In this document: positions 1-64,000 of the stretch, in pieces
How the letters are laid out: every line of letters begins with the position of its first letter
Numbering within the stretch: position 1 is the first letter of the stretch
NCBI RefSeq assembly: GCF_040907265.1
Contig: NZ_JBFOHP010000002.1
Coordinates: forward strand, 1,116,001 to 1,180,000
Source of the DNA: Streptomyces sclerotialus
GTDB lineage: Bacteria > Actinomycetota > Actinomycetes > Streptomycetales > Streptomycetaceae
DNA: 64,000 bases
Reading direction: 5' to 3'
The notes under the pieces: generated by a model
The model's database searches: none
Told to the model about the DNA's origin: nothing
The model's input: only the letters and a program-made list of their open reading frames with translations
Made by a program: the position numbers and the translations under genes

Positions 1-1
1 T

Positions 2-211
2 TCCCCGCAGCACTACGACCGCATCCGCGTCCCGGAAGGAGAGCTGCTCGGCTGGGACTGGTGGGAGCCCGAGGCGGCCCTGACGGTGATGGACAGGACG
101 AACGCGCCGCTCCTGGCCGCCGCCGTGCAGGCAGCTTCCGGGGCGCAGGACGCCCCGCTGTACCTGGAGGACGACCAGCAGCCGACGGGCACACAGGAGG
201 TACGCCGATGA
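2..211 (+). CDS. C-terminal end of an unidentified protein (partial)
   Basis: An open frame enters from the left edge and runs 69 codons to a TGA that overlaps the ATG of the ABC transporter (ATGA), so the two are probably translationally coupled. The visible part is acidic and Trp-rich near its start (LLGWDWWEPEAAL) and ends in a flexible Gln/Thr-rich tail. The pattern resembles the tail of a NUDIX hydrolase, which often ends in a Trp-rich strand plus helix, but the catalytic NUDIX box would lie outside the window, so this is only a guess. Confidence 0.5.
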   Translation, partial: SPQHYDRIRVPEGELLGWDWWEPEAALTVMDRTNAPLLAAAVQAASGAQDAPLYLEDDQQPTGTQEVRR

Positions 212-2190
212 CCACCGCCGAGGAGAAGATGTCGGACTCCGAACGGCTGCTCTTCGGTGGGCGATTACGGGAGGACTTCGCTTGGACGCGCCATCACGGC
301 GCCTTCCTGGAGATGAGCCTGTTGGCGATGGTGCTGCGTCTGCCACGGCTCCTCGCTCTCACCGCCCGACTCGCCCATCAGGCCGACGCCCGCGCGCTGC
401 ACAGGGTCGTCGCCGCCGAGATCGGCCGCGGTGCCGCCCAGGCGGTGGGGATGGTGCAGGTCAATCACGTACTGGCCGCCCTGCTGGCGGCAGGCACCAC
501 CGCCGAGCGATTACGCGAAGCAGCGCCTGCCTTGGTCATCGCCTGCGTCACCGGGGTGTGCGGCGCGCTGCTGAAGGCGGTGTCGGTACAGGGCACGGGG
601 GTGCTGGAGCCCACCGTCGAGCGGGTGGCGACCGAGATCTACCTCCAGTCCGCCGCCAAGGTGGAGCTGTCCGCGGTGGAGGACGCCGAGTACCGCAAGC
701 GGCAGGAGAGCGCGCGGTTCGGTGCGGCGTCGGCGCGTCGCATGATCCCGTACAGCACCTCCATCATCAACGCGCTGCTCTCGCTGGTCGCCTCGGTCGG
801 CGTACTGACCGCCCTGCACCCCGCCCTACTGCCCCTGATCGTGCTGACGACGGTGCCCAGCGCCTGGGCATCGCTGTCCGTAGCCCGGCGGCGGTACCAG
901 TCCTTCCACGCCTGGATGCAACACGCCCGCGCCGGCCGCCTCATCAGCGACCTGCTGGTCTCCAACCAAGCCGCGGCCGAAATCCGCGTCCACGGCATCG
1001 GCGCTTTCCTCCTGCAGCACTTCCGTCTCATGGCCGAGGACTCCGAGCAAGAGCAGGCCCGCCTGGCGCGCCTGGCCGCCCGCACCGGCCTGATCGCCGC
1101 CTGCTGCACCGGGCTCGCCATGCTGATCACCTTCGGCACCCTCGGCTGGCTGCTGTGGACCGGCGTCATGGTCCTGTCCGTGGGCGGCACCGCCGTCATC
1201 GCCATCCGCACCGGCTCCAGCGCCCTGGACAACCTCGTACGCCAGGCCAACTTCCTCTACGAAGAAGCCCTCTTCGTCGCCGACCTCGACGGCATACGCA
1301 CCGAGGCCGACGAACGCGCCATCTCCACCGGCGGCGTACCGCTGCCCGCGCGCATCGACGCCGTCCGCTTCAAGAACGTCACCTTCACCTACCCCGGGGA
1401 CGACGAGCCGGCCCTGCGCGGCCTCGACCTGACCATCCCCACCGGCAAGATCATTGCGTTGGTCGGCCGCAACGGCAGTGGCAAGACCACGACCGCCAAA
1501 CTCCTCGCCGGCCTCTACCTCCCCGACGACGGACACATCCTCCTCGGTGATGTCAGCACCGCAGAGGCCGACCGCCACGCCCTCTTCTCCCGCGTCGCCC
1601 TCGTCAGCCAGGACTACTACCGCTGGCCCTTCACCGCCCGCGCCAACATCACCATCGGCCGCCCCGAAGCACCCATCACCGACCACCGGCTCGACGACGC
1701 CATCCACTACGCCGACGCCCAGCCGATCATCGACGACATGCCCCGCGGCCTGGACACCCTCCTCGCCCGCGGCTACAAAGGCGGCCACAACCTCTCAGGC
1801 GGCCAGTGGCAGAAACTCGCCATCGCCCGCGCCCGTTACCGCGCCGGCGACATCCTCATCGTCGACGAACCCACCGCCTCCCTCGACGCGGAATCCGAAG
1901 AAGACGTCTTCAACAAGATCCGTGACTTGGCCGACACGGGCCAGACCATCGTTCTGATCACTCACCGCCTCCACTCCGTCCGCCACGCCGACCTCATCTA
2001 CTGCCTCGACCATGGCCAGGTCACCGAGCACGGGAGCTTCGCAGACCTCATGGATCCTGACGCCATGCCGGCAGGCCGCTTCCGAGCCATGTACGACTTG
2101 CAGCGTCGGCAATTCCACCCCGAGGCAGACCAGCCACTTCCTCCTGCACGCTCGACCGGCTCTCCTCCGGCACCCACCTTGGACAGCTAG
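208..2190 (+). CDS. ABC transporter, fused permease and ATPase
   Basis: A 660-residue half-transporter that should dimerise to export a substrate across the membrane. The N-terminal ~390 residues hold an ABC-exporter-type membrane domain with hydrophobic segments around residues 105-165, 180-220 and 290-330. The C-terminal ~250 residues are a full nucleotide-binding domain: Walker A GRNGSGKT (~418), Q-loop VSQDYY (~467), signature LSGGQ (~529), Walker B ILIVDEP (~549) and H-loop THR (~585). The start is the ATG at 208, which follows AGGAGG at a good distance; an upstream in-frame ATG would add an Arg/Gly-rich stretch that overlaps the preceding gene and is rejected. The substrate cannot be told from the sequence. 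The gene is unrelated in function to the CRISPR locus downstream and marks its left border. Confidence 0.9.
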   Translation: MTTAEEKMSDSERLLFGGRLREDFAWTRHHGAFLEMSLLAMVLRLPRLLALTARLAHQADARALHRVVAAEIGRGAAQAVGMVQVNHVLAALLAAGTTAERLREAAPALVIACVTGVCGALLKAVSVQGTGVLEPTVERVATEIYLQSAAKVELSAVEDAEYRKRQESARFGAASARRMIPYSTSIINALLSLVASVGVLTALHPALLPLIVLTTVPSAWASLSVARRRYQSFHAWMQHARAGRLISDLLVSNQAAAEIRVHGIGAFLLQHFRLMAEDSEQEQARLARLAARTGLIAACCTGLAMLITFGTLGWLLWTGVMVLSVGGTAVIAIRTGSSALDNLVRQANFLYEEALFVADLDGIRTEADERAISTGGVPLPARIDAVRFKNVTFTYPGDDEPALRGLDLTIPTGKIIALVGRNGSGKTTTAKLLAGLYLPDDGHILLGDVSTAEADRHALFSRVALVSQDYYRWPFTARANITIGRPEAPITDHRLDDAIHYADAQPIIDDMPRGLDTLLARGYKGGHNLSGGQWQKLAIARARYRAGDILIVDEPTASLDAESEEDVFNKIRDLADTGQTIVLITHRLHSVRHADLIYCLDHGQVTEHGSFADLMDPDAMPAGRFRAMYDLQRRQFHPEADQPLPPARSTGSPPAPTLDS

Positions 2191-2288
2191 GACGTACACG
2201 CCCCCTGCGAGGCCTTCCAGCAGCTCACCGGATGACTCCTGACGGTCGAGCCGGTTGCGGCGTTCTTCTCATCTAACTCCTCACGGAC

Positions 2289-2447
2289 GGCACGATCGCT
2301 TCCGGGATAATGACGACCGCGGAGATCGCCGTGGACGGCGACGGCCAGGAGAAGTTGCGAACGCTCCAGGGCTGATGACGACCGCCTACTTCCTGCTCTT
2401 GTCCCAGGCCATCGGCGCCATATTGCGAATCGTCCAGGGTTGACGAC
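2289..2447 (-). CRISPR. Three-repeat mini CRISPR array, reverse orientation
   Basis: Three copies of the repeat of the main array occur here as reverse complement: 2289-2317 (about 20/29 identities), 2354-2382 (29 nt, ending TGATGACGAC and starting GTTGCGAAC) and 2422-2447 (26 nt, three bases lost). Start-to-start distances are 65 and 68, the same period as the main array, giving candidate spacers 2318-2353 and 2383-2421. The units are imperfect copies, so the array is small and eroded. It lies between the ABC transporter and cas6 and points away from the cas operon. Confidence 0.8.
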
Positions 2448-2721
2448 CTGAAGGTAAACCTCTGGTCTACTCGCGGCCATGGAGGGCCACTGCGGACGTT
2501 CTGCAGCGATCCATCGGTAGTGCAGATGTGCAGGTCAGGGCGTTTTGCGGGGCGGACCCTATGGATTGCACTCTGTTCGAGTCGGCGTGAGCCCGCCGTT
2601 CCACAACTACCGCCGGACCGATTAGCTGATTTCTGCAATCTTGTTGTGATTTATCAACTAGCTTGTTGATGCCTTGAGTTAACACATGGCCGCTGTGGGC
2701 CGTGTGGGGAGGGAGCCGCAG
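2448..2721 (+). promoter_or_regulatory. Intergenic promoter region of the cas operon
   Basis: This gap between the mini-array and cas6 contains no convincing gene. Its last ~60 bases are markedly AT-richer than the surroundings (TTGTTGTGATTTATCAAC at 2641-2658), as expected for a promoter. A single transcript from here could cover cas6 to cas2, since every gene from cas6 to cas1 overlaps the next. Confidence 0.5.
2653..2670. promoter_or_regulatory. Imperfect palindrome, candidate cas operator
   Basis: ATCAACTAGCTTGTTGAT is an 18-bp palindrome with a single mismatched symmetric pair (16 of 18 positions symmetric), 16 bp before the first possible cas6 ATG. The AT-rich setting and position suggest a repressor or activator site. 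No regulator gene sits next to it. Confidence 0.45.
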
Positions 2722-3411
2722 GTGCGGGTGCGGGTGGATGTCGCGCCAGATACGCCAAGTCTTCGGTGGGAGGACGTACATGGTCCAGCGAGGGCTGTGG
2801 TGTACGGGCTGTTGGAGAGCCGGGATGCGGCGCTCGCGCGTGCTTTGCACGATGAAGGGTGGCGTGGGCATCCGCTGAAGCCGGTGGGTGTCGGTGGTCC
2901 GCAATTCGTCGGCGCGCGCCGGAAGAGGGGCGTGTACACGACGTCGCAGGACGGGTCGGTGTGGTTCGGTTCGCCGGTACCGGAGATAGCTTCGGTGCTG
3001 GTGGCGGCGTTGGCCGGCCGGGAAGAGATCGTGTGGGGCGCCACACGTCTGCGGATCCGGGGCTTCACGGTGGACCTCGCCGCGCCGGCCGTGGACGGCC
3101 CGGTGGAGCTGGAGTCCGCTACACCTGTCGTGCTCAAGCACGAGGGTCGTGATCTGCTTCCGGGGGACGAGCACTACCTTGCGCGGCTGCAGCACAACTT
3201 GGCGCACAAGGCCGATGTTCTTGGGCTGCCGGCCCCGAGCGGGCTGCGGATGCTGGAGGCGGGACCTCGGCGCCGGTTCGCGGTGGAAGGCGCGCCGCGT
3301 ATCGGTGCGCGTGTGCGCATTGCCATGGAGGCAGATGCCCGGTTCGTGGACGCGCTGCGGTGCTGGGGCCTGGGGCTGGACACGATGCAGGGGTTCGGAT
3401 GGATCCGGTGA
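2722..3411 (+). CDS. cas6: Cas6 crRNA-processing endoribonuclease
   Basis: Cas6 cleaves the pre-crRNA inside each repeat and leaves an 8-nt 5' handle. The protein is about 229 residues, normal for the family. It begins with a beta strand (VRVRVDVAP), has a histidine in the segment WEDVHGPARAVVYGLL (about residue 20) that fits the usual catalytic position, and ends with the glycine-rich loop typical of Cas6 (GLGLDTMQGFGWI). I prefer the GTG at 2722 because GGAGGGAG lies 6 nt before it; the ATG at 2686 has no Shine-Dalgarno and would add 12 residues. It is the first gene of the cas operon and its end overlaps cas8 by 13 nt. Confidence 0.85.
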   Translation: MRVRVDVAPDTPSLRWEDVHGPARAVVYGLLESRDAALARALHDEGWRGHPLKPVGVGGPQFVGARRKRGVYTTSQDGSVWFGSPVPEIASVLVAALAGREEIVWGATRLRIRGFTVDLAAPAVDGPVELESATPVVLKHEGRDLLPGDEHYLARLQHNLAHKADVLGLPAPSGLRMLEAGPRRRFAVEGAPRIGARVRIAMEADARFVDALRCWGLGLDTMQGFGWIR

Positions 3412-4829
3412 TCGCCAAGGCCCCGCTGACAGCTACGGGGCACCCGCTGCAGCGAGCTGGTGCTTGGGCTGTGGCCGTGCTGGCCGGCCAGTCGGATCCG
3501 AGTGAGATCACAGCCAAGGATTTGGACCATGTGGCTGCCGCCGTGGTGGAGGAGGCATGTACCGCAGCCGTAGCGCCAAAGGACGGTGGTCCCGCGTACG
3601 AGTGGTGGAAGGTGCTGCTCGCGCTCTACCCGAACTCCAAGGCCACGCACAGCACGCGGTCCAAGGAGCCGGGCGTGATCCGGGGCCACCTCAACGAACT
3701 GTTCGCTGCCGACGACGCCGGTGCCTGTTGCGGGCCTTGCACATTCTGCGGGGCGGACGCCAGCGTACTGTGGACCAAGGTAAATCTGCCGCTGTTCGAC
3801 ACGAACAAGGCGTTGAATCTCCTGCCGCCAGGCATGCGGGGCTGGCCGGTGTGCCGCGGGTGCCGGATCGCGATGTGGGCCTTGCCGTACGGGGCGTGGG
3901 TGACGGCCGGTTCGGCGACCGTCCTGTCGTGTGAGAGCGATGCGGCCATCGCGCAGTTCACGCGCCGCAATGTGCAGCGCGCCCGACGGATCATGCAGGC
4001 CGGCTTCACGGGCATGCCCGCCGGTGCGCGGGCTGAGTACGTGGCGCTTGCGGCCCTGCGGGATGCTGCTGCCGATCTGTGTGCGACGACGCTGTGGACG
4101 TTTAAGAACGACAACCAGGAGCCCTGGCTGCGCGTGACGCACACCCGACGCGCCGTACCGGTGTTTCTGGCCAAGGTCGACGGTAACGCCACGCTGCGGC
4201 GCGGCTGGCATCTGCTGGCAGGCGCCCTTACCCGCTTCGACAAGAAGGGCAAGATCTCGGCGAGTGGTGCCCAGGAGGCGGCACGGCTGCTGTTCGAGGC
4301 GGAGGACGGTCGTGGCTGGTCGTTGCTGCGGCAGTTGTTTGAGCTGTTGAAGGAGACGGATCGCTCCTGGCCACCGGGTGGCCGTGAAGCGCTGGCCCGG
4401 CTTGGGGTCGCCTACGCCGAGGAGGTTCTTGGAATGACACCGAATGAGTCTGCGGTGGCGACACTGCTGACGGAGTGGATCGCGCGCGGCACCAGTCCGC
4501 GCGCCCGCTTTGCGGAGTACCGCAATGCGGCGCTGAGCGACTACCGGCTGGGGATGTTGCTGATGCAGGCGTACTCGCGTCTGCTCCTGGACGGGCAGGC
4601 GCCTGAGCTGGCCGGCCCGAAGGGCTGGGAGGCGCTGATCCAGCGACGGCCGCGGGCCTGGGAGCAGCGGATGCTGTTGTTTGCCCAGGTGTCGGTGTTG
4701 CTGCAGCAGCGGGGCGTGGCGGTCAGCGAAAAGCCGGCGAGCCCGGAGGAACAACAGCGGCTCGACGCGCTGGAGGACCAGCCGCTGCTGGATGAGAACG
4801 AATTCGACTACATGATGGGGCCAGCGTAA
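3399..4829 (+). CDS. cas8: Cas8 large Cascade subunit, CXXC-CXXC (Cst1) type
   Basis: This 476-residue protein sits where the large subunit of a type I-B effector complex is expected. It carries the cysteine pattern that names the Cst1 family: Cys at 110/111, 114 and 117 (CGPCTFC), then Cys152 and Cys155 (CRGC), probably a zinc-binding pair of knuckles. In Cascade the large subunit reads the PAM and contacts Cas3. Codon 1 is the ATG at 3399, inside the end of cas6; earlier in-frame GTG codons lie deep in cas6. The stop overlaps the cas7 start by one base (TAATG). Beyond the cysteines the family is poorly conserved, so the call leans on position and motif together. Confidence 0.85.
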   Translation: MDPVIAKAPLTATGHPLQRAGAWAVAVLAGQSDPSEITAKDLDHVAAAVVEEACTAAVAPKDGGPAYEWWKVLLALYPNSKATHSTRSKEPGVIRGHLNELFAADDAGACCGPCTFCGADASVLWTKVNLPLFDTNKALNLLPPGMRGWPVCRGCRIAMWALPYGAWVTAGSATVLSCESDAAIAQFTRRNVQRARRIMQAGFTGMPAGARAEYVALAALRDAAADLCATTLWTFKNDNQEPWLRVTHTRRAVPVFLAKVDGNATLRRGWHLLAGALTRFDKKGKISASGAQEAARLLFEAEDGRGWSLLRQLFELLKETDRSWPPGGREALARLGVAYAEEVLGMTPNESAVATLLTEWIARGTSPRARFAEYRNAALSDYRLGMLLMQAYSRLLLDGQAPELAGPKGWEALIQRRPRAWEQRMLLFAQVSVLLQQRGVAVSEKPASPEEQQRLDALEDQPLLDENEFDYMMGPA

Positions 4830-5896
4830 TGGTGTATCTGGCAGGGACGGTCGTGCTCGCGGTGGAGGCCGGTGCGCCCAACAACGGCAAGGGCGAGGAG
4901 ACGCGGGCCCGTGTCAAGCATGCACGGGTCAGGGGGCAGCAGTACCCGTACGTCTCGGCGCAGGCCGCCCGGCGCTGGATCCGGGACGGCATGGTCGAGC
5001 GGGGGATGGTGCCCTCGCCGGTGACCCGGGTGGGCAAGGCACAGAACAAGGCGCAGAAGGCCACCACCGAGGCCGACCCGGTGCGCTATGCCGACGATGA
5101 CCTGTTCGGCTACATGCGGGCCGGCGCGAAGAAGGACGACGCGGCGACCACCGTGCGGGACAGCCCGTTCATGCTGGGCACGTTGCTGTCCGTCGAACCC
5201 GTCTACCCGACCGAGGACTTCGGTGTGATGTCCCGCGGCGTGACGGAGCCGGTGCTGCACGGTCACGAGTTCTACACCGCCGACCTGGCCGCCCCATTCC
5301 TGCTGGATCTGCCGCGGATCGGCACCTTCACCCTGCCCGGCAAGGACGGTGTGGGGCGGCCGAACTACCTCGACCAGGAGCAGGCGCTGCAGGTCGCCGA
5401 GGCGGTCGCGCTCGGCGCGGAAGCGACGCAGTTCCGGGACCAGTCGGCCGTACGCCTGCCGCTGGAGGAGCGCAGCCGGCGGGCTGCCATGCTGCTGGAG
5501 GCGCTCGCCCACCTCAGTGGCGGCGCCAAGCAGGCGCTGCACTACGGCGACCGGACGCCCTCGCTGCTGGTGATGGTGCCGTTCAAGGGAGGCATCAACC
5601 CGCTGGCCAACGTGGTCGACCACCGGCCGGGCGAGGGCGTACGGCTGCGCGGCGACGTTCTGCTCCAGGAGCTGCAGGCGTGGCAGGGGGAGTGGGAGGG
5701 CCCGGTGCGTATCGGCTGGCGTCCTGGTTTCCGCGAGGCCGCGCGCGAGGAGTTCGAGGAGCAGTGCGCCAAGGAGATCGCCGAGGGCACCATCGTGATC
5801 GACCACCCGCGCACCGTCCTGCTGAACCTGGCCTGTGAGCTGCGCGAGGGGAGGCTGAACGCGTGGTTCGAGGACCCGGCCCTGCCGAACCAGTGA
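4829..5896 (+). CDS. cas7: Cas7 Cascade backbone subunit (Cst2/DevR type)
   Basis: A 355-residue RAMP protein that should polymerise along the crRNA. It opens with the strand typical of Cas7 (MVYLAGTVVLAVEAGAPNNGKGEE), where the N-terminal strand and following loop bind RNA, and carries a conserved SAQAARRWIRD helix at about residues 45-55, matching the Cst2/DevR group found beside CXXC-type Cas8. The later part includes the thumb-like region (GVMSRGVTEPVLHGHEFY) and the C-terminal helical half. The start overlaps the cas8 stop by one base and the end overlaps cas5 by 4 nt, so expression is coupled and the copy number can be set by translation. Confidence 0.88.
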   Translation: MVYLAGTVVLAVEAGAPNNGKGEETRARVKHARVRGQQYPYVSAQAARRWIRDGMVERGMVPSPVTRVGKAQNKAQKATTEADPVRYADDDLFGYMRAGAKKDDAATTVRDSPFMLGTLLSVEPVYPTEDFGVMSRGVTEPVLHGHEFYTADLAAPFLLDLPRIGTFTLPGKDGVGRPNYLDQEQALQVAEAVALGAEATQFRDQSAVRLPLEERSRRAAMLLEALAHLSGGAKQALHYGDRTPSLLVMVPFKGGINPLANVVDHRPGEGVRLRGDVLLQELQAWQGEWEGPVRIGWRPGFREAAREEFEEQCAKEIAEGTIVIDHPRTVLLNLACELREGRLNAWFEDPALPNQ

Positions 5897-6591
5897 GCCC
5901 AAGTCAGGCCGAGCCTGTGGCGGCCTGGCGCATGGAGTTCTACGCGCCGATCACCTCCTTCCGCGATCCGCTCTTTCCCGGTGTCACGCGGGCGCTGCCC
6001 GTCCCGCCGCCCTCCACGGTGCGCGGAATGCTGGCAGCGGCCACCGGCGCCGCGGCCGAGCCCGCCGTCTTCGGGATGGCGGCATGGCCGGAGGGCTCGG
6101 GCGTGGACACCGAGACCTACCACCCCATTGCGTCGAACGGCACCCAACCGGCCGTGGCCGGCCGGGTGCGCGCCGATAAGGGCGGGATGACGGTCCGCCA
6201 CCGGCCCTTTTTCGCGGCGGTGCACCTGGTGCTGTGGCTGCCGGAACCGGAGGGCAGCCGGTTGCGGCAGGCTCTGCGGCGGCCGCGCTGGGCGCTGCGT
6301 CTGGGCCGCTCGCAGGACCTGGTTCACCCGCGCAGCATGTCGCGCGTCGTCCTGGAGCCGGCCGCCTCCGCCTCGGTCGGGCATGCCCTGGCCCCGCTGG
6401 ATGGCCATCGCGTGGGCGCCGCGCTCGCCTACCGGCTTGCGACCAGCGTGTCCGCGGACCGGCTCACCACCAGGTGGGCGGATTATCTGTGGTGCGAGGA
6501 GCCCGCGGGCACGCACGAAGTGCACGGCGCCTTTCGGGATCCGGCCTGGAGCCAGAGAGAGGATCAAGCCGTATGGCTACTGGCCCCGTGA
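5893..6591 (+). CDS. cas5: Cas5 Cascade subunit
   Basis: A 232-residue protein that caps the 5' handle of the crRNA in Cascade. It shows the Cas5 hallmarks: an N-terminal RAMP strand (WRMEFYAPITSFRDP), the segment ALPVPPPSTVRGMLAAATG, which is the family signature, and a long variable middle. I take the GTG at 5893, which overlaps the cas7 TGA (GTGA). An earlier in-frame ATG at 5863 would run back 30 nt into cas7. The end overlaps cas3 by 19 nt. Confidence 0.87.
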   Translation: MSPSQAEPVAAWRMEFYAPITSFRDPLFPGVTRALPVPPPSTVRGMLAAATGAAAEPAVFGMAAWPEGSGVDTETYHPIASNGTQPAVAGRVRADKGGMTVRHRPFFAAVHLVLWLPEPEGSRLRQALRRPRWALRLGRSQDLVHPRSMSRVVLEPAASASVGHALAPLDGHRVGAALAYRLATSVSADRLTTRWADYLWCEEPAGTHEVHGAFRDPAWSQREDQAVWLLAP

Positions 6592-8966
6592 CGCCGCACG
6601 GCCCGCGGCGTCGTTTGACGGACCTGCGGGCCAAGTCCCAACCCCGCCATGACCCGGAACGGCTGACCACGCACTCGCGGACGGTGTACGAGACCGTCGC
6701 CCAGATCCAGGAGCGCATCGCCACGGCGGGGACCATCGCCACCCACCCGTCCTTCTGGTTCCAGGTCAGATGTGCGGCCCTGCTGCACGACGCGGGCAAG
6801 ATCGCGGAAGGCTTCCAACGGCAGCTGGAACCGGGAGGCCCGCTCTGGGGGGAACGGCACGAAGTGCTCTCGCTGGCCTATGTGGACCTCCTGGCCGCAG
6901 CCGGCGGGTGGAGCGACACGGGCCGGCGGATGATCGCCACCCTGGTCGCCTCGCACCACCGGCCCCTGCACGCCCCTTCCTCCCTGGGCGGCGGAAAACC
7001 CAGCCTGTCACGCCTGTACAACGCCCACACCTGCTGGCAGGAAGCCTTCACCACAACACCCGGCCCCCGGGGCCCCGTGGTGCAGGTTCCCCGGGGGCTG
7101 CACGGCGAGTTCCTTGCCTGGCTCGCCGGGTTCCTCACCGTCGATCCCCCTCTCCCTGCCCCGGACGCCCCCTCTCTGGCAGAACGCGCCAGGACACTCC
7201 TCACGGAGGTGCTCACCGCCTGGCAGCAGCCGGTCAAACCGCATGCCGGCCTGCTCGCCGTGCTGGCTCAGGGCGCTCTCACCTTCGCCGACCACGCCGG
7301 CTCAGCCCATCAACGGCTGCAGACGCACATGCCGCTCCTGCCCGACTTCCTCCACCGACTGCCCCACCGGCCGCATTCCCACCAGCGGGACGCCGAGGCT
7401 ACCGACGGTCACCTGGTGCTCGCCGCGCCGACCGGCAGCGGGAAGACCGAGGCCGGGCTCGCCTGGGCGGCACGCCAGCTGGCCACCATGCCCGGGCGGC
7501 CGCGCCTGGTGTGGACGCTGCCCTACCGGGCCTCCCTGAACGCCACACGCCGCCGCTTCGCAGCAATCCTCGAACCCGCCCCCGGAGAGGGCCATGCGGA
7601 CATCGGTCTGCTGCACGGAGCCGTCGCGCGCACCCTCCTGGCCGAGGCAGCCCAGGACGACTGCGCCCCCAGCGCGGAGGCAGCGCGTAAAGCCAAGGCC
7701 CGGGCAGCGGCCATGCGCCTGTTCACCCAGCGGGTACGCGTGGCCACCCCCTACCAACTGCTCGTCGGCGCCCTCGCCGGCCCGGCCCATTCCTGCGTGC
7801 TCCTGGAGCAGGCCAACGCCCTGTTCGTCCTTGATGAGCTGCACGCCTACGATCCGCACACCATCGGCCGGCTCTGCGCCGCCATGCGCCTGTGGGAACG
7901 TCTCGGCAGCCGTTTTGCCGTGCTGTCCGCTACGCTCGCCCCGCCTCTGCTGGAGATGATTGAAGAGAGCGTCGAGCACCCCGTCACGCTGCGGCAGGCG
8001 CCCCCCGGCACGGCGCCCGTCCGCCATCGCCTCGTCGTGGACGAGGCCCCCCTGGCCCGGCCGGAAAGCATCGATCGTCTGCGGTCCTGGCTCGGCGAAG
8101 GACACAGCGTGCTGGTCGTCACCAACACCGTGGCCACCGCGCAGGCCCTCTTCGATGCGCTGGCCGAGGAGGCTCGCGCGGCGGCTTCCGGCGATCCCGA
8201 CACAGCTCTGCTCCTGCACTCCCGTTTCAAAAACCGCGACCGCGATGTGCTTGAACGTGCCCTGCTGCGCCGGCACCCCGAACGCGCCCCAGGGCAAGAG
8301 CGCCGCCCCGGTGGGCTGGTGGTCGCCACCCAGGCGGTCGAGGTGTCGCTGCAGATCGATCTCGACCGGGGGGCGGTGGAAAACGCGCCCATCGAGGCGG
8401 TGGCCCAGCGCGCCGGGCGAGTCAACCGCCGCGGCCGGCACCCCGACGGGCCGGTGGAGTTCCGCGTCCACGCCACCGAAAGCCACCGCCCTTATGAGCA
8501 AGGTGCGGTCCAGGCCGCCTGGCAGGCGCTGACCACGCTGACGGCGGAAGGCACCGACACCCTCAGCGAACAGGACATCGACAGGCTCCTGGAACTCGCC
8601 TACGACACCGCCTGGGGCAAACAGTGGGCCGAGGCCGCCCGCGCCGCCCGCGACGACTTCACCGCCGACTTCCTCAGCTTCACCGACCCCTTCCACGACC
8701 GCAGCGAATACGCCAAGGCACTGAGCGAACGCTTCGACACGATCGAAGTCCTGCACCGCGACGACACCGGGGAGTACCGGCACCTCACCATCGACCAGGA
8801 CGGCGATCCCCTGCTGGCCTCCGGCCTGCTCATTCCCCTCCGGTACGGCCAGCTGACGACGTACAACGCCACCTACGACCGCCGTCTGGGGATCCACGTC
8901 ATCGACGGCGAGTACGACACAGAACTGGGCCTGCGCCCACCGTCGGAACCCGAGACCATCCTGTGA
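6573..8966 (+). CDS. cas3: Cas3 HD nuclease-helicase
   Basis: The 797-residue effector that degrades target DNA after Cascade recruits it. The N-terminal HD domain has LLHDAGK (His72-Asp73) and further histidines (THS near 34, ASHHR near 128). The helicase half has Walker A APTGSGKTE (~286-294), the DExH box as DELH (421-424), motif III SATL, motif V-like VVATQAVEVSLQIDLD and motif VI QRAGRVNRRGR (~612). All catalytic motifs look intact, so interference could still work. The ATG at 6573 lies inside the end of cas5 and follows a GAGAGAGGA purine run. The gene ends in a 4-nt overlap with cas4. Confidence 0.95.
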   Translation: MATGPVTPHGPRRRLTDLRAKSQPRHDPERLTTHSRTVYETVAQIQERIATAGTIATHPSFWFQVRCAALLHDAGKIAEGFQRQLEPGGPLWGERHEVLSLAYVDLLAAAGGWSDTGRRMIATLVASHHRPLHAPSSLGGGKPSLSRLYNAHTCWQEAFTTTPGPRGPVVQVPRGLHGEFLAWLAGFLTVDPPLPAPDAPSLAERARTLLTEVLTAWQQPVKPHAGLLAVLAQGALTFADHAGSAHQRLQTHMPLLPDFLHRLPHRPHSHQRDAEATDGHLVLAAPTGSGKTEAGLAWAARQLATMPGRPRLVWTLPYRASLNATRRRFAAILEPAPGEGHADIGLLHGAVARTLLAEAAQDDCAPSAEAARKAKARAAAMRLFTQRVRVATPYQLLVGALAGPAHSCVLLEQANALFVLDELHAYDPHTIGRLCAAMRLWERLGSRFAVLSATLAPPLLEMIEESVEHPVTLRQAPPGTAPVRHRLVVDEAPLARPESIDRLRSWLGEGHSVLVVTNTVATAQALFDALAEEARAAASGDPDTALLLHSRFKNRDRDVLERALLRRHPERAPGQERRPGGLVVATQAVEVSLQIDLDRGAVENAPIEAVAQRAGRVNRRGRHPDGPVEFRVHATESHRPYEQGAVQAAWQALTTLTAEGTDTLSEQDIDRLLELAYDTAWGKQWAEAARAARDDFTADFLSFTDPFHDRSEYAKALSERFDTIEVLHRDDTGEYRHLTIDQDGDPLLASGLLIPLRYGQLTTYNATYDRRLGIHVIDGEYDTELGLRPPSEPETIL

Positions 8967-9475
8967 ACCCCGATGCGTATGACTCCGCCGAGCCCCTCGG
9001 CGGGGTCCACATCAAATACCTGCGCCACTGCCCCCGCCAGCTGTGGCTCTACATGCGCGGTTACCGCCCCGAAGCCGACAGCGACCTGGTCGCCTTCGGC
9101 CAGATCGTCGACGAGACCACCTTCGCCCGCCGCCGCCATGTCGACCTGGGTGAGGCACGCATCGACTGGGTCACCGCCGGCGCCGTCATCCACGAGACCA
9201 AATCCTCCCGCGCCCCCTCACCCGCCCACGACGCCCAAGTACGCCACTACTGCCTGCTCCTGGAACGCCGGGGAATCAACGTGCGCGGCGGCATCGTCCA
9301 CTACCCCCTCATCCGGCGCACCACCGAAATCACCTGGGACGACGAGGCCCGCGACCAAGCCGAGGGCGCAGAAGCAGCCGCCCACGCCGTGATCGCCGCA
9401 CCGCGCGCGCCCGAACGCCTCACCCGCAGCCGATGCCGCGGCTGCGCCTACCTTGACTACTGCTGGGGAGCCTGA
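8963..9475 (+). CDS. cas4: Cas4 iron-sulfur exonuclease
   Basis: Cas4 trims prespacers and selects the PAM for the Cas1-Cas2 integrase. This 170-residue version has the four cysteines that hold a 4Fe-4S cluster (Cys23 and Cys158, Cys161, Cys167 in CRGCAYLDYC) and the RecB-type nuclease motif around HETKSS, where Glu and Lys are catalytic. The GTG start overlaps the cas3 stop (GTGA) and the stop overlaps the cas1 ATG (TGATG). The protein looks complete. Confidence 0.92.
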   Translation: MNPDAYDSAEPLGGVHIKYLRHCPRQLWLYMRGYRPEADSDLVAFGQIVDETTFARRRHVDLGEARIDWVTAGAVIHETKSSRAPSPAHDAQVRHYCLLLERRGINVRGGIVHYPLIRRTTEITWDDEARDQAEGAEAAAHAVIAAPRAPERLTRSRCRGCAYLDYCWGA

Positions 9476-10455
9476 TGCCCGCCGCCGGCCGCACCTACTG
9501 GCTGACCGAACCCTGCCGCATCCGCCGCGAGGACAACAGCGTCCGCATCGAGCGCCACGACGGCACCCCGGTCCATCTCCCTATCACCGACATCCGCGAC
9601 CTGGTCGCCTTCGACCACATCGACATCAACACCTCCGCCCTCTCTCTCCTCAACCGGCATGGCGTCACCCTCCATGTCTTGGACCACTACGGCAACCACG
9701 CCGGCCACTTCGCCCCCGCAGAATCCATGGCCTCCGCCAGCGTCATCCGCCGCCAGGTCGAAATCTCCTCCAACCCCGCACAGCGCCTGGATATCGGACG
9801 CTCCCTCCTGCTCACCACCGCTGAAAATCTCCGCTGGTCCCTCGACACCGACCTTCTCGACCCGGCGCTCGACGCCCTGCGCGCCGCCCTGCCCGACTGC
9901 GACACCAGCGACGCCCTCATGGGGCAGGAAGGCAACTTCCGCCGCACCGCCTGGGCCGTCCTCGACACCCAGCTACCGCCCTGGCTGCGCCTGAACGGAC
10001 GCACCCGCCGACCACCCACCAACGCAGGCAACGCCTTCATCAGCTACCTGAACTCCCTCGTCTACGCACGCGTCCTCACCGCCCTGCGCAGCACCCCACT
10101 CCACCCGGCGATCGGCTTCCTGCACTCCGACACGGACCGTCGCCGCAACACCTTCGCACTCGATCTGGCCGAACCCTTCAAACCGCTCTTCGCCGAGCGG
10201 CTTCTCAAACGCGCCGCAGCCCAGAAACATCTCAAGGAAACCGACTTCGAAACCGACGTCGGCCGCGCAGCCCTCAGCAAAAACGGGCGAAAGAAGATCG
10301 CCGCTCTCGTTAAGGACGAACTCGCCACCACCGTTTATCACCGCAGCTTGAAACGTCAGGTCAGCTACGAAAAACTCATCCACCTCGAAGCGCTGAAAAT
10401 CGTCCGCCTTTGCCTGGAGGGAACTCCCTACAAGCCCTTCCGGCCATGGTGGTGA
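9475..10455 (+). CDS. cas1: Cas1 spacer integrase
   Basis: A 326-residue Cas1 of the type I-B group. The three metal-binding residues can be placed: Glu152 in MGQEGNFR, His217 in IGFLHSD and Asp230 in FALDLAEPFKP. The N-terminal beta domain and the helical C-terminal domain are both present, and length is normal. It would integrate prespacers at the leader end of the array together with Cas2. Cas1 itself looks intact; the fault in the adaptation module lies in the next gene. The end (RPWW) meets the cas2 frame directly. Confidence 0.95.
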   Translation: MPAAGRTYWLTEPCRIRREDNSVRIERHDGTPVHLPITDIRDLVAFDHIDINTSALSLLNRHGVTLHVLDHYGNHAGHFAPAESMASASVIRRQVEISSNPAQRLDIGRSLLLTTAENLRWSLDTDLLDPALDALRAALPDCDTSDALMGQEGNFRRTAWAVLDTQLPPWLRLNGRTRRPPTNAGNAFISYLNSLVYARVLTALRSTPLHPAIGFLHSDTDRRRNTFALDLAEPFKPLFAERLLKRAAAQKHLKETDFETDVGRAALSKNGRKKIAALVKDELATTVYHRSLKRQVSYEKLIHLEALKIVRLCLEGTPYKPFRPWW

Positions 10456-10461
10456 GCGGCC

Positions 10462-10725
10462 ATCTTTGTCATCCTCGTTTACGACACTGCTGTCGAACGC
10501 AACCCGAGCGTCCTCAAAGTCTGCCGCCAATACCTGCACTGGACGCAGAGAAGCGTATTTCAAGGTGAGCTGTCCGCTGCCCAGTATCGAGCCCTCATGC
10601 ACGACCTCAGCACTGCCATCGACCCCCACCACGACAGCGTCGTGGCCTACACCACCCGCTCACCCGATATGGTCGAGAGGGCCACGCTAGGCGTCGCCCT
10701 TGGAGGACCGGGAGACATCATCTGA
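10462..10725 (+). CDS. cas2: Cas2, with no canonical start codon
   Basis: The frame encodes a clear Cas2 core: the first beta strand with its conserved Asp (IFVILVYDTAVER), VLKVCRQYLHWTQRSVFQGEL, and the C-terminal half to about residue 87, the usual size. In this frame the codons directly after the cas1 stop are GCG GCC ATC TTT GTC, and the first in-frame ATG is at 10597, halfway through the domain. An ATG followed by two GTGs at 10446 is one base out of frame; removing one C near 10460 would join M-V-V-S-G to I-F-V-I-L. So either an AUC start is used (GGTGAG lies 5 nt before it), or the gene carries a 1-bp insertion or a sequencing error. The first option would allow only weak translation. 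Confidence 0.75.
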   Translation: MFVILVYDTAVERNPSVLKVCRQYLHWTQRSVFQGELSAAQYRALMHDLSTAIDPHHDSVVAYTTRSPDMVERATLGVALGGPGDII

Positions 10726-10814
10726 CCTGCATCGAAGCATCACCGGGTCACCGCTGCAGAGTGAACTCGCATGTCTCAACACTTTGGCCCTGTGACGTGT
10801 GCCTTTACGCTCGG
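10726..10814 (+). promoter_or_regulatory. CRISPR leader candidate
   Basis: This 89-base gap between cas2 and the first repeat has no gene and sits at the side of the array where the two best-preserved repeats lie, so it is the likely leader from which the array is transcribed. No strong promoter motif is visible in it. Confidence 0.5.
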
Positions 10815-12523
10815 GCCGTCATCAGCCCAGGAGGGTTCGCAACCCGGTGATGGTGTAGGTGGGGCTGGCGAGGATCGCGGCCGTCATCAGCCCAGGAGGG
10901 TTCGCAACGGGATGTCGTTCCAGGCGAAGAACGGCATCTGCACGGTCGCCATCAGCCCAGGAGGGCTCGCAACATGGCCTGTCCGGTCAGACCGGCGAAC
11001 GTGAGCGTCGTCGTCATCAGCCATGGAGGGTTCGCAATGTGGATACTCGAACCAGTCCGATCAGGGCCATGCGCGCCGTCATCAGCTCAGGAGGGTTCGC
11101 AACGGGAACTGCACGTCGCCGGCCACGGGCGGCACCGGGCCGTCATCAGCCGAGGAGGGTTCGCAACAGCACCAGCAGCAGATCGCCACCCCGCCGCCCG
11201 GCGGTCACCATCAGCCCAGGAGAGTTTAAAACCTGTACCCGGGACGCCCCGTGGACCGGGGACGTGTGTCGTCATCCGCCCTGGAGGGTTCGCAATGAGC
11301 GAGAGCCACGCCACCGCTCAGCGTCCGTCACACCCAGGTCGTCATCATCCCAGGCGGGTTCGCAACCCGATGGCGGCCTATTCGCTGCCGAACTCCCACA
11401 GCGCCGTCATCAGCCCGGGAGGGTTCGCAACAGGACGTCGGCCACCTGACCATCGCCGCGCTTTTTGAGGCCGTCATCAGCCCAGGAGGGTTCGCAACGC
11501 GTCTCGCGGAGGGCCTTGATGCCGGCGGCGACCCGGCCGTTATCAGCCCAGGAGAGCTCGTAACATCAGGTGGGACAGTGCGGTGGGATCGTCCTTGTCG
11601 CCGTTATCAGCCCAGAAGAGTTCACAACATGACGTCTCCTGCGCCGGACAACGTGACCGCCCTGATCGTCATGAGCTCTGGAAGGTTCACAACTAGGCCG
11701 TGAGCTGCCGCAGCACGAGCGTGCGGCGGGGCCGTCATCGACTCAGGAAGGTTCGTAACGCGTACACGGTCGGCCGGGTGCAGCGGGCGGCCACGGCCAT
11801 TATCAGCCCAGGAGGGTTCCCAACCCGAACGTCTCCAAGCCGCCCTTGGACAGGCCATCCGCCGTCTACAGCCCAGGAGGGGCCGCAACACAGCGAAGCA
11901 CTGGACGATCTGGCCCGGCTCGATGGCGTCATCAGCCCAGGAGAGTTCGCACACGTACTTCGCAGCGAGGTAGCCCTCGGCCTGCAGGTCGTCATCAGCC
12001 CGGGAGGGTTTGCAACGGCAGCGGCTCGGGCCGGTAGATTTCCCGGCCCAGTCGTCATCAGCCCAGGTGGGTTCGCAACCTCACAGGCACAGCCGTTGAT
12101 CTTTGCAAGAACGGAGTCGTTATCAGCCCAGGAGAGTTCGCAACCTGACCGCCCCGAGCCACCAGTGGTGGGCGTCGGGTCGTCATCAGCCCAGGAAGGT
12201 ACGCAACAGGTCGAGCGGATAGGTGGTGGGCCCGCTGAACAGCGTCATCGTCCCAAAGAGTTCGCAACGTCGCCATGACCACCATCGGCGCTGTCCGCGC
12301 CGTCATCAACCTTGAAGGGTTCGCAACATCACGGATGCGGCGTGCCGCCGACTGATGGGCATGGTTGTCACCACCCCAGGAGCGTTCGCAACACGTAACG
12401 ACCACACCTGCCCGGCTCCGTCCCGTCCGCAGTCGTTATCAGGCCGGATGGGCTCGTGACCAGTACCGTCTGTTCGGCCCAGCGGCTCGGAGCAACATCG
12501 AGCAGCCCAGGAGGGGCCAAGGA
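10815..12523 (+). CRISPR. Main CRISPR array, about 27 degenerate repeats
   Basis: The repeat is about 29 nt: two or three G/C-rich bases, then GTCATCAG, CCCAGGAGGG and TTCGCAAC. An AGCCC/GGGTT pairing around AGGA could form the small hairpin seen in Cas6-processed repeats. I could place 27 units, with core starts at 10818, 10883, 10948, 11013, 11078, 11142, 11207, 11271, 11341, 11405, 11473, 11539, 11603, 11668, 11734, 11799, 11864, 11928, 11991, 12054, 12119, 12182, 12244, 12302, 12367, 12435 and 12498. The period is mostly 63-66 but ranges from 58 to 70, giving spacers of about 30-41 nt. Only units 1, 2 and 11 match the core exactly; others have one to ten changes, and the last five are the worst. 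Unit 23 lacks one base. Confidence 0.95.
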
Positions 12524-12618
12524 CTGCCTGGTGATTCTTGGGTGGCTCACTGGGCATTTCCTGAGTCCCCGATCGGTGGCATGTCCCTCTTTAAGTGCGA
12601 TAGGGCGACAATGGCGCC

Positions 12619-13680
12619 ATGTCCCTTACATTTAAGTCTTCGGAGTACACCAAGGTCGATCCGACAACGGACGGCGGCATTGCGGGGCGGTGGGTGGCCT
12701 GCGATGAGTCTGGCTGGGACGGCGAGCAGCTCATGGGGCGGCGCGGACCCTATTTTGTCTACGCAGCGATCGCGGTCGACGATGCGGAGGCAGCCCCGAT
12801 CGTCGAGGAGCTGCGCGCGGAGACGCGAGCTCAAGCGCCAGAGCTGAAGTTCAAGGACTTCAAAGGCCGCCCTGCCCGCCGTGAGGCACTGCGGCGGCTC
12901 TGGGGAGAGGGCGGAGCCCTTGAAGGCCGCTGCTGGGCCTTCGTGTTCGAGAAGGAGTACGCGGCGGTCGCCAAGGTTATCGACCTGCTGCTGGAGGAAC
13001 AGGCGCACGCCGAAGGAATCGACCTCTACGAAAATGACCAGGCTCAAGCCCTCGCCAGAACCCTGCGGCGGCACGGCCGCCGGGCGCTCGGTGACCAGAG
13101 GTTCGAACGTCTCATGACCGCGTTCGTCGCGTTCGCCTCTGTCCGGGGCCGTGGAGACGACCGGGCGCGAGAGAACTTCTTCGCTTGTCTGGAAGAGGCA
13201 TGGCCATCATCTACACGTCGCGACGTCACCGAAATCCTGATGGCGCTGCGCACCACGCGGCTCCAAGCGCAAACCCTCCACGACGACGCTGCCCCGCACG
13301 CCATGCTGGAACTGCTGGTGTCCTCGGTCGCCCAGGCTGCGCGACACTGGGGCGCACAATTCGGCCCCGTCAGCGTGCTGACAGACGAGCAGACAGCCCT
13401 TACCGACGACGGGCTGGAGGGCATCGCGAAAGTCGTACGCACCGGCTGGGGTGCGACACCATCGTCGCGACAACGCCGTGTCGATCTCAGGGCCCTAGTG
13501 CGGGGAACATCAGCGAGTCACCCATCGATCCAACTTGCCGACCTCCTTGCCGGAGCGGTCCGCGTGAGCTACGAACACCAAGCGGGGACATCACTCTCGG
13601 ACGCCGGTGAAGATCTCTGGTCAGCTGTTCTTCCCCTCATCGACGGAGCGAGCGCCGCCCCCGTACCTGCAGGACGCTAG
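12619..13680 (+). CDS. DUF3800-domain protein (RNase H-fold, putative nuclease)
   Basis: A 353-residue soluble protein with the features of DUF3800: an early acidic motif CDESGW (Asp29-Glu30) on a first strand, FVYAAIAV after it, a conserved KFKDFKG segment near 75-81, and QLADLLAGA near 297-305 at the C-terminal end. DUF3800 proteins have an RNase H-like fold, and members occur in phage-defence loci, but no reaction is established for most of them. The gene starts about 95 bp after the last CRISPR repeat and runs in the same direction, with no cas gene beyond it, so it may be a defence neighbour rather than part of the type I-B system. The ATG at 12619 is chosen because the protein then starts at the expected place; another ATG lies 8 nt earlier in a different frame. 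Confidence 0.7.
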   Translation: MSLTFKSSEYTKVDPTTDGGIAGRWVACDESGWDGEQLMGRRGPYFVYAAIAVDDAEAAPIVEELRAETRAQAPELKFKDFKGRPARREALRRLWGEGGALEGRCWAFVFEKEYAAVAKVIDLLLEEQAHAEGIDLYENDQAQALARTLRRHGRRALGDQRFERLMTAFVAFASVRGRGDDRARENFFACLEEAWPSSTRRDVTEILMALRTTRLQAQTLHDDAAPHAMLELLVSSVAQAARHWGAQFGPVSVLTDEQTALTDDGLEGIAKVVRTGWGATPSSRQRRVDLRALVRGTSASHPSIQLADLLAGAVRVSYEHQAGTSLSDAGEDLWSAVLPLIDGASAAPVPAGR

Positions 13681-13949
13681 CAGCGCCTTCGCCAAAAACC
13701 ACGAGCGGGACTGTATTCCGTTTTGCCGTAGGAATCGGTGTAGTCGCTTCCCTGGGCCGGGAAGACGTTGAGGCTCGCCATGGCTCGGCCTCTGTGACCG
13801 TTCCGTCCCTAACCAGCCGGTCGATGGTTCGCCGCACAGCGGCCGCCGTCTCCACCGGGGCCTCCCGCTCACCGAACACTGTTGCCAACAGCGCCATCCC
13901 TCCGCGGTGCGCCGCACCGGAGGCGACATCGGGCCAGCCTCGGCCAGCT

Positions 13950-14262
13950 CGCCCACGTGCTGCTCGAACGCCGCGTTTCAGTCGGTCCACTGCGAGCTTG
14001 GTGTCCAGGAACATGATCATCGCTCGTCATGGGCGGCGAGCTGAGTGGCCCTCGCGTGCTTGTCAGCCCCCAGTACGTGCAGCAAATGGTGCTCCATGGA
14101 GGTGACCGTGCCTGCGGAGGGGGCGACGGAGTGGACCACGGGTCGGTCAGATAGCAGCGGACCAGGAGGGCGACGTTGCGGTCCAGGGTGGCGGAGAACA
14201 GGAGGCGCTGTCCCTCCGGGTACGGAACTGTCGACGCGATCCTCGACAAAGTCGCCGTCCAC
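13950..14262 (-). pseudogene. DEAD-box RNA helicase remnant
   Basis: Reading leftward, three frames in turn carry pieces of one helicase: EGQRLLFSATLDRNVALLV (motif III SAT, near 14220-14160), then VVHSVAPSAGTVTSMEHHLL to LAAHDER (about 14145-14018) and then MIMFLDTKLAVDRL (14020-13975). Two frameshifts separate them and both the Walker A and motif VI ends are missing. Left of 13950 the same frame continues with unrelated sequence that contains a helix-turn-helix-like stretch (TAAAVRRTIDRLVRDGTV), possibly another fragment. The gene is dead. Confidence 0.75.
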
Positions 14263-14629
14263 TGCCAGAGAATCTCCGACTCACCTCACTGGGCGCTGGC
14301 CAGTAAGTGCTTCGGTGAGGGCCGCCCTCCCACGGCTCTTGGGGAGTCTCTGGGGAGAACGGCCCCCACTGGGGAGTCCATGGGGAGTTTCGGCCCCACG
14401 TACCCGTACGACACTGAAAGCCCCAGTAAGGGACGTCGCCGCAGGTCAGCGGTCTACTAGCGGCCGAAACCGCAGGTCAGCGACGCCAGCCGGGGAAGTA
14501 CATGACGTACGTCCCGAGATCGTCCCCCTCGACGATTCCAGGCAACGACCCACCCTCCCTCAAGGGAGTCACATATCGAGTCGCAATGACTTCTGTAAGC
14601 ATTTGCCCAGGCTATCCGCCCGTCTGACC
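14263..14629. other. Gene-free spacer with short repeats
   Basis: No supported gene. TGGGGAG occurs four times (14340, 14351, 14370, 14381) as two pairs 11 bp apart, repeated at a 30-bp distance, and CCGCAGGTCAGCG occurs twice between 14435 and 14485. This looks like rearranged debris between two pseudogenes. Confidence 0.4.
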
Positions 14630-14860
14630 TCAGTAATCACGACGGACGGACGAGGCCCTCCGACCTGGCCCACCGAACAGGGTGTCGATGGCACTCCGTC
14701 CCCTGTTGCCGACATCCGGCATGAAAGGCGCGTAGTGGTCCAGCGTGATGGTCGGCGACGAGTGCCCCAGCCACCGCGCGAGCGCCCGCGGATCTCGGCA
14801 TCGACGCACACTCCCGGCGCCAGCCACTGGCCCTCGAGCTGGCAGGCACATGCCTGACGC
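14630..14860 (-). pseudogene. Tyrosine recombinase (phage-type integrase) remnant
   Basis: The reverse strand encodes the C-terminal catalytic end of an integrase: ALARWLGHSSPTITLDHY, with the conserved LGH and the nucleophilic Tyr, then FMPDVGNRGRSAID and a stop near 14630. An upstream piece (LEGQWLAPGV) is in another frame, so there is a frameshift, and the remaining ~300 residues are gone. This supports a past integrated element next to the CRISPR locus. Confidence 0.75.
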
Positions 14861-14883
14861 CTGACGGTCCCAGCCGACCAGGC

Positions 14884-15264
14884 ATGCGGCAGGATGCACA
14901 CGTGGACACGGACGCAAGCGGCCTCCTGGCGGATCTCGTGCACTGGCGTGGAGAGCTACCAGGACTCCTCCAGGCTGTCCGGGAGTGTCAGGCTCCCGCT
15001 CCCGTCGTCCTCGACCGTGGACACGTTGCCGCCGTGCTGGAGAGAGCCATCGCGGGGCTGATCACACCTCATCAGCTCGCCACTTGGGCTCAGGCTGTCC
15101 ACCTCGAAGACGAAGTGGGCATCGAAGAGACCCACGAAGACCTACTGAGCCAGTTCCTCTTCGAGGTCTCGACCCCAGAGCTCTTCGCACCGGTCACCAC
15201 CGCGACGTGCGAGCGGTGGTTGCACATCATGCGAACCTCAGATACAGGCGCGGGCAGAGGTTGA
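14884..15264 (+). CDS. Hypothetical acidic protein
   Basis: A 126-residue protein without membrane segments or signal peptide. The middle is helical and acidic (HVAAVLERAIAGLITPHQLATWAQAV, then LEDEVGIEETHEDLLSQFLFEVSTPEL). I recall small actinobacterial proteins with a similar layout of a WAxAI-type helix followed by an ED-rich stretch, some found near toxin-immunity genes, but I cannot name the family. It may start at the ATG at 14884 or the GTG at 14902. It stands alone after the integrase remnant. Confidence 0.55.
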   Translation: MRQDAHVDTDASGLLADLVHWRGELPGLLQAVRECQAPAPVVLDRGHVAAVLERAIAGLITPHQLATWAQAVHLEDEVGIEETHEDLLSQFLFEVSTPELFAPVTTATCERWLHIMRTSDTGAGRG

Positions 15265-15823
15265 ACGCCACATGCAGGGCGGCGTCACGGCTCAACTGCG
15301 GAATCACCTGGGAAGAAAGCGCCGGCCAGGGTCGGGTGTGAGTAGTTGCGGTACCGAGCTGGAGCGGTCGCGTGCCTCGCCCTCGTGCACGCCGCCGCGG
15401 CCCCGCCTTCGCATCGCGTCATCGGCAGCACGCTGCCGGCGCCGGCCCCACCCGGAGACCCGCGCCCAGGGCGTCACGCTCAGCTACTTGTCGGGGGGCG
15501 GCAACGCCCCTCCACGTTCTGCTCGGCTTCGTGCATGTCGCCGGGTACAACGCCGGGTGCACCTGGACAGCCGGGCACGCCCTCCACCCGCCAGGCAGCC
15601 GCGAGGCCGAAAGCCTGGAGTGCGGAGAGGAGTGCGAAGAGGACTCACCGCGATTCTCGCCGGGTACGCCGACGCGTGGTCACCGAGGAGACCGCCGAAG
15701 CCGGAACGTCCGCCCGTCCACGACCGCGCTCGGGTCACCTTCTGTCACCGTCATCTCACCGACACCTCACCGGCCGCCTCGCCCCGCTCCGCACGCGATC
15801 CTTGGCGGCACGTTTGACAGTCC
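15265..15823. other. Intergenic region without a supported gene
   Basis: About 560 bases with open frames on both strands but only Arg/Pro/Ala-rich translations, no ribosome-binding sites in good position and no recognisable domain. It ends in the TetR promoter. Confidence 0.5.
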
Positions 15824-15829
15824 CGACAG

Positions 15830-15847
15830 TGAGTGGTTTATTACTCA
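15830..15847. promoter_or_regulatory. Operator-like inverted repeat before tetR
   Basis: TGAGTGGTTTATTACTCA has 5-bp arms TGAGT/ACTCA and lies directly before the tetR start, so binding would block its expression. The left half TGAGTGGTT recurs before the MFS gene at 16645, which suggests one regulator for both. Confidence 0.6.
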
Positions 15848-15848
15848 C

Positions 15849-16418
15849 ATGCCGAAGCCCACTTCACAACGACAGCTTTCGACCGCCGACGAACGGCGGA
15901 GGACAGTCCTGCAGACCGCGGTCAGCGCGTTCGCGGACCGGGGCTACTTCGGTACGAGGACCGCGGACGTGGCGCAGCGGGCCGGCATCTCGCAGGCGTA
16001 CATCTACCGGCTCTTCCCCGACAAGGAGGCGCTGTTCGTGGCGGTGGTGGAGCACTGCTTCGCGCGGATCCGCGAGAGCCTGGGTGACGGGGCCGCCGCG
16101 GCGAAGGGGAGTTCCGCGCAGGAGGTTCTGGACGCGATGGGGAACGCGTACGCCGAACTCATCTCCGACCGCGACCTGCTGCTGCTCCAGCTCCACGCGC
16201 AGTGCGCGGCAGCCGCCGAGCCGGCCGTCCGCGAGGTGGTGCGCAGCGGTTACGCGCGTCTGGTCGAGTACGTACGGGGGACCTCCGGCGCGCCGGAGGC
16301 CGACGTTCAGCGGTTCTTCGCCGTGGGCATGCTGTGTCACCTCGTGGTCGCCCTCGACACCCACGAGGTGGATGCCCCGTGGGCCCGGACGCTGTCCGAC
16401 GGGCTTCGGCATTACTGA
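15849..16418 (+). CDS. TetR-family transcriptional regulator
   Basis: A 189-residue repressor-type protein. The N-terminal helix-turn-helix is clear at residues ~18-65 (AVSAFADRGYFGTRTADVA, then AGISQAYIYRLFPDKEALF), and the rest is the usual all-helical ligand-binding and dimer domain. The ATG at 15849 lies directly at the end of an inverted repeat that is shared with the MFS gene downstream, so I infer autoregulation plus control of the transporter. Longer in-frame extensions upstream give only low-complexity sequence. Such TetR-MFS pairs usually govern export of a toxic small molecule; the inducer is unknown. Confidence 0.88.
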   Translation: MPKPTSQRQLSTADERRRTVLQTAVSAFADRGYFGTRTADVAQRAGISQAYIYRLFPDKEALFVAVVEHCFARIRESLGDGAAAAKGSSAQEVLDAMGNAYAELISDRDLLLLQLHAQCAAAAEPAVREVVRSGYARLVEYVRGTSGAPEADVQRFFAVGMLCHLVVALDTHEVDAPWARTLSDGLRHY

Positions 16419-16419
16419 G

Positions 16420-16479
16420 CCCCGGAGCCGATCGCCGTGCCCCGGAGCCGATCGCCGTGCCCCGGAGCCGATCGCCGTG
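16420..16479 (+). repeat. Three perfect 20-bp tandem repeats
   Basis: CCCCGGAGCCGATCGCCGTG occurs three times in a row (16420, 16440, 16460) immediately after the tetR stop codon. The copies are identical, so the expansion is recent. Confidence 0.95.
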
Positions 16480-16516
16480 GGGAGGGGTGATCCAGGAGCG
16501 ATCCAGGAGTGAACTC

Positions 16517-16600
16517 ATGCACCGCATCGTCGCGGCCCGTTGGGCCGCACTCGTTCCGCCGGCCGTTCTGGACGCGGCACTGTTCGCGCCGTGGCGCTGA
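16517..16600 (+). CDS. Possible 27-residue small protein
   Basis: An ATG follows AGGAGTGAACTC and opens 27 codons of a hydrophobic, basic-start peptide (MHRIVAARWAALVPPAVLDA, then ALFAPWR), directly before a strong terminator. It could be a single-helix membrane peptide. Nothing else supports it. Confidence 0.3.
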   Translation: MHRIVAARWAALVPPAVLDAALFAPWR

Positions 16601-16607
16601 GCACCGG

Positions 16608-16633
16608 GCCGCGATCTCCGCGGCTCTTTTTTT
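16608..16633 (+). terminator. Rho-independent terminator
   Basis: GCCGCG and CGCGGC (16608-16613 / 16619-16624) form a 6-bp GC stem with a 5-base loop followed by CTC-less run of seven T residues (16627-16633). This is unusually canonical for a high-GC genome. It separates tetR from the MFS gene. Confidence 0.85.
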
Positions 16634-16644
16634 GACCCCGAGAG

Positions 16645-16662
16645 TGAGTGGTTAACCACACA
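16645..16662. promoter_or_regulatory. Operator-like palindrome before the MFS gene
   Basis: TGAGTGGTTAACCACACA is symmetric at 8 of 9 pairs around GGTTAACC and shares TGAGTGGTT with the site before tetR. It lies about 40 bp before the MFS start, in promoter position. Confidence 0.6.
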
Positions 16663-16702
16663 TAGATTCACCGTACATAGATCGAGACCAGGGAGGTCCG
16701 AC

Positions 16703-17995
16703 ATGCCACCCCTCACCACGGCACAACCCATCCCGACGCGGCAGGCGCCACCGACGCGTGCGGCCCGCGCCGCCGTGCTGGCCTCGGCCACGCTGCCCCT
16801 CATGGCCGCGGCGATCATCGCGCCCGGACTGCCCGCGATGAGCGAGGAGTTCGCCGAAACACCCGGCGGGGGGCTCCTCGTCCGCTTCGTGGTGACCATC
16901 ACCTCGCTCGCCATCGCCGTCAGCGCTCCGCTGTCCGGGCTGATCGCCGACCGTGTCGGGCGACGTTCGCTGCTGGTGTCCGGTCTCGTGCTGTACGCCG
17001 TCAGCGGCACGGCGGGATTCTTCGCCACCGACCTGTACGTGCTGCTCGCCACACGGGCACTGCTCGGCGTCGCGGTGGGCGGGATCATGACGGCGGTCAG
17101 CGCGACCGTCACCGACTGGTTCGAGGGGGCACGACGGGCCTCGTTCCTCGGGTTGCAGCAGGCGTTCGCGAGCCTGGGCGGCGTCGTCTTCCTGCCGCTG
17201 GGCGGGGTCCTGGCCGGAGTCGACCGGCGTGCGCCGTTCTGGCTGTACGCCGTATCGACCGCCGTCGCCGTCCTCGCGTTCACCGCCCTGCGGGAGGGGC
17301 AGCGGGGCGGGCGCGGCACAGGTCCTGGGGCCGGGGAGCCCCCGCCGCGCGGGCAGCACCCGCAGCGCAGCGGGACGGGCCGCATCGCCGGCGTGTACGC
17401 ACTGGCGTTCGCCGCGACGCTCGCGTTCTACATGGGGCCCACCCAACTACCTTTCCTGCTGCAGGACTTCGGCAGCGGCCCCGGCGTCGTCGGCGCGGTG
17501 GTCGCCGGGAGCACGCTGTCCGGGACGTTCGGCGCGCTGGCCTTCCCGTACCTGCGACGACGGCTGGCCGCCACCGCGATCACCGCCGTCGCCATCGCGC
17601 TGCTGGGCACCGGCTGGCTGCTGGTCGGGACGGCCGGCACGGTCGTCCACGTACTGGCCGGGATGCTCGTCGGCGGTACGGGGGTCGGGCTCGTCGTACC
17701 CCACCTCAACCTGCGCCTGAGCGAACTCGCCCCCGACGGGCGGCGTGGACGAGTCCTCAGCGGGCTCGTCACGGGAATCTTCCTCGGACAGTTCCTCTCT
17801 CCACTGGCACTCCAACCCCTCATCCACGCGGCCGGCCTCGCGGGCGCGTTCACGTGGACAGGAGGGGCGATGGCGGCCGGGGCGGCCCTGACGGGCCTCC
17901 TGACCGGCCTGAACCGCCAAAAGCGCGTGCGGGCGACAGGACCTGCCACCACACCACCACATCCACCACCGCAACCACGTCCACCACAGAAATGA
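16703..17995 (+). CDS. MFS transporter, drug-efflux type
   Basis: A 430-residue integral membrane protein with about 12 hydrophobic segments. Motif A between segments 2 and 3 is clear (GLIADRVGRRSLLV), and the central loop at ~195-220 is Gly/Arg/Pro-rich. After the last helix a soluble tail rich in Thr and Pro ends in PPHPPPQPRPPQK. A good ribosome-binding site (AGGGAGG) precedes the ATG. The shared operator ties it to the TetR gene upstream. The family exports small organic molecules with protons; the substrate is not evident. The Dabb-domain gene follows after 22 nt and is probably cotranscribed. Confidence 0.88.
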   Translation: MPPLTTAQPIPTRQAPPTRAARAAVLASATLPLMAAAIIAPGLPAMSEEFAETPGGGLLVRFVVTITSLAIAVSAPLSGLIADRVGRRSLLVSGLVLYAVSGTAGFFATDLYVLLATRALLGVAVGGIMTAVSATVTDWFEGARRASFLGLQQAFASLGGVVFLPLGGVLAGVDRRAPFWLYAVSTAVAVLAFTALREGQRGGRGTGPGAGEPPPRGQHPQRSGTGRIAGVYALAFAATLAFYMGPTQLPFLLQDFGSGPGVVGAVVAGSTLSGTFGALAFPYLRRRLAATAITAVAIALLGTGWLLVGTAGTVVHVLAGMLVGGTGVGLVVPHLNLRLSELAPDGRRGRVLSGLVTGIFLGQFLSPLALQPLIHAAGLAGAFTWTGGAMAAGAALTGLLTGLNRQKRVRATGPATTPPHPPPQPRPPQK

Positions 17996-18017
17996 ATTCC
18001 GGAAAGGGAGCACTCTG

Positions 18018-18434
18018 ATGATCCACCACTGCATCCGCTTCACCTTGAAGCCCGGCACCACGCCCGAGCAGCTCGAAGACGCCCTCGCCAGCCTGCGCAA
18101 CCAGGGCGAGGTCATCCCCTCCGTACGGTCCTTCCTCGTCGGCCGCGACCACGGCGGTGCGTACGAGTGGGGCGCCACCTTCCAGATGGACGACCTCGAG
18201 GGCTACTGGGAATACCTCATCCACCCCGCCCACCGCCGCACCGACGAGATCGGACTGCCGCTGGTCGACAAGTTCGTGTCGTTCGACATCACCGACGACC
18301 CGGACCCCAGGACCGGCACGAAGATCGCCGAACTGCACCAGCGCCGCTACGACGCCGACCCCGGCCTCACCGAACTCGTCTCCAACCTCAACCAGTACGA
18401 AGGCAGCGCCGCCCCCGGCCCCCACGCCGCCTGA
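18018..18434 (+). CDS. Dabb-family (stress-responsive A/B barrel) protein
   Basis: A 138-residue protein with the Dabb fold signature: MIHHCIRFTLKPGTTPEQLE at the start, SVRSFLVGRD, and the closing strand VDKFVSFDITDD with the HPAHR segment before it. Dabb proteins are small dimeric barrels; some are enzymes in polyketide or aromatic metabolism and many are uncharacterised. The Shine-Dalgarno GGAAAGGGAG is strong. It follows the MFS gene closely and ends at a large hairpin, so tetR-regulated MFS plus Dabb may form one unit. The C-terminal ~25 residues are disordered. Confidence 0.8.
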   Translation: MIHHCIRFTLKPGTTPEQLEDALASLRNQGEVIPSVRSFLVGRDHGGAYEWGATFQMDDLEGYWEYLIHPAHRRTDEIGLPLVDKFVSFDITDDPDPRTGTKIAELHQRRYDADPGLTELVSNLNQYEGSAAPGPHAA

Positions 18435-18441
18435 CGCCCGT

Positions 18442-18489
18442 CCGGGAGGCGGGGCGGCGGCCCGTCACCGCCGCCGCCCCGCCTCCCGG
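18442..18489 (+). terminator. 19-bp perfect hairpin
   Basis: The arms 18442-18460 (starting CCGGGAGGCG) and 18471-18489 are perfect reverse complements around a 10-base loop. There is no T run, as is common for Streptomyces terminators. It closes the MFS-Dabb unit; the remaining ~290 bases to the next gene hold no supported feature. Confidence 0.8.
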
Positions 18490-18779
18490 CGAGTGCCGCT
18501 GACGGCGGACGAGGGCAGTTCCCCGCTGACCCGGGTTCGTCGGCAGCGCGCCACCTGCGCCGCCGGGCAGATGTCCGGGGCCCGTGTGGAGGGCTGGAGA
18601 AGCCCGGCACGATTCGGGACCCGGCCGGTTTCCGGCCTGCCGGAATACGCCCTCTGCGTTCAGGGGTTGGGAGTGACGCCCAAGGAACACCCCAAGGCAC
18701 CCCAGGGGCACCCGCCCCTGGGACGCACGGCACGCCCCGGGGGCGCCCCCCTCACGGGCTGGCGAAGGACAGGTGAGAG

Positions 18780-19793
18780 ATGAAAGCCGTCATCCGGACA
18801 GCTCCCGGTGGCCCCGAAGTGCTCCAGTTCGTCGAGCGTCCGCTCCCCGTCCCCGGCCCCGGTGAGGTGCGGGTCCGGGTGCACGTCTCGGGCCTCAATC
18901 CCACCGACTGGCGCAGCCGCCGACGCGCGCTGCCGCCCGGCGTGGACGAGCAGGTGCCCCACCAGGACGGTGCCGGGGTGATCGACGCCGTCGGGCCGCA
19001 GGTCGATCCGGCGCGGATCGGACAGCGGGTGTGGATCTGGGAAGCTGCGTGGGAGCGGCCCTGGGGAACGGCCCAGGAGTACACGCTCGTCCCCGACCCG
19101 CATGCCGTCGCCCTGCCCGACCACGCCCCGTTCGCACTCGGCGCGGCCCTGGGCATCCCGGCGCTGACGGCGCACCGCGCGCTGACCGTCCACGACGGCG
19201 GCCCAGGACGTCTCGCACCCGGCGCTCTGCACGGCACGACCGTGCTGGTGGCGGGCGGTGCGGGGGCGGTCGGCAACGCGGCGGTGCAGCTCGCGCGCTG
19301 GGCCGGTGCGCGCGTGGTCACCACGGTCAGTAGTCCGGCGAAGGCCGCGCTGGCACGCGCGGCCGGTGCGCACCGGGTGGTCGACTACCGTACGCAGGAC
19401 GCGGGGGCCGAGATCCTCTCGTTCGCGCCCGCCGGCGTCGACATCGTCGTGGAGGCCGCACCGGGCGCCAACGCCGCGCTCGACCTCGCGGTGGCCGCCC
19501 AAGGGGCTGTCATCGCCTACTACTCGGGCGGCGAGAACGAGGAGCTGTCCGTTCCCGTGCTCTCCTCGCTGTCGGCGAACCTGCGCTGGCAGAGCGTCTT
19601 CGTCTACACCGTGCCGTACGCGGCGAAGCAACAGGCGCTCGCCGACGTCACCGCAGCCGTGGACGCGGGTGCGCTGCGCGTGGGCGAGGACGCCGGACTG
19701 CCGTTGCACCGCTTCACGCTGGAGCACGCCGCCGACGCCCACGCGGCACTCGAACAGGGCGTCGTCGGGAAGGTCCTGCTCGACGTCGCTTGA
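18780..19793 (+). CDS. NADPH:quinone reductase-like MDR oxidoreductase
   Basis: A 337-residue zinc-independent medium-chain dehydrogenase/reductase. The N-terminal GroES-like domain starts MKAVIRTAPGGPEVLQF and contains NPTDWRSRR; the Rossmann part has the nucleotide-binding loop VAGGAGAVGNAAVQLARWAG (~155-175) and the family segment ARAAGAHRVVDYRTQD. The cysteines and histidines that bind catalytic zinc in alcohol dehydrogenases are absent. It would reduce quinones or activated alkenes with NADPH. It is preceded by a weak GGACAGG ribosome-binding site and stands alone between a terminator and decayed sequence. Confidence 0.88.
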   Translation: MKAVIRTAPGGPEVLQFVERPLPVPGPGEVRVRVHVSGLNPTDWRSRRRALPPGVDEQVPHQDGAGVIDAVGPQVDPARIGQRVWIWEAAWERPWGTAQEYTLVPDPHAVALPDHAPFALGAALGIPALTAHRALTVHDGGPGRLAPGALHGTTVLVAGGAGAVGNAAVQLARWAGARVVTTVSSPAKAALARAAGAHRVVDYRTQDAGAEILSFAPAGVDIVVEAAPGANAALDLAVAAQGAVIAYYSGGENEELSVPVLSSLSANLRWQSVFVYTVPYAAKQQALADVTAAVDAGALRVGEDAGLPLHRFTLEHAADAHAALEQGVVGKVLLDVA

Positions 19794-19801
19794 CGGGCGC
19801 G

Positions 19802-19954
19802 GTCCCGGACCGGCTCGCACCGCTCGTCATGGGGCACATCGTGGACACCGGGGCGACCGTGGCCTCCGGGTACTCCGGCGCGTACGGGCTGATGGCCGGC
19901 GGCAGTGGTCCGGCCTCGATGAACAGCGGAACAGCGGTCAACGGTCAGCGGTGA
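19802..19954 (+). pseudogene. Possible tail of a lost MFS transporter
   Basis: A short in-frame stretch (LVMGHIVDTGATVASGYSGA) resembles the last loop and helix of an MFS permease and ends in a low-complexity tail. There is no start and no N-terminal part. This is a weak call. Confidence 0.25.
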
Positions 19955-19986
19955 GCGCTCAGCGGTGAGCGCTCAGCGCTGAGCGC
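19946..19986 (+). repeat. 14-bp tandem repeat, three copies
   Basis: CAGCGGTGAGCGCT is repeated at 19946, 19960 and, with one change and one missing base, 19974. It lies in non-coding sequence. Confidence 0.85.
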
Positions 19987-20029
19987 CTTCCGTTCCCCTT
20001 CAGAGACCGCTCGCGTCGATCAGTCATCA

Positions 20030-20386
20030 GTCAGCCAGTACTGGTTGCGGCAGACGGTGACGGTGACGTTCGTGGGGTTCAGGTCGACCGCTCCGGCCCG
20101 GGGTAGGGGACGTGCGGTGCGCTGCCGTCGTTGGGCAGGTACGGCATCGCCAGGACCTCGACGTCGGGGGGGGCGGGGCACTGGACGGTGGTGCGGGCCG
20201 GGTCGAGGATGACGGCTCGGTGAGCGCCTTCGCCGGTGATCCGAACGAGAGCCCTGGGCTCGTCGAAGGAGCCGACGACGGAGCGGGGCAGCGGGCACCG
20301 TGCCCGGAGCGCCGGCCGCAGCCCGGGAAGGGTGAGTTGAACAGACAGGCGGGAAGTTCGTTGCGCAGGAAGGAGCCCTGGAGCTG
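20030..20386 (-). pseudogene. Fragmentary gene(s) opposite the amidase promoter
   Basis: On the reverse strand one frame ending at 20079 reads like real protein (LPRSVVGSFDEPRALVRITG, then HRAVILDPARTTVQCP and VEVLAMPYLPNDGSAPHV), and a second frame opens at its end with TNVTVTVCRNQYWLTDD and stops at once. In other actinobacteria I recall a similar small protein followed by a small cysteine-rich one, but the second is cut here. No start with a ribosome-binding site is visible. Likely decayed. Confidence 0.4.
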
Positions 20387-21763
20387 ATGGAGCCGAGCGA
20401 TCTCGTATGGCATGACGCGGTCGGCCTCGCGAGTCTGATCTCAGCGGGCACGGTGAGCGCCGTCGAGGTGGTGGCCGCCCATCTCGACCGGATCGAGGCG
20501 GTCGCAGACCGAGTGAACGCCTTCGTGACCGTGCTCGGTGAGCAGGCTCTGCACGCCGCAGCGCGACCGGCCGACGGCCCGCTCAGCGGAGTCCCCTTCA
20601 CGGTCAAGGACTCCTTCGACACCGCGGGGACCCCCACCACCTGGGGGTCGAGGCTCTTCGCCGACCGGGTGCCCGATACCGATGCCACTACGGTGGCCCG
20701 CCTTCGGCAGGCCGGCGGCATCCTGCTGGCCAAGACAAACCTGCCGGAGATGTCCTACTGGACCGAGACGGACAACCGCCTGACCGGCAGGTCCCTGAAC
20801 CCCTACGATCCGCAGCGCACTCCCGGGGGCTCCAGCGGCGGTGAGTCGGCGGCCATCGCGAGCGGGCTCTCGCCGCTCGGTATCGGGAGCGACGTCGCCA
20901 TCTCCGTGCGCGGGCCCGCCGCCGACACGGGGATCGCCTCGATCAAGCCCACCCACGGCAGGTTGCCGATGACCGGCCACTTTCCCGCCGTGCCGCGCCG
21001 CTGGTGGCACGCAGGCCCCATGGCCCGCAGCGTGCGCGACCTGCGCTTGGCACTCTCCCTCATGGAAGGGCCCGATGGCAGCGACCCCTACGCCGTGGTG
21101 CTGCCCGCCGCAGACCGCACCCGCGCCAGGGGCCGGCTGCGCATCGGCTGGACCGCCGCGGCGTTCGGCGCGGTCGATCAACAGGTCGCCGCCACGGTCG
21201 CCGCGGCGGCCACGGCGCTGGCCGAGTTCGGGCACGACGTCCGGGAGAGCGAGCTGCCCTGGCTCGCCGAGCGGGACTGCACCCTGCTGTCGGCGACGCT
21301 GTTTCCCGCGGAGATACGGCCCGCCCTGCGCGCCGTCACCTCTGGCCGCGAGACGGAGGTGCACCCGGTCATCGCTGCCACGCTGGAGTCCGCCGAGGTT
21401 CCGCTGGCCGACTATGTCGCCGCCGAACACGAGGTGGAGGAACTGCGCACGCGATGTGCCGCATGGTTCGCCGACCACGACGTCCTGCTGTGCCCCGTAA
21501 CGCCCTTTCCCGCGCCGCCTCATGGCCGCAGCCGCCTGGACGTGGACGGTGTCTCCCTGCCGGCACGCGCGGTGATGCGCGCGACCGTACCGTTCAACCT
21601 GACTGGTCTGCCCGCCGTCGCGCTCCCTTTCGGTGCCACGGACGACGGCCTGCCTCTCGGCGTCCAGCTGGTCAGCCGATGGTGGGCCGATGCCCTCCTC
21701 CTCGACCTCGCGGAGCGACTGGAGGAGATCAGCCCCGTCCGCGGCCGCCGACCCGCCTTCTGA
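20387..21763 (+). CDS. Amidase-signature family hydrolase
   Basis: A 458-residue amidase. The Ser-cisSer-Lys triad can be placed: Lys in [13 protein letters not shown] (~70), the cis-Ser in [12 protein letters not shown] (~150) and the nucleophile in the segment [16 protein letters not shown] (~175), where most relatives read GSDIGGSIRxPA. The Ala-Ile in place of Gly-Gly just before the nucleophile is unusual and could change activity. The family hydrolyses amides such as aryl or fatty amides; GatA is excluded because no gatB/gatC is near. An AAGGAGC site lies before the ATG. It stands alone in the + direction. Confidence 0.88.
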
Positions 21764-21841
21764 GAGGGGCGTTTCGGCAGGCGGCCTCAGAGAGCATTGT
21801 CGAAGCGAGACGTCGGCAACAGCTGTGACGACGATCTGTAG

Positions 21842-21910
21842 TTGACCTAGTTGACCTAGTTGGCCTAGATGACCTAGTTGGCCTAGTTGGCCTAGATGGC
21901 CTAGATGGCC
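21842..21910 (+). repeat. CTAG-containing 9-bp tandem repeat, about 7.7 copies
   Basis: Units of the form WTGRCCTAG (TTGACCTAG, TTGGCCTAG, ATGACCTAG, ATGGCCTAG) run without a gap from 21842 to 21910. Each copy contains CTAG, a tetramer that is rare in most bacteria, and the block is far AT-richer than its surroundings. It lies between two convergent genes. Confidence 0.95.
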
Positions 21911-22025
21911 CTTCCGATGGATTGCCAGCCCCGCTGGGACTTGGGCCCGTTGTCTTCCGGTGAACCAGCGAGATCCTGGCCGGCGTCGCCCTGACTTTCT
22001 GCCTGAGGGCGCCGCACAGCCGGCT

Positions 22026-22919
22026 TCAGACGACCAGAACCCGGCGCCCGCGCGTGTGACCGGCCTGGCTGTCGATGTGCGCCGCCGCTGCCTCGGCGAG
22101 CGGGTACGACTTCTCGACCGGGATGTGGAGCTTTCCCCGCGAGATGAGGCCGACGGCCTCGGCGAGCGCTTCCGGCACGCTCCCGGCCACGCCGGAGAAC
22201 CGGACACCGAACTCCGGCGCATCGAGATCGGCGATGGAGATGACCTTCTGCGCATCCCCGGTCAGCTCGACGAGCTCGCGGATCACGCCCGAGCCGGCCA
22301 GGTCGAGAGCCGCGTCGACAGGGCCGAGCTCCCGCACCCGCTCGACCCAGCCCGCGCCGTACGTCGTGGCGAGGGCACCCATGCTCCGCAGGTAGTCCTG
22401 GTTCGCGGCCCCAGCCGTGCCGATCACCGTGATGCCGCGGTCACGGGCGATCTGCAGCACCGCCGATTCGACTCCCCCGGACGCACCGCTGACCAGCAGC
22501 GTCTGCCCGGACTGCACACCGACCTCGCGGATGACGCGCAGCGCGGTCTCCACCACGGAGGGATATCCGGCCGCCTCTTCGAACGTCAGCCCCTCGGGTA
22601 TACGGGCCCAGGCCGACAGCACGGCGAACTCGGCATACGTGCTCGAACCTTCACCGAACACGCGGTCGCCGGCCCTGACCCCTTCGACGCCCTCACCGAC
22701 CTCGTCCACCACCCCGGAGGCGTCCAGCCCGACCCCGGAGGGCAACTCGATCGGATGGGCCCCCAGGACCTGGCCTTCACGAATCCTCCAGTCGACGGGG
22801 TTCACGCCCGCCGCCCGTACGGCAATGCGTATCTGGCCGGGGCCCGCGTGGGGCTCCTCGGCAGCTACGAGTTGCAGGACGTCCGGACCACCGAACTCAC
22901 TGAAGCTCACCTTTTTCAT
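22026..22919 (-). CDS. NADPH-dependent MDR oxidoreductase
   Basis: A 297-residue quinone-reductase-like enzyme of the zinc-free MDR class: MKKVSFSEFGGPDVLQL at the start, AAGVNPVDWRIREG, the Rossmann loop LLVSGASGGVESAVLQIARD (~145-165) and a closing segment RGRRVLVV. It is slightly shorter than the gene at 18780 because the substrate-domain loops are shorter. It is divergent from a TetR gene, with a perfect palindrome between the two starts, so the TetR protein very likely represses it. Such pairs often respond to electrophiles or quinones, which is an inference. Confidence 0.88.
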   Translation of the reverse strand: MKKVSFSEFGGPDVLQLVAAEEPHAGPGQIRIAVRAAGVNPVDWRIREGQVLGAHPIELPSGVGLDASGVVDEVGEGVEGVRAGDRVFGEGSSTYAEFAVLSAWARIPEGLTFEEAAGYPSVVETALRVIREVGVQSGQTLLVSGASGGVESAVLQIARDRGITVIGTAGAANQDYLRSMGALATTYGAGWVERVRELGPVDAALDLAGSGVIRELVELTGDAQKVISIADLDAPEFGVRFSGVAGSVPEALAEAVGLISRGKLHIPVEKSYPLAEAAAAHIDSQAGHTRGRRVLVV

Positions 22920-22930
22920 GCGGCGACCGT

Positions 22931-22949
22931 AACACTAACGGTTAGTGTT
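22931..22949. promoter_or_regulatory. Perfect palindromic operator between oxidoreductase and tetR
   Basis: AACACTAACGGTTAGTGTT has perfect 9-bp arms around one central base and lies 11 bp before the oxidoreductase start and 40 bp before tetR. It is AT-rich and in the right place to control both. Confidence 0.8.
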
Positions 22950-22988
22950 TTGAATCCGTTATGGTTTTGCACCTGATAGCGTGAGGGC

Positions 22989-23615
22989 ATGACCGTGCCG
23001 ACCGGACGCCGTGAGCGCAAGAAGGCCGTAACCCGCCAGAAGATCGCTGACGCCGCCCTGCGGCTCTTCCTGGAACGCGGGTACGACGCGGTAGGCATCC
23101 GTGACGTGGCTGCCGAGGCCGACGTGGCCGTCACCACGCTCTTCTCTCACTTCCCGTCGAAAGAGGCCCTGGTTTTCGAGCAGGACGAAGACTTCGAGCA
23201 ACGCCTCACGCGGGCGGTCACCGACCGGGGGCCGCACGAGCCGCTCATCCCCGCGCTGCGCCGCGAGATCCAGGCCCTGGTACGTCACTGCACGGCGGAC
23301 AGCGCCGCCCCGATCTGGCACATGATCGACGCATCACCCGCCCTGCGGAAGTACGAGGAGTCGATGAGACTGCGCCACGCGGAGTCGCTGGCGACGGCCA
23401 TCGCCGCCGATCCCGACCTGTCACGGACCACAACGGCCTGCCGGGCGATCGCGAGGTTCGTGATCGACGCCTATTCGCTGGCCCGTGAGGCGGCCGATCC
23501 GAAGGCCGCGCTGGATGAGATCTTCCGGATGATCGAGGCGGCCTGGGAGGTCACCTGCCCCTCCGCAGACTCCACCGGCACGGCCGGACCGTACACCGGC
23601 ACGGCCGGACCGTAG
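22989..23615 (+). CDS. TetR-family transcriptional regulator
   Basis: A 208-residue regulator with an N-terminal helix-turn-helix (AALRLFLERGYDAVGIRDVA, then ADVAVTTLFSHFPSKEAL, residues ~20-62) and a C-terminal helical sensor domain. The basic start (GRRERKKAVTRQKIAD) is typical. The C-terminus carries a duplicated 21-nt unit encoding TGTAGPY/TGTAGP, so the last residues are probably dispensable. The divergent oxidoreductase and the palindrome between them define the likely target. Confidence 0.88.
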   Translation: MTVPTGRRERKKAVTRQKIADAALRLFLERGYDAVGIRDVAAEADVAVTTLFSHFPSKEALVFEQDEDFEQRLTRAVTDRGPHEPLIPALRREIQALVRHCTADSAAPIWHMIDASPALRKYEESMRLRHAESLATAIAADPDLSRTTTACRAIARFVIDAYSLAREAADPKAALDEIFRMIEAAWEVTCPSADSTGTAGPYTGTAGP

Positions 23616-23738
23616 TCAGGGCTCGACCCCGCCCGGCGCCCGTTTCGCCGAACCTCAGTGGCAGAGCGGATCAGTGCGTGAACCGACTTGATTGTTCTGT
23701 ACCGATGGCCCCCTGGCCGCACAGCGCCCAGCCGGCGT

Positions 23739-24266
23739 TCAGGCTGCGGCCGGCCCCATGAGCAGAACCAGCCGAGGCGCTTCGGAGCCGGCTACCGTCC
23801 GTCGGCCGCACTCCAGACCGAGCACCACCGCTGTCCGGTGGCGCTCATCGACCAGGTACCGGACGTGAAGCGCGGTCTCCACCGGCCCCGCCCCGCGACG
23901 CTCCTTCGACGCCTTCGGCCATCGCACCGGCTTGTCGTCACCTGCCTGAGGGCAGCAGGTCTCCGGAGTCGCTCCCGCCGCCGGCGCCCAGTACTTGGCG
24001 ATGTCGTCAGCAAGGAATGGGCCGTACCCCTCCGACGTACAGGAAATGGCCTCGAGGAAGGCACCGCTGCCGGCTCCCTCGACCGTGGAATTCGCCGTGT
24101 CCTGGCCTGTCACGTCATCTTCCGCCGGAACCGGATCGGCCTCTCCCCCGGCGTCCGGAGCGCCCTCGCGCTCGCAGTCCGTACAGCGATCCTCGAACCG
24201 CTCCCAGGGCCGGTCGGTGTCCGCGGAGAGGCCGCCACCGGCCGAGGAAAATGACCCCGGAGACAC
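23739..24266 (-). CDS. Hypothetical protein after the APC permease
   Basis: A 175-residue frame directly downstream of the permease gene, from a GTG at 24266 to 23739. The second half looks like real protein (WPKASKERRGAGPVETALHV, then RYLVDERHRTAVVLGLE), and there is a Cys pair (CTDC). No known domain is recognised and the ribosome-binding site is poor, so the start is uncertain. It may be a soluble partner cotranscribed with the permease, or a decayed gene. Confidence 0.4.
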   Translation of the reverse strand: MSPGSFSSAGGGLSADTDRPWERFEDRCTDCEREGAPDAGGEADPVPAEDDVTGQDTANSTVEGAGSGAFLEAISCTSEGYGPFLADDIAKYWAPAAGATPETCCPQAGDDKPVRWPKASKERRGAGPVETALHVRYLVDERHRTAVVLGLECGRRTVAGSEAPRLVLLMGPAAA

Positions 24267-24280
24267 CCGCACTGTACGTC

Positions 24281-26263
24281 TCAGCCGACATGGACCCGTG
24301 GCCGCTGATTCGGGTCCGGTTCGGCGCGGCGGAGGACCTCGCGGGTGACCGGGGCGACCTCGCCGTCGCCGAAGATGAGGAAGCGCAGCAGGTGGCCGAC
24401 CGGGTGGCCTTCGGTCCAGTTGAAGTATGCGTGCGGGACCTGGCCGGTGCGGTCGCGGAGCTCCATGAGGACGGCGGCGATGGTGTTGGGCACCACCGCG
24501 CCCGCCACGCGCAGCCTCCGTACACCGTGTGCTTCCTCGCCGTGTACGGCCAGGTCGGTGGTGAAGTCCGAGGAGTCCTGGAGGAAGACTTCCAGGAACA
24601 GGACGGGGCGACCGCCGGGGATGGGGGTCTCCTCGCGCTGGCTGTACTCCTTGATGCGGTACTCGGCGGCGGTGTGCTCGTCGGGCTCGTTGGCGATGAC
24701 CCGGAGCGGACCGGAGGCCGCGGCCTCGTCGATGAGCCGGGCGGCGGGCGCGTCGAAGGTGACCGCGGCGGCGCGCAGCTCGAAGGCTCGGTGGATGCGG
24801 GAGGCGAAGGAGGTCAGCAGGATGCCGAGGATGAAGAGGGAGGCGATCTTGATGCCGTCCGGGCGCTCGACGACGTTGGTGACCAGGGTGTAGGCGAAGA
24901 CGGCGGTGATCGCGGCGAAGCCGTACATCGCGAGCCGGTGGCCGCGGTGCCGGGCGGCGACGGTGGAGGCGAAGGCCGCCGAGAGCATCAGTACCAGCAC
25001 GCCGGTGGCGTAGGCGCCGCTCTGGTCGTCGACGTTCGCGTTGAACCACAGCGTGATGAACAGCGCGATGGCCATGAACAGGAGCACCAGCGGGCGCACC
25101 GCGCGGGTCCATTCGGGAGCCATGCCGTAGCGCGGGAGGTAGCGCGGCACAAGATTGAGCAGTCCGGCGAGGGCGGAGGCGCCGGCGAACCAGAGGATGG
25201 CGATGGTGGAGATGTCGTAGACGGTGCCGAAGACTTCGCCCAGATGTTCATGGGCGAGGTAGGCCAGCGCCCGCCCGTTGGCCGGGCCCCCGCTCTTGAA
25301 CGCGTCCTGCGGGATCAGGATCGTCGTCGCCAGGCTGGAGAGCAGCAGGAAGCAGCTCATGATGAGCGCGGCCGTGGTGAGCAGCTTCCGCGTGTCGCGG
25401 ATGCGGCCCTCGGGTTTGTCGTACGTATCGGTGGCGTCCCCGCGTACCTGGGGCATGACGGCGACGCCGGTCTCGAAGCCGGACATGCCGAGCGCCAGCT
25501 TGGGGAAGACCAGCAGCGCTACACCGATCATGACGAGCGGCGAGGAGTGCTGGGCCGTCATCGCGCTGGTCCAGTCGCCGATCCGCACCGGATGGCTGAA
25601 CACCTGCCAGGCGGAGGCGGCGAGGGTGACGAGGTTCAGGCCGAGGTACACGGTGACCAGTACCACCGCCACGCCGATGGCCTCGCGGAAGCCCTTGAGG
25701 AAGACGGCGCCGAGGGCGGCGATCAGGGCGATGGTGATCCAGGTGTTCTCGCCGTCCAGCCAGTGCGGCGCGAAGGGGTTCTCCACGACGTGCGCGGAGG
25801 CGTCCGCCGCCGACAGAGTGATCGTGATCATGAAGTCGGTGGCTGCGAAGCCCAGCAGCACCAGGACGAAGAGCTTCCCCGCCCACCAGGGCAGCAGCCG
25901 CTCCAGCATGTGGATCGACCCCTCGCCGTGCGGGCTCTCCCGCGCCACCCTGCGGTAGACCGGCAGCGCGCCCAGCAGGGTCAGTGCGATCAGGACCAGC
26001 GTCGCGAGCGGCGAGAGCAGGCCGGCCGCGAGCGCCGCGATGCCCGGCTGGTAGCCGAGGGTGGAGAAGTAGTCCACACCGGTCAGGCACATCACCCGCC
26101 ACCACTTGTGGCCCTTGTGTTCGGTCGGTGGGGTGCCGTGGGGCCCGGGGTGACGGGCGGACTGCTCGCTCAGTCCCTCCAGGAGCCAGGCCCGCCACCG
26201 ATGGCGGCGGCCGGCTCCCGGAGCCGGCCCGTTCTCGGTCTCGGCCTGATCGATGGGAGGCAT
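24281..26263 (-). CDS. APC-superfamily permease with C-terminal cytosolic domain
   Basis: A 660-residue membrane protein. After a ~50-residue cytosolic start it has about 12 hydrophobic segments (residues ~60-480) with APC-type features such as [15 protein letters not shown] in the first broken helix, followed by a ~170-residue soluble domain that ends in [15 protein letters not shown]. It is usually labelled an amino-acid transporter, but the first-helix pattern and the place inside a potassium locus make potassium or another cation a reasonable alternative. It is clearly distinct from the KimA-like gene at 38582. I saw no copy of the 11-bp direct repeat upstream of it. Confidence 0.8.
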
Positions 26264-26410
26264 GGACGCCCTCTTCCTGCCGTTCCGCCGTGCAACAACG
26301 GGAAGCGAGTATCCAGCACATCGTCGTGCATCACAGGGCCGTGGGCTACTCCGGAGCGTCGCCGGGCCGCTGCGCAGCGAGTTCAGGACGGTGAAAGGGC
26401 CGGCACGCCG

Positions 26411-26956
26411 TCATTCCAGCCCGGAGACCTTGAACACCAGGCGCGCCGTCTCACCGTCGATACGGCGTGACAGCTGCCGCAGTGCTCCTGCCCCGCGCGT
26501 CATCAGCCCGCGCTCGCACGACGTCCGGGCGCCCTCCTCCAGCAGCCGCCGGATATCGGGGTTGCCGATCAGCACCTTCGGATCCAGTTCGACCCGGACG
26601 CCGTAGAGATCACGCAGCACCAGCCGCTGTGCCACCCCGTCCACGGTACGTACCGACACCAGGCAGTCGGTACGTACCCGTCGCTCGCGCAGCAGCCCGC
26701 ACGTGGCCAGCCAGCCGTCCCCCGCGGTGACGCGAGGCGGCAGCAGCACGACGAAGAGCAGCACCGCGAGCCCGGTCCAGAGCGCGGCGCGCAGCGGAGT
26801 GAGCCGGCCCGAGACTCCGTCGAGCAGCAGCAGGAGCACCAGCAGCGTCACGGAACAGAGCCACGCATCACGCCGGTCACCCGCCCACTCCCGGTCATGG
26901 GCGACGGTACCCGGTGACGATCCACGCCTGGAGTACGCGGCGATGAGACCTCTCAT
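26411..26956 (-). CDS. Two-helix membrane protein of unknown function
   Basis: A 181-residue protein with two adjacent transmembrane segments (LCSVTLLVLLLLLDGV at ~34-50 and LWTGLAVLLFVVLLP at ~59-74) and a soluble C-terminal part of ~105 residues that begins with a beta-rich stretch (LVSVRTVDGVAQRLVLRD). That layout resembles small PH-like membrane proteins, but I cannot name a family. The ATG at 26956 is preferred over upstream starts because those add an Arg-rich leader. It runs in the same direction as the permease and the acetyltransferase. Confidence 0.6.
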   Translation of the reverse strand: MRGLIAAYSRRGSSPGTVAHDREWAGDRRDAWLCSVTLLVLLLLLDGVSGRLTPLRAALWTGLAVLLFVVLLPPRVTAGDGWLATCGLLRERRVRTDCLVSVRTVDGVAQRLVLRDLYGVRVELDPKVLIGNPDIRRLLEEGARTSCERGLMTRGAGALRQLSRRIDGETARLVFKVSGLE

Positions 26957-27061
26957 GGTGCCGAAGCCTGGCGCACGCGTGGCTCGCGCTTCGCCGCCTT
27001 GACGGCTCACTGATGGCGTTGCGACGCAGCCTTGATGCCGCCGCACGGCCCGGCGCGAGGA

Positions 27062-27850
27062 TCAGGCCGCCCGCCCTTCGGCGTGCCCGCCGCGGGCCAC
27101 CGGATCGCCGACGGCGTAGTGGACGTACTCGTGTACCAAACGGAAGCCGGCGGTCCAGGCCAGCAGGCGGCTGGCGCGGTGGTGGACCGAGCAGTTCCAG
27201 CTGGGCGTGTGGCCCCGGGACGCGATGTCGGCGCTCAGTGCGGCCACGCAGGCCAGGGCGAGGCGATGGCGGCGGTGGTCGGGCGTGGTGAAGGCTGCCA
27301 CCTCTTCGTACCGGGTCCCGCGGAAGTACGTACATGCCACGGCCAGAATGCGTCCCGCGCGGTTCAGGGCCGCCCAGCAGTGTCCGGATGCGGCGAGTCC
27401 CCGGGGCCCGCCCCAACTCGCCGTCAGCCACGCCGCGTCGGGCCCGAGAGCGGTCAGAGCGTGCGCATCCGCCGGCCCGAGACGGCGTACGGTCACCCCG
27501 CGCGGCAAGGAGTACCGCTGTGGCTCCGCCTGTTGCGTCCACACCATCCGTTCCCAGGGAGTGAGCCGGTCGAAGGCGGTGCCCAGGAGAGGCAGGAAGC
27601 GGGCGGACGCATCGATGTAACTGCCCGCCCAGGGAGCCAGTTCCTCGGGCGTGAGCCCGTCGGGGACTCCCCGCAGCAGCACGTGGCCGGCGCAGGACAC
27701 ACCGACGGTGCGAGGCAGCACGATCCGGTCGGCCCGCCAGCGGCCGATCCCTGTGAGGAGCACATGCTCGGCGAGCGGCACCGCACAGGGGTTCTCCTCG
27801 GCCAGGCGTGAGGCGAAAGCGGGCAGCTGTGAAGGGGCAATGTTGATCAT
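27062..27850 (-). CDS. GNAT-fold acetyltransferase-like protein
   Basis: A 262-residue protein whose C-terminal half has the GNAT layout: VRRLGPADAHALTAL opens the domain, then ILAVACTYFRG as the central strand, and FTTPDHRRHRLALACVAALSADIASRG in the acetyl-CoA binding region, ending with SVHHRASRLLAWTAGFRLVHEY, the usual final helix and strand. The N-terminal half is a separate domain (AEHVLLTGIGRWRADRIVL) seen in FR47-like proteins. It starts at the ATG at 27850. A block of 11-bp repeats on its own strand lies at 28017-28044, so it may belong to the potassium regulon. Confidence 0.7.
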   Translation of the reverse strand: MINIAPSQLPAFASRLAEENPCAVPLAEHVLLTGIGRWRADRIVLPRTVGVSCAGHVLLRGVPDGLTPEELAPWAGSYIDASARFLPLLGTAFDRLTPWERMVWTQQAEPQRYSLPRGVTVRRLGPADAHALTALGPDAAWLTASWGGPRGLAASGHCWAALNRAGRILAVACTYFRGTRYEEVAAFTTPDHRRHRLALACVAALSADIASRGHTPSWNCSVHHRASRLLAWTAGFRLVHEYVHYAVGDPVARGGHAEGRAA

Positions 27851-28321
27851 CGGTGCCTTGTGTCCGAGTGGGATCCGGCAGTGGCCGGTGTCATGGTGAG
27901 CGGCGCACGTACCGTCCGGGCACGTCCCGTAGTGGGACCTCGACGCTGTTGTTCCGTGACGAGTGACGGGGCCGCGAGATTCATGCAATGCCGCCCGGTC
28001 GTCGCTCGGCAAGGGCGGCAACGTGCCCCTGACACGCCCTTGATGCCTGCGGATACGAACGTGCCTGCGCCGCGCATACCGTCCCCTGGGCCGCGAGGGG
28101 CCCCGAACGCTTCCAGCCGGCCGGACTTCCCGGCACACCGCTCTCACCCCGTCGGCACAGTGGCTCGTCAAGGCAGTGTCAACGTCGGTGTGCGGAGCGC
28201 CAAGGGCGCGTCAAGGGCGTCCGCGGGCGGCTCACGAAAGCTCTTCGACGGGCTTCTGTGGGAGGAAACGGCTCAGGGACCCAGGGAGTGGACTGCCGGT
28301 GAGCGGAGCACGTCGGCCGCG
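27851..28321. promoter_or_regulatory. Divergent promoter region between acetyltransferase and kdpD
   Basis: 470 bases without a supported gene, holding two sets of 11-bp direct repeats. On the minus strand: ATCAAG, GTCAGG, GTTGCC at 28044-28017, each 11 bp apart. On the plus strand: GTCAAG at 28167 and GTCAAC at 28178, and GCCAAG at 28199 and GTCAAG at 28210. They point at the two divergent genes respectively. Confidence 0.6.
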
Positions 28322-30922
28322 ATGAATGACGTACTACCCGGACAGATGAATGACGTACGACCCGGACAACTGAAGGTCTACCTGGGGGCTGCCCCCGGCG
28401 TCGGCAAGACCTACCGCATGCTCGACGAGGGACGACGCAGGGCGGGGCGCGGCGCCGACGTGGTGGTCGGTTTCGCCGAGTGCTACGGGCGCCCGCAGAC
28501 CGAGGCGATGCTCGACGGCCTGGAGGTCCTGCCGCGCAAGCGCTGCGCCTACGGCGGCGGCTCTTTCACGGAACTGGATCTCGACGCACTGCTCGCCCGG
28601 AGGCCGCAGGTCGCCCTGGTCGACGAGTTCGCCCACACCAATGTCCCCGGCTCCGGCCGCAACGCCAAGCGCTGGCAGGACGTCGAACAGCTCCTGGCCG
28701 CCGGAATCGATGTCATCACGGCGGTCAACATCCAGCACCTGGAGTCGCTCAACGACGTCGTCGAAAAGATCACCGAGATGCCGCAGAGCGAGACGGTGCC
28801 CGACGAGGTGGTCCGCCGGGCCCAGCAGATCGAGTTCGTCGACATCCCGCCCGAGGGGCTGCGCCGCAGGATGGCGCACGGCAACATCTACGCCCCCGAG
28901 AAGGTCGACGCCGCGCTCGCCCACTACTTCCGCCCCGGCAACCTCACGGCGCTGCGCCAGCTCGCCCTGCTGTGGGTGGCGGGCCGCGTCGACGAGGCCC
29001 TTCGGTCCCACCGCTCGGAGCACGGCACCGGACGCGTGTGGGAGACCCGGGAACGCGTCGTCGTCGCCCTGACCGGAGGGCCCGAAGGCGCCACCCTGAT
29101 CCGCCGGGCCGCCCGCATCACCGACCGCTCCGCCCGCGGCGACCTGCTGGCCGTGCACGTGGCCCGCAGCGACGGGCTGGCCGCCGGCGCCTCGCACGCC
29201 TCCCTGGCCCGGCAGCGCCGGCTCGTGGAGGGCCTCGGCGGCAGCTACCACTCGGTGGTCGGGGACGACGTACCCACCGCGCTGGTCGAGTTCGCCCGCG
29301 CGGAGAACGCCACCCAGCTGGTCCTCGGTACCAGCCGCCGCGGCCGCCTGGAACGGTTCCTCACCGGCCGGGGCACGGGTGAGACGGTCACCGCCCTCTC
29401 CGGCGACATAGACGTCCACATGGTCACCCACGAGCGGGCCGGCCAAGGCGTCCTGCTGCCTTCCCGGCGCCGCACGCTCCCCCGCTCCCGCCGGATCGCA
29501 GGGCCGGTCGCCGGGCTGCTGCTGCCGCTCGCCCTGACGTCCCTGCTGAGCCTCGACACTGCCCGCAGCGCTCTCGACCTCACCAGCGAGGCGCTGCTGT
29601 ATCTGATGGCCGTGGTGGGCGTGGCGTGCATCGGCGGCGTCGTCTCGGCGCTGATCGCCTCCGTCACTGCCTCTCTGCTGCTCAATTACTGGTTCATACC
29701 GCCCGTCGGGCACTTCACGCTCGGCGATGCGAACAGCATGGTGGCGCTCGTGGTATTCGCAAGTGTCGCCGTCACGGTTGCCGCCGTCGTGGACCGTTCG
29801 CTGCGGCTGTCCAGGCGCTCCGCCCGGGCCACCGCCGAGGCCGAGACCATGTCGTCCCTCGCGGGCGCCATCGTGCGCGGCGACGCGACGATTCCCGCGC
29901 TGCTGACCCGTGCCAAGGAGACGTTCGGCATGCTCTCGGTGGAGCTGGTCGGTGAGCCATCCGTTACCGGGGCCAACGGCCCGGCGTCCGATGCGAGTGC
30001 GAGCGATGCCGTGACCACTGTGCCCGCCGGCCCGGGCTCCTACCTCGTCCTGCGCGGGCGTGCTCTGCCGTCATCCGAGCGCCGCGTGCTGGCCGCCTTC
30101 GCCGCCCACGTCGGCGCCGCGGTCGAACGGGCCCGGCTTGCCGAGGCCGCCGCCGAAGTGGAGCCGGTCAAGGCCGCCGACCGCATGCGCACGGCCCTGC
30201 TGCGCGCGGTCGGCCACGACCTGCGCACGCCCCTCGCCGCCGGCTGGGCCGCGGTCTCCTCCCTGCGCAGCCGGGAGGTGGAGTTCTCCGAGGAGGACCG
30301 GCAGGAGCTGCTCGCCACCGCCGACGAGTCCATGGCCAAGCTGAACCGCCTGGTGGAGAACCTGCTGGACCTCAGCCGTCTCCAGGCGGGTGCCCTGTCC
30401 TTGCACCTGCGCGCCACCACGCTGGAGGAGGTGCTGCCGCCCGCACTGGAGTCGCTGCCTCCGGGCACCCCGGAGATCGAGGTACCGGACCTGGAGGAGA
30501 TCCCGGCCGTACAGGCCGATCCGCCGCTGCTGGAACGGGTGATCGCCAACCTGGCCGGCAACGCCGCTCGCCACACCCCGCCCGGGCAGAAGGTGCTGGT
30601 GACCGCCAGTGCCCTGGCCGGCCGGGTGGAAGTACGGATCGTCGACCGCGGTCCCGGCCTGCCGCCCTCGCCCACCCGCGACCGGCTCTTCGAACCCTTT
30701 CAGCGGCTGGGCGACACCGACAACACCACCGGGCTCGGTCTGGGCCTGGCGCTGTCCAAGGGGCTGACCGAGGCGATGAACGGCACCTTGCACCCCGAGG
30801 ACACCCCCGGCGGGGGCCTGACCATGGTGCTGTCCCTGCCCTTCGCCGAGAGGGTGCCGGACGTGCCGGTCCTGCGGCGCGTGAACTCGCGACCGGAGCC
30901 GCGCCCGGCGGAAGCCCCGTAG
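28322..30922 (+). CDS. kdpD: KdpD-type sensor histidine kinase, orphan copy
   Basis: An 866-residue KdpD paralogue. The N-terminal KdpD domain has the P-loop [13 protein letters not shown] and the [12 protein letters not shown] segment; a universal-stress-like domain follows (~225-360), then about four transmembrane helices (DUF4118, ~385-480), a GAF-like linker and the kinase core: phospho-acceptor His in AVGHDLRTPL, N-box NLAGNAARH, G1 DRGPGLP and G2 GLGLGLALSKG. All key residues are present. No kdpE lies beside it; the only one in the window is at 45456. The first 24 nt of the ORF are duplicated (ATG at 28322 and 28346), so the start is ambiguous by eight codons. Repeats of the 11-bp unit lie 107-155 bp upstream. 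Confidence 0.92.
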   Translation: MNDVLPGQMNDVRPGQLKVYLGAAPGVGKTYRMLDEGRRRAGRGADVVVGFAECYGRPQTEAMLDGLEVLPRKRCAYGGGSFTELDLDALLARRPQVALVDEFAHTNVPGSGRNAKRWQDVEQLLAAGIDVITAVNIQHLESLNDVVEKITEMPQSETVPDEVVRRAQQIEFVDIPPEGLRRRMAHGNIYAPEKVDAALAHYFRPGNLTALRQLALLWVAGRVDEALRSHRSEHGTGRVWETRERVVVALTGGPEGATLIRRAARITDRSARGDLLAVHVARSDGLAAGASHASLARQRRLVEGLGGSYHSVVGDDVPTALVEFARAENATQLVLGTSRRGRLERFLTGRGTGETVTALSGDIDVHMVTHERAGQGVLLPSRRRTLPRSRRIAGPVAGLLLPLALTSLLSLDTARSALDLTSEALLYLMAVVGVACIGGVVSALIASVTASLLLNYWFIPPVGHFTLGDANSMVALVVFASVAVTVAAVVDRSLRLSRRSARATAEAETMSSLAGAIVRGDATIPALLTRAKETFGMLSVELVGEPSVTGANGPASDASASDAVTTVPAGPGSYLVLRGRALPSSERRVLAAFAAHVGAAVERARLAEAAAEVEPVKAADRMRTALLRAVGHDLRTPLAAGWAAVSSLRSREVEFSEEDRQELLATADESMAKLNRLVENLLDLSRLQAGALSLHLRATTLEEVLPPALESLPPGTPEIEVPDLEEIPAVQADPPLLERVIANLAGNAARHTPPGQKVLVTASALAGRVEVRIVDRGPGLPPSPTRDRLFEPFQRLGDTDNTTGLGLGLALSKGLTEAMNGTLHPEDTPGGGLTMVLSLPFAERVPDVPVLRRVNSRPEPRPAEAP

Positions 30923-30998
30923 GGCACGCACGGCGCGGGGCGGCGGGCCGGAACCGGGGGTGTCCGGCCCGCCGCCCCTGTCAGTCCTGTCAGCCCTG

Positions 30999-31130
30999 TC
31001 AGCCCTGGCTGGCCTTGCTGGCCTTGCTGGCCTTGCTGCCGTGGTTGGCCTTCTTCTTGCGGCGTGCTTTCTTCTTGCCGCGTGCTTTCTTCTTGCGGCG
31101 TGCCTTCTTCTTCCGGGCGCGCTTCGACAC
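30999..31130 (-). CDS. Lysine/arginine-rich 43-residue protein
   Basis: A GTG at 31130 opens 43 codons coding for KRARKKKARRKKKA repeated with small changes, then KKKANHG and SKASKASKASQG. The gene starts 14 nt after the stop of the SDR gene and runs in the same direction. About half of the residues are Lys or Arg, so it must bind nucleic acid. The KKxANHG ending resembles the small actinobacterial ribosomal protein bL37, which is why I favour a ribosome- or nucleic-acid-associated role, but the internal repeats are not found in that protein as I know it. The repeats could also shift length by slippage. Confidence 0.6.
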   Translation of the reverse strand: MSKRARKKKARRKKKARGKKKARRKKKANHGSKASKASKASQG

Positions 31131-31144
31131 GGTGTCCCGTCCCT

Positions 31145-31954
31145 TCAAGCGGTGTGGCCGACGAGCAGGTCGGCGAGCTTGTTGAGGCGCTTCACGTTGC
31201 GGTCCTCCATGGCGGCGGGAGCGGGTTCGACCCGCCGGTCACGGTCGTAGTACGCACCGTTGACGATCTCGGTCGCCGGGTCGCAGAGCCGCACGACATG
31301 GGCCGCGCCCTCGGCCGCGGACGCGCCTCGGTTGCCGTACAGGTGCAGCAGGCCGGTCTCACAGATGCCGGGGTGGACGGAGACGGCCGTCACCCGGGGA
31401 TCGGCCGCGAAGACCGTGAGCGCCAGCTGGGACTGGGCGTACGCGGCGAGGCGGGAGTAGCGGCGGGCACGGTGGGGGTCGCTCCACTGGATGGAGGCGG
31501 TGCGGTGCAGCGAGGAGGAGACGTTGACGACGCGGCCGCCCGGGTCGCTGGTCAGAGCGGGGGCCAGGAGGTTGGTGAGGAGGTAGTGCGCGAGGAAGTT
31601 GACCTGGAAGGCGATCTCGTTGCCGTCGGCGGTGATCGTGTGCCGCTCGGGTGCGGCCATCGCGGCGTTGTTCACCAGGACGTCCAGGTGCGGGTGTTCC
31701 CGCAGGACGCGTTGTGCCAGGTGCTCGGCCTCTTCCAGACGGGCGAAGTCCGCGGCGCAGGCGCACAGACGGGCGGGGTCGACACGGGCACAGGCGGCGA
31801 GCCGGTCCGCCGCCGCCTGCGCCTCTTCGGCGGTACGGCCGTGGACGAGGACGGTCGCTCCGCGTTCGGCGAGCTGCCGGGCGGTCTCGTAGCCGATACC
31901 GGTGGTCGCACCGGTCACCAGGACGGTACGGGCAGCGAGATCGGAGTCGGTCAT
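31145..31954 (-). CDS. Short-chain dehydrogenase/reductase lacking the catalytic lysine
   Basis: A 269-residue SDR of the retinol-dehydrogenase-like group: cofactor motif TGATTGIGYETARQL (residues ~13-27), NNAAM for the structural NAG-type motif, and SSSLH for the catalytic Ser. The expected YxxxK is read as Tyr-Ala-Gln-Ser-Gln, so the proton-relay Lys is Gln (codon CAG). The rest of the fold seems complete, so it may bind NAD(P) without normal turnover, or use another residue. The start ATG at 31954 follows GGGATG; longer versions give low-complexity sequence. It is followed by the Lys/Arg-rich small gene. Confidence 0.85.
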   Translation of the reverse strand: MTDSDLAARTVLVTGATTGIGYETARQLAERGATVLVHGRTAEEAQAAADRLAACARVDPARLCACAADFARLEEAEHLAQRVLREHPHLDVLVNNAAMAAPERHTITADGNEIAFQVNFLAHYLLTNLLAPALTSDPGGRVVNVSSSLHRTASIQWSDPHRARRYSRLAAYAQSQLALTVFAADPRVTAVSVHPGICETGLLHLYGNRGASAAEGAAHVVRLCDPATEIVNGAYYDRDRRVEPAPAAMEDRNVKRLNKLADLLVGHTA

Positions 31955-32306
31955 GGTGGTGCATCCCTTTCTTGTCTGCTTCTTTTCCGCTTCTTTTCCG
32001 CGCACTTGCGTGCGGGCACGCGCCACCGTGCGCCCACCGGCGGCCGTCATGAGTGCTGCCGGTGCGCGTCGAGGTGGCAGGCGGGCAGGAAAAGGGCGCC
32101 GGACCAGGTCACGGCGCCCTTTCGGGTGGGGAAGATGCGTCAGCGTGGAACGGACGTCTTCCGGCAGCGCGCGGCATGACCGTGAAACGCCGGATGAGGC
32201 GGCCGGTCGAGGAGGAGCCACGCGCTGTTCACGACTTCATCCAACTACCGTGCCGAGTCGGCCTCAAGGGAACCCGAGGCTTCTTGACGCGGGTCTGACG
32301 GAGGGC
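31955..32306 (-). promoter_or_regulatory. Intergenic region with an 11-bp direct-repeat pair
   Basis: No supported gene in 350 bases. On the minus strand GTCAGA (32299-32294) and GTCAAG (32288-32283) are exactly 11 bp apart, in the direction of the SDR gene but about 330 bp from its start, farther than for the other sites. Confidence 0.45.
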
Positions 32307-33170
32307 TCAGCCGCCGGCCCGCAGGCTGCCTACGAGCGCGATGACGCTGTGCGGAGCGTTGTCCAGGAGCAAGTGGCCCGCGTCGTCCAGGACGTGCGGT
32401 TCGGTGCCCAGAAGGCGCTGCGCGGCCGGCACGAGCCGGGTGTGGGGCAGGAAGATGTCATGAGCGCCTACCGCGACCGTGCACGGCACGGCTCGGGAGC
32501 GCGCCAGCACTGTTACGGGCAGGGGCCTGGGAGCCAGCGTGCTGCGGCATGTCTCGCCGACCAACGTCATCCACTCGGCGAGATGGGAGGGCACGGGACA
32601 CCCTGGGGCGCTCATCTGCCCCAGCAGGCGCGTGGTACGCGGCAGGCTGGGCCGCACCATCCACGGGACGGTGGCGCGCAGCAGGGGAACGGGGACGGCC
32701 AGTGGCATCAGGCCACCGGGAGACAGCAGCAGGCGACCGGCGATGCGCGGTGACTGCGCGGCCAGGGCGATGGCGGCCCCCAGGGAGTGGCCGATGACGA
32801 CGGCCGGCCCCGAAGCGACCTGTTGCAGTGCCTGGGACAGCCAGTGTCCATACCAGGGCAGGCGGGCGCGACGGGGCCGATGCTCGGCGCTGAGACCGGG
32901 CTGGCCAGGCACGTCCAACGCCGCCACCGCACCGATCCTCGCGAGTCCGGCGACCATGTCCAGCGCCACGGCGGCGTTCATATGGGTGCCCGGCACCAGC
33001 ACCAGCAGCGGCATTCCGTCCCGAGGCCGTCCGGCCGAGACCACGCTTGTGCTGCCGGCATCGGTGGCCACCTCCCAGCGGTGATGGGACACCTCCCATG
33101 CGTCCAGCCGGGCCGCACACCACGCTCGCACTCGAGCGCGGCCCGCTGCGCCGCGGTACACCGATGCCAT
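32307..33170 (-). CDS. Alpha/beta hydrolase
   Basis: A 287-residue alpha/beta-hydrolase-fold protein. The oxyanion strand is LLVLVPGTHMNAAV, the nucleophile elbow is VIGHSLGAAIALA (Ser near residue 125), the acid is likely the Asp in VAVGAHDIFLP and the His is in LDDAGHLLLDNAP. A lid region lies between ~150 and 210. The ATG at 33170 follows a GGGGGAGG ribosome-binding site; earlier starts add an Arg-rich leader. The substrate cannot be inferred. It lies between two potassium-related genes on the same strand, 100 bp after the orphan kdpB. Confidence 0.8.
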   Translation of the reverse strand: MASVYRGAAGRARVRAWCAARLDAWEVSHHRWEVATDAGSTSVVSAGRPRDGMPLLVLVPGTHMNAAVALDMVAGLARIGAVAALDVPGQPGLSAEHRPRRARLPWYGHWLSQALQQVASGPAVVIGHSLGAAIALAAQSPRIAGRLLLSPGGLMPLAVPVPLLRATVPWMVRPSLPRTTRLLGQMSAPGCPVPSHLAEWMTLVGETCRSTLAPRPLPVTVLARSRAVPCTVAVGAHDIFLPHTRLVPAAQRLLGTEPHVLDDAGHLLLDNAPHSVIALVGSLRAGG

Positions 33171-33271
33171 CGGCCTCCCCCTCCTCCCTCTCACTGTCCG
33201 AGCCACCGTCCACGGGCGGCCCTCCATAGGACCCGAGCCCGGCAAGCGCCGCAAGCAGCGTGTCGGGGGGC

Positions 33272-35458
33272 TCAGCCCAGTCCCGGTACTGCGGAGAGCA
33301 GCAGGTCGATCAGTTTGATGCCGATGAAGGGCAGGACGAGGCCGCCCAGGCCGTAGCGCAGGAGGTTGCGGCGCAGGAGGTCGTGGGCGGAGGCGGGGGT
33401 GTAGCGCACACCACGCAGTGCGAGCGGGATGAGCCCGATGATGATCAGGGCATTGAAGATGATGGCGGAGGCGATCGCCGAGGTGGGGCTGTGCAGGCCC
33501 ATCACGTTGAGCGCGGACAGACTCGGGTGGGCGCCGGCGAACATCGCGGGGATGATGGCGAAGTACTTCGCCACATCGTTGGTGATCGAGAAGGTCGTCA
33601 ACGCGCCGCGGGTGATGAGGAGTTGCTTTCCGATCTCGACGATGTCGAGGAGTTTCGTCGGGTTGGAGTCGAGGTCGACCATGTTGCCGGCCTCCTTGGC
33701 GGCGGAGGTACCGGTGTTCATCGCCACGCCGACGTCGGCCTGGGCCAGGGCGGGCGCGTCGTTGGTGCCGTCGCCGGTCATCGCGACGAGCTTGCCGCCG
33801 GCCTGCTCCCGTTGGATCAGGGCGAGCTTGTCCTCGGGCGTCGCCTCGGCGAGGAAGTCGTCCACGCCCGCCTCCTCCGCGATGGCCTTGGCGGTCAGCG
33901 GGTTGTCCCCCGTGACCATGACCGTCTTGATGCCCATCCGGCGCAGCTCCGTGAAGCGTTCGCCGATGCCCTCCTTGACCATGTCCTTGAGGTGGATCAC
34001 GCCGAGCGCCCGCGGGCCGTCCCAGTCGTGCACGGCGACGAGCAGCGGTGTGCCGCCGGCCGCGGCGACGGCGTCGGCGAACAGGCGGGCCTCGTTCGGT
34101 ACGTGGCCGCCGTACCGCTCCACCCAGTCGATCACCTGCGGTACCGCGCCCTTGCGTACGTGGCAGACGGCGCCGTTCGGCCAGCGCAGATCGATGCCGC
34201 TCATGCGGGTGCGGGCGCTGAACTCCACGAAGCGGGTCCGCTCCAGCTCCGCTACCGGCGGCTCGTGCACGCCGTACTTCTCCTTGGCCAGCGCGACGAC
34301 GGAACGGCCCTCCGGGGTTGCGTCGGCCAGTGAGGAGAGCTGGGCCGCGTCCGCCAGCCGCAGTTCGGGGGTGCCGGGCAGCGGTACGAACGCGGTCGCC
34401 ACGCGGTTTCCGTGGGTGATGGTGCCGGTCTTGTCCAGCAGCAGGGTGCCCACGTCCCCGGCCGCCTCGACGGCGCGACCGCTCACGGCGATGACGTTGC
34501 GCTGGACGAGGCGGTCCATGCCGGCGATGCCGATGGCGGAGAGCAGCGCGCCGATGGTGGTCGGGATGAGGGTGACCAGGAGAGCGACCAGGACCGTGGT
34601 GGACTGGGCCGAGTTCGCGTAGTCGGCCATCGGCTGGAGCGTGACCGTCACCAGGACGAAGACGATGGTGAGTGCGGCGAGGAGGATGTTCAGGGCTATT
34701 TCGTTGGGTGTCTTCTGCCGGGAGGCGCCCTCGACCAGCGCGATCATGCGGTCGAGGAAGGTGTGGCCGGAGCGCGAGGTGACCCGTACGACGATCCGGT
34801 CGGACAGCACCGTCGTACCGCCCACCACACCGGACCGGTCGCCGCCCGCTTCCCGGACGACCGGCGCGGACTCACCGGTCACCGCGGACTCGTCGACGGC
34901 CGCCGCACCGTCGACCACCTCGCCGTCGGCGGGGATCAGCTCGCCCGCCTCGACCAGGACGAAGTCGAAGGGCTGGAGGTCGGTGGCGCGCACCGCCTCC
35001 GTCTCGGCCCGGTCCAGGTTGATGCCGACCCGCCAGTTGTCGCGCAGCCGCAGCGCCACGGTGTCCGTACGGGCCTTGCGCAGCGACTCCGCCTGCGACT
35101 TGCCGCGCCCCTCGGCGACGGCTTCGGCGAGATTGGCGAAGATCACTGTGAGCCAGAGCCAGCAGCTGATCACCCAGGTGAAGACGGTGGGGTGCAGCAG
35201 TGCCGCCAGCGTCGTCAGGGCGGCGCCGACCGCGACGACGAACAGCACCGGTTTCCTGACCAACGCTCGGGGCCGCAGCTTGCGCAGGGCGTCGGGCAGG
35301 GCCGACAGCAGCTGCTTCGGATCGAAGAGCCCGGCCGGCGCGGCCCGTCGCCGTCTGCCGCGCCCCCGCCGGGGATGCGGGCTCCGGTCCTGGCCGGTCG
35401 TCCGGGCCCTGGTGTCCGTCGGATCGGAGGGCGCCTGCTGTGGGGCGGCAGGAAGCAT
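33272..35458 (-). CDS. kdpB: KdpB-type P-type ATPase, second copy without kdpA/kdpC
   Basis: A 728-residue P-type ATPase closely related to KdpB. It has the TGES actuator loop (VTGESAPV), the phosphorylation motif [23 protein letters not shown] for the hinge, and the KdpB-type end ([19 protein letters not shown]). An N-terminal extension of ~45 residues is Arg-rich ([12 protein letters not shown]). KdpB alone does not carry K+ in known systems; it works with KdpA, KdpC and KdpF, and none of these lies on this strand nearby. It may swap into the complex made from the operon at 40721, or be an unused paralogue. Start at 35458, with AAGGT 9 nt before it. Confidence 0.92.
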
Positions 35459-36264
35459 AGGAGGTGACCTTCTGGGCGTGACGGGCCGACTGCCGAGGCG
35501 GGTTCGGCCGACGGGTCGGCAGGGAACGGTGGCCGCCGGGCTCTGCCGGGGCCGGGGCGTCGGCCCCGGCAGAGCTGCGCGCGACAGCGGCGGTGTTGAG
35601 GGAGCCGCCGCGTGCGCGCCGCCCGGAGGTGCGCCTGCTGTTGGTATCGGGCGCGGTGCGTCCGGCCGCTCCGCCGGGGAACGGCCGGGTCCGGCGTCCC
35701 GATGACGGGCGCGGACCTCCGGTGGCCGAGCAGGAACGTATCCCGGACGCGATGCCGGGAACCACGGCGCCACCGCGTTTTGTCACGCCCCTGACGGGCG
35801 GTCCGGCCACGGTGCCAAGCCTGCGTCAACGCGACCCGGGAAAGCGTCAGGGCGGCATCAAGGGATGCGGCCGGCGTACGAAGACGATCACAGACTGAAC
35901 GGCGCGCGGACGGCAGACCGTCCGTGCCGCGCCACCGGCGGGTGCCGCTCACCGTCGGTACGGCGGGTGGCCCGGAGAGGGGGCCCGGGCCACCCGCCCC
36001 GGCGCGAGGCGGCACGACCGTCCCGCCGCAGGACCGTGCCGGCCGCATCGACGAGGGGGGTGCGGCCGGGCGGCCCGTTGCTTCCCGCTCCGTCAGGAGG
36101 GCGTCAACAGGGCGTCAACGCCGCAGGCCCGCGCGACAAGAAAGTGCCAATCTCCGGCGCGCCTGCGCATCGGAAGCACCTCGCGCGGGGTGGTCTTCTC
36201 ACGGCGTGGTTTCGCAGACGTCGTGTGCACACCTTGCCCTGGAACGCGGAGGAGTTGGTCGGCG
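35459..36264. promoter_or_regulatory. Long divergent intergenic region between kdpB and kdpF copies
   Basis: About 800 bases with no supported gene. At 35825-35862 it holds GTCAAC, then GTCAGG 21 bp later and ATCAAG 11 bp after that. At 36092, 36103 and 36114 there are three perfectly spaced units (GTCAGGAGGGC, GTCAACAGGGC, GTCAACG), 146 bp before kdpF. The second block is the best example of the 11-bp repeat in the window. Confidence 0.65.
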
Positions 36265-36354
36265 GTGACGGTGGAGAACGTCGTCGGGTTGGTGATCGCC
36301 ATGTGTCTGGTCGGCTACCTCGTCCTGGCCTGCATCTTCCGGGACCGCTTCTGA
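36265..36354 (+). CDS. kdpF: KdpF, orphan copy
   Basis: A 29-residue single-helix peptide: VTVENVVGLVIAMCLVGYLV followed by LACIFRDRF. It aligns along its whole length with the kdpF of the operon at 40721 (ENxVGL, GYLVLA, RF end), so it is a real KdpF rather than a chance frame. GGAGGAG lies 9 nt before the GTG. No kdpA follows; the next 120 bases are non-coding. KdpF stabilises the KdpABC complex, so a separate copy could serve the main complex or the orphan KdpB. Confidence 0.8.
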   Translation: MTVENVVGLVIAMCLVGYLVLACIFRDRF

Positions 36355-36478
36355 CCTGGGCAGTCGTGTGCCACCCAGGATGGCCGGCCGTCGAGCGGAC
36401 GCGGCGCTCCGGTGGTATGCAGGCCATAGGACATGCTCTGCGGCGTGGCCAAGGCATGGCGAGCGCAGGAGGTGGGCC

Positions 36479-36709
36479 ATGACCGGCTGGACGAGACGAG
36501 AGGCTGTCACGGGGCTGCGGCACCGCCTCGCGCCGATGCGCACCCCTTTCGCGCCGGCGGCCGCGCTCGTCGCACCTACTACGGCAGGTTCCTTCTCACC
36601 CCCCGAGCCCGGCCCCATGCCGCCACTCCAGGCCCGCCTGGTCGCGGTGCTCCTGGCCGACCAGGCAGGGGCGGCACTCGGCACGGCCGGCCGGTCCGAC
36701 AACGACTGA
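36479..36709 (+). CDS. Small hypothetical protein
   Basis: A 76-residue frame with an excellent ribosome-binding site (AGGAGG 6 nt before the ATG). The product begins basic (MTGWTRREAVTGLRHRL), has a Pro-rich middle (PPEPGPMPPL) and a short Ala/Leu helix near the end (ARLVAVLLADQAGAAL). No domain is recognised. It stands between kdpF and the 11-bp repeats of the lysA unit, in the same direction. Confidence 0.45.
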   Translation: MTGWTRREAVTGLRHRLAPMRTPFAPAAALVAPTTAGSFSPPEPGPMPPLQARLVAVLLADQAGAALGTAGRSDND

Positions 36710-36737
36710 GGACTCCGGTGCCGGCACGCGGCCGCCC

Positions 36738-36791
36738 GTCAGCAACTCGTCAGCACACGCCGCCGCGCCGTCAACAAGGCGTCAGAAGGCG
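36738..36791 (+). promoter_or_regulatory. 11-bp direct repeats before the leader ORF and lysA
   Basis: GTCAGC at 36738 and 36749, and GTCAAC at 36770 with GTCAGA at 36781: two pairs with exact 11-bp spacing, the pairs 21 bp apart (two helical turns). They lie 115-168 bp before the leader ORF. Confidence 0.65.
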
Positions 36792-36905
36792 TACGCAGAC
36801 GCCCGGTTGCCCGGTTCCGTGGGCATGAGCGTCCTTGCCGGGCCCCGACCTCCCGGCTCCCCTCCAGCACCGGGGCCCTCATCTCCACTCCCAAGGAGGA
36901 ACGTC

Positions 36906-37004
36906 ATGGTTGACGTACTGCCGGCCGACGCACCGGAACCGGCCGCCTGCGCGGCCCGTCACCGGCCGACCGGCCGGCACCCGTTGCCGGGGCTGACGTC
37001 ATGA
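36906..37004 (+). CDS. 32-residue upstream ORF coupled to the decarboxylase
   Basis: An ATG after a very strong AAGGAGG site opens 32 codons: MVDVLPADAPEPAACAARH followed by RPTGRHPLPGLTS. Its stop overlaps the next ATG (ATGA). The downstream gene has no strong ribosome-binding site of its own, so ribosomes ending here are the likely source of its translation. The first half is acidic and the second half is basic with one Cys. It could be a regulatory leader, a translational coupling device or a peptide product; nothing in it matches a known attenuator. Confidence 0.6.
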   Translation: MVDVLPADAPEPAACAARHRPTGRHPLPGLTS

Positions 37005-38335
37005 CCACCGTCGACGTCTCCCCGGCTGCCGCGGACGCGGACGAGCTGTCCGTGTGGCCCGCCTCCACCACCCCGCTGCCGTGCGGTGACCTCGAAGTGG
37101 GCGGGGTACCGCTCGCCCAGGTCGCCGACCGTTTCGGCACACCCGTGTACCTGCTGGACGAGGCCGAGGTACGGGAGCGCTGCCGGCTCTACGCGCACGC
37201 CTTCCCGCACGCCGACATCCGGTACACGGCCAAGGCGTTCCTCTGCCGCGCGATGGCCCGCTGGGTGGCGGAGGAGGGGCTCGGGCTAAACGTCTGCTCG
37301 GCAAGCGAGCTGGAGGTCGCGGTCGCCGCCGGCGTACCGCCGGACCGTATCGTCCTGCACGGCAACGCCAAGAGCCCACACGACCTGGAGGCCGCGCTGC
37401 GGCTCGGCGTGGGCCGTATCACCATCGACAGCCTGCCGGAGATCACCCGGCTGGCCGCGGCCGTCGGACCCCACGACGAACCCGTCAAGGTGCTGGTCCG
37501 CGTCGTGCCCGGCATCAGCACCGGGCTCCACGAGAAGACCAGCACCGGCACTGGGGTCCAGAAGTTCGGCCTGTCGATGACCGACGGCAGCGCCCACCAC
37601 GCCATCGCGCGCGTCCTCGCCCAGCCCGAGCTGGAGCTGACCGGTCTGCACTGCCACCTGGGCTCGCAGATCACCAGCGTCAGGCCTTACCTCACTGCCG
37701 TGCACCGCCTGACCGGGCTCATGGCCCGCCTCCACCAGTCCTACGGCTTCACCACACGCGAACTGGACCTGGGCGGCGGGCACGGCATCGCCTACCGGCC
37801 GGGCGAGCCCGCACTGGACATCACGGCGCTCGCCCGCACCGTCCGCGCCGAGGTCTGCCAAGGCTGCGCGGCCGCCGGGCTGCCCGTCCCCCGGCTGATC
37901 GTCGAACCGGGCCGGGCCGTCGCCGGGCCCGCCGGCGTCGCCCTCTGCCGAGTGCTCACCGTCAAGCACACGGGGGCCCGTACCTTCGTCGCCGTGGACG
38001 GCGGCATGAGCGACAGCCCACGGCCCGCGCTCCACGGGGTGCGCTACGCGCCGCGCCTGGTCGGCCGGCTCTCGCTCGCCGAGCCCACGCGGGTGACCGT
38101 GGTCGGCCGGCACTGTGAAGCAGGCGACATCCTCGCCTCCGACGTGCCCCTGCCCGGTGACATCCGTCCCGGTGACCTGCTGGCGGTTCCGGCCGCCGGC
38201 GCCTACCACCTGTCCGTGGCCTCCGCGTACAGCCCCGTCGGCCGCCCGCCGGTGGTCGCCGTGGCGGACGGGTACGCGCGGCAGGTCGTGCGACACGAGA
38301 CCTTCGACGGCCTGGCCAGGCAAGACGTCGGATAG
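37001..38335 (+). CDS. lysA: Fold-type III PLP decarboxylase, diaminopimelate decarboxylase-like
   Basis: A 444-residue alanine-racemase-fold decarboxylase. The PLP lysine is Lys78 in RYTAKAFLCRAMARW; the phosphate/substrate segments LHGNAKS, GLHCHLGSQ and LDLGGGHGI follow, then EPGRAVAGPAG, and the cysteine of the C-terminal domain is in GRHCEAGD, where the family donates a residue to the partner's active site. Sequence and length fit meso-diaminopimelate decarboxylase (last step of lysine synthesis), but the main lysA of Streptomyces normally sits with threonine-pathway genes (established knowledge), so this is probably a second, specialised copy. The cell might use lysine or a product amine in osmotic adjustment; that is an inference from the potassium setting. 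Confidence 0.85.
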   Translation: MTTVDVSPAAADADELSVWPASTTPLPCGDLEVGGVPLAQVADRFGTPVYLLDEAEVRERCRLYAHAFPHADIRYTAKAFLCRAMARWVAEEGLGLNVCSASELEVAVAAGVPPDRIVLHGNAKSPHDLEAALRLGVGRITIDSLPEITRLAAAVGPHDEPVKVLVRVVPGISTGLHEKTSTGTGVQKFGLSMTDGSAHHAIARVLAQPELELTGLHCHLGSQITSVRPYLTAVHRLTGLMARLHQSYGFTTRELDLGGGHGIAYRPGEPALDITALARTVRAEVCQGCAAAGLPVPRLIVEPGRAVAGPAGVALCRVLTVKHTGARTFVAVDGGMSDSPRPALHGVRYAPRLVGRLSLAEPTRVTVVGRHCEAGDILASDVPLPGDIRPGDLLAVPAAGAYHLSVASAYSPVGRPPVVAVADGYARQVVRHETFDGLARQDVG

Positions 38336-38465
38336 CGGGTCCGGCGTCCGCATCGCCGCCATGCCGGCGGCGTCTCCCGTGAGACCACCTCCGAGCGGCC
38401 GCGTGTCCCCTTCCGCCGCCCGGAGGTGCCCACGGCCTCTTCTGCGCTGCCCTCCCGCTCCCACC

Positions 38466-38515
38466 GTCAACGGACCGTGAAGACCGGGGCCAACGGCGCG
38501 AAGAACGCGTCAGGG
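38466..38515 (+). promoter_or_regulatory. 11-bp direct repeats before the KimA-like gene
   Basis: GTCAAC at 38466 and GTGAAG at 38477 are 11 bp apart; a weaker GCCAAC follows at 38489 and GTCAGG with the full GTCAGGGCGGC unit is at 38509. They lie 67-116 bp before the start of the transporter gene. Confidence 0.5.
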
Positions 38516-38581
38516 CGGCACGCGACGGCCCCCGGGCGGCCCGAACCTGGGCGGACCCATGTATGCCGAAGGAGTACCCGC

Positions 38582-40438
38582 ATGTCCGTCCTGACCAGCG
38601 AATACGGCAGTGCCCCCGCGCACGAGGACCCGTCGGACCCGCCCGACCGCGACCCCGGCGAACGGCACCGGCTCACGACGGTCACCGGCCTCGCCGCCCT
38701 CTCGCTGGACGCGATGGCCTCGGTGGCGTACGGCCCCGAGGCGATCGTGCTGGTGCTGGCCGCGGCGGGCGGCTACGGACTCGGCTTCACCCTGCCGGTG
38801 ACGCTGGCGATCGCCGGGCTGCTGGCGGTGCTGGTGGCCTCGTACCGGCAGGTGATCGCCGCCTTCCCGGACGGCGGCGGCTCCTACGCGGTGGCCAGGA
38901 CGTACCTGGGCCGGCGCGCCGGCCTGGCCGCCGCGGGATCGCTGGTACTGGATTACGTACTGAACGTCGCGGTGGCGGTCACCGCCGGTGTCGCCGCCCT
39001 CACCTCCGCCTTCCCTGCGCTCCACCCGGACCGGCTGTGGCTGTGCCTGGCCGTCCTGGTCCTGCTCACGGCGGTCAACCTGCGCGGCATCGTGGACTCG
39101 GCGCGGGCGTTCATCGTGCCGACCGCGGTCTTCGTCCTCTCGATCCTCGCACTGATCGTGGTGGGGCTGTTCCGCTCGGCGCCGGTGAGTACCGAGGCCG
39201 CTGCCGGGCACGCCCCTGTGCTGGCCGACAACGCCACCGGCGTCGGTGCGCTGCTGCTGCTCAAGGCGTTCGCGTCCGGCTGCTCCGCGCTCACCGGTGT
39301 CGAGGCGATCGCCAATGCCGTGCCCTCCTTCCGGGTTCCGCGGGCCAGGCGGGCGCAGCACGCCGAGGTCGCCCTCGGCGCGATCCTCGGCGTGATGCTG
39401 ATCGGGCTCGGAGTGCTGATCTCACGGTTCGGGCTGCAGCCGGTCGAAGGCGTCACGGTCCTCGCACAACTCGCCGATGCCGCGCTCGGACACAACTGGG
39501 CCTTCTACCTCGTGCAGTTCGCGACGACGATGCTGCTCGCACTGTCCGCGAACACGTCCTTCGGCGGCCTGCCGGTACTGCTGAAGCTGCTGGCCCGCGA
39601 CAACTACGTACCGCATGTCTTCACGCTCAAGGCCGACCGCCAGGTCCACCGGCACGGCGTGCTGGCCCTGGCCGGCATTTCGGCGGCACTCCTGGTCTTC
39701 TCCGGCGGGAACACCAATGCCCTCGTCCCGCTCTTCGCGATCGGCGTCTTCATCGGCTTCACCCTCGCCCAGACCGGCATGGTCCGCCACTGGCGTCAGG
39801 TACGCGGCCCCAAGTGGCGTGCCAAGGCATTCCTGAACTGTTCCGGTGCGGTCCTCACCGGCGTATCGGCGGTGGTGGTCACCGCCACGAAGTTCGGCGA
39901 CGGCGCATGGCTCGTCGTCATCGCTCTGCCCCTGCTGGTCGCGGCCTTCGAGACGGTGCACCGTACCTACGCGGCAATCGGCGAGCGGCTGGGGCTCGGC
40001 CGGGTCCCCGAGTGCCCGCACCGGGACCGCTCACTGGTGATTGTTCCGGTGTCGGGTCTGTCGAAGCTGACCAGCGAGGCGCTGACCGCCGCCGTGTCCC
40101 TCGGCGACGAGGTACGAGCGGTGACCGTCTGCCATCCCGACGCCGAGGACCGTGCCCGGACCGACGCGCTGGAGCGGGACTGGGCACTGTGGGAGCCGGG
40201 CGTTCCGCTGGTCCGCCTCCGTTACGAGCGCCGGGCACTGGGCCGCCCGGTCGCCGCGTACGTGCGAGAGGTCGCGGCCGCCGAGCCCGGTACCCGGATC
40301 ACCGTCCTGATCCCGGAGGTCGAGCCCGCCCGGCTGTGGCAGCGGATGCTGCAGAACCAGCGGGGCGCGATCGTCGCCCACGCCGTGCGCCGCGACACCG
40401 ACGCGGTCATCTGCCGGCTGCGCTTCCGACTGTCCTGA
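38582..40438 (+). CDS. kimA: KimA-like potassium importer
   Basis: A 618-residue APC-superfamily protein with about 12 transmembrane helices (residues ~35-480) and a ~130-residue cytosolic C-terminal domain (RSLVIVPVSGLSKLTSEAL opens it). The N-terminal part follows Bacillus subtilis KimA closely in pattern: LAALSLDAMASVAYGPEAIV, PDGGGSYAVARTYLG, AAGSLVLDYVLNVAVAV and TSAFPALHP. KimA is a high-affinity K+/H+ symporter that is shut by cyclic di-AMP in Bacillus. The GAAGGAG site before the ATG is strong. Repeats of the 11-bp unit precede it and the kdp operon follows 200 bp later, so the two uptake systems likely respond to the same signal. Confidence 0.82.
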   Translation: MSVLTSEYGSAPAHEDPSDPPDRDPGERHRLTTVTGLAALSLDAMASVAYGPEAIVLVLAAAGGYGLGFTLPVTLAIAGLLAVLVASYRQVIAAFPDGGGSYAVARTYLGRRAGLAAAGSLVLDYVLNVAVAVTAGVAALTSAFPALHPDRLWLCLAVLVLLTAVNLRGIVDSARAFIVPTAVFVLSILALIVVGLFRSAPVSTEAAAGHAPVLADNATGVGALLLLKAFASGCSALTGVEAIANAVPSFRVPRARRAQHAEVALGAILGVMLIGLGVLISRFGLQPVEGVTVLAQLADAALGHNWAFYLVQFATTMLLALSANTSFGGLPVLLKLLARDNYVPHVFTLKADRQVHRHGVLALAGISAALLVFSGGNTNALVPLFAIGVFIGFTLAQTGMVRHWRQVRGPKWRAKAFLNCSGAVLTGVSAVVVTATKFGDGAWLVVIALPLLVAAFETVHRTYAAIGERLGLGRVPECPHRDRSLVIVPVSGLSKLTSEALTAAVSLGDEVRAVTVCHPDAEDRARTDALERDWALWEPGVPLVRLRYERRALGRPVAAYVREVAAAEPGTRITVLIPEVEPARLWQRMLQNQRGAIVAHAVRRDTDAVICRLRFRLS

Positions 40439-40527
40439 CTCACCACGGTTTCTTGACGGCTCGCCCCTTCCGGGTGCGGGCCGTCAGTGGCATTTTCGCA
40501 GGTCGGCGAGGTGCGCGTATGGGATGC

Positions 40528-40576
40528 GTCAAGGGCGAGCCACACCTCGTAAGAAAGCCGTCAACGGCAATCACAG
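40528..40576 (+). promoter_or_regulatory. 11-bp direct repeats before the kdp operon
   Basis: GTCAAG at 40528, GCCACA at 40539, GTAAGA at 40549, GTCAAC at 40560 and TCACAG at 40571: a run of half-sites at 10-11 bp steps, ending 65 bp before the first small ORF of the operon. Confidence 0.65.
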
Positions 40577-40640
40577 TGGCTCAAAAAGGCGGTTTGCTCT
40601 AACCGTCAGTGCAACATTCCTTCTCGTTCAGGAGCTCTCG

Positions 40641-40724
40641 ATGGCCGACGTGGCCTTCGTCGTCACCACACTCGCGGTCTTCGCGCTGGTGGCCCTCGTC
40701 GCCAAGGGGGTCGCAAAGCTGTGA
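40641..40724 (+). CDS. 27-residue membrane peptide before kdpF
   Basis: An ATG with CAGGAGC 7 nt upstream opens [20 protein letters not shown] followed by AKGVAKL, a single hydrophobic helix with a basic end. The stop overlaps the kdpF GTG (GTGA). It is not a copy of KdpF, which follows. As first gene of the operon it could be a further small subunit or a regulator of the complex. Its position, codons and coupling argue that it is real. Confidence 0.65.
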
Positions 40725-40810
40725 CCGCCGAAAACATCGTCGGCCTCATCGTGGCCGCCGCCCTGCTGGGCTATCTCGTCCTCGCCCTCATTCACCCGGA
40801 GAGGTTCTGA
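40721..40810 (+). CDS. kdpF: KdpF
   Basis: A 29-residue single-helix subunit ([20 protein letters not shown] then LALIHPERF) that stabilises the KdpABC potassium pump. It follows the 27-residue peptide with a 4-nt overlap and precedes kdpA by 8 nt. It matches the orphan copy at 36265 in the ENxVGL, GYLVLA and RF-end positions. Confidence 0.88.
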
Positions 40811-40818
40811 GCACCACC

Positions 40819-42483
40819 ATGAGCCCCTTCCTCGCAGCGGTACTGCAGCTGCTCGCGCTGATAGCCGCGCTCGCCCTGGCGTACCGCCCCCTCGGCGACT
40901 ACATGGCCCGCGTCTACTCCTCCGACCGCCATCTGCGCGTCGAGAAGTGGATCTACAAAACCATCGGTGCCCGCCCGGACACCGAGATGCGCTGGCCCGC
41001 GTACCTGCGCGGAGTCCTGGCCTTCTCGGCCGCGGGCGTCCTCTTCCTGTACCTGCTGCAGCGGCTCCAGGGTTCGCTGCCCGGCTCGCTGGGCTTCGCC
41101 TCGATCGACCCGGACCAGGCGTTCAACACCGCCGCCTCCTTCGTGGCCAACACCAACTGGCAGTCCTACGCGGGCGAGCAGGCCATGGGCCACGTCGTGC
41201 AGACCGGCGGCCTGGCGGTGCAGAACTTCGTCTCCGCGGCGGTAGGCATGGCGGTCGCCGTCGCCCTCGTCCGCGGCTTCGCCCGGTCCCGCAGCGGGGA
41301 GCTGGGCAACTTCTGGGCCGACCTGGTACGCGGCACCGTCCGCATCCTCCTCCCGATCTCCGTCATCGGCGCGATCGTCCTGGTCGCCTGCGGCGCGATC
41401 CAGAACTTCGCCGGCATCCACGAGGTCGGCCAGTTCATGGGCGGCCACCAGCAGTGGCAGGGCGGCGCCTACGCCTCCCAGGAGGTCATCAAGGAGCTGG
41501 GCACCAACGGCGGCGGCCTCGCCAACGCCAACAGCGCCCACCCCTTCGAGAACCCCAACGGCTTCACCAACCTCTTCGAGATCTTCCTGATCCTGCTCAT
41601 TCCCTTCGCGATCACCCGCACCTTCGGCCGGATGGTCGGCTCGCTCCGGCAGGGCTACGCGATCCTCGCCACGATGGCGACCATCTGGCTCGGCTTCGTG
41701 CTGCTGATGTGGGCCACCGAGTTCGCCCACCACGGTCCGGCGCTCCAGGCGGCCGGCGGTGCGATGGAGGGCAAGGAGACCCGCTTCGGCGTCGGCGCCT
41801 CGTCGATCTTCGCGGTCACCACGACCCTGACCTCGACGGGAGCGGTCGACTCCTTCCACTCCTCGTTCACGGGTATCGGCGGCGGCATCACCCTGCTGGG
41901 CATGCAGCTCGGTGAGATCGCACCCGGCGGTGTCGGTTCCGGTCTCTACGGCATGCTGATCATGGCCATCATCGCGGTGTTCATCGCGGGCCTGATGGTC
42001 GGCCGCACCCCGGAGTACCTGGGCAAGAAGATCGGCACCCGCGAGATCAAGCTGGCCGCCTGCTACATCCTGATCACGCCGGCACTGGTGCTGTGCTTCA
42101 CCGCCGCGGCGATGGCGCTGCCCACCCCGCCACAGTCGATCCTCAACCCCGGCGCGCACGGCTTCTCCGAGGTCCTGTACGCGTACACCTCCGGTGCCAA
42201 CAACAACGGTTCGGCGTTCGCCGGTCTCAGCGCCGACACCCCGTGGTTCAACACCACGATCGGACTCGCGATGCTCCTCGGCCGGTTCCTGCCGATGGTG
42301 TTCGTCCTCGCGCTGGCCGGCTCGCTGGCGGAGCAGAAGCCGACGCCGGAGACGGCGGGCACCCTGCGTACCGAGAAGCCGCTGTTCAGCGGCCTGCTGG
42401 TCGGCACCATTCTGATCATCACCGGGCTCACCTACTTCCCGGCACTCGCGCTGGGCCCGCTCGCCGAAGGACTGGCGTCATGA
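40819..42483 (+). CDS. kdpA: KdpA, potassium-translocating subunit
   Basis: A 554-residue channel-like subunit with about 10 transmembrane helices. The four selectivity-filter repeats can be seen in part: [12 protein letters not shown] (first), [19 protein letters not shown] (second), [12 protein letters not shown] (third) and [13 protein letters not shown] (fourth). Length is normal (Escherichia coli about 557). K+ passes through KdpA and on through a tunnel to KdpB. It starts at the ATG at 40819 and its last codons overlap kdpB (ATGA). Together with B, C and F it forms an inducible high-affinity K+ pump in the plasma membrane. Confidence 0.97.
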
Positions 42484-44645
42484 CCACCGAAACAACGAAG
42501 ACCGACACGACGAAAACCGATCCGACGAACCAAGAGAACGCGATGTCCTCAGCCACTCCCACGCGGGCACCGCACCAGGACCTGCCGACCGGGCACAAGG
42601 ATGAGGGGCGGGTCGGCTCGGGCCTGTTCGAGCCCAGGCAGCTGATCAAGTCGCTGCCGGACGCGGTGCGCAAGGTCGACCCCCGCGTCATGATCAAGTC
42701 TCCGGTCATGTTCGTGGTCCTGGTCGGCTCGGTGCTGACCACCGTGTTCTCCTTCAAGGACCCCGGCGACTGGTTCGGCTGGGTGATCAGTGCCTGGCTG
42801 TGGCTGACCGTGCTCTTCGCCAACCTCGCGGAGGCCGTGGCCGAGGGCCGCGGCAAGGCGCAGGCCGACACCCTGCGCAAGGCCAAGACCGACACCGTCG
42901 CCCGCCGCCTCACCGCCGACGGCACCGGCGAGGAGCAGGTGCCGGGCACCGAACTGCGCGTCGGCGACCGGGTGGTCTGCGAGGCGGGCGACATCATCCC
43001 CGGCGACGGCGACGTCGTCGAAGGCGTGGCTTCCGTCGACGAGTCGGCCATCACCGGCGAATCGGCCCCGGTCATCCGGGAGTCGGGCGGCGACCGGTCC
43101 GCGGTCACCGGCGGTACGAAGGTCCTCTCCGACCGCATCGTCGTCAGGATCACGGCGAAGCCGGGCGAGACGTTCATCGACCGCATGATCAACCTGGTCG
43201 AGGGCGCGGCACGGCAGAAGACGCCCAACGAGATCGCGCTGAACATCCTGCTCGCCTCGCTGACCATCGTCTTCCTGCTCGCCGTGGTCACCCTGCCGCC
43301 GTTCGCCGACTACGCCGGCAAGCACCTGACCATGGTCGTCCTGGTGGCACTGCTCGTGTGCCTCATCCCGACCACGATCGGCGCGCTGCTCTCCGCGATC
43401 GGCATCGCCGGCATGGACCGCCTGGTCCAGCGCAATGTCCTGGCGATGTCCGGGCGGGCCGTCGAGGCCGCCGGCGACGTCTCGACCCTGCTGCTGGACA
43501 AGACCGGCACCATCACCCTCGGCAACCGCCAGGCCGCCGAATTCGTACCGGTCAAGGGCGTCACCGCCGCCGAGGTCGCGAACGCCGCCCAGCTCTCCTC
43601 GCTGGCCGACGAGACCCCCGAAGGCCGCTCCGTCGTCGTCCTGGCCAAGGAGAAGTACGGCCTGCGCGAGCGTACGCAGGGCGAGCTGGAACACGCGGAG
43701 TGGATCACTTTCACTGCCCAGACCCGGATGTCGGGCGTGGACGTCGACGGGCGCAGGGTACGCAAGGGCGCGGCCGGTTCCGTACTCAACTGGGTCCGGG
43801 AACAGGGCGGCACGGTCGCCGAGGACGCCGACAGCCTCGCCAACGAGATATCCGAGGCGGGCGGTACGCCGCTGCTGGTGGCCGTCGAGGACACCGACGG
43901 CGCCCGCGTCCTCGGCGTCATCCACCTCAAGGACGTGGTCAAGGAGGGCATGCGGGAACGCTTCACCGAGCTGCGCCGGATGGGCATCAAGACCGTGATG
44001 ATCACCGGTGACAACCCGCTGACCGCCAAGGCCATCGCGGAGGAGGCCGGCGTCGACGACTTCCTCGCCGAAGCCACCCCCGAGGACAAGATGGCGCTGA
44101 TCAAGCGGGAGCAGGCCGGCGGCAAGCTCGTCGCGATGACCGGCGACGGCACCAACGACGCGCCCGCCCTGGCCCAGGCCGACGTCGGCGTGGCCATGAA
44201 CACCGGCACCTCCGCCGCCAAGGAGGCCGGGAACATGGTCGACCTCGACTCCAACCCGACGAAACTCATCGAGATCGTCGAGATCGGCAAGCAACTCCTC
44301 ATCACCCGCGGGGCGTTGACGACGTTCTCGATCGCCAACGACGTCGCCAAGTACTTCGCGATCATCCCGGCGCTGTTCGCCGCGGTCTACCCCGGCCTGG
44401 ACAAGCTCAACATCATGCAGCTGTCCTCCCCCGACTCCGCGATCCTCTCCGCGGTCATCTTCAACGCGCTCATCATCATCGCGCTGGTACCCCTCGCCCT
44501 GAAGGGCGTGCGGTACCGCCCGACCAGCGCGGACAAGCTGCTCCGCCGCAACCTCGGGATCTACGGTCTCGGCGGCCTGATCGCCCCCTTCATCGGCATC
44601 AAACTCATCGACCTGCTCCTCTCCCTCATCCCTGGCATCGGGTGA
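42480..44645 (+). CDS. kdpB: KdpB, P-type ATPase subunit
   Basis: A 721-residue energising subunit. It shows TGES ([10 protein letters not shown]), the phosphorylation site [31 protein letters not shown] in the nucleotide domain, and [14 protein letters not shown]. The N-terminal ~40 residues are Thr-rich ([14 protein letters not shown]) and probably disordered; a second ATG in the same frame at 42543 is an alternative start. It resembles the orphan KdpB at 33272 throughout but without the Arg-rich tail. The end overlaps kdpC by 4 nt (GTGA). Confidence 0.97.
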
Positions 44646-45322
44646 CGCCCACCATGAACAACTCGGTAACGAACACCGCGCGACTGTTCGGCGCGGGCCT
44701 GCGCGCCCTCCTCGTCCTCACCGTCGTGTGCGGCGTGCTGTACCCGCTCGCCGTCACCGGCATCGCCCAGGCCCTCTTTCACCACCAGGCCAACGGCTCC
44801 GAGATCAGGAGCGAAGGCAAGGTCGTCGGCTCCGAACTCATCGGCCAGCGCTACGACCTGCCGCTCAAGAAGGGCCAGGAGACTCCGCAGCCCGACCTCA
44901 AGTGGTTCCAGCCGCGCCCCTCCAACGGCCTCGGCACCAACACGCTCAACACCCAGTACAAGCTGCTGGTGTCGGGCGCGACCAACCTCGCAGCCGACAA
45001 CCCCGAGCTCATCAAGTCGGTGAAGGAGGCGCAGACCGCCGTCATCAAGGACAACTCGGTGAACGGCTACCGGGTGAAGCCCTCCGACATCCCGGCCGAC
45101 GCCGTCACGTCCTCCGGATCCGGCCTCGACCCGGACATCTCGCCCGAGTACGCACAGCTCCAGGTGCACCGCGTCGCGGAGCGCAACCACCTCCCCGTCG
45201 CACGGGTGGAGAAGCTGGTCGAGGACCACACCGACGGCCGTGTCGCCGGCTTCATGGGCGAGCCCCGGGTCAATGTCCTCGAGCTCAACGTCGCACTCAG
45301 GGAACTCACCGAGAAGGGCTGA
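44642..45322 (+). CDS. kdpC: KdpC, potassium pump accessory subunit
   Basis: A 226-residue protein with one N-terminal transmembrane helix ([21 protein letters not shown]) and an extracytoplasmic domain. Family segments are present: [38 protein letters not shown] and a final LNVALREL. KdpC helps the pump gain its high affinity. GTG at 44642 is the coupled start; an ATG four codons later is possible. It ends 133 bp before kdpE. Confidence 0.95.
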
Positions 45323-45455
45323 TGGGCTTACCCGCACGACCGCGCACCGACGGGCTCAGGACCACCCCTGACCCCGTCGGTTGCCGCACTCACCGAACCG
45401 GTGACGGCACGAGCGGTCCCCACGACCACATCTACGGCAGGAAGGGCGCGGACCG

Positions 45456-46139
45456 ATGACCCGGGTACTGGTGGTGGAGGACGATCCGCAGCTCGTCCGT
45501 GCCCTGGTGATCAACCTGGAGGCGCGCCGATACGGCGTCGACACGGCGCCGGACGGCACCACTGCGTTGCGGCTCGCCGCCGCGCGCCATCCGGACGTGG
45601 CCGTGCTCGATCTGGGGCTGCCCGACATGGACGGGGTCGATGTGATCAAGGCCCTGCGTGGTTGGACCAGGATTCCCCTCCTGGTCCTGTCCGCGCGCCG
45701 GGGATCCGATGACAAGGTCGCGGCACTCGACGCGGGCGCCGACGACTACATGACCAAGCCGTTCAGCATGGATGAACTACTGGCCAGGCTGCGCGCCGCC
45801 GTCCGCCGCACGGAGACCACCCCGCTCGCGCCGGAGACGACGGTCGTCATCACGCAGGACTTCTCCGTCGACCTGGCGGCCAAGAGGGCTTCCCGCGACG
45901 GGCAGGACGTACGCCTGACGCCGACCGAGTGGCATCTCCTGGAGATCCTCGTCTGCCACCCGGGCCGCCTCATCACACAACGACAGCTTCTCCACCAGGT
46001 ATGGGGTACGTCCCGGAGCGACAAGACCCATTACCTCCGGGTCTACATGGCGCAGATCCGGCGGAAACTCGAACCGGATCCGTCGCACCCGCGCTACCTG
46101 ATCACCGAGCCCGGCATGGGATACCGCTTCGAGCCCTGA
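45456..46139 (+). CDS. kdpE: KdpE response regulator (OmpR/PhoB family)
   Basis: A 227-residue regulator. The receiver domain holds the acidic pair in VVEDD, the phospho-acceptor Asp52 (VLDLGLPDMDG), Thr/Ser in VLSARR and Lys in MTKPF. The C-terminal winged helix (residues ~130-225: LTPTEWHLLEILVCHPGRLI then VYMAQIRRKLEPDP) is of the OmpR type, which binds direct repeats of 10-11 bp. That is the spacing found upstream of many genes here. It is the only response regulator in the window for two KdpD kinases. It precedes kdpD, the reverse of the order in Escherichia coli. Confidence 0.95.
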   Translation: MTRVLVVEDDPQLVRALVINLEARRYGVDTAPDGTTALRLAAARHPDVAVLDLGLPDMDGVDVIKALRGWTRIPLLVLSARRGSDDKVAALDAGADDYMTKPFSMDELLARLRAAVRRTETTPLAPETTVVITQDFSVDLAAKRASRDGQDVRLTPTEWHLLEILVCHPGRLITQRQLLHQVWGTSRSDKTHYLRVYMAQIRRKLEPDPSHPRYLITEPGMGYRFEP

Positions 46140-46219
46140 CGCACTCTCCCCCGGCCCCGACCGTACTTGCCCACCACCTACACCGACCACCACGCCCACA
46201 CCGACCACAGAGAGAGACG

Positions 46220-48766
46220 ATGGCACGCGGGAAACTCCGGATCTACCTCGGTGCGGCGCCCGGCGTCGGCAAGACGTACGCGATGCTCGCCGAGGCACAC
46301 CGCCGCGTCGAGCGGGGCACGGACTGCGTGGTCGCCTTCGTGGAACACCACGGGCGGCCGCGCACCGAGGTACTGCTGCACGGCCTGGAACAGGTCGCAC
46401 GCAAGGAGCTGGAATACCGCGGCAGCGTCTTCACCGAGATGGACGTGGACGCCGTCCTCGCGCGGCGTCCGGCCGTCGCCCTGGTCGACGAGATGGCCCA
46501 CACCAACGTCCCCGGGTCCCGCAACACCAAACGCTGGCAGGACATCGAAGAGCTGCTGGCGGCCGGCATCGACGTCATCTCCACGGTCAACATCCAGCAT
46601 CTGGAGTCGCTGGGTGACGTCGTCGAGTCGATCACCGGCATCCGGCAGAAGGAGACCGTGCCGGACGAGGTGGTGCGCCGCGCCGACCAGGTCGAACTGG
46701 TCGACATGTCCCCGCAGGCACTGCGCCGCCGCATGGCACACGGCAATGTCTACAAGCCGGACAAGGTCGACGCGGCCCTGTCGAACTACTTCCGCCCCGG
46801 CAACCTGACCGCGCTGCGGGAGCTGGCGCTGCTGTGGGTCGCCGACCGGGTCGACGAATACCTGCAGGAGTACCGTACCGAGCACCGCGTCTCGAAGATC
46901 TGGGGATCGCGTGAGCGCATCGTCGTGGGGCTGACCGGCGGTACCGAGGGCCGCACGCTGATCCGCCGGGCGGCGCGCCTGGCGGAGAAGGGGGCGGGCG
47001 GTGAGGTGCTGGCCGTCTACATCGGCCGGAGCGACGGACTGACCTCCGCCTCCCCCAAGGAACTGGCGGTCCAGCGCACCCTGGTCGAAGATCTCGGCGG
47101 CACGTTCCACCACGTCATCGGCGACGATGTTTCCACCGCGCTGCTGGATTTCGCCCGCGGCGTCAACGCCACCCAGATCGTGCTCGGCGTCTCGCGCCGC
47201 AAGCCCTGGCAGTACGTCTTCGGCCCCGGTGTCAGCGCCACCGTGGCCCGCGACTCCGGTCCCGACCTGGACGTCCACCTCGTCACGCACGACGCGATGG
47301 GCAAGGGACGCGGGCTGCCGGTGACCCGCCGCGCACGGTTCGCCCGCTCCCGGCTCATCGGAGGGTGGCTGACCGGCGTGGGCGGGCCCCTCCTGCTCAC
47401 CTTCCTCCTCAGCAGCTTCGCGCCGGGGGTGGGCCTGGCCAACGACATGCTGCTGTATCTGTCCCTGACGGTCGGCGCCGCGCTTCTCGGCGGGCTGTGG
47501 CCCGCGCTCGTCTCGGCCGTCGTCGGCTCCCTGCTGCTGAACTGGTTCTTCACCCCGCCGGTCCACACGCTGACCATCGATGCCCCGCAGAACATCGTCG
47601 CCATGGCGGTCTTCGTCGGCGTGGCGCTGTCGGTCGCCTCCGTCGTGGACCTCGCGGCCCGCCGCACCCAGCAGGCGGCCCGGCTCCGCGCCGAGTCGGA
47701 GGCCCTCTCGTTCCTCGCGGGCAGCGTGCTGCGCGGCGAAACGGGCCTGGACGATCTGCTGGAACGGGTACGGGAGACGTTCGCCATGGACTCCGTGGCC
47801 CTGCTGGAGCGGCAGAGCGACGTCGACCCGTGGACCTGTGCCGGCAGGGTGGGAAACGGCTCCCCGGTCGAGCGGCCGGAGGACGCCGACGTCGACATGC
47901 CCGTCGGCGACCACATGAGCCTGGCGCTCTCCGGCCGGGTCCTGCCCGCCGAGGACCGCCGCGTGCTCGCCGCCTTCGCCGCCCAGGCGGCAGTGGTCCT
48001 GGACCACCAGCGCCTCCAGAACGAGGCCCAATGGGCACGGACCCTCGCGGAGGGCAACCGTATGCGTACCGCCCTGCTCGCGGCCGTCAGCCACGACCTC
48101 CGTACGCCCCTCGCAAGCATCAAGGCGTCCGTCACCTCGCTCCGCTCCGATGACGTGGACTGGTCCGAGGAGGACCGGGCCGAACTTCTCGCCTCCATCG
48201 AGGAGGGCACCGACCGCCTCGACCACCTGGTGGGCAACCTCCTGGACATGTCCCGCCTCCAGACCGGCACGGTGACGCCGCTGAACAGGGAGATCGACAT
48301 CGACGAGGTGGTGCCGATGGCCCTGGGCGGCCTCCCCGAAGGCAGCGTGGAACTGGAGGTCCCGGAGACCCTGCCGATGGTCGTCGTCGACCCCGGGCTG
48401 CTGGAGCGTTCGGTCGCCAACATCGTCGAGAACGCGGTGAAGTACAGCCCTGACGGCACACCGGTGCTGGTGTCGGCCAGCGCCCTCGCCGACCGGGTGG
48501 AACTGCGGGTGGTCGACCGCGGCCCCGGCGTTCCGGACGAGGCGAAGGAGCGCATCTTCGAACCGTTCCAGCGTTATGGCGACGTACCACGCGGGGCCGG
48601 CGTCGGCCTCGGTCTCGCGGTCGCCCGCGGCTTCGCCGAAGCCATCGGCGGCACCCTCACCGCGGAAGACACCCCAGGGGGCGGTCTCACCATGGTCCTC
48701 ACCCTCCCCATCGCGCCGGGCCACCCACCGACCCGGCCCGACCTCCCGGCCACGGCCATCTCCTGA
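46220..48766 (+). CDS. kdpD: KdpD sensor histidine kinase
   Basis: An 848-residue sensor. The N-terminal KdpD domain has [13 protein letters not shown] and [12 protein letters not shown]; a universal-stress-like domain runs to ~375, then four transmembrane helices (~385-480), a GAF-like part and the kinase core with His in [11 protein letters not shown]-box [12 protein letters not shown]1 DRGPGVPD and G2 [11 protein letters not shown]. It senses low K+ or turgor and phosphorylates KdpE. The ATG at 46220 follows GAGAGAGACG. It resembles the paralogue at 28322 along the whole length. Its stop lies 16 nt before the truncated aldolase, so the operon's right end is a rearrangement point. Confidence 0.96.
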
Positions 48767-48782
48767 GCACGAGCACCAGCTG

Positions 48783-49373
48783 ATGGAGTCCTACGGCGCC
48801 CACTGCGTCTACGTCACCGACTCCGGCGGCCGCCTGACCATGGACGGCGTACGGGACCGCTTCCGCGCCTACCGCGACGTCCTCGACCCGGCCACCGAAC
48901 TCGGCATCCACGCCCACCACAACCTCGCACTCGGCGTCGCCAACACCGTCGTCGCCGTCGGGAACGGCGTCACGCGCGTCGATGCCTCCGTCGCCGGGCA
49001 GGGCGCGGGCGCCGGCAACTGCCCACTGGAGGCGTTCATCGCGGTCGCCGACCTGATGGGCTGGAAGCACGGCTGCGACCTGTTCCCCCTCATGGACGCC
49101 GCCGACGACCTCGTACAGCCCCTCCAGGACCGCGAGGTACGGGTCGACCGCGAGACCCTCACGTCGGGCTACGCGGGCGTCTACTCCAGCTGCCTGCGCC
49201 ACGCGGAAGCCGCCGCCCGGCGCTACGGCCTCGACACCCGCAGCATCCTGGTCGAGGTCGGCCGCCGCAAGATGGTCGGCGGCCAGGAGGACATGATCAC
49301 CGACATCGCCCTCGACCTGACGGCGCGGGACGCCGAACAAGCGCCGCCGCCCCTGCGACGAAAGCAACGATGA
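48783..49373 (+). pseudogene. 4-hydroxy-2-oxovalerate aldolase lacking its N-terminal half
   Basis: From an ATG at 48783 the frame reads [20 protein letters not shown], then [17 protein letters not shown] and [12 protein letters not shown], which are the second half of an MhpE/DmpG-type aldolase including the HxH metal ligands. Intact proteins have about 340 residues; only 196 are left here, and the catalytic N-terminal strands with the RDG motif are missing. In-frame residues before the ATG (EHEHQL) may still be homologous. The enzyme ends meta-cleavage pathways, which fits the catabolic genes to the right. The break lies directly at the end of kdpD. Confidence 0.8.
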
Positions 49374-49388
49374 GGCGCCTTCGTGGGG

Positions 49389-50306
49389 TCACTCCTGGTC
49401 CATGCGGGGCAGTCGCGCCCCGACCCGCGCGGCCGTCCCGCGCAGCCAGATGTGGGCCGCGTCATGCGTGTGGACCGGGTGCCACCACAACGCCTCACGC
49501 AGCGGCACCGCCTCGTACGGCGGCTCCACCACCCGGACGGCGGCGATCGGCGTCAGCATCCGCGCCAGACGTGCCTGGATCAAGGCGAGGCGGCGGGTGC
49601 CGGCGATCAACAGGGGCAGGAGCTGGAAGCTGTCGACGGAGACCTCCACACGCGGCTCGATGCCGAGCATGCCCAGTTGGCGCACCGCGGGGGCGTCGTA
49701 GGTGCGCTGGTACGTGACCCAGGGCAGCCGGGCCAGGTCCTGCCGGGTGAGACGGTCCTCGACGCCGGGGTGGTCCTGTGCCACGAGGAACACCCAGCGG
49801 TCGTCGTAGAGGTCGGTGGCGGGGAAGTCGCTGATCACGCCGTGCGGCATGAGCAGGCCGTCGGTGGCGCTCAGCAGGGTCGCGGTGTCGTCGACGGCGG
49901 TGGGCGGGGCCTGGGTGAAGCGGAGCCGGATGCCGGGGGCCTCCTCGTGCACCACGCGGGCGAGTTCGGTGCCGAAGACGGCGACGGCGTAGTCGGACGC
50001 CACCAGCTTGAACTCGCGGTCCTCCTTGGCCGGGTCGAAGTCGGCCTGGCTGGAGAAGAGGCGTTCCAGCACGTCGTAGGCGGTGGAAGTGCGGTCCAGG
50101 AGCACCTGGCCGAGGGCGGTCAGCTCGTAGTGGCCGCCGACGCGGGCGAGCAGGTCGTCGTCGAAGTGCCGGCGCAGCCGGGCGAGGGCCGCGCTCATCG
50201 CGGGCTGGCTCAGACCGACACGCTGCCCGGCATGGGTGACGTTCCGCTCCTCGAGCAGGGCACGCAGGGCGACGACGAGATTGAGGTCGAGACGGGCCAG
50301 GTTCAC
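49389..50306 (-). CDS. LysR-family regulator of the catabolic cluster
   Basis: A 305-residue regulator. The N-terminal winged helix-turn-helix is of the NodD/NahR-like type (LDLNLVVALRALLEERNVTH, then GLSQPAMSAALARLRRHFDD), followed by the effector-binding domain (FKLVASDYAVAVFGTELARV). It starts at the GTG at 50306; further upstream codons give Ile/His-rich sequence from the promoter. It is divergent from the first catabolic gene with ~150 bp between, which is the classical layout for a regulator that activates the opposite operon when the substrate or an intermediate binds. Confidence 0.9.
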   Translation of the reverse strand: MNLARLDLNLVVALRALLEERNVTHAGQRVGLSQPAMSAALARLRRHFDDDLLARVGGHYELTALGQVLLDRTSTAYDVLERLFSSQADFDPAKEDREFKLVASDYAVAVFGTELARVVHEEAPGIRLRFTQAPPTAVDDTATLLSATDGLLMPHGVISDFPATDLYDDRWVFLVAQDHPGVEDRLTRQDLARLPWVTYQRTYDAPAVRQLGMLGIEPRVEVSVDSFQLLPLLIAGTRRLALIQARLARMLTPIAAVRVVEPPYEAVPLREALWWHPVHTHDAAHIWLRGTAARVGARLPRMDQE

Positions 50307-50453
50307 GGGGACCCCTTGCTTTTCGGCGCTGACCAGGAGGAATTTACTAGCTGACCAGGGGAAATTTGTGTGATGGATTATTGCTATCCACACGATCTAT
50401 TTCCCTGATCGTCGGCGGCGGGTCCACATTAGTCCCACAGCGATCAGGAGGAC
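50307..50453. promoter_or_regulatory. Divergent promoter between lysR and the catabolic operon
   Basis: An AT-rich stretch (AGGAATTTACTAGCTGACCA and GGGGAAATTTGTGTGATGGA at 50337-50378) contrasts with its surroundings. GGAATTT and GGAAATTT repeats may be the regulator's half-sites. Confidence 0.5.
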
Positions 50454-51455
50454 ATGTCTGTGAATCCCGCACCCGTATCCCCGCCCTTCGCCGGGCCCTT
50501 CGCCCTCGCGACCCTGTCCGCCCCGGACGGCCCGGCTTTCCCCGCGCTGGTCACCCCCGACGAGCACGTCGTGGACCTGCGGACCGCCCTGGACGACGAC
50601 CGGCTGACGGTCCGTCGGCTGCTGGAGGACTGGGCCGCGGTGCTGCCCCGGCTGCGGACCCTGGCCGGCGACGGCACGGTGGAGCGCGAGCCCCTGGCGG
50701 GGTTCCGGGTGCACGCCCCGGTCGAGCCGCGGCAGGTCTTCCAGTCCGGCGCCAACTACCGGCAGCACGTCATCGACCTGCACGTCGCGCACCGCGCGCC
50801 CGGTGACGACCGCCCGGAGGACGAGCGCCGCGCGGAGGCCGCCGAACTCATGGACCGGCGGGCCGAGGAGGACCTGCCGTACGTGTTCATCGGGCTGCCG
50901 AGCGCGATCACGGGCCCGTACGACGATGTGGTGCTGCCCGGGTGGGCCGAAAAGCCGGACTGGGAGCTGGAGTTGGCGGCCGTCATCGGCAGGCCCGCGC
51001 ATCGGGTGACGGTGGAGGAGGCCCTGGAGCACGTCGCCGGGTACACGATCGCCAACGACCTGACCGACCGCGCCACGGTCTTCCGGCGCGACATGCCGCA
51101 GATCGGTACCGACTGGCTGCGCAGCAAGAACGCGCCCGGCTTCACCCCGCTCGGCCCCTGGATCGTGCCCGCCGAGTCGATCGCCGACCCCGGCGACCTG
51201 CGCCTCGTCCTGAAGCTGAACGGCGAGACCATGCAGAACGAGTCCACCAAGGACATGATCTTCGACGTGGCGCGCATGGTGTCCTACGCCTCGCAGACGG
51301 CCCGGCTCCTGCCCGGAGACCTGGTACTGACCGGCTCCCCGGCCGGCAACGGCATGCACTGGGGACGGCTGCTGCGCGACGGCGACGTGATGGACGGCTC
51401 GATCAGCGGCCTCGGCGCGCAGCGCACCCGCTGTGTGGCGGAGGTGGCGTCGTGA
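50454..51455 (+). CDS. Fumarylacetoacetate hydrolase-family protein 1
   Basis: A 333-residue FAH-superfamily enzyme. The metal-binding acidic residues are in DWELELAAVIGR (Glu-x-Glu) and in GYTIANDLTDR (Asp); VFQSGANYRQHVID carries the conserved catalytic segment, and LTGSPAGNGMHWG closes the active site. FAH enzymes cleave C-C bonds in acylpyruvates or hydrate/decarboxylate oxo acids, usual late steps after ring cleavage. ATG at 50454 follows AGGAGG. It overlaps the next gene by 4 nt. Confidence 0.88.
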   Translation: MSVNPAPVSPPFAGPFALATLSAPDGPAFPALVTPDEHVVDLRTALDDDRLTVRRLLEDWAAVLPRLRTLAGDGTVEREPLAGFRVHAPVEPRQVFQSGANYRQHVIDLHVAHRAPGDDRPEDERRAEAAELMDRRAEEDLPYVFIGLPSAITGPYDDVVLPGWAEKPDWELELAAVIGRPAHRVTVEEALEHVAGYTIANDLTDRATVFRRDMPQIGTDWLRSKNAPGFTPLGPWIVPAESIADPGDLRLVLKLNGETMQNESTKDMIFDVARMVSYASQTARLLPGDLVLTGSPAGNGMHWGRLLRDGDVMDGSISGLGAQRTRCVAEVAS

Positions 51456-52462
51456 CCCTGGACCGGAACGACCCCGAGGGCGCCATCGCCGAGGCCGCCA
51501 AGGCGTACTCCAATTGGGGGCGTTGGGGCGAGGACGACCGGCTGGGCACCCTCAACTTCCTCGACGCGGCCAAGCGCCGCGAAGGAGCCGCGCTCGTGCG
51601 TCGGGGCGTCAGCTTCTCGCTGGCGCAGCGCTTCGACATGGACGGGCCGCAAAAGGGCTGGCGGCGGCGGACCAACCCGGTGCACACGATGCTCGACACC
51701 GGCACCGACGCGGCGCTCGGCAACCAGGGCTTCCCGCACGGCCTCGGCGGCGCCGACGACGTCATCGCCATGCCGCTGCAGTGCTCCACCCAGTGGGACG
51801 GGCTCGGCCACATCTTCGACCACGGCAAGGCGTGGAACGGCCGCCCCGCCGAGCAGGTCGTCACCTCCGACGGCGACCTCGTCACCGGCATCGAGCACAT
51901 GGCCCCGTACGTCGCCGGACGCGGCGTCCTCCTCGACGTGGGCCGCGTCATCGGCGAGGGTGGGGGCACCTCCCGCTCGAGCGGAGTCGAGAGTGGGGTC
52001 GAGAGTGGAGGAGAACTGCCCGACGGCTTCGCGATCACCGAGGAGCACCTCACCGCGACAGCCGAGGCGCACGGCGTCACGGTCGGCCGCGGCGACATCG
52101 TGGTGGTGCGCACCGGACGGCTCGCCAGGGCCCGGCGCGAGGGATGGGGCGAGTACGCGGGCGGCCCCGCGCCCGGCCTGTCGTTCACCACGGCCGGCTG
52201 GCTGCACCGCACCGAGATCGCCGCGATCGCCACGGACACCTGGGGCTTCGAGGTCCGCCCGAACGAGTTCGAGCACGCCTTCCAGCCGCTGCACCAGGTC
52301 GCCATCCCCAACATGGGACTGCTCATCGGCGAGATGTGGGACCTGGGCGCGCTGGCGGCGGACTGCGCGGACGACGGGGTGTACGACTTCTGGCTCGCCG
52401 CCGCTCCCCTGCCCATCACCGGCGCCGTCGGCTCGCCCGTCAACCCCATCGCCGTCAAGTAG
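51452..52462 (+). CDS. Cyclase-family (kynurenine formamidase-like) hydrolase
   Basis: A 336-residue member of the cyclase family (PF04199 type). The metal-binding signature reads STQWDGLGHIFDHGKAWNG, a variant with Trp before Asp that is seen in this subfamily, and the C-terminal part holds GLSFTTAGWLHRTEIAAI and FEHAFQPLHQ. The family hydrolyses cyclic amides, esters or isatin-like rings. An 18-residue Gly/Ser/Glu-rich insertion (GGGTSRSSGVESGVESGG) interrupts a loop at ~170-187 and coincides with a palindromic DNA element. The GTG start overlaps the preceding stop. Confidence 0.83.
   Translation: MTLDRNDPEGAIAEAAKAYSNWGRWGEDDRLGTLNFLDAAKRREGAALVRRGVSFSLAQRFDMDGPQKGWRRRTNPVHTMLDTGTDAALGNQGFPHGLGGADDVIAMPLQCSTQWDGLGHIFDHGKAWNGRPAEQVVTSDGDLVTGIEHMAPYVAGRGVLLDVGRVIGEGGGTSRSSGVESGVESGGELPDGFAITEEHLTATAEAHGVTVGRGDIVVVRTGRLARARREGWGEYAGGPAPGLSFTTAGWLHRTEIAAIATDTWGFEVRPNEFEHAFQPLHQVAIPNMGLLIGEMWDLGALAADCADDGVYDFWLAAAPLPITGAVGSPVNPIAVK
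51958..52014 (+). repeat. Palindromic element inserted in frame in the cyclase gene
   Basis: The segment starts GGTGGGGGCACCTCCCG, has the perfect palindrome CCGCTCGAGCGG at 51973-51984, and a direct repeat GTCGAGAGTGG (51986 and 51999). From memory, similar GGGGCACCTCCC-type units are scattered through many Streptomyces genomes. It adds a multiple of three bases and leaves the frame open. Confidence 0.6.
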
Positions 52463-52533
52463 CCCTCGATCCACCTGAGAGCTCCCCGAGATCTCCCTGA
52501 GGTCTCCCTGAGGGACAAAGGAGTAGTTCCCCC

Positions 52534-53664
52534 ATGAGCACACCCCGCACGGTCCTCGTCATCGGCGGTGGCGCGGCCGGCAACGCGGTCACGATCCTGC
52601 TGCGCCGCGCCGGGATCACGGTCGACCTGATCGAGGCCAAGGACGACTGGAACGCCACCGCGGGATCCGGCATCACCCTCCAGGGCAACGCCCTGCGCGT
52701 GCTGCGTGAACTCGGCGTGTGGGACCTGGTGGAGAAGTCCGGGTACGCGTTCAGCGCGGTCGGCATCACCGCGCCCGACGGCACCGTCCTGCACGCCGCC
52801 GAGGACCTGCGCACCGGCGGTGACGACCTGCCCGCCACCGTCGGCATGCAACGCCCCCGGTTGCAGGGCATCCTCAGCGACGCGGTGCGGGCCAGTGGCG
52901 CCACCCTCCGCCTCGGTGTCCGTGCCGCGTCCCTGGAGCAGGACGACGACGGCGTGTCGGTGGCCTTCGACGACGGCAGCGAGGGCCGCTACGACCTGGT
53001 GATAGCCGCCGACGGCCTGGGCTCCGCCACCCGCGCGGCCATCGGCATCACAGACCGGCCCGAACCCACCGGCATGGCCATCTGGCGCGTCGCCGCACCG
53101 CGCCCGGCCGGTGTGACCCGCACCGACCTCGCCTACGGCGGCCCCGCCTACATCGCCGGCTACTGCCCCACCAGCGACAGCACGCTCTACGCCTATGTCG
53201 TCGAGGCGAAACGCGACCGGGCCTCCATCCCCGTGGCGAGCTACGCGGACGAGATGCGCGCCCTGGCACAGCACTACGGAGGCCACTGGCCCGAGATCAC
53301 CGCGCACATCACCGACCCGGCGAAGGTCAACTACACCTGGTTCGACCGGCTGTTGGTGGAAGGTTCCTGGCATCGCGGCCGGGTCGTCCTCGTCGGCGAC
53401 GCCGCGCACTGCTGCCCGCCCACCCTGGCCCAGGGCGCCGCGATGTCGCTGGAGGACGCCTGGGTGCTCGCCCAGTTGCTGACCGCCTCCGACACCTGGG
53501 ACGACCCCCTGTTCCAGGAGTACTACGAGCGCCGTGTCGCCCGCGTACGTCCCGTCGTGGACGCGTCCGTGCAGATCGGGCAGTGGCAGCTGGACGGCGT
53601 TCGCGACGCCGACCTCCCGGGCCTGATGAGCCGCACCATGACCATGCTCCGGGAGCTGCCGTGA
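52534..53664 (+). CDS. FAD-dependent aromatic monooxygenase
   Basis: A 376-residue flavoprotein hydroxylase of the p-hydroxybenzoate hydroxylase/UbiH class. FAD-binding motif VLVIGGGAAGNAVTILLRRAG is at the N-terminus, the DG segment is YDLVIAADGLGSATR (~153-167), and the second FAD motif GRVVLVGDAAHCCPPTLAQG is near 285-304. These enzymes use NAD(P)H and O2 to hydroxylate rings and prepare them for cleavage. The ATG follows GACAAAGGAG. It overlaps the amidohydrolase by 4 nt. Confidence 0.9.
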   Translation: MSTPRTVLVIGGGAAGNAVTILLRRAGITVDLIEAKDDWNATAGSGITLQGNALRVLRELGVWDLVEKSGYAFSAVGITAPDGTVLHAAEDLRTGGDDLPATVGMQRPRLQGILSDAVRASGATLRLGVRAASLEQDDDGVSVAFDDGSEGRYDLVIAADGLGSATRAAIGITDRPEPTGMAIWRVAAPRPAGVTRTDLAYGGPAYIAGYCPTSDSTLYAYVVEAKRDRASIPVASYADEMRALAQHYGGHWPEITAHITDPAKVNYTWFDRLLVEGSWHRGRVVLVGDAAHCCPPTLAQGAAMSLEDAWVLAQLLTASDTWDDPLFQEYYERRVARVRPVVDASVQIGQWQLDGVRDADLPGLMSRTMTMLRELP

Positions 53665-54668
53665 CCACGCCCACCGTCGACGTGCACGCCCACGTCCTGC
53701 TGCCGGAGGTCGACGCCCTCGTGGCCGGCCTGCCCGGCCACGCCGAGGCCCGCGCCCTGGACGCCCGCCGCAACGGCCGCGCCGCGCTGGAGGTCAACGG
53801 CCCGATGATCGGCGAGCGGATCGGCCGCCTCACCGACGTACGGGCCCGGCTCGCGGCGATGGACGCCCAGGGCGTGGACGTCCAGCTGGTCAGCCCGTCC
53901 CCCTCGCACTACCACTACTGGGCGGACGAGGAGACGGCCGAGCAGGTGTACCGGCTCGCCAACGAGGCCACCGCCACGCACTGCGCGGCGGCACCCGACC
54001 GGCTGCGCGGCCTCGGTCTCGTACCCCTCCAGCACCCCGCCCACATGGTGCGCGCCCTCGATCACGCCCTCGCGCAGGGACTGGCCGGGGTGGAGATCTC
54101 CAGCCATGCCCCGGCGCGTGAGCTGTCCGACCCGGCCTACGAGCCCTTCTGGTCGCGCGCCGAGGAGACCGGAGCGGTCGTCTTCCTGCACCCGTTCGGC
54201 TGCACCCTCGACGAACGCCTCGACCAGTGGTACCTGTCCAACACCGTCGGCCAGCCCACCGAGAACGCCGTCGCCCTGTCGCATCTGATCTTCTCCGGTG
54301 TCCTCGACCGGCACCCCGGTCTCAAGGTCGTCGCGGCGCACGGCGGCGGCTACCTGCCCACCCACATCGGCCGCTCCGACCACGCGTGGTCGGCCCGCTC
54401 CGACGCGGGCGCCGGCTGCGCCCACCCGCCCAGCAGCTACCTGAAGCGGCTGTACTTCGACTCCCTCGTCCACGACCCGTACGTGCTGCGGGAGTTGGTG
54501 CGTGTGGCCGGCGCCGACCGGGTACTGCTCGGCTCCGACTTCCCCTTCGACATGGGCACCGAGGATCCGGTCGGCGCACTGCGCGCCGCGCGTCTGCCCG
54601 AGGCCGACTTCCACGCCGTACGCGGCGGCAACGCCTCCGCCCTGCTCACCCTGCTCTCCAAGGAGTGA
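53661..54668 (+). CDS. Amidohydrolase-family decarboxylase/hydrolase (ACMSD-like)
   Basis: A 335-residue TIM-barrel amidohydrolase of the ACMSD/gamma-resorcylate decarboxylase group: metal ligands HxH in VDVHAHVLLPE, His in VFLHPFGC, His in KVVAAHGGGYLP and Asp in VLLGSDFPFDMGTEDP. Such enzymes decarboxylate aromatic or ring-cleaved acids in a metal-dependent, non-oxidative way. It starts at the GTG at 53661, overlapping the monooxygenase stop, and precedes the dioxygenase by 4 nt, so the hydroxylation, decarboxylation and cleavage genes form one unit. Confidence 0.85.
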   Translation: MTTPTVDVHAHVLLPEVDALVAGLPGHAEARALDARRNGRAALEVNGPMIGERIGRLTDVRARLAAMDAQGVDVQLVSPSPSHYHYWADEETAEQVYRLANEATATHCAAAPDRLRGLGLVPLQHPAHMVRALDHALAQGLAGVEISSHAPARELSDPAYEPFWSRAEETGAVVFLHPFGCTLDERLDQWYLSNTVGQPTENAVALSHLIFSGVLDRHPGLKVVAAHGGGYLPTHIGRSDHAWSARSDAGAGCAHPPSSYLKRLYFDSLVHDPYVLRELVRVAGADRVLLGSDFPFDMGTEDPVGALRAARLPEADFHAVRGGNASALLTLLSKE

Positions 54669-54672
54669 CATC

Positions 54673-55605
54673 ATGCGCCTGCTCACCCATCTCCGGCACG
54701 TCGACCTCGCCGTGCCCGACTACGACAAGCAGCTCGACTTCTACGCCGGCGTGTGGGGCCTGACCAAGGTCGCCGAGGACTCCGGCATCTCCTTCCTCGC
54801 CGCCGAGGGCTCCCCGGAGCAGTACGTCGTACGGCTCCGCAAGGCCGACGAGAAGCGCCTCGACCTGGTGTCGTACGGCGCCGCGTCCGCCGCCGACGTC
54901 GACACGCTCGCCGAGCGGCTGCTCGCCGGCGGCGTCCAGTTGATCACCCAGCCGGGCAAGGTCGACACACCCGGCGGCGGCTACGGCTTCCGTTTCTTCG
55001 ACGTCGACGGGCGCACCATCGAGGTCTCGGCGGATGTCGAGGTCCGGCAGCACCGCAAGATCGAGGAGAAGGAGGCCATCCCGGTCAAGCTGTCGCACGT
55101 CGTGCTCAACTCCCCCGATCTGAACCGCACTCGGGAGTGGTACGAGCGGCACCTCGGCTTCGCCCTCTCCGACACCCTCAGCTCGCCGCACATGGGCGAG
55201 GTCATGCACTTCATGCGGATCAGCAACCAGCATCACTCCATGGCCATCGCGCAGGGCCCGCACACCGCTCTGCACCACGTCTCCTTCGAGATGCGCGGCC
55301 TGGACGAGTACATGCGCGGCTCCGGCCGCGTCATGCGCGCCGGGTACCGCAAGATCTGGGGCCCCGGCCGGCACATGGCGGGCGACAACACCTTCACGTA
55401 CTTCCTCGACCCGCACGGCAACACCGTCGAGTACACCACCGAGCTGGAACTGCTCGACGAGGACACCTGGCATCCGCACGTCTACGACTTCTCCCAGCCC
55501 GAGGTCACCGACCAGTGGGGCACCGCGAACCCGATGAACGAGCTGATCGCCAAGGAGTCCTTCAACGACCCCGACCGCGGCTGCTTCGTCGCCCCGCCGG
55601 TCTGA
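54673..55605 (+). CDS. Two-domain extradiol ring-cleavage dioxygenase (VOC)
   Basis: A 310-residue type I extradiol dioxygenase. Two VOC domains follow each other (HLRHVDLAVPDYDKQLDFYA at 6-25 and LSHVVLNSPDLNRTREWYE from ~140). The Fe(II) triad can be placed in the second: His in LSHVVL, His in LHHVSFEM and Glu in NTVEYTTE. It would open a catechol-type ring beside the diol. AAGGAGTGACATC precedes the ATG. The product would feed the FAH-family hydrolases and the lost aldolase. Confidence 0.87.
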   Translation: MRLLTHLRHVDLAVPDYDKQLDFYAGVWGLTKVAEDSGISFLAAEGSPEQYVVRLRKADEKRLDLVSYGAASAADVDTLAERLLAGGVQLITQPGKVDTPGGGYGFRFFDVDGRTIEVSADVEVRQHRKIEEKEAIPVKLSHVVLNSPDLNRTREWYERHLGFALSDTLSSPHMGEVMHFMRISNQHHSMAIAQGPHTALHHVSFEMRGLDEYMRGSGRVMRAGYRKIWGPGRHMAGDNTFTYFLDPHGNTVEYTTELELLDEDTWHPHVYDFSQPEVTDQWGTANPMNELIAKESFNDPDRGCFVAPPV

Positions 55606-55698
55606 TCCCCGAACCCCCACGACTCCGGGGGCGCGGCGCTCCTGTCACCAGCCCTGACTCCCGCCGCGCCCCCGGCCACCCACCGCCAGGAGCCGCCC

Positions 55699-56670
55699 AT
55701 GCGCTTCGCCGCCTACCAGCACCAGCAGCAGCACCGCGTCGCCGTCGTGGACGACGACGGCACCCTGTACCCCGTTCCGGGCGCCCGCTCGCTCACCGAG
55801 CTGATCACGTCCGGGGACGGGCTCGCGGCCCTCCTCGGGACCGGCACCGCCTCGCTCGACGTACCGCCCGGCCCCCATGTCTCCCAGGTGCGGCTGCTGT
55901 CGCCCCTCCAGCCCGCCTCCGTACGGGACTTCGTCACCTTCGAGGAGCACGTCGAGGGCGTACGCCGCTCCGTCGACGGAGCCGCCGGTGTACCCGAGGA
56001 GTGGTACGCGGCACCGACCTTCTACTTCACCAACCCGCACGCCATCTACGGGCCGGGGGACGACATCCCGGTACCGCCCGGCTCGGCCGTCCTCGACTTC
56101 GAGCTGGAGGTCGCCGCCGTCATCGGCCGCGAGGGCCGCGACCTCACCCCCGAGCAGGCCCGCGACCACATCATCGGCTACACCGTCTTCAACGACTGGT
56201 CAGCGCGCGACCTGCAGTCCGCGGAGATGAAGGTCGGCCTGGGCCCCTGCAAGGGCAAGGACACCGCCACCTCCTTCGGCCCCTTCCTGGTCACCGCCGA
56301 CGAGCTGGAGCCGTACCGCGACGACGACGGCTTTCTGCGCCTCGCGCTGACCGCCGAGATCAACGGCGAGACGGTCGGCAAGGATCTGCTGTCCAACATG
56401 AGCTGGACCTTCGAGGAGATGGTCGCGTACGCCTCGCGCGGCACCCGGGTCGTCCCCGGTGACGTGCTCGGATCGGGCACCTGCGGCAACGGCGGCTGCC
56501 TCGCCGAGCTGTGGGGCCGGCGCGGTGAACAGACCCCGCCGCCGCTGAAGCCGGGCGACACCGTCTCCCTGACCGTCGAGGGCATCGGCACCCTCACCAA
56601 TACGGTGGTCCCCGGCGCCGGCCCCGTACCGCTGCCCACCGGGCGGCGCCGTCCCCGGGAGCGGCCGTGA
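55699..56670 (+). CDS. Fumarylacetoacetate hydrolase-family protein 2
   Basis: A 323-residue FAH enzyme with DFELEVAAVIGREGRDLT for the metal site, GYTVFNDWSARDLQ, KGKDTATSFGPFLVT and the C-terminal GNGGCLAELWGRRGEQ. Its residues around the active site differ from those in the first FAH gene, so the two probably act on successive or different intermediates. The 5' untranslated stretch of ~90 bp after the dioxygenase contains CAGGAGC before the ATG. It overlaps the SDR by 4 nt. Confidence 0.88.
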   Translation: MRFAAYQHQQQHRVAVVDDDGTLYPVPGARSLTELITSGDGLAALLGTGTASLDVPPGPHVSQVRLLSPLQPASVRDFVTFEEHVEGVRRSVDGAAGVPEEWYAAPTFYFTNPHAIYGPGDDIPVPPGSAVLDFELEVAAVIGREGRDLTPEQARDHIIGYTVFNDWSARDLQSAEMKVGLGPCKGKDTATSFGPFLVTADELEPYRDDDGFLRLALTAEINGETVGKDLLSNMSWTFEEMVAYASRGTRVVPGDVLGSGTCGNGGCLAELWGRRGEQTPPPLKPGDTVSLTVEGIGTLTNTVVPGAGPVPLPTGRRRPRERP

Positions 56671-57419
56671 GCGACCCGCACCCCAAGAGGCTGCTCGGCA
56701 AGGTGGTGGTCGTCACCGGCGCGGCGCGCGGCCAGGGCGCCGCGGAGGCGGAAGCCCTCGTCCGCGAGGGGGCCCACGTCATCGCCACCGACGTGACGGA
56801 GGCCCCCGGCTGCCGGCGCCTCGACGTCAGCAGCGAGCGGGACTGGGCCGATCTGGCCGCCGAGCTGAAGGAGTCGTACGGGCAGGTGCACGGGCTGGTC
56901 AACAACGCGGGTGTCACCTGGCGCGCCCGCGTCGGAGACGTACGGCCCGAGGACCTGGCGCGCGTCCATGCCGTCAACGTCACCGGCCCGCTGCTCGGTA
57001 TCCAGCATCTCGCCCCGCTGATGCCGCCCGGCGCCTCGATCGTCAACGTCGGCTCCTCGGCGGCCCTCACCGCGCACTACCCGGTCGCCTACACCACCAG
57101 CAAGTGGGCGCTGCGCGGCCTGTCGAAGACCGCCGCCCTCGAACTCGGCCCGCGCGGCGTCCGTGTCAACACGATCCATCCCGGCTACATCGAGACCGAG
57201 ATGACCGCCTCCGCCGCCCCGGCCTTTCGCGAGGCGAATGTCCGCGAGACGCCGCTCGGCCGCACCGGAACGGTCGAGGAGGTCGCTCCGCTGATCGTGT
57301 TCCTGCTGTCCCAGGAGTCCTCGTTCATCACCGGTGCCGAGATCCCCGTCGACGGCGGGCTGACCGCGCACGGCGGGGTCAAGTCGGTCTCCGACGCGCT
57401 GCGCGAGGGGGCCTCGTGA
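56667..57419 (+). CDS. Short-chain dehydrogenase/reductase
   Basis: A 250-residue classical SDR with all key residues: cofactor motif VTGAARGQGAAEA (~13-25), NNAG, catalytic Ser in NVGSSAAL, and YTTSKWAL (YxxxK). The C-terminal VDGGLTAHGG is typical of 3-ketoacyl reductase- and 20-beta-HSD-like members. It is coupled to the FAH gene (GTG overlapping TGA) and to the SDR fragment behind it. Confidence 0.9.
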   Translation: MSDPHPKRLLGKVVVVTGAARGQGAAEAEALVREGAHVIATDVTEAPGCRRLDVSSERDWADLAAELKESYGQVHGLVNNAGVTWRARVGDVRPEDLARVHAVNVTGPLLGIQHLAPLMPPGASIVNVGSSAALTAHYPVAYTTSKWALRGLSKTAALELGPRGVRVNTIHPGYIETEMTASAAPAFREANVRETPLGRTGTVEEVAPLIVFLLSQESSFITGAEIPVDGGLTAHGGVKSVSDALREGAS

Positions 57420-57490
57420 CACGGCTGGCGGGCAAGGCCGCCCTGATCTCCGGCACGGCCCGCGGTCAGGGCCGGGCCGCCGCGCTGTGG
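57416..57490 (+). pseudogene. First ~25 codons of a second SDR gene
   Basis: The GTG at 57416 overlaps the stop of the previous gene and opens VTRLAGKAALISGTARGQG then RAAAL, the first strand and cofactor loop of an SDR. After that homology stops and the frame continues as unrelated Arg-rich sequence. The rest of the gene is missing, so this is the broken right end of the operon. Confidence 0.75.
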
Positions 57491-57672
57491 GTTCGCACGT
57501 CGGCGAGAACACGCGGCTTTCCCGGGTGGCGAAGGGCGGCCTGCCCTGGCGGTACGCGCCGGACGGCTCGGTCGCGGTCGCCTCGCCACCCGCATCGACC
57601 GGATCTCAGTCGGCATCGCTCCCCCTCGGTCTCCTGCGCCTCGTATACGGCCGGGTGCCGCGCCTGACCGGG

Positions 57673-57683
57673 ATGCGTGCACT
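57673..57683. promoter_or_regulatory. GTGCACTGCAC palindrome before the MDR gene
   Basis: A perfect 5-bp inverted repeat around one base, ~80 bp before the GTG start, with a second GTGTGCAT half-site at 57702. A candidate operator; no adjacent regulator on the same side. Confidence 0.35.
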
Positions 57684-57754
57684 GCACAAGTATGTGGCTA
57701 AAGTGTGCATGAAGGGGGATGGCAGTCAACGGGGTAGAACGGAGAACACAGCAC

Positions 57755-58720
57755 GTGAGCACTTCCGCAACCACGCGCACCCTGGCCCTGGAGGAGTTCG
57801 GCACCCTGCCGCGGCTGCAGGAGCGGGCCGTGCCCGCACCGCGCCCCGGCCACACCCTCGTCCGGGTGGCGGCGGCCACCGTCGCCCATCTCGACCTGAA
57901 CATCCTCGACGGACAGTTCGGCATCCTGCCCGAGCTGCCGTTCATCCCCGGCACCCAGGGCAGCGGCTACGTCGTCGCCTCGGACACGCACCCCGAGGGC
58001 GCCCTGGTCCGACTGCGCGGCGAAGGACTCGGCCTCAGCCGCGACGGCGCCTGGGCCGAGCACGCCCTCGTCCCGGACGCCGCCGTGGAGCCCATGCCCG
58101 AGGGCACCGACCCCGCCCTCGCCTGCATCTACTTCTCCCCCGTCGGCACCGCCTGGGCCACCGTCCACGCCATCGCCCAGGTCCAGCCGGGGGAACGCGT
58201 GCTGGTCACCGGCGCCTCCGGCGCGGTCGGCGCCGTCGCCGTACAGCTCGCGGCGCGCGCCGGCGCCGAGGTGATCGGCGCGGTCGGCCGCCCCGCCAAG
58301 CTGCCGCACGTCCCCGACGTCGCCAAGGCGCTGCTCGCCTCCGACCTCACCGAGGAAACCCTCGGCGGCAAGGTCGACGTCCTCATCGACACCGTCGGCG
58401 GCCAGATCCTGCGCAACGCCCTCACCCAGGTCCGCCCCCGCGGCCGCGCCGCCCTCCTCGGCTACACCGCCGGCCGCGAACTCACCCTCGACCTCGCCGA
58501 CTTCTTCCTCGCCGACGTCTCCCTCCTCCCGGTCAACATGATCTCCCGCGGCCCGGAAGTCGCCCCCGAAGTCCTGCGCCTGCTGCCGGACCTGTCCTCG
58601 GGCGCGCTGTCGCTGCCGTACGAGCGCTACGGAATGGACGCCCTCGGCGAAGCGGTCGAGCGCCTGCGCGCGGGCACGGCGGTCGGCAAGATCGTCCTCG
58701 ACATGAGCGACGCGAAGTAG
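57755..58720 (+). CDS. Quinone oxidoreductase-like MDR protein
   Basis: A 321-residue zinc-free MDR enzyme: LALEEFGTLPRLQERAVPAP at the start, AHLDLNILDGQFG in the catalytic domain, and VLVTGASGAVGAVAVQLAARAG (~150-170) as NADPH loop. The final helix VERLRAGTAVGKIVLDM is typical. I prefer the GTG at 57755 with GGAGAAC 9 nt before; an ATG at 57719 would add 12 residues and has its purine tract too close. It is the third MDR oxidoreductase in the window and lies right after the broken end of the catabolic operon. Confidence 0.85.
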   Translation: MSTSATTRTLALEEFGTLPRLQERAVPAPRPGHTLVRVAAATVAHLDLNILDGQFGILPELPFIPGTQGSGYVVASDTHPEGALVRLRGEGLGLSRDGAWAEHALVPDAAVEPMPEGTDPALACIYFSPVGTAWATVHAIAQVQPGERVLVTGASGAVGAVAVQLAARAGAEVIGAVGRPAKLPHVPDVAKALLASDLTEETLGGKVDVLIDTVGGQILRNALTQVRPRGRAALLGYTAGRELTLDLADFFLADVSLLPVNMISRGPEVAPEVLRLLPDLSSGALSLPYERYGMDALGEAVERLRAGTAVGKIVLDMSDAK

Positions 58721-58745
58721 TAAACCCGGGCCCTCACAGGGACAG

Positions 58746-58792
58746 AACCGGACCGGACCGTGCACCGGACCGGACCGTGCACCGGTCCGGTT
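58746..58792 (+). terminator. Hairpin after the MDR gene
   Basis: AACCGGACCGG (58746-58756) and CCGGTCCGGTT (58782-58792) are perfect 11-bp arms. The loop carries a repeated GGACCGGACCGTGCACC unit. No T run follows. Confidence 0.65.
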
Positions 58793-58840
58793 CGCACCGC
58801 TCGTCCGTCTTCCGCACCGCCCCCTGCTTCGTCGGCCCGG

Positions 58841-59794
58841 TCAGCTACGGCGGACCGCTCCGAGCTGGGCACGGTGCAGGCCCGAGGAAGCGAACCGCTG
58901 CGCCACCACGCGCAGGACATGAGCCATCGCCTGGGCGGGCGGCGTGGTGGGCCGGGCCAAGGCATGAGCGAGCAGGATGCGGCGGGTGGGTGCCGGCACG
59001 TCGGAGGCGAAGGGCAGCAGGCGGACGTCGCTGCGGCGGCTGGTGAGGGCGAGCCGGGGCGCGAGCGCGATGCCCAGTCCGGCGGCCACCATGGCCTGCG
59101 CCTCCTGGTAGTCGTGCGAGGCGTAGGCGATGCGCGGCTCGAACCCGGCCTGGCGGCAGCTGCGGCGCAGTACGTCGGCGACGGGGTGGTTGTCGGCTCG
59201 GATGATCCATTCCTGGTCGGCGAGGTCGCTCAGGCGCACGGAAGGGTGGGCGCGCAGGGGGGAGTCCGCCGGGACGACCAGCACCGTGGGGTCGTCGAGC
59301 AGGTGGGTGAGGGCGAGGGCCGGGTCCTCGATGCGGTTCCAGCCGTAGTCCCACAGCAGGGCCTGCTCCACCTCGCCGGTGTGCAGCATCTCGCGGAGCT
59401 CGGCGAGAACCCCTGCGTGGACCTCGATGCGGACCCCTTCGTGGCGGCGGCGGAAGCGGGTGAGGGCGAGCGGCAGGAGCGAAGCGCTCGCGGTGGGGAA
59501 CGAACCGAGCCGCAGTGTGCCCTGGTCGAGGTCGGCGAAGGATTCCAGGTCGGCCTGGGCGGCGCGCAGCTCGCGGCGGATGGCCTGCCCGCGTTCGGCC
59601 AGTGCGGCGCCGGCCGGGGTGGGGCGGATGCCGCGGGGCAGCCGCTCCATCAACGGCTGCCCGGCCTCGCGCTCCAGCAGCGACATCTGCTGGGAGGCCG
59701 CGGAGGTGGTCATGCCCATCGCCTCCGCCGCGGCGGTGAGCGAGCCACGTTCGGCAGCCTCGGTGAGCAGCAGGAGATGGCGCACGTTCAGCAT
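58841..59794 (-). CDS. LysR-family regulator
   Basis: A 317-residue LysR protein: N-terminal helix-turn-helix (MLNVRHLLLLTEAAERGSLT then AAEAMGMTTSAASQQMSLLE) and an effector domain with two alpha/beta lobes (GTLRLGSFPTASASLLPLAL opens it). It is divergent from the PrpF-like gene and a perfect 17-bp palindrome lies 8 bp before its start, so autoregulation and control of the neighbour are likely. The effector is probably the carboxylate handled by the two neighbour genes. Confidence 0.9.
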   Translation of the reverse strand: MLNVRHLLLLTEAAERGSLTAAAEAMGMTTSAASQQMSLLEREAGQPLMERLPRGIRPTPAGAALAERGQAIRRELRAAQADLESFADLDQGTLRLGSFPTASASLLPLALTRFRRRHEGVRIEVHAGVLAELREMLHTGEVEQALLWDYGWNRIEDPALALTHLLDDPTVLVVPADSPLRAHPSVRLSDLADQEWIIRADNHPVADVLRRSCRQAGFEPRIAYASHDYQEAQAMVAAGLGIALAPRLALTSRRSDVRLLPFASDVPAPTRRILLAHALARPTTPPAQAMAHVLRVVAQRFASSGLHRAQLGAVRRS

Positions 59795-59802
59795 GGCGCC
59801 GA

Positions 59803-59819
59803 GTTTAGCTCAGCTAAAC
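59803..59819. promoter_or_regulatory. Palindromic LysR-type operator
   Basis: GTTTAGCTCAGCTAAAC has perfect 8-bp arms around one base and contains the T-N11-A spacing of LysR boxes. It lies between the divergent lysR and prpF-like genes. Confidence 0.75.
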
Positions 59820-59967
59820 CCGAGTGAAGCTGACTGCCATTGTGCCCAAGTCACGCCTCTGCGAAGGTCTTCGCATTCGCCGGGACGGTTCAGGTTCACC
59901 GGTTGGCAATACGCCCGTAACCGCTCTCCGGCCCCTCCTCCGCGTTGATCGAGAAAGAGCCTCAGAC

Positions 59968-61089
59968 GTGCACACTCCCGCGACCCTGGTCCGCGGTGGC
60001 ACCAGCAAGTGCTGGCTGTTCCACCAGGTCCATGTCCCCACCGAGCTCGGCGCCCTGGAGAAACTGCTGGTCGCCGCCTACGGTGCCACCGACCCGGTGG
60101 AACTCGACGGGGTCGGCGGGGCCACTCCCACCACCTCCAAGGCCGCGATCGTCAGCGCCTCGCCCGAGCCCGGCACGGACATCGACTACCTCTTCGCCCA
60201 GGTCGGCATCGGCACCGGCTCGGTGGAGTGGACGAGCAACTGCGGCAACTGCGCCACCGGCGTCGCCCTGTACGCCGTCGCCAAGGGCCTGGTGCCCATC
60301 ACCGGGGACCGGACGCGCGTGGTGATGCGCAACATGAACACCGGCGCGGTGCTCGAAGGGCTCGTGGACACCACCGGCGGCGTGGCACACGACTTCGGCG
60401 ACCAGACCGTGCCGGGCACCCGGGCCGGCGGCGTCGCGGTCGGGCTCACCTTCCGCGACCCGGCAGGCCGCACCACCGGCTCCCTTCTGCCCACCGGGAT
60501 GGCCGCACAGGAACTGCGGGTCGGTGCCGCTGATGCCATTCGGGTGAGCATGGTGGACGCCGGGGCGCCGGTCGTCCTCGTCGATGCCACCAGTGCGGCA
60601 CGTACCGGTGCCGAGACCATGGAGCAGATGCGGACGGACGCACCGTGGCTGCGCACCGTCCGCCATGCCGCCGCGCCGCTGATGGGCCTGCTCAAGCCGG
60701 GCGAGGAGCCTGGCGACGCGGTCCCCAAGGTGGGACTGGTCGGCCGGCCGGTCCCGTACACCACCACGCTCGGCGAACGCGTCGCGGCCCAGGACTACGA
60801 CATCTCGGTGCGCATGCTCACCATGAACGCACCGCACCCCGCGATCGGCCTGACCTCCGCCGTCGCCGTCGCGGCCGCGGGTCTGCTGGAGGACTCCGTG
60901 GTCTCCCGGGCCGCGGGCGGCCCGACCGAGGAGTGGCTTCGCCTGGGCACCCCCGCCGGTGTGATCGCGGTCCGCTGCTCGGACCTGCGGGACGGCCTGC
61001 CCGGCCGGGTCACCGTACAGCGGGCGGCACGGCTGCTCGCCGATGCGCGCATCTACGTACCGGAACCAGGACGACCGCAAGCAGCCTGA
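59968..61089 (+). CDS. PrpF-family isomerase (aconitate/4-oxalomesaconate type)
   Basis: A 373-residue protein with the PrpF/DUF453 signature: LVRGGTSKCWLF at the start, DGVGGATPTTSKAAIVS, WTSNCGNCATGVALYA in the first lobe and MNAPHPAIGLTSAVAVAAAG in the second. PrpF proteins have the diaminopimelate-epimerase fold and move double bonds in tricarboxylates; relatives act on aconitate or 4-oxalomesaconate. GTG at 59968 gives the normal family start; longer versions run into the operator. The carrier gene follows 110 bp later. Confidence 0.87.
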   Translation: MHTPATLVRGGTSKCWLFHQVHVPTELGALEKLLVAAYGATDPVELDGVGGATPTTSKAAIVSASPEPGTDIDYLFAQVGIGTGSVEWTSNCGNCATGVALYAVAKGLVPITGDRTRVVMRNMNTGAVLEGLVDTTGGVAHDFGDQTVPGTRAGGVAVGLTFRDPAGRTTGSLLPTGMAAQELRVGAADAIRVSMVDAGAPVVLVDATSAARTGAETMEQMRTDAPWLRTVRHAAAPLMGLLKPGEEPGDAVPKVGLVGRPVPYTTTLGERVAAQDYDISVRMLTMNAPHPAIGLTSAVAVAAAGLLEDSVVSRAAGGPTEEWLRLGTPAGVIAVRCSDLRDGLPGRVTVQRAARLLADARIYVPEPGRPQAA

Positions 61090-61195
61090 ACCGGAACCAC
61101 TCCCCACACCCCCCAGGGCCTGTTCACGCTCCTCCACCCCGGGGTAACCTCGCGCCCTCGGGGCGCGCCATCCTGTCCCCACCGCACCAAGGACA

Positions 61196-62452
61196 ATGAT
61201 GTCTACTGAAGTGATCTCCATAGGCGCGCTGCTGGTCATGTTCGTGGTCGGCACCATCCTGCCGATCAACCTGGGCATCCTCGCCTTCGTCGCCACCTTC
61301 GCCGTCGGCACCGTCTCGCTCGGCCTCACCGAGGACGAGATCTTCGAAGGCTTCCCGGTGGACCTGTTCGTGACCATCGTCGGGGTCACCTACCTCTTCT
61401 CCGTCGCTCGCCGCAACGGCACCATCGACTGGCTCGTCGCGGCCGGAGTACGACTGGTGCGCGGCAAGGTGGCGCTCATCCCCTGGGTGCTGTTCCTGGT
61501 CGCCGCGACGCTCACGGCGTTCGGCACCTTCACCCCGGCCGCCGTCGCGATCCTCGTACCGATCGCCATGAACTTCGCCTACCGCTACAAGATCAACCCG
61601 CTGGTGGCCGGCATGATGGTGATCAGCGGCGGGCACGCGGGCGCCTTCTCCCCCCTCGCCGTCTCCGGTGCCCTCGTACTGGGCCTGGTCGACGACACCA
61701 CGCTGCACATCTCGCCCGTGACACTGTTCACCGCCAGCTTCGTGATCAATCTGGTGCTGTCTCTGCTCACCTACGTGTTCCTCGCCAAGCGCCCCGCTCC
61801 GCCGGCGGACACGGCACACGAGACGGCTGACGACGAGAACCCCGCGGCGTCCGGCAGACCCGACTGGCGTCAGTGGCTCACCCTCGCCAGTCTGCTCGCG
61901 CTGGTGGTCGGTGCGCTCGGCTTCCGGCTGGAGATCGGCTTCCTGGCCCTGGTGGCCGGCGCCCTGCTGTCCCTGGTGGACATGGCACGGCAGGAGAAGG
62001 CCGTGGACGGCATCAGCTGGTCCACCCTGCTGCTGGTGGCGGGCATGATGACCTACATCGCCATGCTGGAGAAGGCCGGCATCATCGAGGACATCTCCCA
62101 CCACGCCGCCGGCCTCGGTGCACCGCTCCTCGTGGCCCTGGTGCTGTGCTTCACCGTAGCCATCACCTCGGCCTTCGCCTCCTCCACCGCGATCCTCACC
62201 GCGATCATCCCCCTGGCCGTACCGCTGCTGCTCTCCAGCCACCTCAGTGCCGCCGGTCTCATCGCGGCCCTCGCGGTCTCCACCACGATCGTCGACACCT
62301 CCCCGTTCTCCACCAACGGCGCCCTGGTCCTCAGCAACGCCCGCGGTATCGACACCCGCCGCTTCTACCGCCAGATCATCGGCTACACCGGCGGCATCGT
62401 CGCCCTCGGCCCCGTCGTCGCATGGGGAGCCCTGGTCCTCCCCTGGTCATGA
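61196..62452 (+). CDS. MatC-like dicarboxylate carrier
   Basis: A 418-residue membrane protein of the ion-transporter superfamily with about 11 helices. The N-terminal part (SIGALLVMFVVGTILPINLG) is of the MatC type, named from a malonate/dicarboxylate carrier of Rhizobium, and paired motifs GTFTPAAVAILVPIA and ASSTAILTAIIPLAVP are the two hairpin regions that hold carboxylate and cation. The central loop (~200-220) is acidic and cytosolic. With the isomerase and LysR gene it suggests uptake and isomerisation of a di- or tricarboxylate. Start at either ATG (61196 or 61199). Confidence 0.85.
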   Translation: MMSTEVISIGALLVMFVVGTILPINLGILAFVATFAVGTVSLGLTEDEIFEGFPVDLFVTIVGVTYLFSVARRNGTIDWLVAAGVRLVRGKVALIPWVLFLVAATLTAFGTFTPAAVAILVPIAMNFAYRYKINPLVAGMMVISGGHAGAFSPLAVSGALVLGLVDDTTLHISPVTLFTASFVINLVLSLLTYVFLAKRPAPPADTAHETADDENPAASGRPDWRQWLTLASLLALVVGALGFRLEIGFLALVAGALLSLVDMARQEKAVDGISWSTLLLVAGMMTYIAMLEKAGIIEDISHHAAGLGAPLLVALVLCFTVAITSAFASSTAILTAIIPLAVPLLLSSHLSAAGLIAALAVSTTIVDTSPFSTNGALVLSNARGIDTRRFYRQIIGYTGGIVALGPVVAWGALVLPWS

Positions 62453-62721
62453 CCCCAGCAGAACGAGCACCCCGTGCCTGACCCACGGGCGGCGGGCTGC
62501 CGCCGCGGGCGCCCTGCCGGACGTCTCCCGCCGCCGTCTTCGGCGCCCCGCCGCCTCCGGGCAGGCAGGGCGGTCGAAGTCCGGGGGCCCGGGTGTCCGG
62601 TGTCCGGTGCCTGGTGTCCGTCAGAAGCGGACTCAAGTCCTCTGTGGGGTTCTTGGGAATAGTGGGCCGGGCCGACGGGTTGCCGGATGCACAAGATCCG
62701 TACGGCAGTTCGGGAGGGTTC

Positions 62722-63855
62722 ATGGCAGTGCACGGCACGGTGGCCGCCGGGTTCGAAGGCGTGCGGGAGGAGTTCGCCGCCTTCCTCGCGGGCGAGGAGG
62801 ACGCGCCGGGTGCGCAGCTTGTGGTGCACCGGAGCGGCGAGCGGGTGGTGGACCTGTGGTCGGACGGGGTGACCGGGGAGTCGCTCCTCGGTGTCTTCTC
62901 GTCCACCAAGGGCGCGGCGTACCTGGTGACCGCGCTCCTGGTCCAGGACGGCGTCCTGGACCTGGACCGCACCGTGGCCTCGTACTGGCCGGACTTCGCC
63001 GCCGAGGGCAAGGGCGGGATCACCCTGCGCGAGCTGCTCGCTCACCGGGCCGGGGTGATCGGCCTGGATGCCGGCTTCACCCCGGAGGAGCTGACCGACG
63101 ACCGGGCGATCGCGGCCCGCCTGGCCGGGCAGCGCCCGTTCTGGCAGCCGGGGCGGTTCTTCGGCTACCACGGGTTCGTGATCGGTGCGCTGGTCGGCGA
63201 GGTGGTGTTCCGGGCGACCGGGCGCACCCTGCAGGAGTGGTACGAGGAGCGGATCCGCGCCCCGTACCACCTGGACCTGTGGCTGGGCCTCCCGGAGTCC
63301 GAGGAGCCGCGCTTCCTCACCACGCTGCCGATGCTGCCGACGCCGGAACAGCAGGCCGAGATCGAGGCCGCCGCGCACAGCCCGTACAGCCTGGGCGGCA
63401 TCGCCTTCAACGAACACGCACCGGGCAACGGAGAGCTGTACGACTTCCCGAACTCCCGCACCGTCCGCGCGAACGGCCAGGCGTCGGCGGGCGGCATCGG
63501 CTCCGCGCGCGGCCTGGCCGGCATGTACGCGGCGGCCGCTTTCGGCCTGGACGGCCGGAGTCCGCTCCTGAAGCCGGACACGGCCGCCGAGTTCGCCCGG
63601 ATCCACTCCGAGGGCAAGGATCTGGTGAGCGGCGAGCCACAGGCGTTCGGACTGGGCTTCCACACCTACGGCCCGCACTTCCGCTGCCTCGGCGCCGGCG
63701 CCTTCGGCCACAGCGGCGCCGCGGGTTCCCTCGCCCTCGCCGACCCCCGGCAGGGCTACTCCTACGCCTACACCCGCCGCCGGTACGCCTTCCCGGGCGG
63801 CGCGGCCCCGGAGAACGAGCGCCTGCTGTGGTCGGTGGTCCGGGCGCTCGGCTGA
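62722..63855 (+). CDS. Class C beta-lactamase-fold serine hydrolase (esterase-like)
   Basis: A 377-residue cytosolic member of the serine beta-lactamase-like family (EstB type). The SxxK nucleophile motif is SSTKG (residues ~62-66), the second element is Tyr in FFGYHGFVIG and the HxG-type third element lies in FGHSGAAGSLALAD. There is no signal peptide, so it acts in the cytosol, probably as an esterase rather than a resistance enzyme. GGGAGGG precedes the ATG. It stands alone, with a hairpin after its stop. Confidence 0.88.
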   Translation: MAVHGTVAAGFEGVREEFAAFLAGEEDAPGAQLVVHRSGERVVDLWSDGVTGESLLGVFSSTKGAAYLVTALLVQDGVLDLDRTVASYWPDFAAEGKGGITLRELLAHRAGVIGLDAGFTPEELTDDRAIAARLAGQRPFWQPGRFFGYHGFVIGALVGEVVFRATGRTLQEWYEERIRAPYHLDLWLGLPESEEPRFLTTLPMLPTPEQQAEIEAAAHSPYSLGGIAFNEHAPGNGELYDFPNSRTVRANGQASAGGIGSARGLAGMYAAAAFGLDGRSPLLKPDTAAEFARIHSEGKDLVSGEPQAFGLGFHTYGPHFRCLGAGAFGHSGAAGSLALADPRQGYSYAYTRRRYAFPGGAAPENERLLWSVVRALG

Positions 63856-63863
63856 CGAAAGGG

Positions 63864-63891
63864 GGCGCGGCCCGGAGGCCCGGACCGCGCC
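63864..63891 (+). terminator. Hairpin after the serine hydrolase
   Basis: GGCGCGGCCCGG and CCGGACCGCGCC are 12-bp arms with one mismatch around a short loop, 9 bp after the stop. The remaining ~110 bases of the window show no gene. Confidence 0.7.
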
Positions 63892-64000
63892 TCGCCCGTT
63901 TCGGTGTGTCCTCGGGATGACGCCCAGACTTCGACGTCCTCTCGTAGTACATCAGGCGCAGCCAACACGCATACCGGTCAGGCCCGTTGACAAGGTCCGG

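Follow-up and report, generated by a model that had tools for sequence, protein, structure and literature searches.

A direct-repeat element of four half-sites, GTCAR-N6-GTCAR-N16-GTCAR-N6-GTCAR with boxes starting at 0, 11, 32 and 43, stands before potassium-transport genes in an island of the Streptomyces sclerotialus chromosome, and it recurs with the same spacing before kdpFABC, KimA-type transporter genes and a second lysA gene (lysA2) in other Streptomyces. These repeats are very probably operators of KdpE, the activator made from kdpE in the same island, which would bind them as a double dimer and control a potassium regulon that includes lysA2; this reading is strongly supported by comparison of sequences. 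A sequence-only reading of this DNA had already proposed a KdpE-type (OmpR-family) box marking a potassium regulon, and the proposal gains from the conservation of the box, at exact spacing, in orthologous promoters and from its resemblance to the mapped KdpE site of Mycobacterium smegmatis, as given in the accessible part of that report (PMC5401905). A defined element that can be scanned for should make the K+ regulon of the antibiotic-producing Streptomyces predictable from sequence.

Architecture of the element and its copies in the window

The window, by which we mean the whole stretch of 64,000 nucleotides analysed, had been described as carrying 11-bp direct repeats before several genes. 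The repeats are real; what had been overlooked is the 32-bp pairing of the dimers, and a copy at 35814. The true unit, read in the bases of the window, consists of two 11-bp direct-repeat dimers offset from each other by about three helical turns. Most of the individual units reported are present in the bases, namely 28167/28178, 28199 (GCCAA)/28210, 36092/36103/36114, 36738/36749, 36770/36781, 38466 and 40528 and, on the minus strand, 28044/28033 (ATCAA/GTCAG) and 32299/32288 (GTCAG/GTCAA). Of the pair 38466/38477 only the first member holds, the second reading GTGAA, and at 28022 on the minus strand the bases are GTTGC, which is not a unit. Two units assigned to the kdp promoter, 40539 (GCCAC) and 40550 (TAAGA), do not fit the register, for which 40517 GTATG, 40528 GTCAA, 40549 GTAAG and 40560 GTCAA are the better choice.

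Six copies with three or fewer mismatches are packed into 12.4 kb of the window, all on the plus strand: before the orphan kdpD (28167..28220; boxes at 28167, 28178, 28199 and 28210; one mismatch), between kdpB2 (minus) and kdpF2 (plus) (35814..35867; two mismatches), before the orphan kdpF (36103..36156; boxes at 36103, 36114, 36135 and 36146; two mismatches, with an extra half-site alongside at 36092), before the leader-lysA2 unit (36738..36791; no mismatches), before the KimA-like gene (38466..38519; three mismatches) and before the main kdp operon (40517..40570, in the register just given). Two hundred dinucleotide shuffles of the window gave a mean of 0.02 copies, and pattern scans of the whole 8.28-Mb genome found 14 matches (six of them in this stretch) as against two for the reversed pattern, which rules out chance as the source of the copies. 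An Rfam scan of 27500-46000 returned nothing at gathering thresholds.

Single dimers are less telling, because the window holds 23 where shuffles average 12.2 (sd 3.4), and dimer spacings of 9, 12, 21 and 39 likewise give 20-25. One such dimer (ATCAA/GTCAG; 28023..28044, minus strand) precedes a GNAT acetyltransferase gene (27062..27850, minus; PF12746, E = 1.8e-14 on 27062-27841) and PH-like genes, and a second, tentative one (GTCAG/GTCAA; 32278..32299, minus) lies upstream of the SDR gene at 31145-31954; the best four-box matches near the two genes have seven and six mismatches, respectively. The acetyltransferase had been counted in the regulon and a site noted before the SDR, but lone dimers that are not beyond chance in the window make both doubtful members. 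The adjoining small membrane protein (26411..26851, minus) is without a family match; its Streptomyces relatives, found by tblastn, adjoin four-box elements, and one of these relatives matches bPH_6 at E = 0.028, a match that the window's own protein does not give.

Genes behind the element and its conservation

The main operon comprises kdpF (40721..40810; from translation), kdpA (40819..42483; Pfam KdpA, E = 5.5e-227), kdpB (42480..44645; an E1-E2 ATPase, named from its position between kdpA and kdpC) and kdpC (44642..45322; Pfam KdpC, E = 7e-66), all on the plus strand. With GTMAR as the half-site, 56 regions before kdpA from 61 Streptomyces genomes were scanned; the element is found in 45 of them at two or fewer mismatches and in 52 at three or fewer, mostly about 300 bp 5' of kdpA, whereas wrong spacings score 0-1 and 0-3 of 56, respectively. 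Among named Streptomyces kdp loci it is present in 77 of 80 at three or fewer mismatches (wrong spacings 0-12 of 80); position 4 of box 1 is poorly conserved in kdp promoters, and T occupies position 3 of boxes 2-4 in 3-9% of these 77. It extends to other families of the class, where 17 of 22 kdpA loci have it at four or fewer mismatches; the other five are without the pattern, and a 33-bp spacing there scores 8 of 22. For two genomes outside the genus, a possible connection of changes in the KdpE helices with the absence of boxes was considered and set aside, the cases being too few.

Conservation in orthologous promoters had been set beforehand as a check, and it is seen at exact spacing before kdpFABC, lysA2 and KimA. 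The element has the same orientation as the gene in 15 of 15 kdpA-linked and 27 of 29 lysA2-linked matches, and it occurs in 46 of the 52 genomes having kdpA as against two of the nine without (Fisher p 0.0001). In the genus, 64 of 108 matches lie away from both kdpA and lysA2; only some of these have been identified, and a few are simple repeats. The recurrent targets among the loci examined are K+ genes, lysA2 with SAV_915, PH-like genes and MenG, and at three non-kdp loci (L035, L087 and L089) no neighbour matched the seed genes.

The gene at 38582..40438 (plus) encodes a predicted KimA-like potassium transporter (AA_permease_2; KimA 6s3k, E = 4.4e-120). Its orthologs carry the element in all 17 testable promoters at four or fewer mismatches (other spacings, 0-3 of 17); KimA paralogs have it upstream in none of four.

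The diaminopimelate-decarboxylase-like enzyme LysA2 (37001..38335, plus) scores 395.8 bits with TIGR01048, above the equivalog cut-off of 297.9, and its nearest solved structure is 1hkv (E = 1.4e-113). The second lysA of Streptomyces has the element upstream in 26 of 29 cases and housekeeping-type lysA in none of 57; the spacing is exact and wrong spacings are rare, which supports the earlier placing of a decarboxylase in the regulon. The lysA-like gene is a recurrent member of the predicted regulon, and lysA2 occurs in 31 of 52 kdpA genomes as against none of nine without kdpA. The short leader ORF ahead of it (36906..37004, plus; 32 aa by translation) is possibly, judged by eye, a remnant of the SAV_915-family protein (NF042914) that sits at the same position before lysA2 in other genomes.

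Three orphan kdp genes accompany these. KdpD2 (28322..30922, plus, with its start at 28322 or 28346) is a KdpD-type sensor kinase with Pfam domains KdpD, Usp, DUF4118, HisKA and HATPase_c and HDLRTP in its translation; in one other genome (G001) a four-box element immediately precedes a relative of KdpD2, of which 44 aa are available (82%). KdpB2 (33272..35353, minus, start approximate; TIGR01497 kdpB, 966 bits) is a P-type ATPase whose relatives in two genomes (G058 and G004) likewise have an upstream element in inverted orientation. The kdpF2 gene (36265..36354, plus) encodes a 29-aa membrane peptide, by translation VTVENVVGLVIAMCLVGYLVLACIFRDRF, that resembles main-operon KdpF when the two are compared by eye. 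Orphan KdpB adjoins KimA transporters in several species.

The proposed DNA-binding factor is the OmpR-family response regulator encoded by kdpE (45456..46139, plus). Its best NCBIfam model is KdpE, at 247 bits, under the model cut-off of 325, and it aligns with the KdpE chain 4kny at E = 7e-65; a second KdpE is encoded at 6.15 Mb. The kdpD of the main operon follows (46220..48766, plus, start approximate; Pfam KdpD, E = 2.4e-98 on the longer frame 45929-48766). Where kdpDE is separately promoted, one dimer lies upstream in 17 of 19 readable Streptomyces genomes, including five of the seven without kdpA, so that the box follows kdpDE; two kdpA-less genomes with KdpE have no such dimer. KdpE relatives are present in 59 of 61 genomes, and in the only two without one (G017 and G043) there is no four-box match.

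Proposed mechanism and alternatives

Like the tandem sites of OmpR/PhoB-family regulators, the element consists of 10-11 bp direct repeats upstream of a promoter. In the main kdp operon a -10-like hexamer, TTTGCT (40593..40598, plus), begins 33 bp from the start of box 4; of 77 named kdp promoters, 49 have TTT[CG]CT at +33 and 18 at +34, and when lysA2 promoters are taken along with those of kdp, such a hexamer lies 33-35 bp past the first base of box 4. In kdp promoters it departs from TANNNT, reading TTTSCT, and a T[AT]NNNT at +33 to +35 is lacking in four of the six window elements. We suggest that phosphorylated KdpE, an activator, would occupy the 11-bp half-sites as two head-to-tail dimers, possibly as a tetramer. 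Each dimer would span about 22 bp and, with an offset of 32 bp or about three turns, both would lie on the same face of the helix. The proximal dimer would stop just upstream of the -35 region and, since the hexamer follows at a fixed distance, KdpE would contact RNA polymerase at the spot that lacks a good -35 element. When KdpD senses low K+, expression would be turned on for kdpFABC, for the KimA-like transporter, for the orphan genes kdpF, kdpB and kdpD and for the dedicated lysA2, and kdpDE would be autoregulated through its one dimer.

A reading of the GTCAA units as -35 elements of the TTGAC type on the opposite strand, or as a product of local base composition, is very improbable indeed. 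TTGAC does become GTCAA when reverse-complemented, and enrichment of dimers alone is modest, but the four-box counts speak strongly against this reading, as do the 0/11/32/43 pitch with its nearly empty neighbouring spacings, the conserved orientation and the fixed distance to the hexamer in kdp and lysA2 promoters. Binding of the boxes by another OmpR-family regulator of K+ genes (PhoP, MtrA, AfsQ1 or a paralog) is unlikely, if less remote. Such regulators, of which Streptomyces has many, likewise recognize direct repeats with a comparable pitch, and the four-box element, found in 48 of the 61 genomes, has a narrower distribution than KdpE relatives. The PHO box of PhoP has 11-bp direct repeats too; its half-site is GTTCACC and it belongs to phosphate genes, whereas the 77 kdp promoters read GTCAA/GTAAG with T rare at the third position, so that a PHO box is rejected on base frequencies and the earlier distinction between the two half-sites was sound. 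Retention of the dimer with kdpDE in genomes lacking kdpA, and the agreement of the proximal dimer with the mapped mycobacterial site, likewise favour KdpE.

What lysA2 contributes is a separate matter. Tentatively, and at somewhat less than even odds, we propose a cation-replacement programme hard-wired to K+ starvation, in which double-dimer KdpE would co-induce K+ pumps and lysA2 with its SAV_915 partner, lysine would serve as a stand-in counter-ion for K+, and the orphan KdpB would belong to the programme too and may work without a KdpA and KdpC of its own. It is about equally plausible that the KdpE box is right and LysA2 supplies something else, for example wall or siderophore precursors: among the LysA2 copies GAY is kept where listed and the AKAF-type lysine motif in 27 of 30, but CESGD of 1hkv is CEAGD in 30 of 30, and therefore the substrate may differ. 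Against this stand the confinement of lysA2 to kdpA genomes and the ability of lysine, like ornithine, citrulline and arginine, to support Bacillus subtilis without added K+, where cationic amino acids partly replace it; in the accessible part of that work the replacement was revealed by suppressor mutations and by feeding rather than as part of a built-in K+ regulon (PMC5573677). The KdpE-box reading gives a testable job to three unexplained genes, those for LysA2, its SAV_915 partner and the PH-like protein beside KimA.

Comparison with known KdpE sites

Within the searches made, a KdpE site in actinobacteria was already known, and the double-dimer form and the Streptomyces regulon are new; among the matches listed from the openly licensed literature (titles and abstract starts), none described a Streptomyces KdpE site or regulon. 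In E. coli the kdpFABC site, according to the portion of the paper available, likewise has two direct half-sites with a pitch of 11 bp, to which a homologous winged helix binds, but they are AT-rich (TTTATA-N5-TTTACA) and form a single dimer; the residues required for DNA binding there, R193, R200 and T215 (PMC3264566), have counterparts in the KdpE of the window, with the numbering offset worked out by us.

The closest precedent is that of M. smegmatis, where, in the accessible text of PMC5401905, KdpE positively regulates kdpFABC, which is induced in low K+, and kdpFABC is the only bound promoter named. The minimal site mapped upstream of it, CCGTAAAGAAACCATCAAGGCC, is presented as an A-rich motif of 22 bp in a text that nowhere uses the words 'direct repeat' or 'tandem'; by eye the site reads GTAAA-N6-ATCAA and so matches the Streptomyces proximal dimer in half-site and in 11-bp pitch. 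The SigF-type promoter given there, GTTT-N15-17-GGGTA, is not readable in the Streptomyces kdp promoter, which has the -10-like hexamer only, and no binding of KdpE to the mycobacterial kdpDE promoter was seen, in contrast to the autoregulation proposed here. The M. smegmatis site covers one dimer where the Streptomyces element has two, and the four-box element would bring together the mycobacterial KdpE site and one that occurs throughout the class.

The four-box element and its locus

When the spacings between all GTCAR pentamers in the window are counted, an additional peak appears at 32 bp, and hence the 11-bp pairs occur in twos. The 11-bp direct repeats of the sequence-only reading are confirmed in part and enlarged: the pairs are paired again at 32 bp to give a four-box unit, GTCAR-N6-GTCAR-N16-GTCAR-N6-GTCAR (box starts 0/11/32/43; two boxes at 11 bp form a dimer, and boxes 3 and 4 the proximal dimer). 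At up to three mismatches, this element matches 14 times in the whole 8.28-Mb genome, versus twice for the reversed pattern. Six of these matches (28167, 35814, 36103, 36738, 38466 and 40517) lie in the kdp/lysA2/KimA island, against a mean of 0.02 for the window in 200 dinucleotide shuffles. Of the eight outside the island, three belong to a single stretch of low complexity at 324 kb; a match at 1426503 (one mismatch) is 157 bp upstream of a SAV_915 protein gene, followed by another lysA2, the second, diaminopimelate-decarboxylase-like lysA. Single dimers are far weaker evidence: the window holds 23, versus 12.2 expected (sd 3.4, dinucleotide shuffles), and other spacings are equally rich.

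The locus reads, on its left, PH-like (minus strand), GNAT acetyltransferase (minus), orphan kdpD (plus) and SDR (minus); in the middle, alpha/beta hydrolase (minus), orphan kdpB (minus), orphan kdpF (plus), leader with lysA2 (plus) and KimA-like transporter (plus); and, on its right, all plus, a 27-aa peptide, kdpF, kdpA, kdpB, kdpC, kdpE and kdpD. The peptide, which is hydrophobic, is encoded at 40641–40724, from the kdp operator side into kdpF, which its ORF overlaps. The orphan kdpD begins with a tandem pair of near-identical ATG-containing stretches (28322–28370; ATGAATGACGTAC..CCCGGACA). The orphan KdpB gene (33272–35353, minus) adjoins neither kdpA nor kdpC; the relatives of its product have 75–83% identity over the 293–464 aa available (main-operon KdpB proteins compared, approximately 71%), and adjoin KimA-type genes or four-box elements in G004, G012, G019, G038, G039, G054 and G058 (G numbers being comparison genomes of the genus). 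A small membrane protein (26411–26851, minus) has relatives in several Streptomyces whose genes point away from a neighbouring KimA-type gene, and some of these have their own element.

Promoters of kdpFABC, KimA and kdpDE

The kdpA gene is present in 52 of the 61 genomes of the genus. Scanning 600 bp upstream of all 56 copies with the relaxed half-site GTMAR gave the element in 45 at up to two mismatches, 52 at three and 54 at four, for most at approximately 300 bp from kdpA; the two regions without it at up to four mismatches belong to second copies (62% identity). Control spacings gave 0–1, 0–3 and up to 8, respectively, and the reverse strand 3/56 at up to three mismatches. All 80 named loci kept from a KdpA search are Streptomyces, the closest KdpA being that of S. 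violens (92% identity), and the element is found in 67 of them at up to two mismatches and in 77 at three (median 305 bp upstream). At three mismatches, wrong spacings gave 0–12/80, the highest value being for spacing 11/22, which may reuse true boxes, and the reverse strand 4/80. In a class-wide survey, kdpA was present in 60 of 118 genomes, 52 of them outside the genus; 22 kdpA loci were read from these 52, and 17 have the element with 11/32 spacing at up to four mismatches, controls giving 0–3/22 but 8/22 for 33 bp.

KimA-like orthologs number 18 (72–100% identity), of which 17 could be tested (G039 was excluded, its N-terminus being unmatched). Within 500 bp, a forward element is found in 17/17 at up to four mismatches and 11/17 at three (control spacings 0–3 and 0–1); an opposite-strand element (up to two mismatches) also occurs in eight of the regions, the G038 copy belonging to the kdp operon. 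Four KimA paralogs (53–56% identity) have none, the best score being seven mismatches. Separately promoted kdpDE was examined at 20 fetched loci, one of which (L104) was unreadable: a single dimer at up to one mismatch is present in 17/19 (control spacings 1–3), mostly 141–171 bp upstream of the KdpD Walker motif.

At up to two mismatches (GTCAR), the genus has 108 elements in 48/61 genomes, versus seven control matches; by eye, the G015 matches, most of those in G028 and part of those in G000 and G044 resemble simple repeats. At least one element occurs in 46/52 genomes having kdpA, versus 2/9 without it (Fisher p 0.0001). Fifteen of the 108 stand before kdpA, 29 before lysA2 (within 1.5 kb upstream), none upstream of 57 housekeeping-type lysA genes, and 64 elsewhere. 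Putative targets suggested by the fetched loci are SAV_915-lysA2, KimA, PH-like, TrkH/TrkA (L067), kdpD (L050) and kdpE (L082), with a GlnX-like protein, slightly below its model's cut-off, in one genome. In three Streptomyces genomes (L049, L077, L079), an element lies 223–330 bp upstream of a MenG/UbiE menaquinone methyltransferase gene.

From the start of box 4, TTT[CG]CT is found at +33 in 49/77 kdp promoters and at +34 in 18/77, and a canonical TANNNT near these positions in 0/77. In lysA2 promoters, TANNNT is at +35 in 19/25 and +34 in 2/25; in kdpDE promoters, where box 2 is the reference, 16/17 have it at +54 or +55. The window has TTTGCT at +33 (kdp) and TTCCGT at +34 (lysA2), and no such hexamer there for the kdpD2, 35814, kdpF2 and KimA elements (kdpD2 and kdpF2 being the orphan genes). 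Were these hexamers −10 elements, the proximal dimer would span about −57 to −36, a zone that is the usual seat of an OmpR/PhoB activator.

A second lysA

The relatives of lysA2 (37001–38335) form a close group of 33 genes in 31 genomes (63–79% identity besides the query itself) and a second group of housekeeping type (48–53%; 57 genes compared, four rows at 43–49% being excluded). Thirty of the 33 were available as loci, 29 with sufficient upstream DNA; 26/29 have the element at up to three mismatches (control spacings 0–4). The exceptions are G053, where it is on the opposite strand, and G060 and G018, where it is further upstream, before the SAV_915 gene. Every one of the 31 genomes with lysA2 also carries kdpA; lysA2 is absent from all nine kdpA-less genomes (Fisher p 0.0008). 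LysA2 passes the diaminopimelate decarboxylase model and matches structure sequence 1hkv; all 30 copies read (L240–L269) have CEAGD where 1hkv has CESGD, possibly a mark of altered substrate. B. subtilis can grow without added K+ when given lysine, ornithine, citrulline or arginine (PMC5573677). On the simplest reading, lysA2 would let Streptomyces short of K+ produce a cationic amino acid as a stand-in counter-ion.

KdpE as the proposed binder

The dimer is kept with kdpDE in five of seven genomes without kdpA, which points to KdpE itself as binder. G017 and G043, which have no KdpE relative at the cut-off, have no match to the element. The recognition helix is nearly constant among the KdpE proteins read. 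Aligned to chain 6lgq_D, which we take to be E. coli KdpE (numbering offset 16), the window KdpE has counterparts of R193, R200 and T215. These residues are described as important in E. coli, with half-sites TTTATA-N5-TTTACA (PMC3264566).

Some published findings are to be set against this reading. In M. smegmatis, no binding of KdpE to the kdpDE promoter was seen, and the authors of that study state that M. tuberculosis has no such sequence (PMC5401905). In salt-treated S. coelicolor, kdpFABC is reported as mainly down (PMC13011467), which neither supports nor refutes the reading. Unpublished S. venezuelae work, cited in a passage of PMC10117811 that covers standard medium and high salt, not low K+, found that the strain needs KdpDE neither to develop on standard sporulation medium nor to grow on nutrient agar containing NaCl or KCl at 0.5 M.

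Spacing kept in orthologs and likeness to the M. smegmatis site support the proposal that the repeats upstream of kdp, kimA and lysA2 are KdpE boxes, and these promoters may be regarded as putative KdpE targets; for the orphan kdp genes as candidate members, comparative support is thinner, and the acetyltransferase and SDR genes are possible members. The Streptomyces kdp proximal dimer is GTAAG or GTATG-N6-GTCAA, and the minimal M. smegmatis KdpE-binding sequence, from footprint and EMSA (PMC5401905), is CCGTAAAGAAACCATCAAGGCC, which reads GTAAA-N6-ATCAA; the kdp upstream region of L136, a locus outside the genus, contains GTAAAGAAACCGTCAATGCC. The E. coli site is likewise 11 bp start to start. 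A KdpE-type site is of an already known kind; what appears new, within the literature searched, is the tandem arrangement of two dimers, together with the regulon and the spread of the element through the class.
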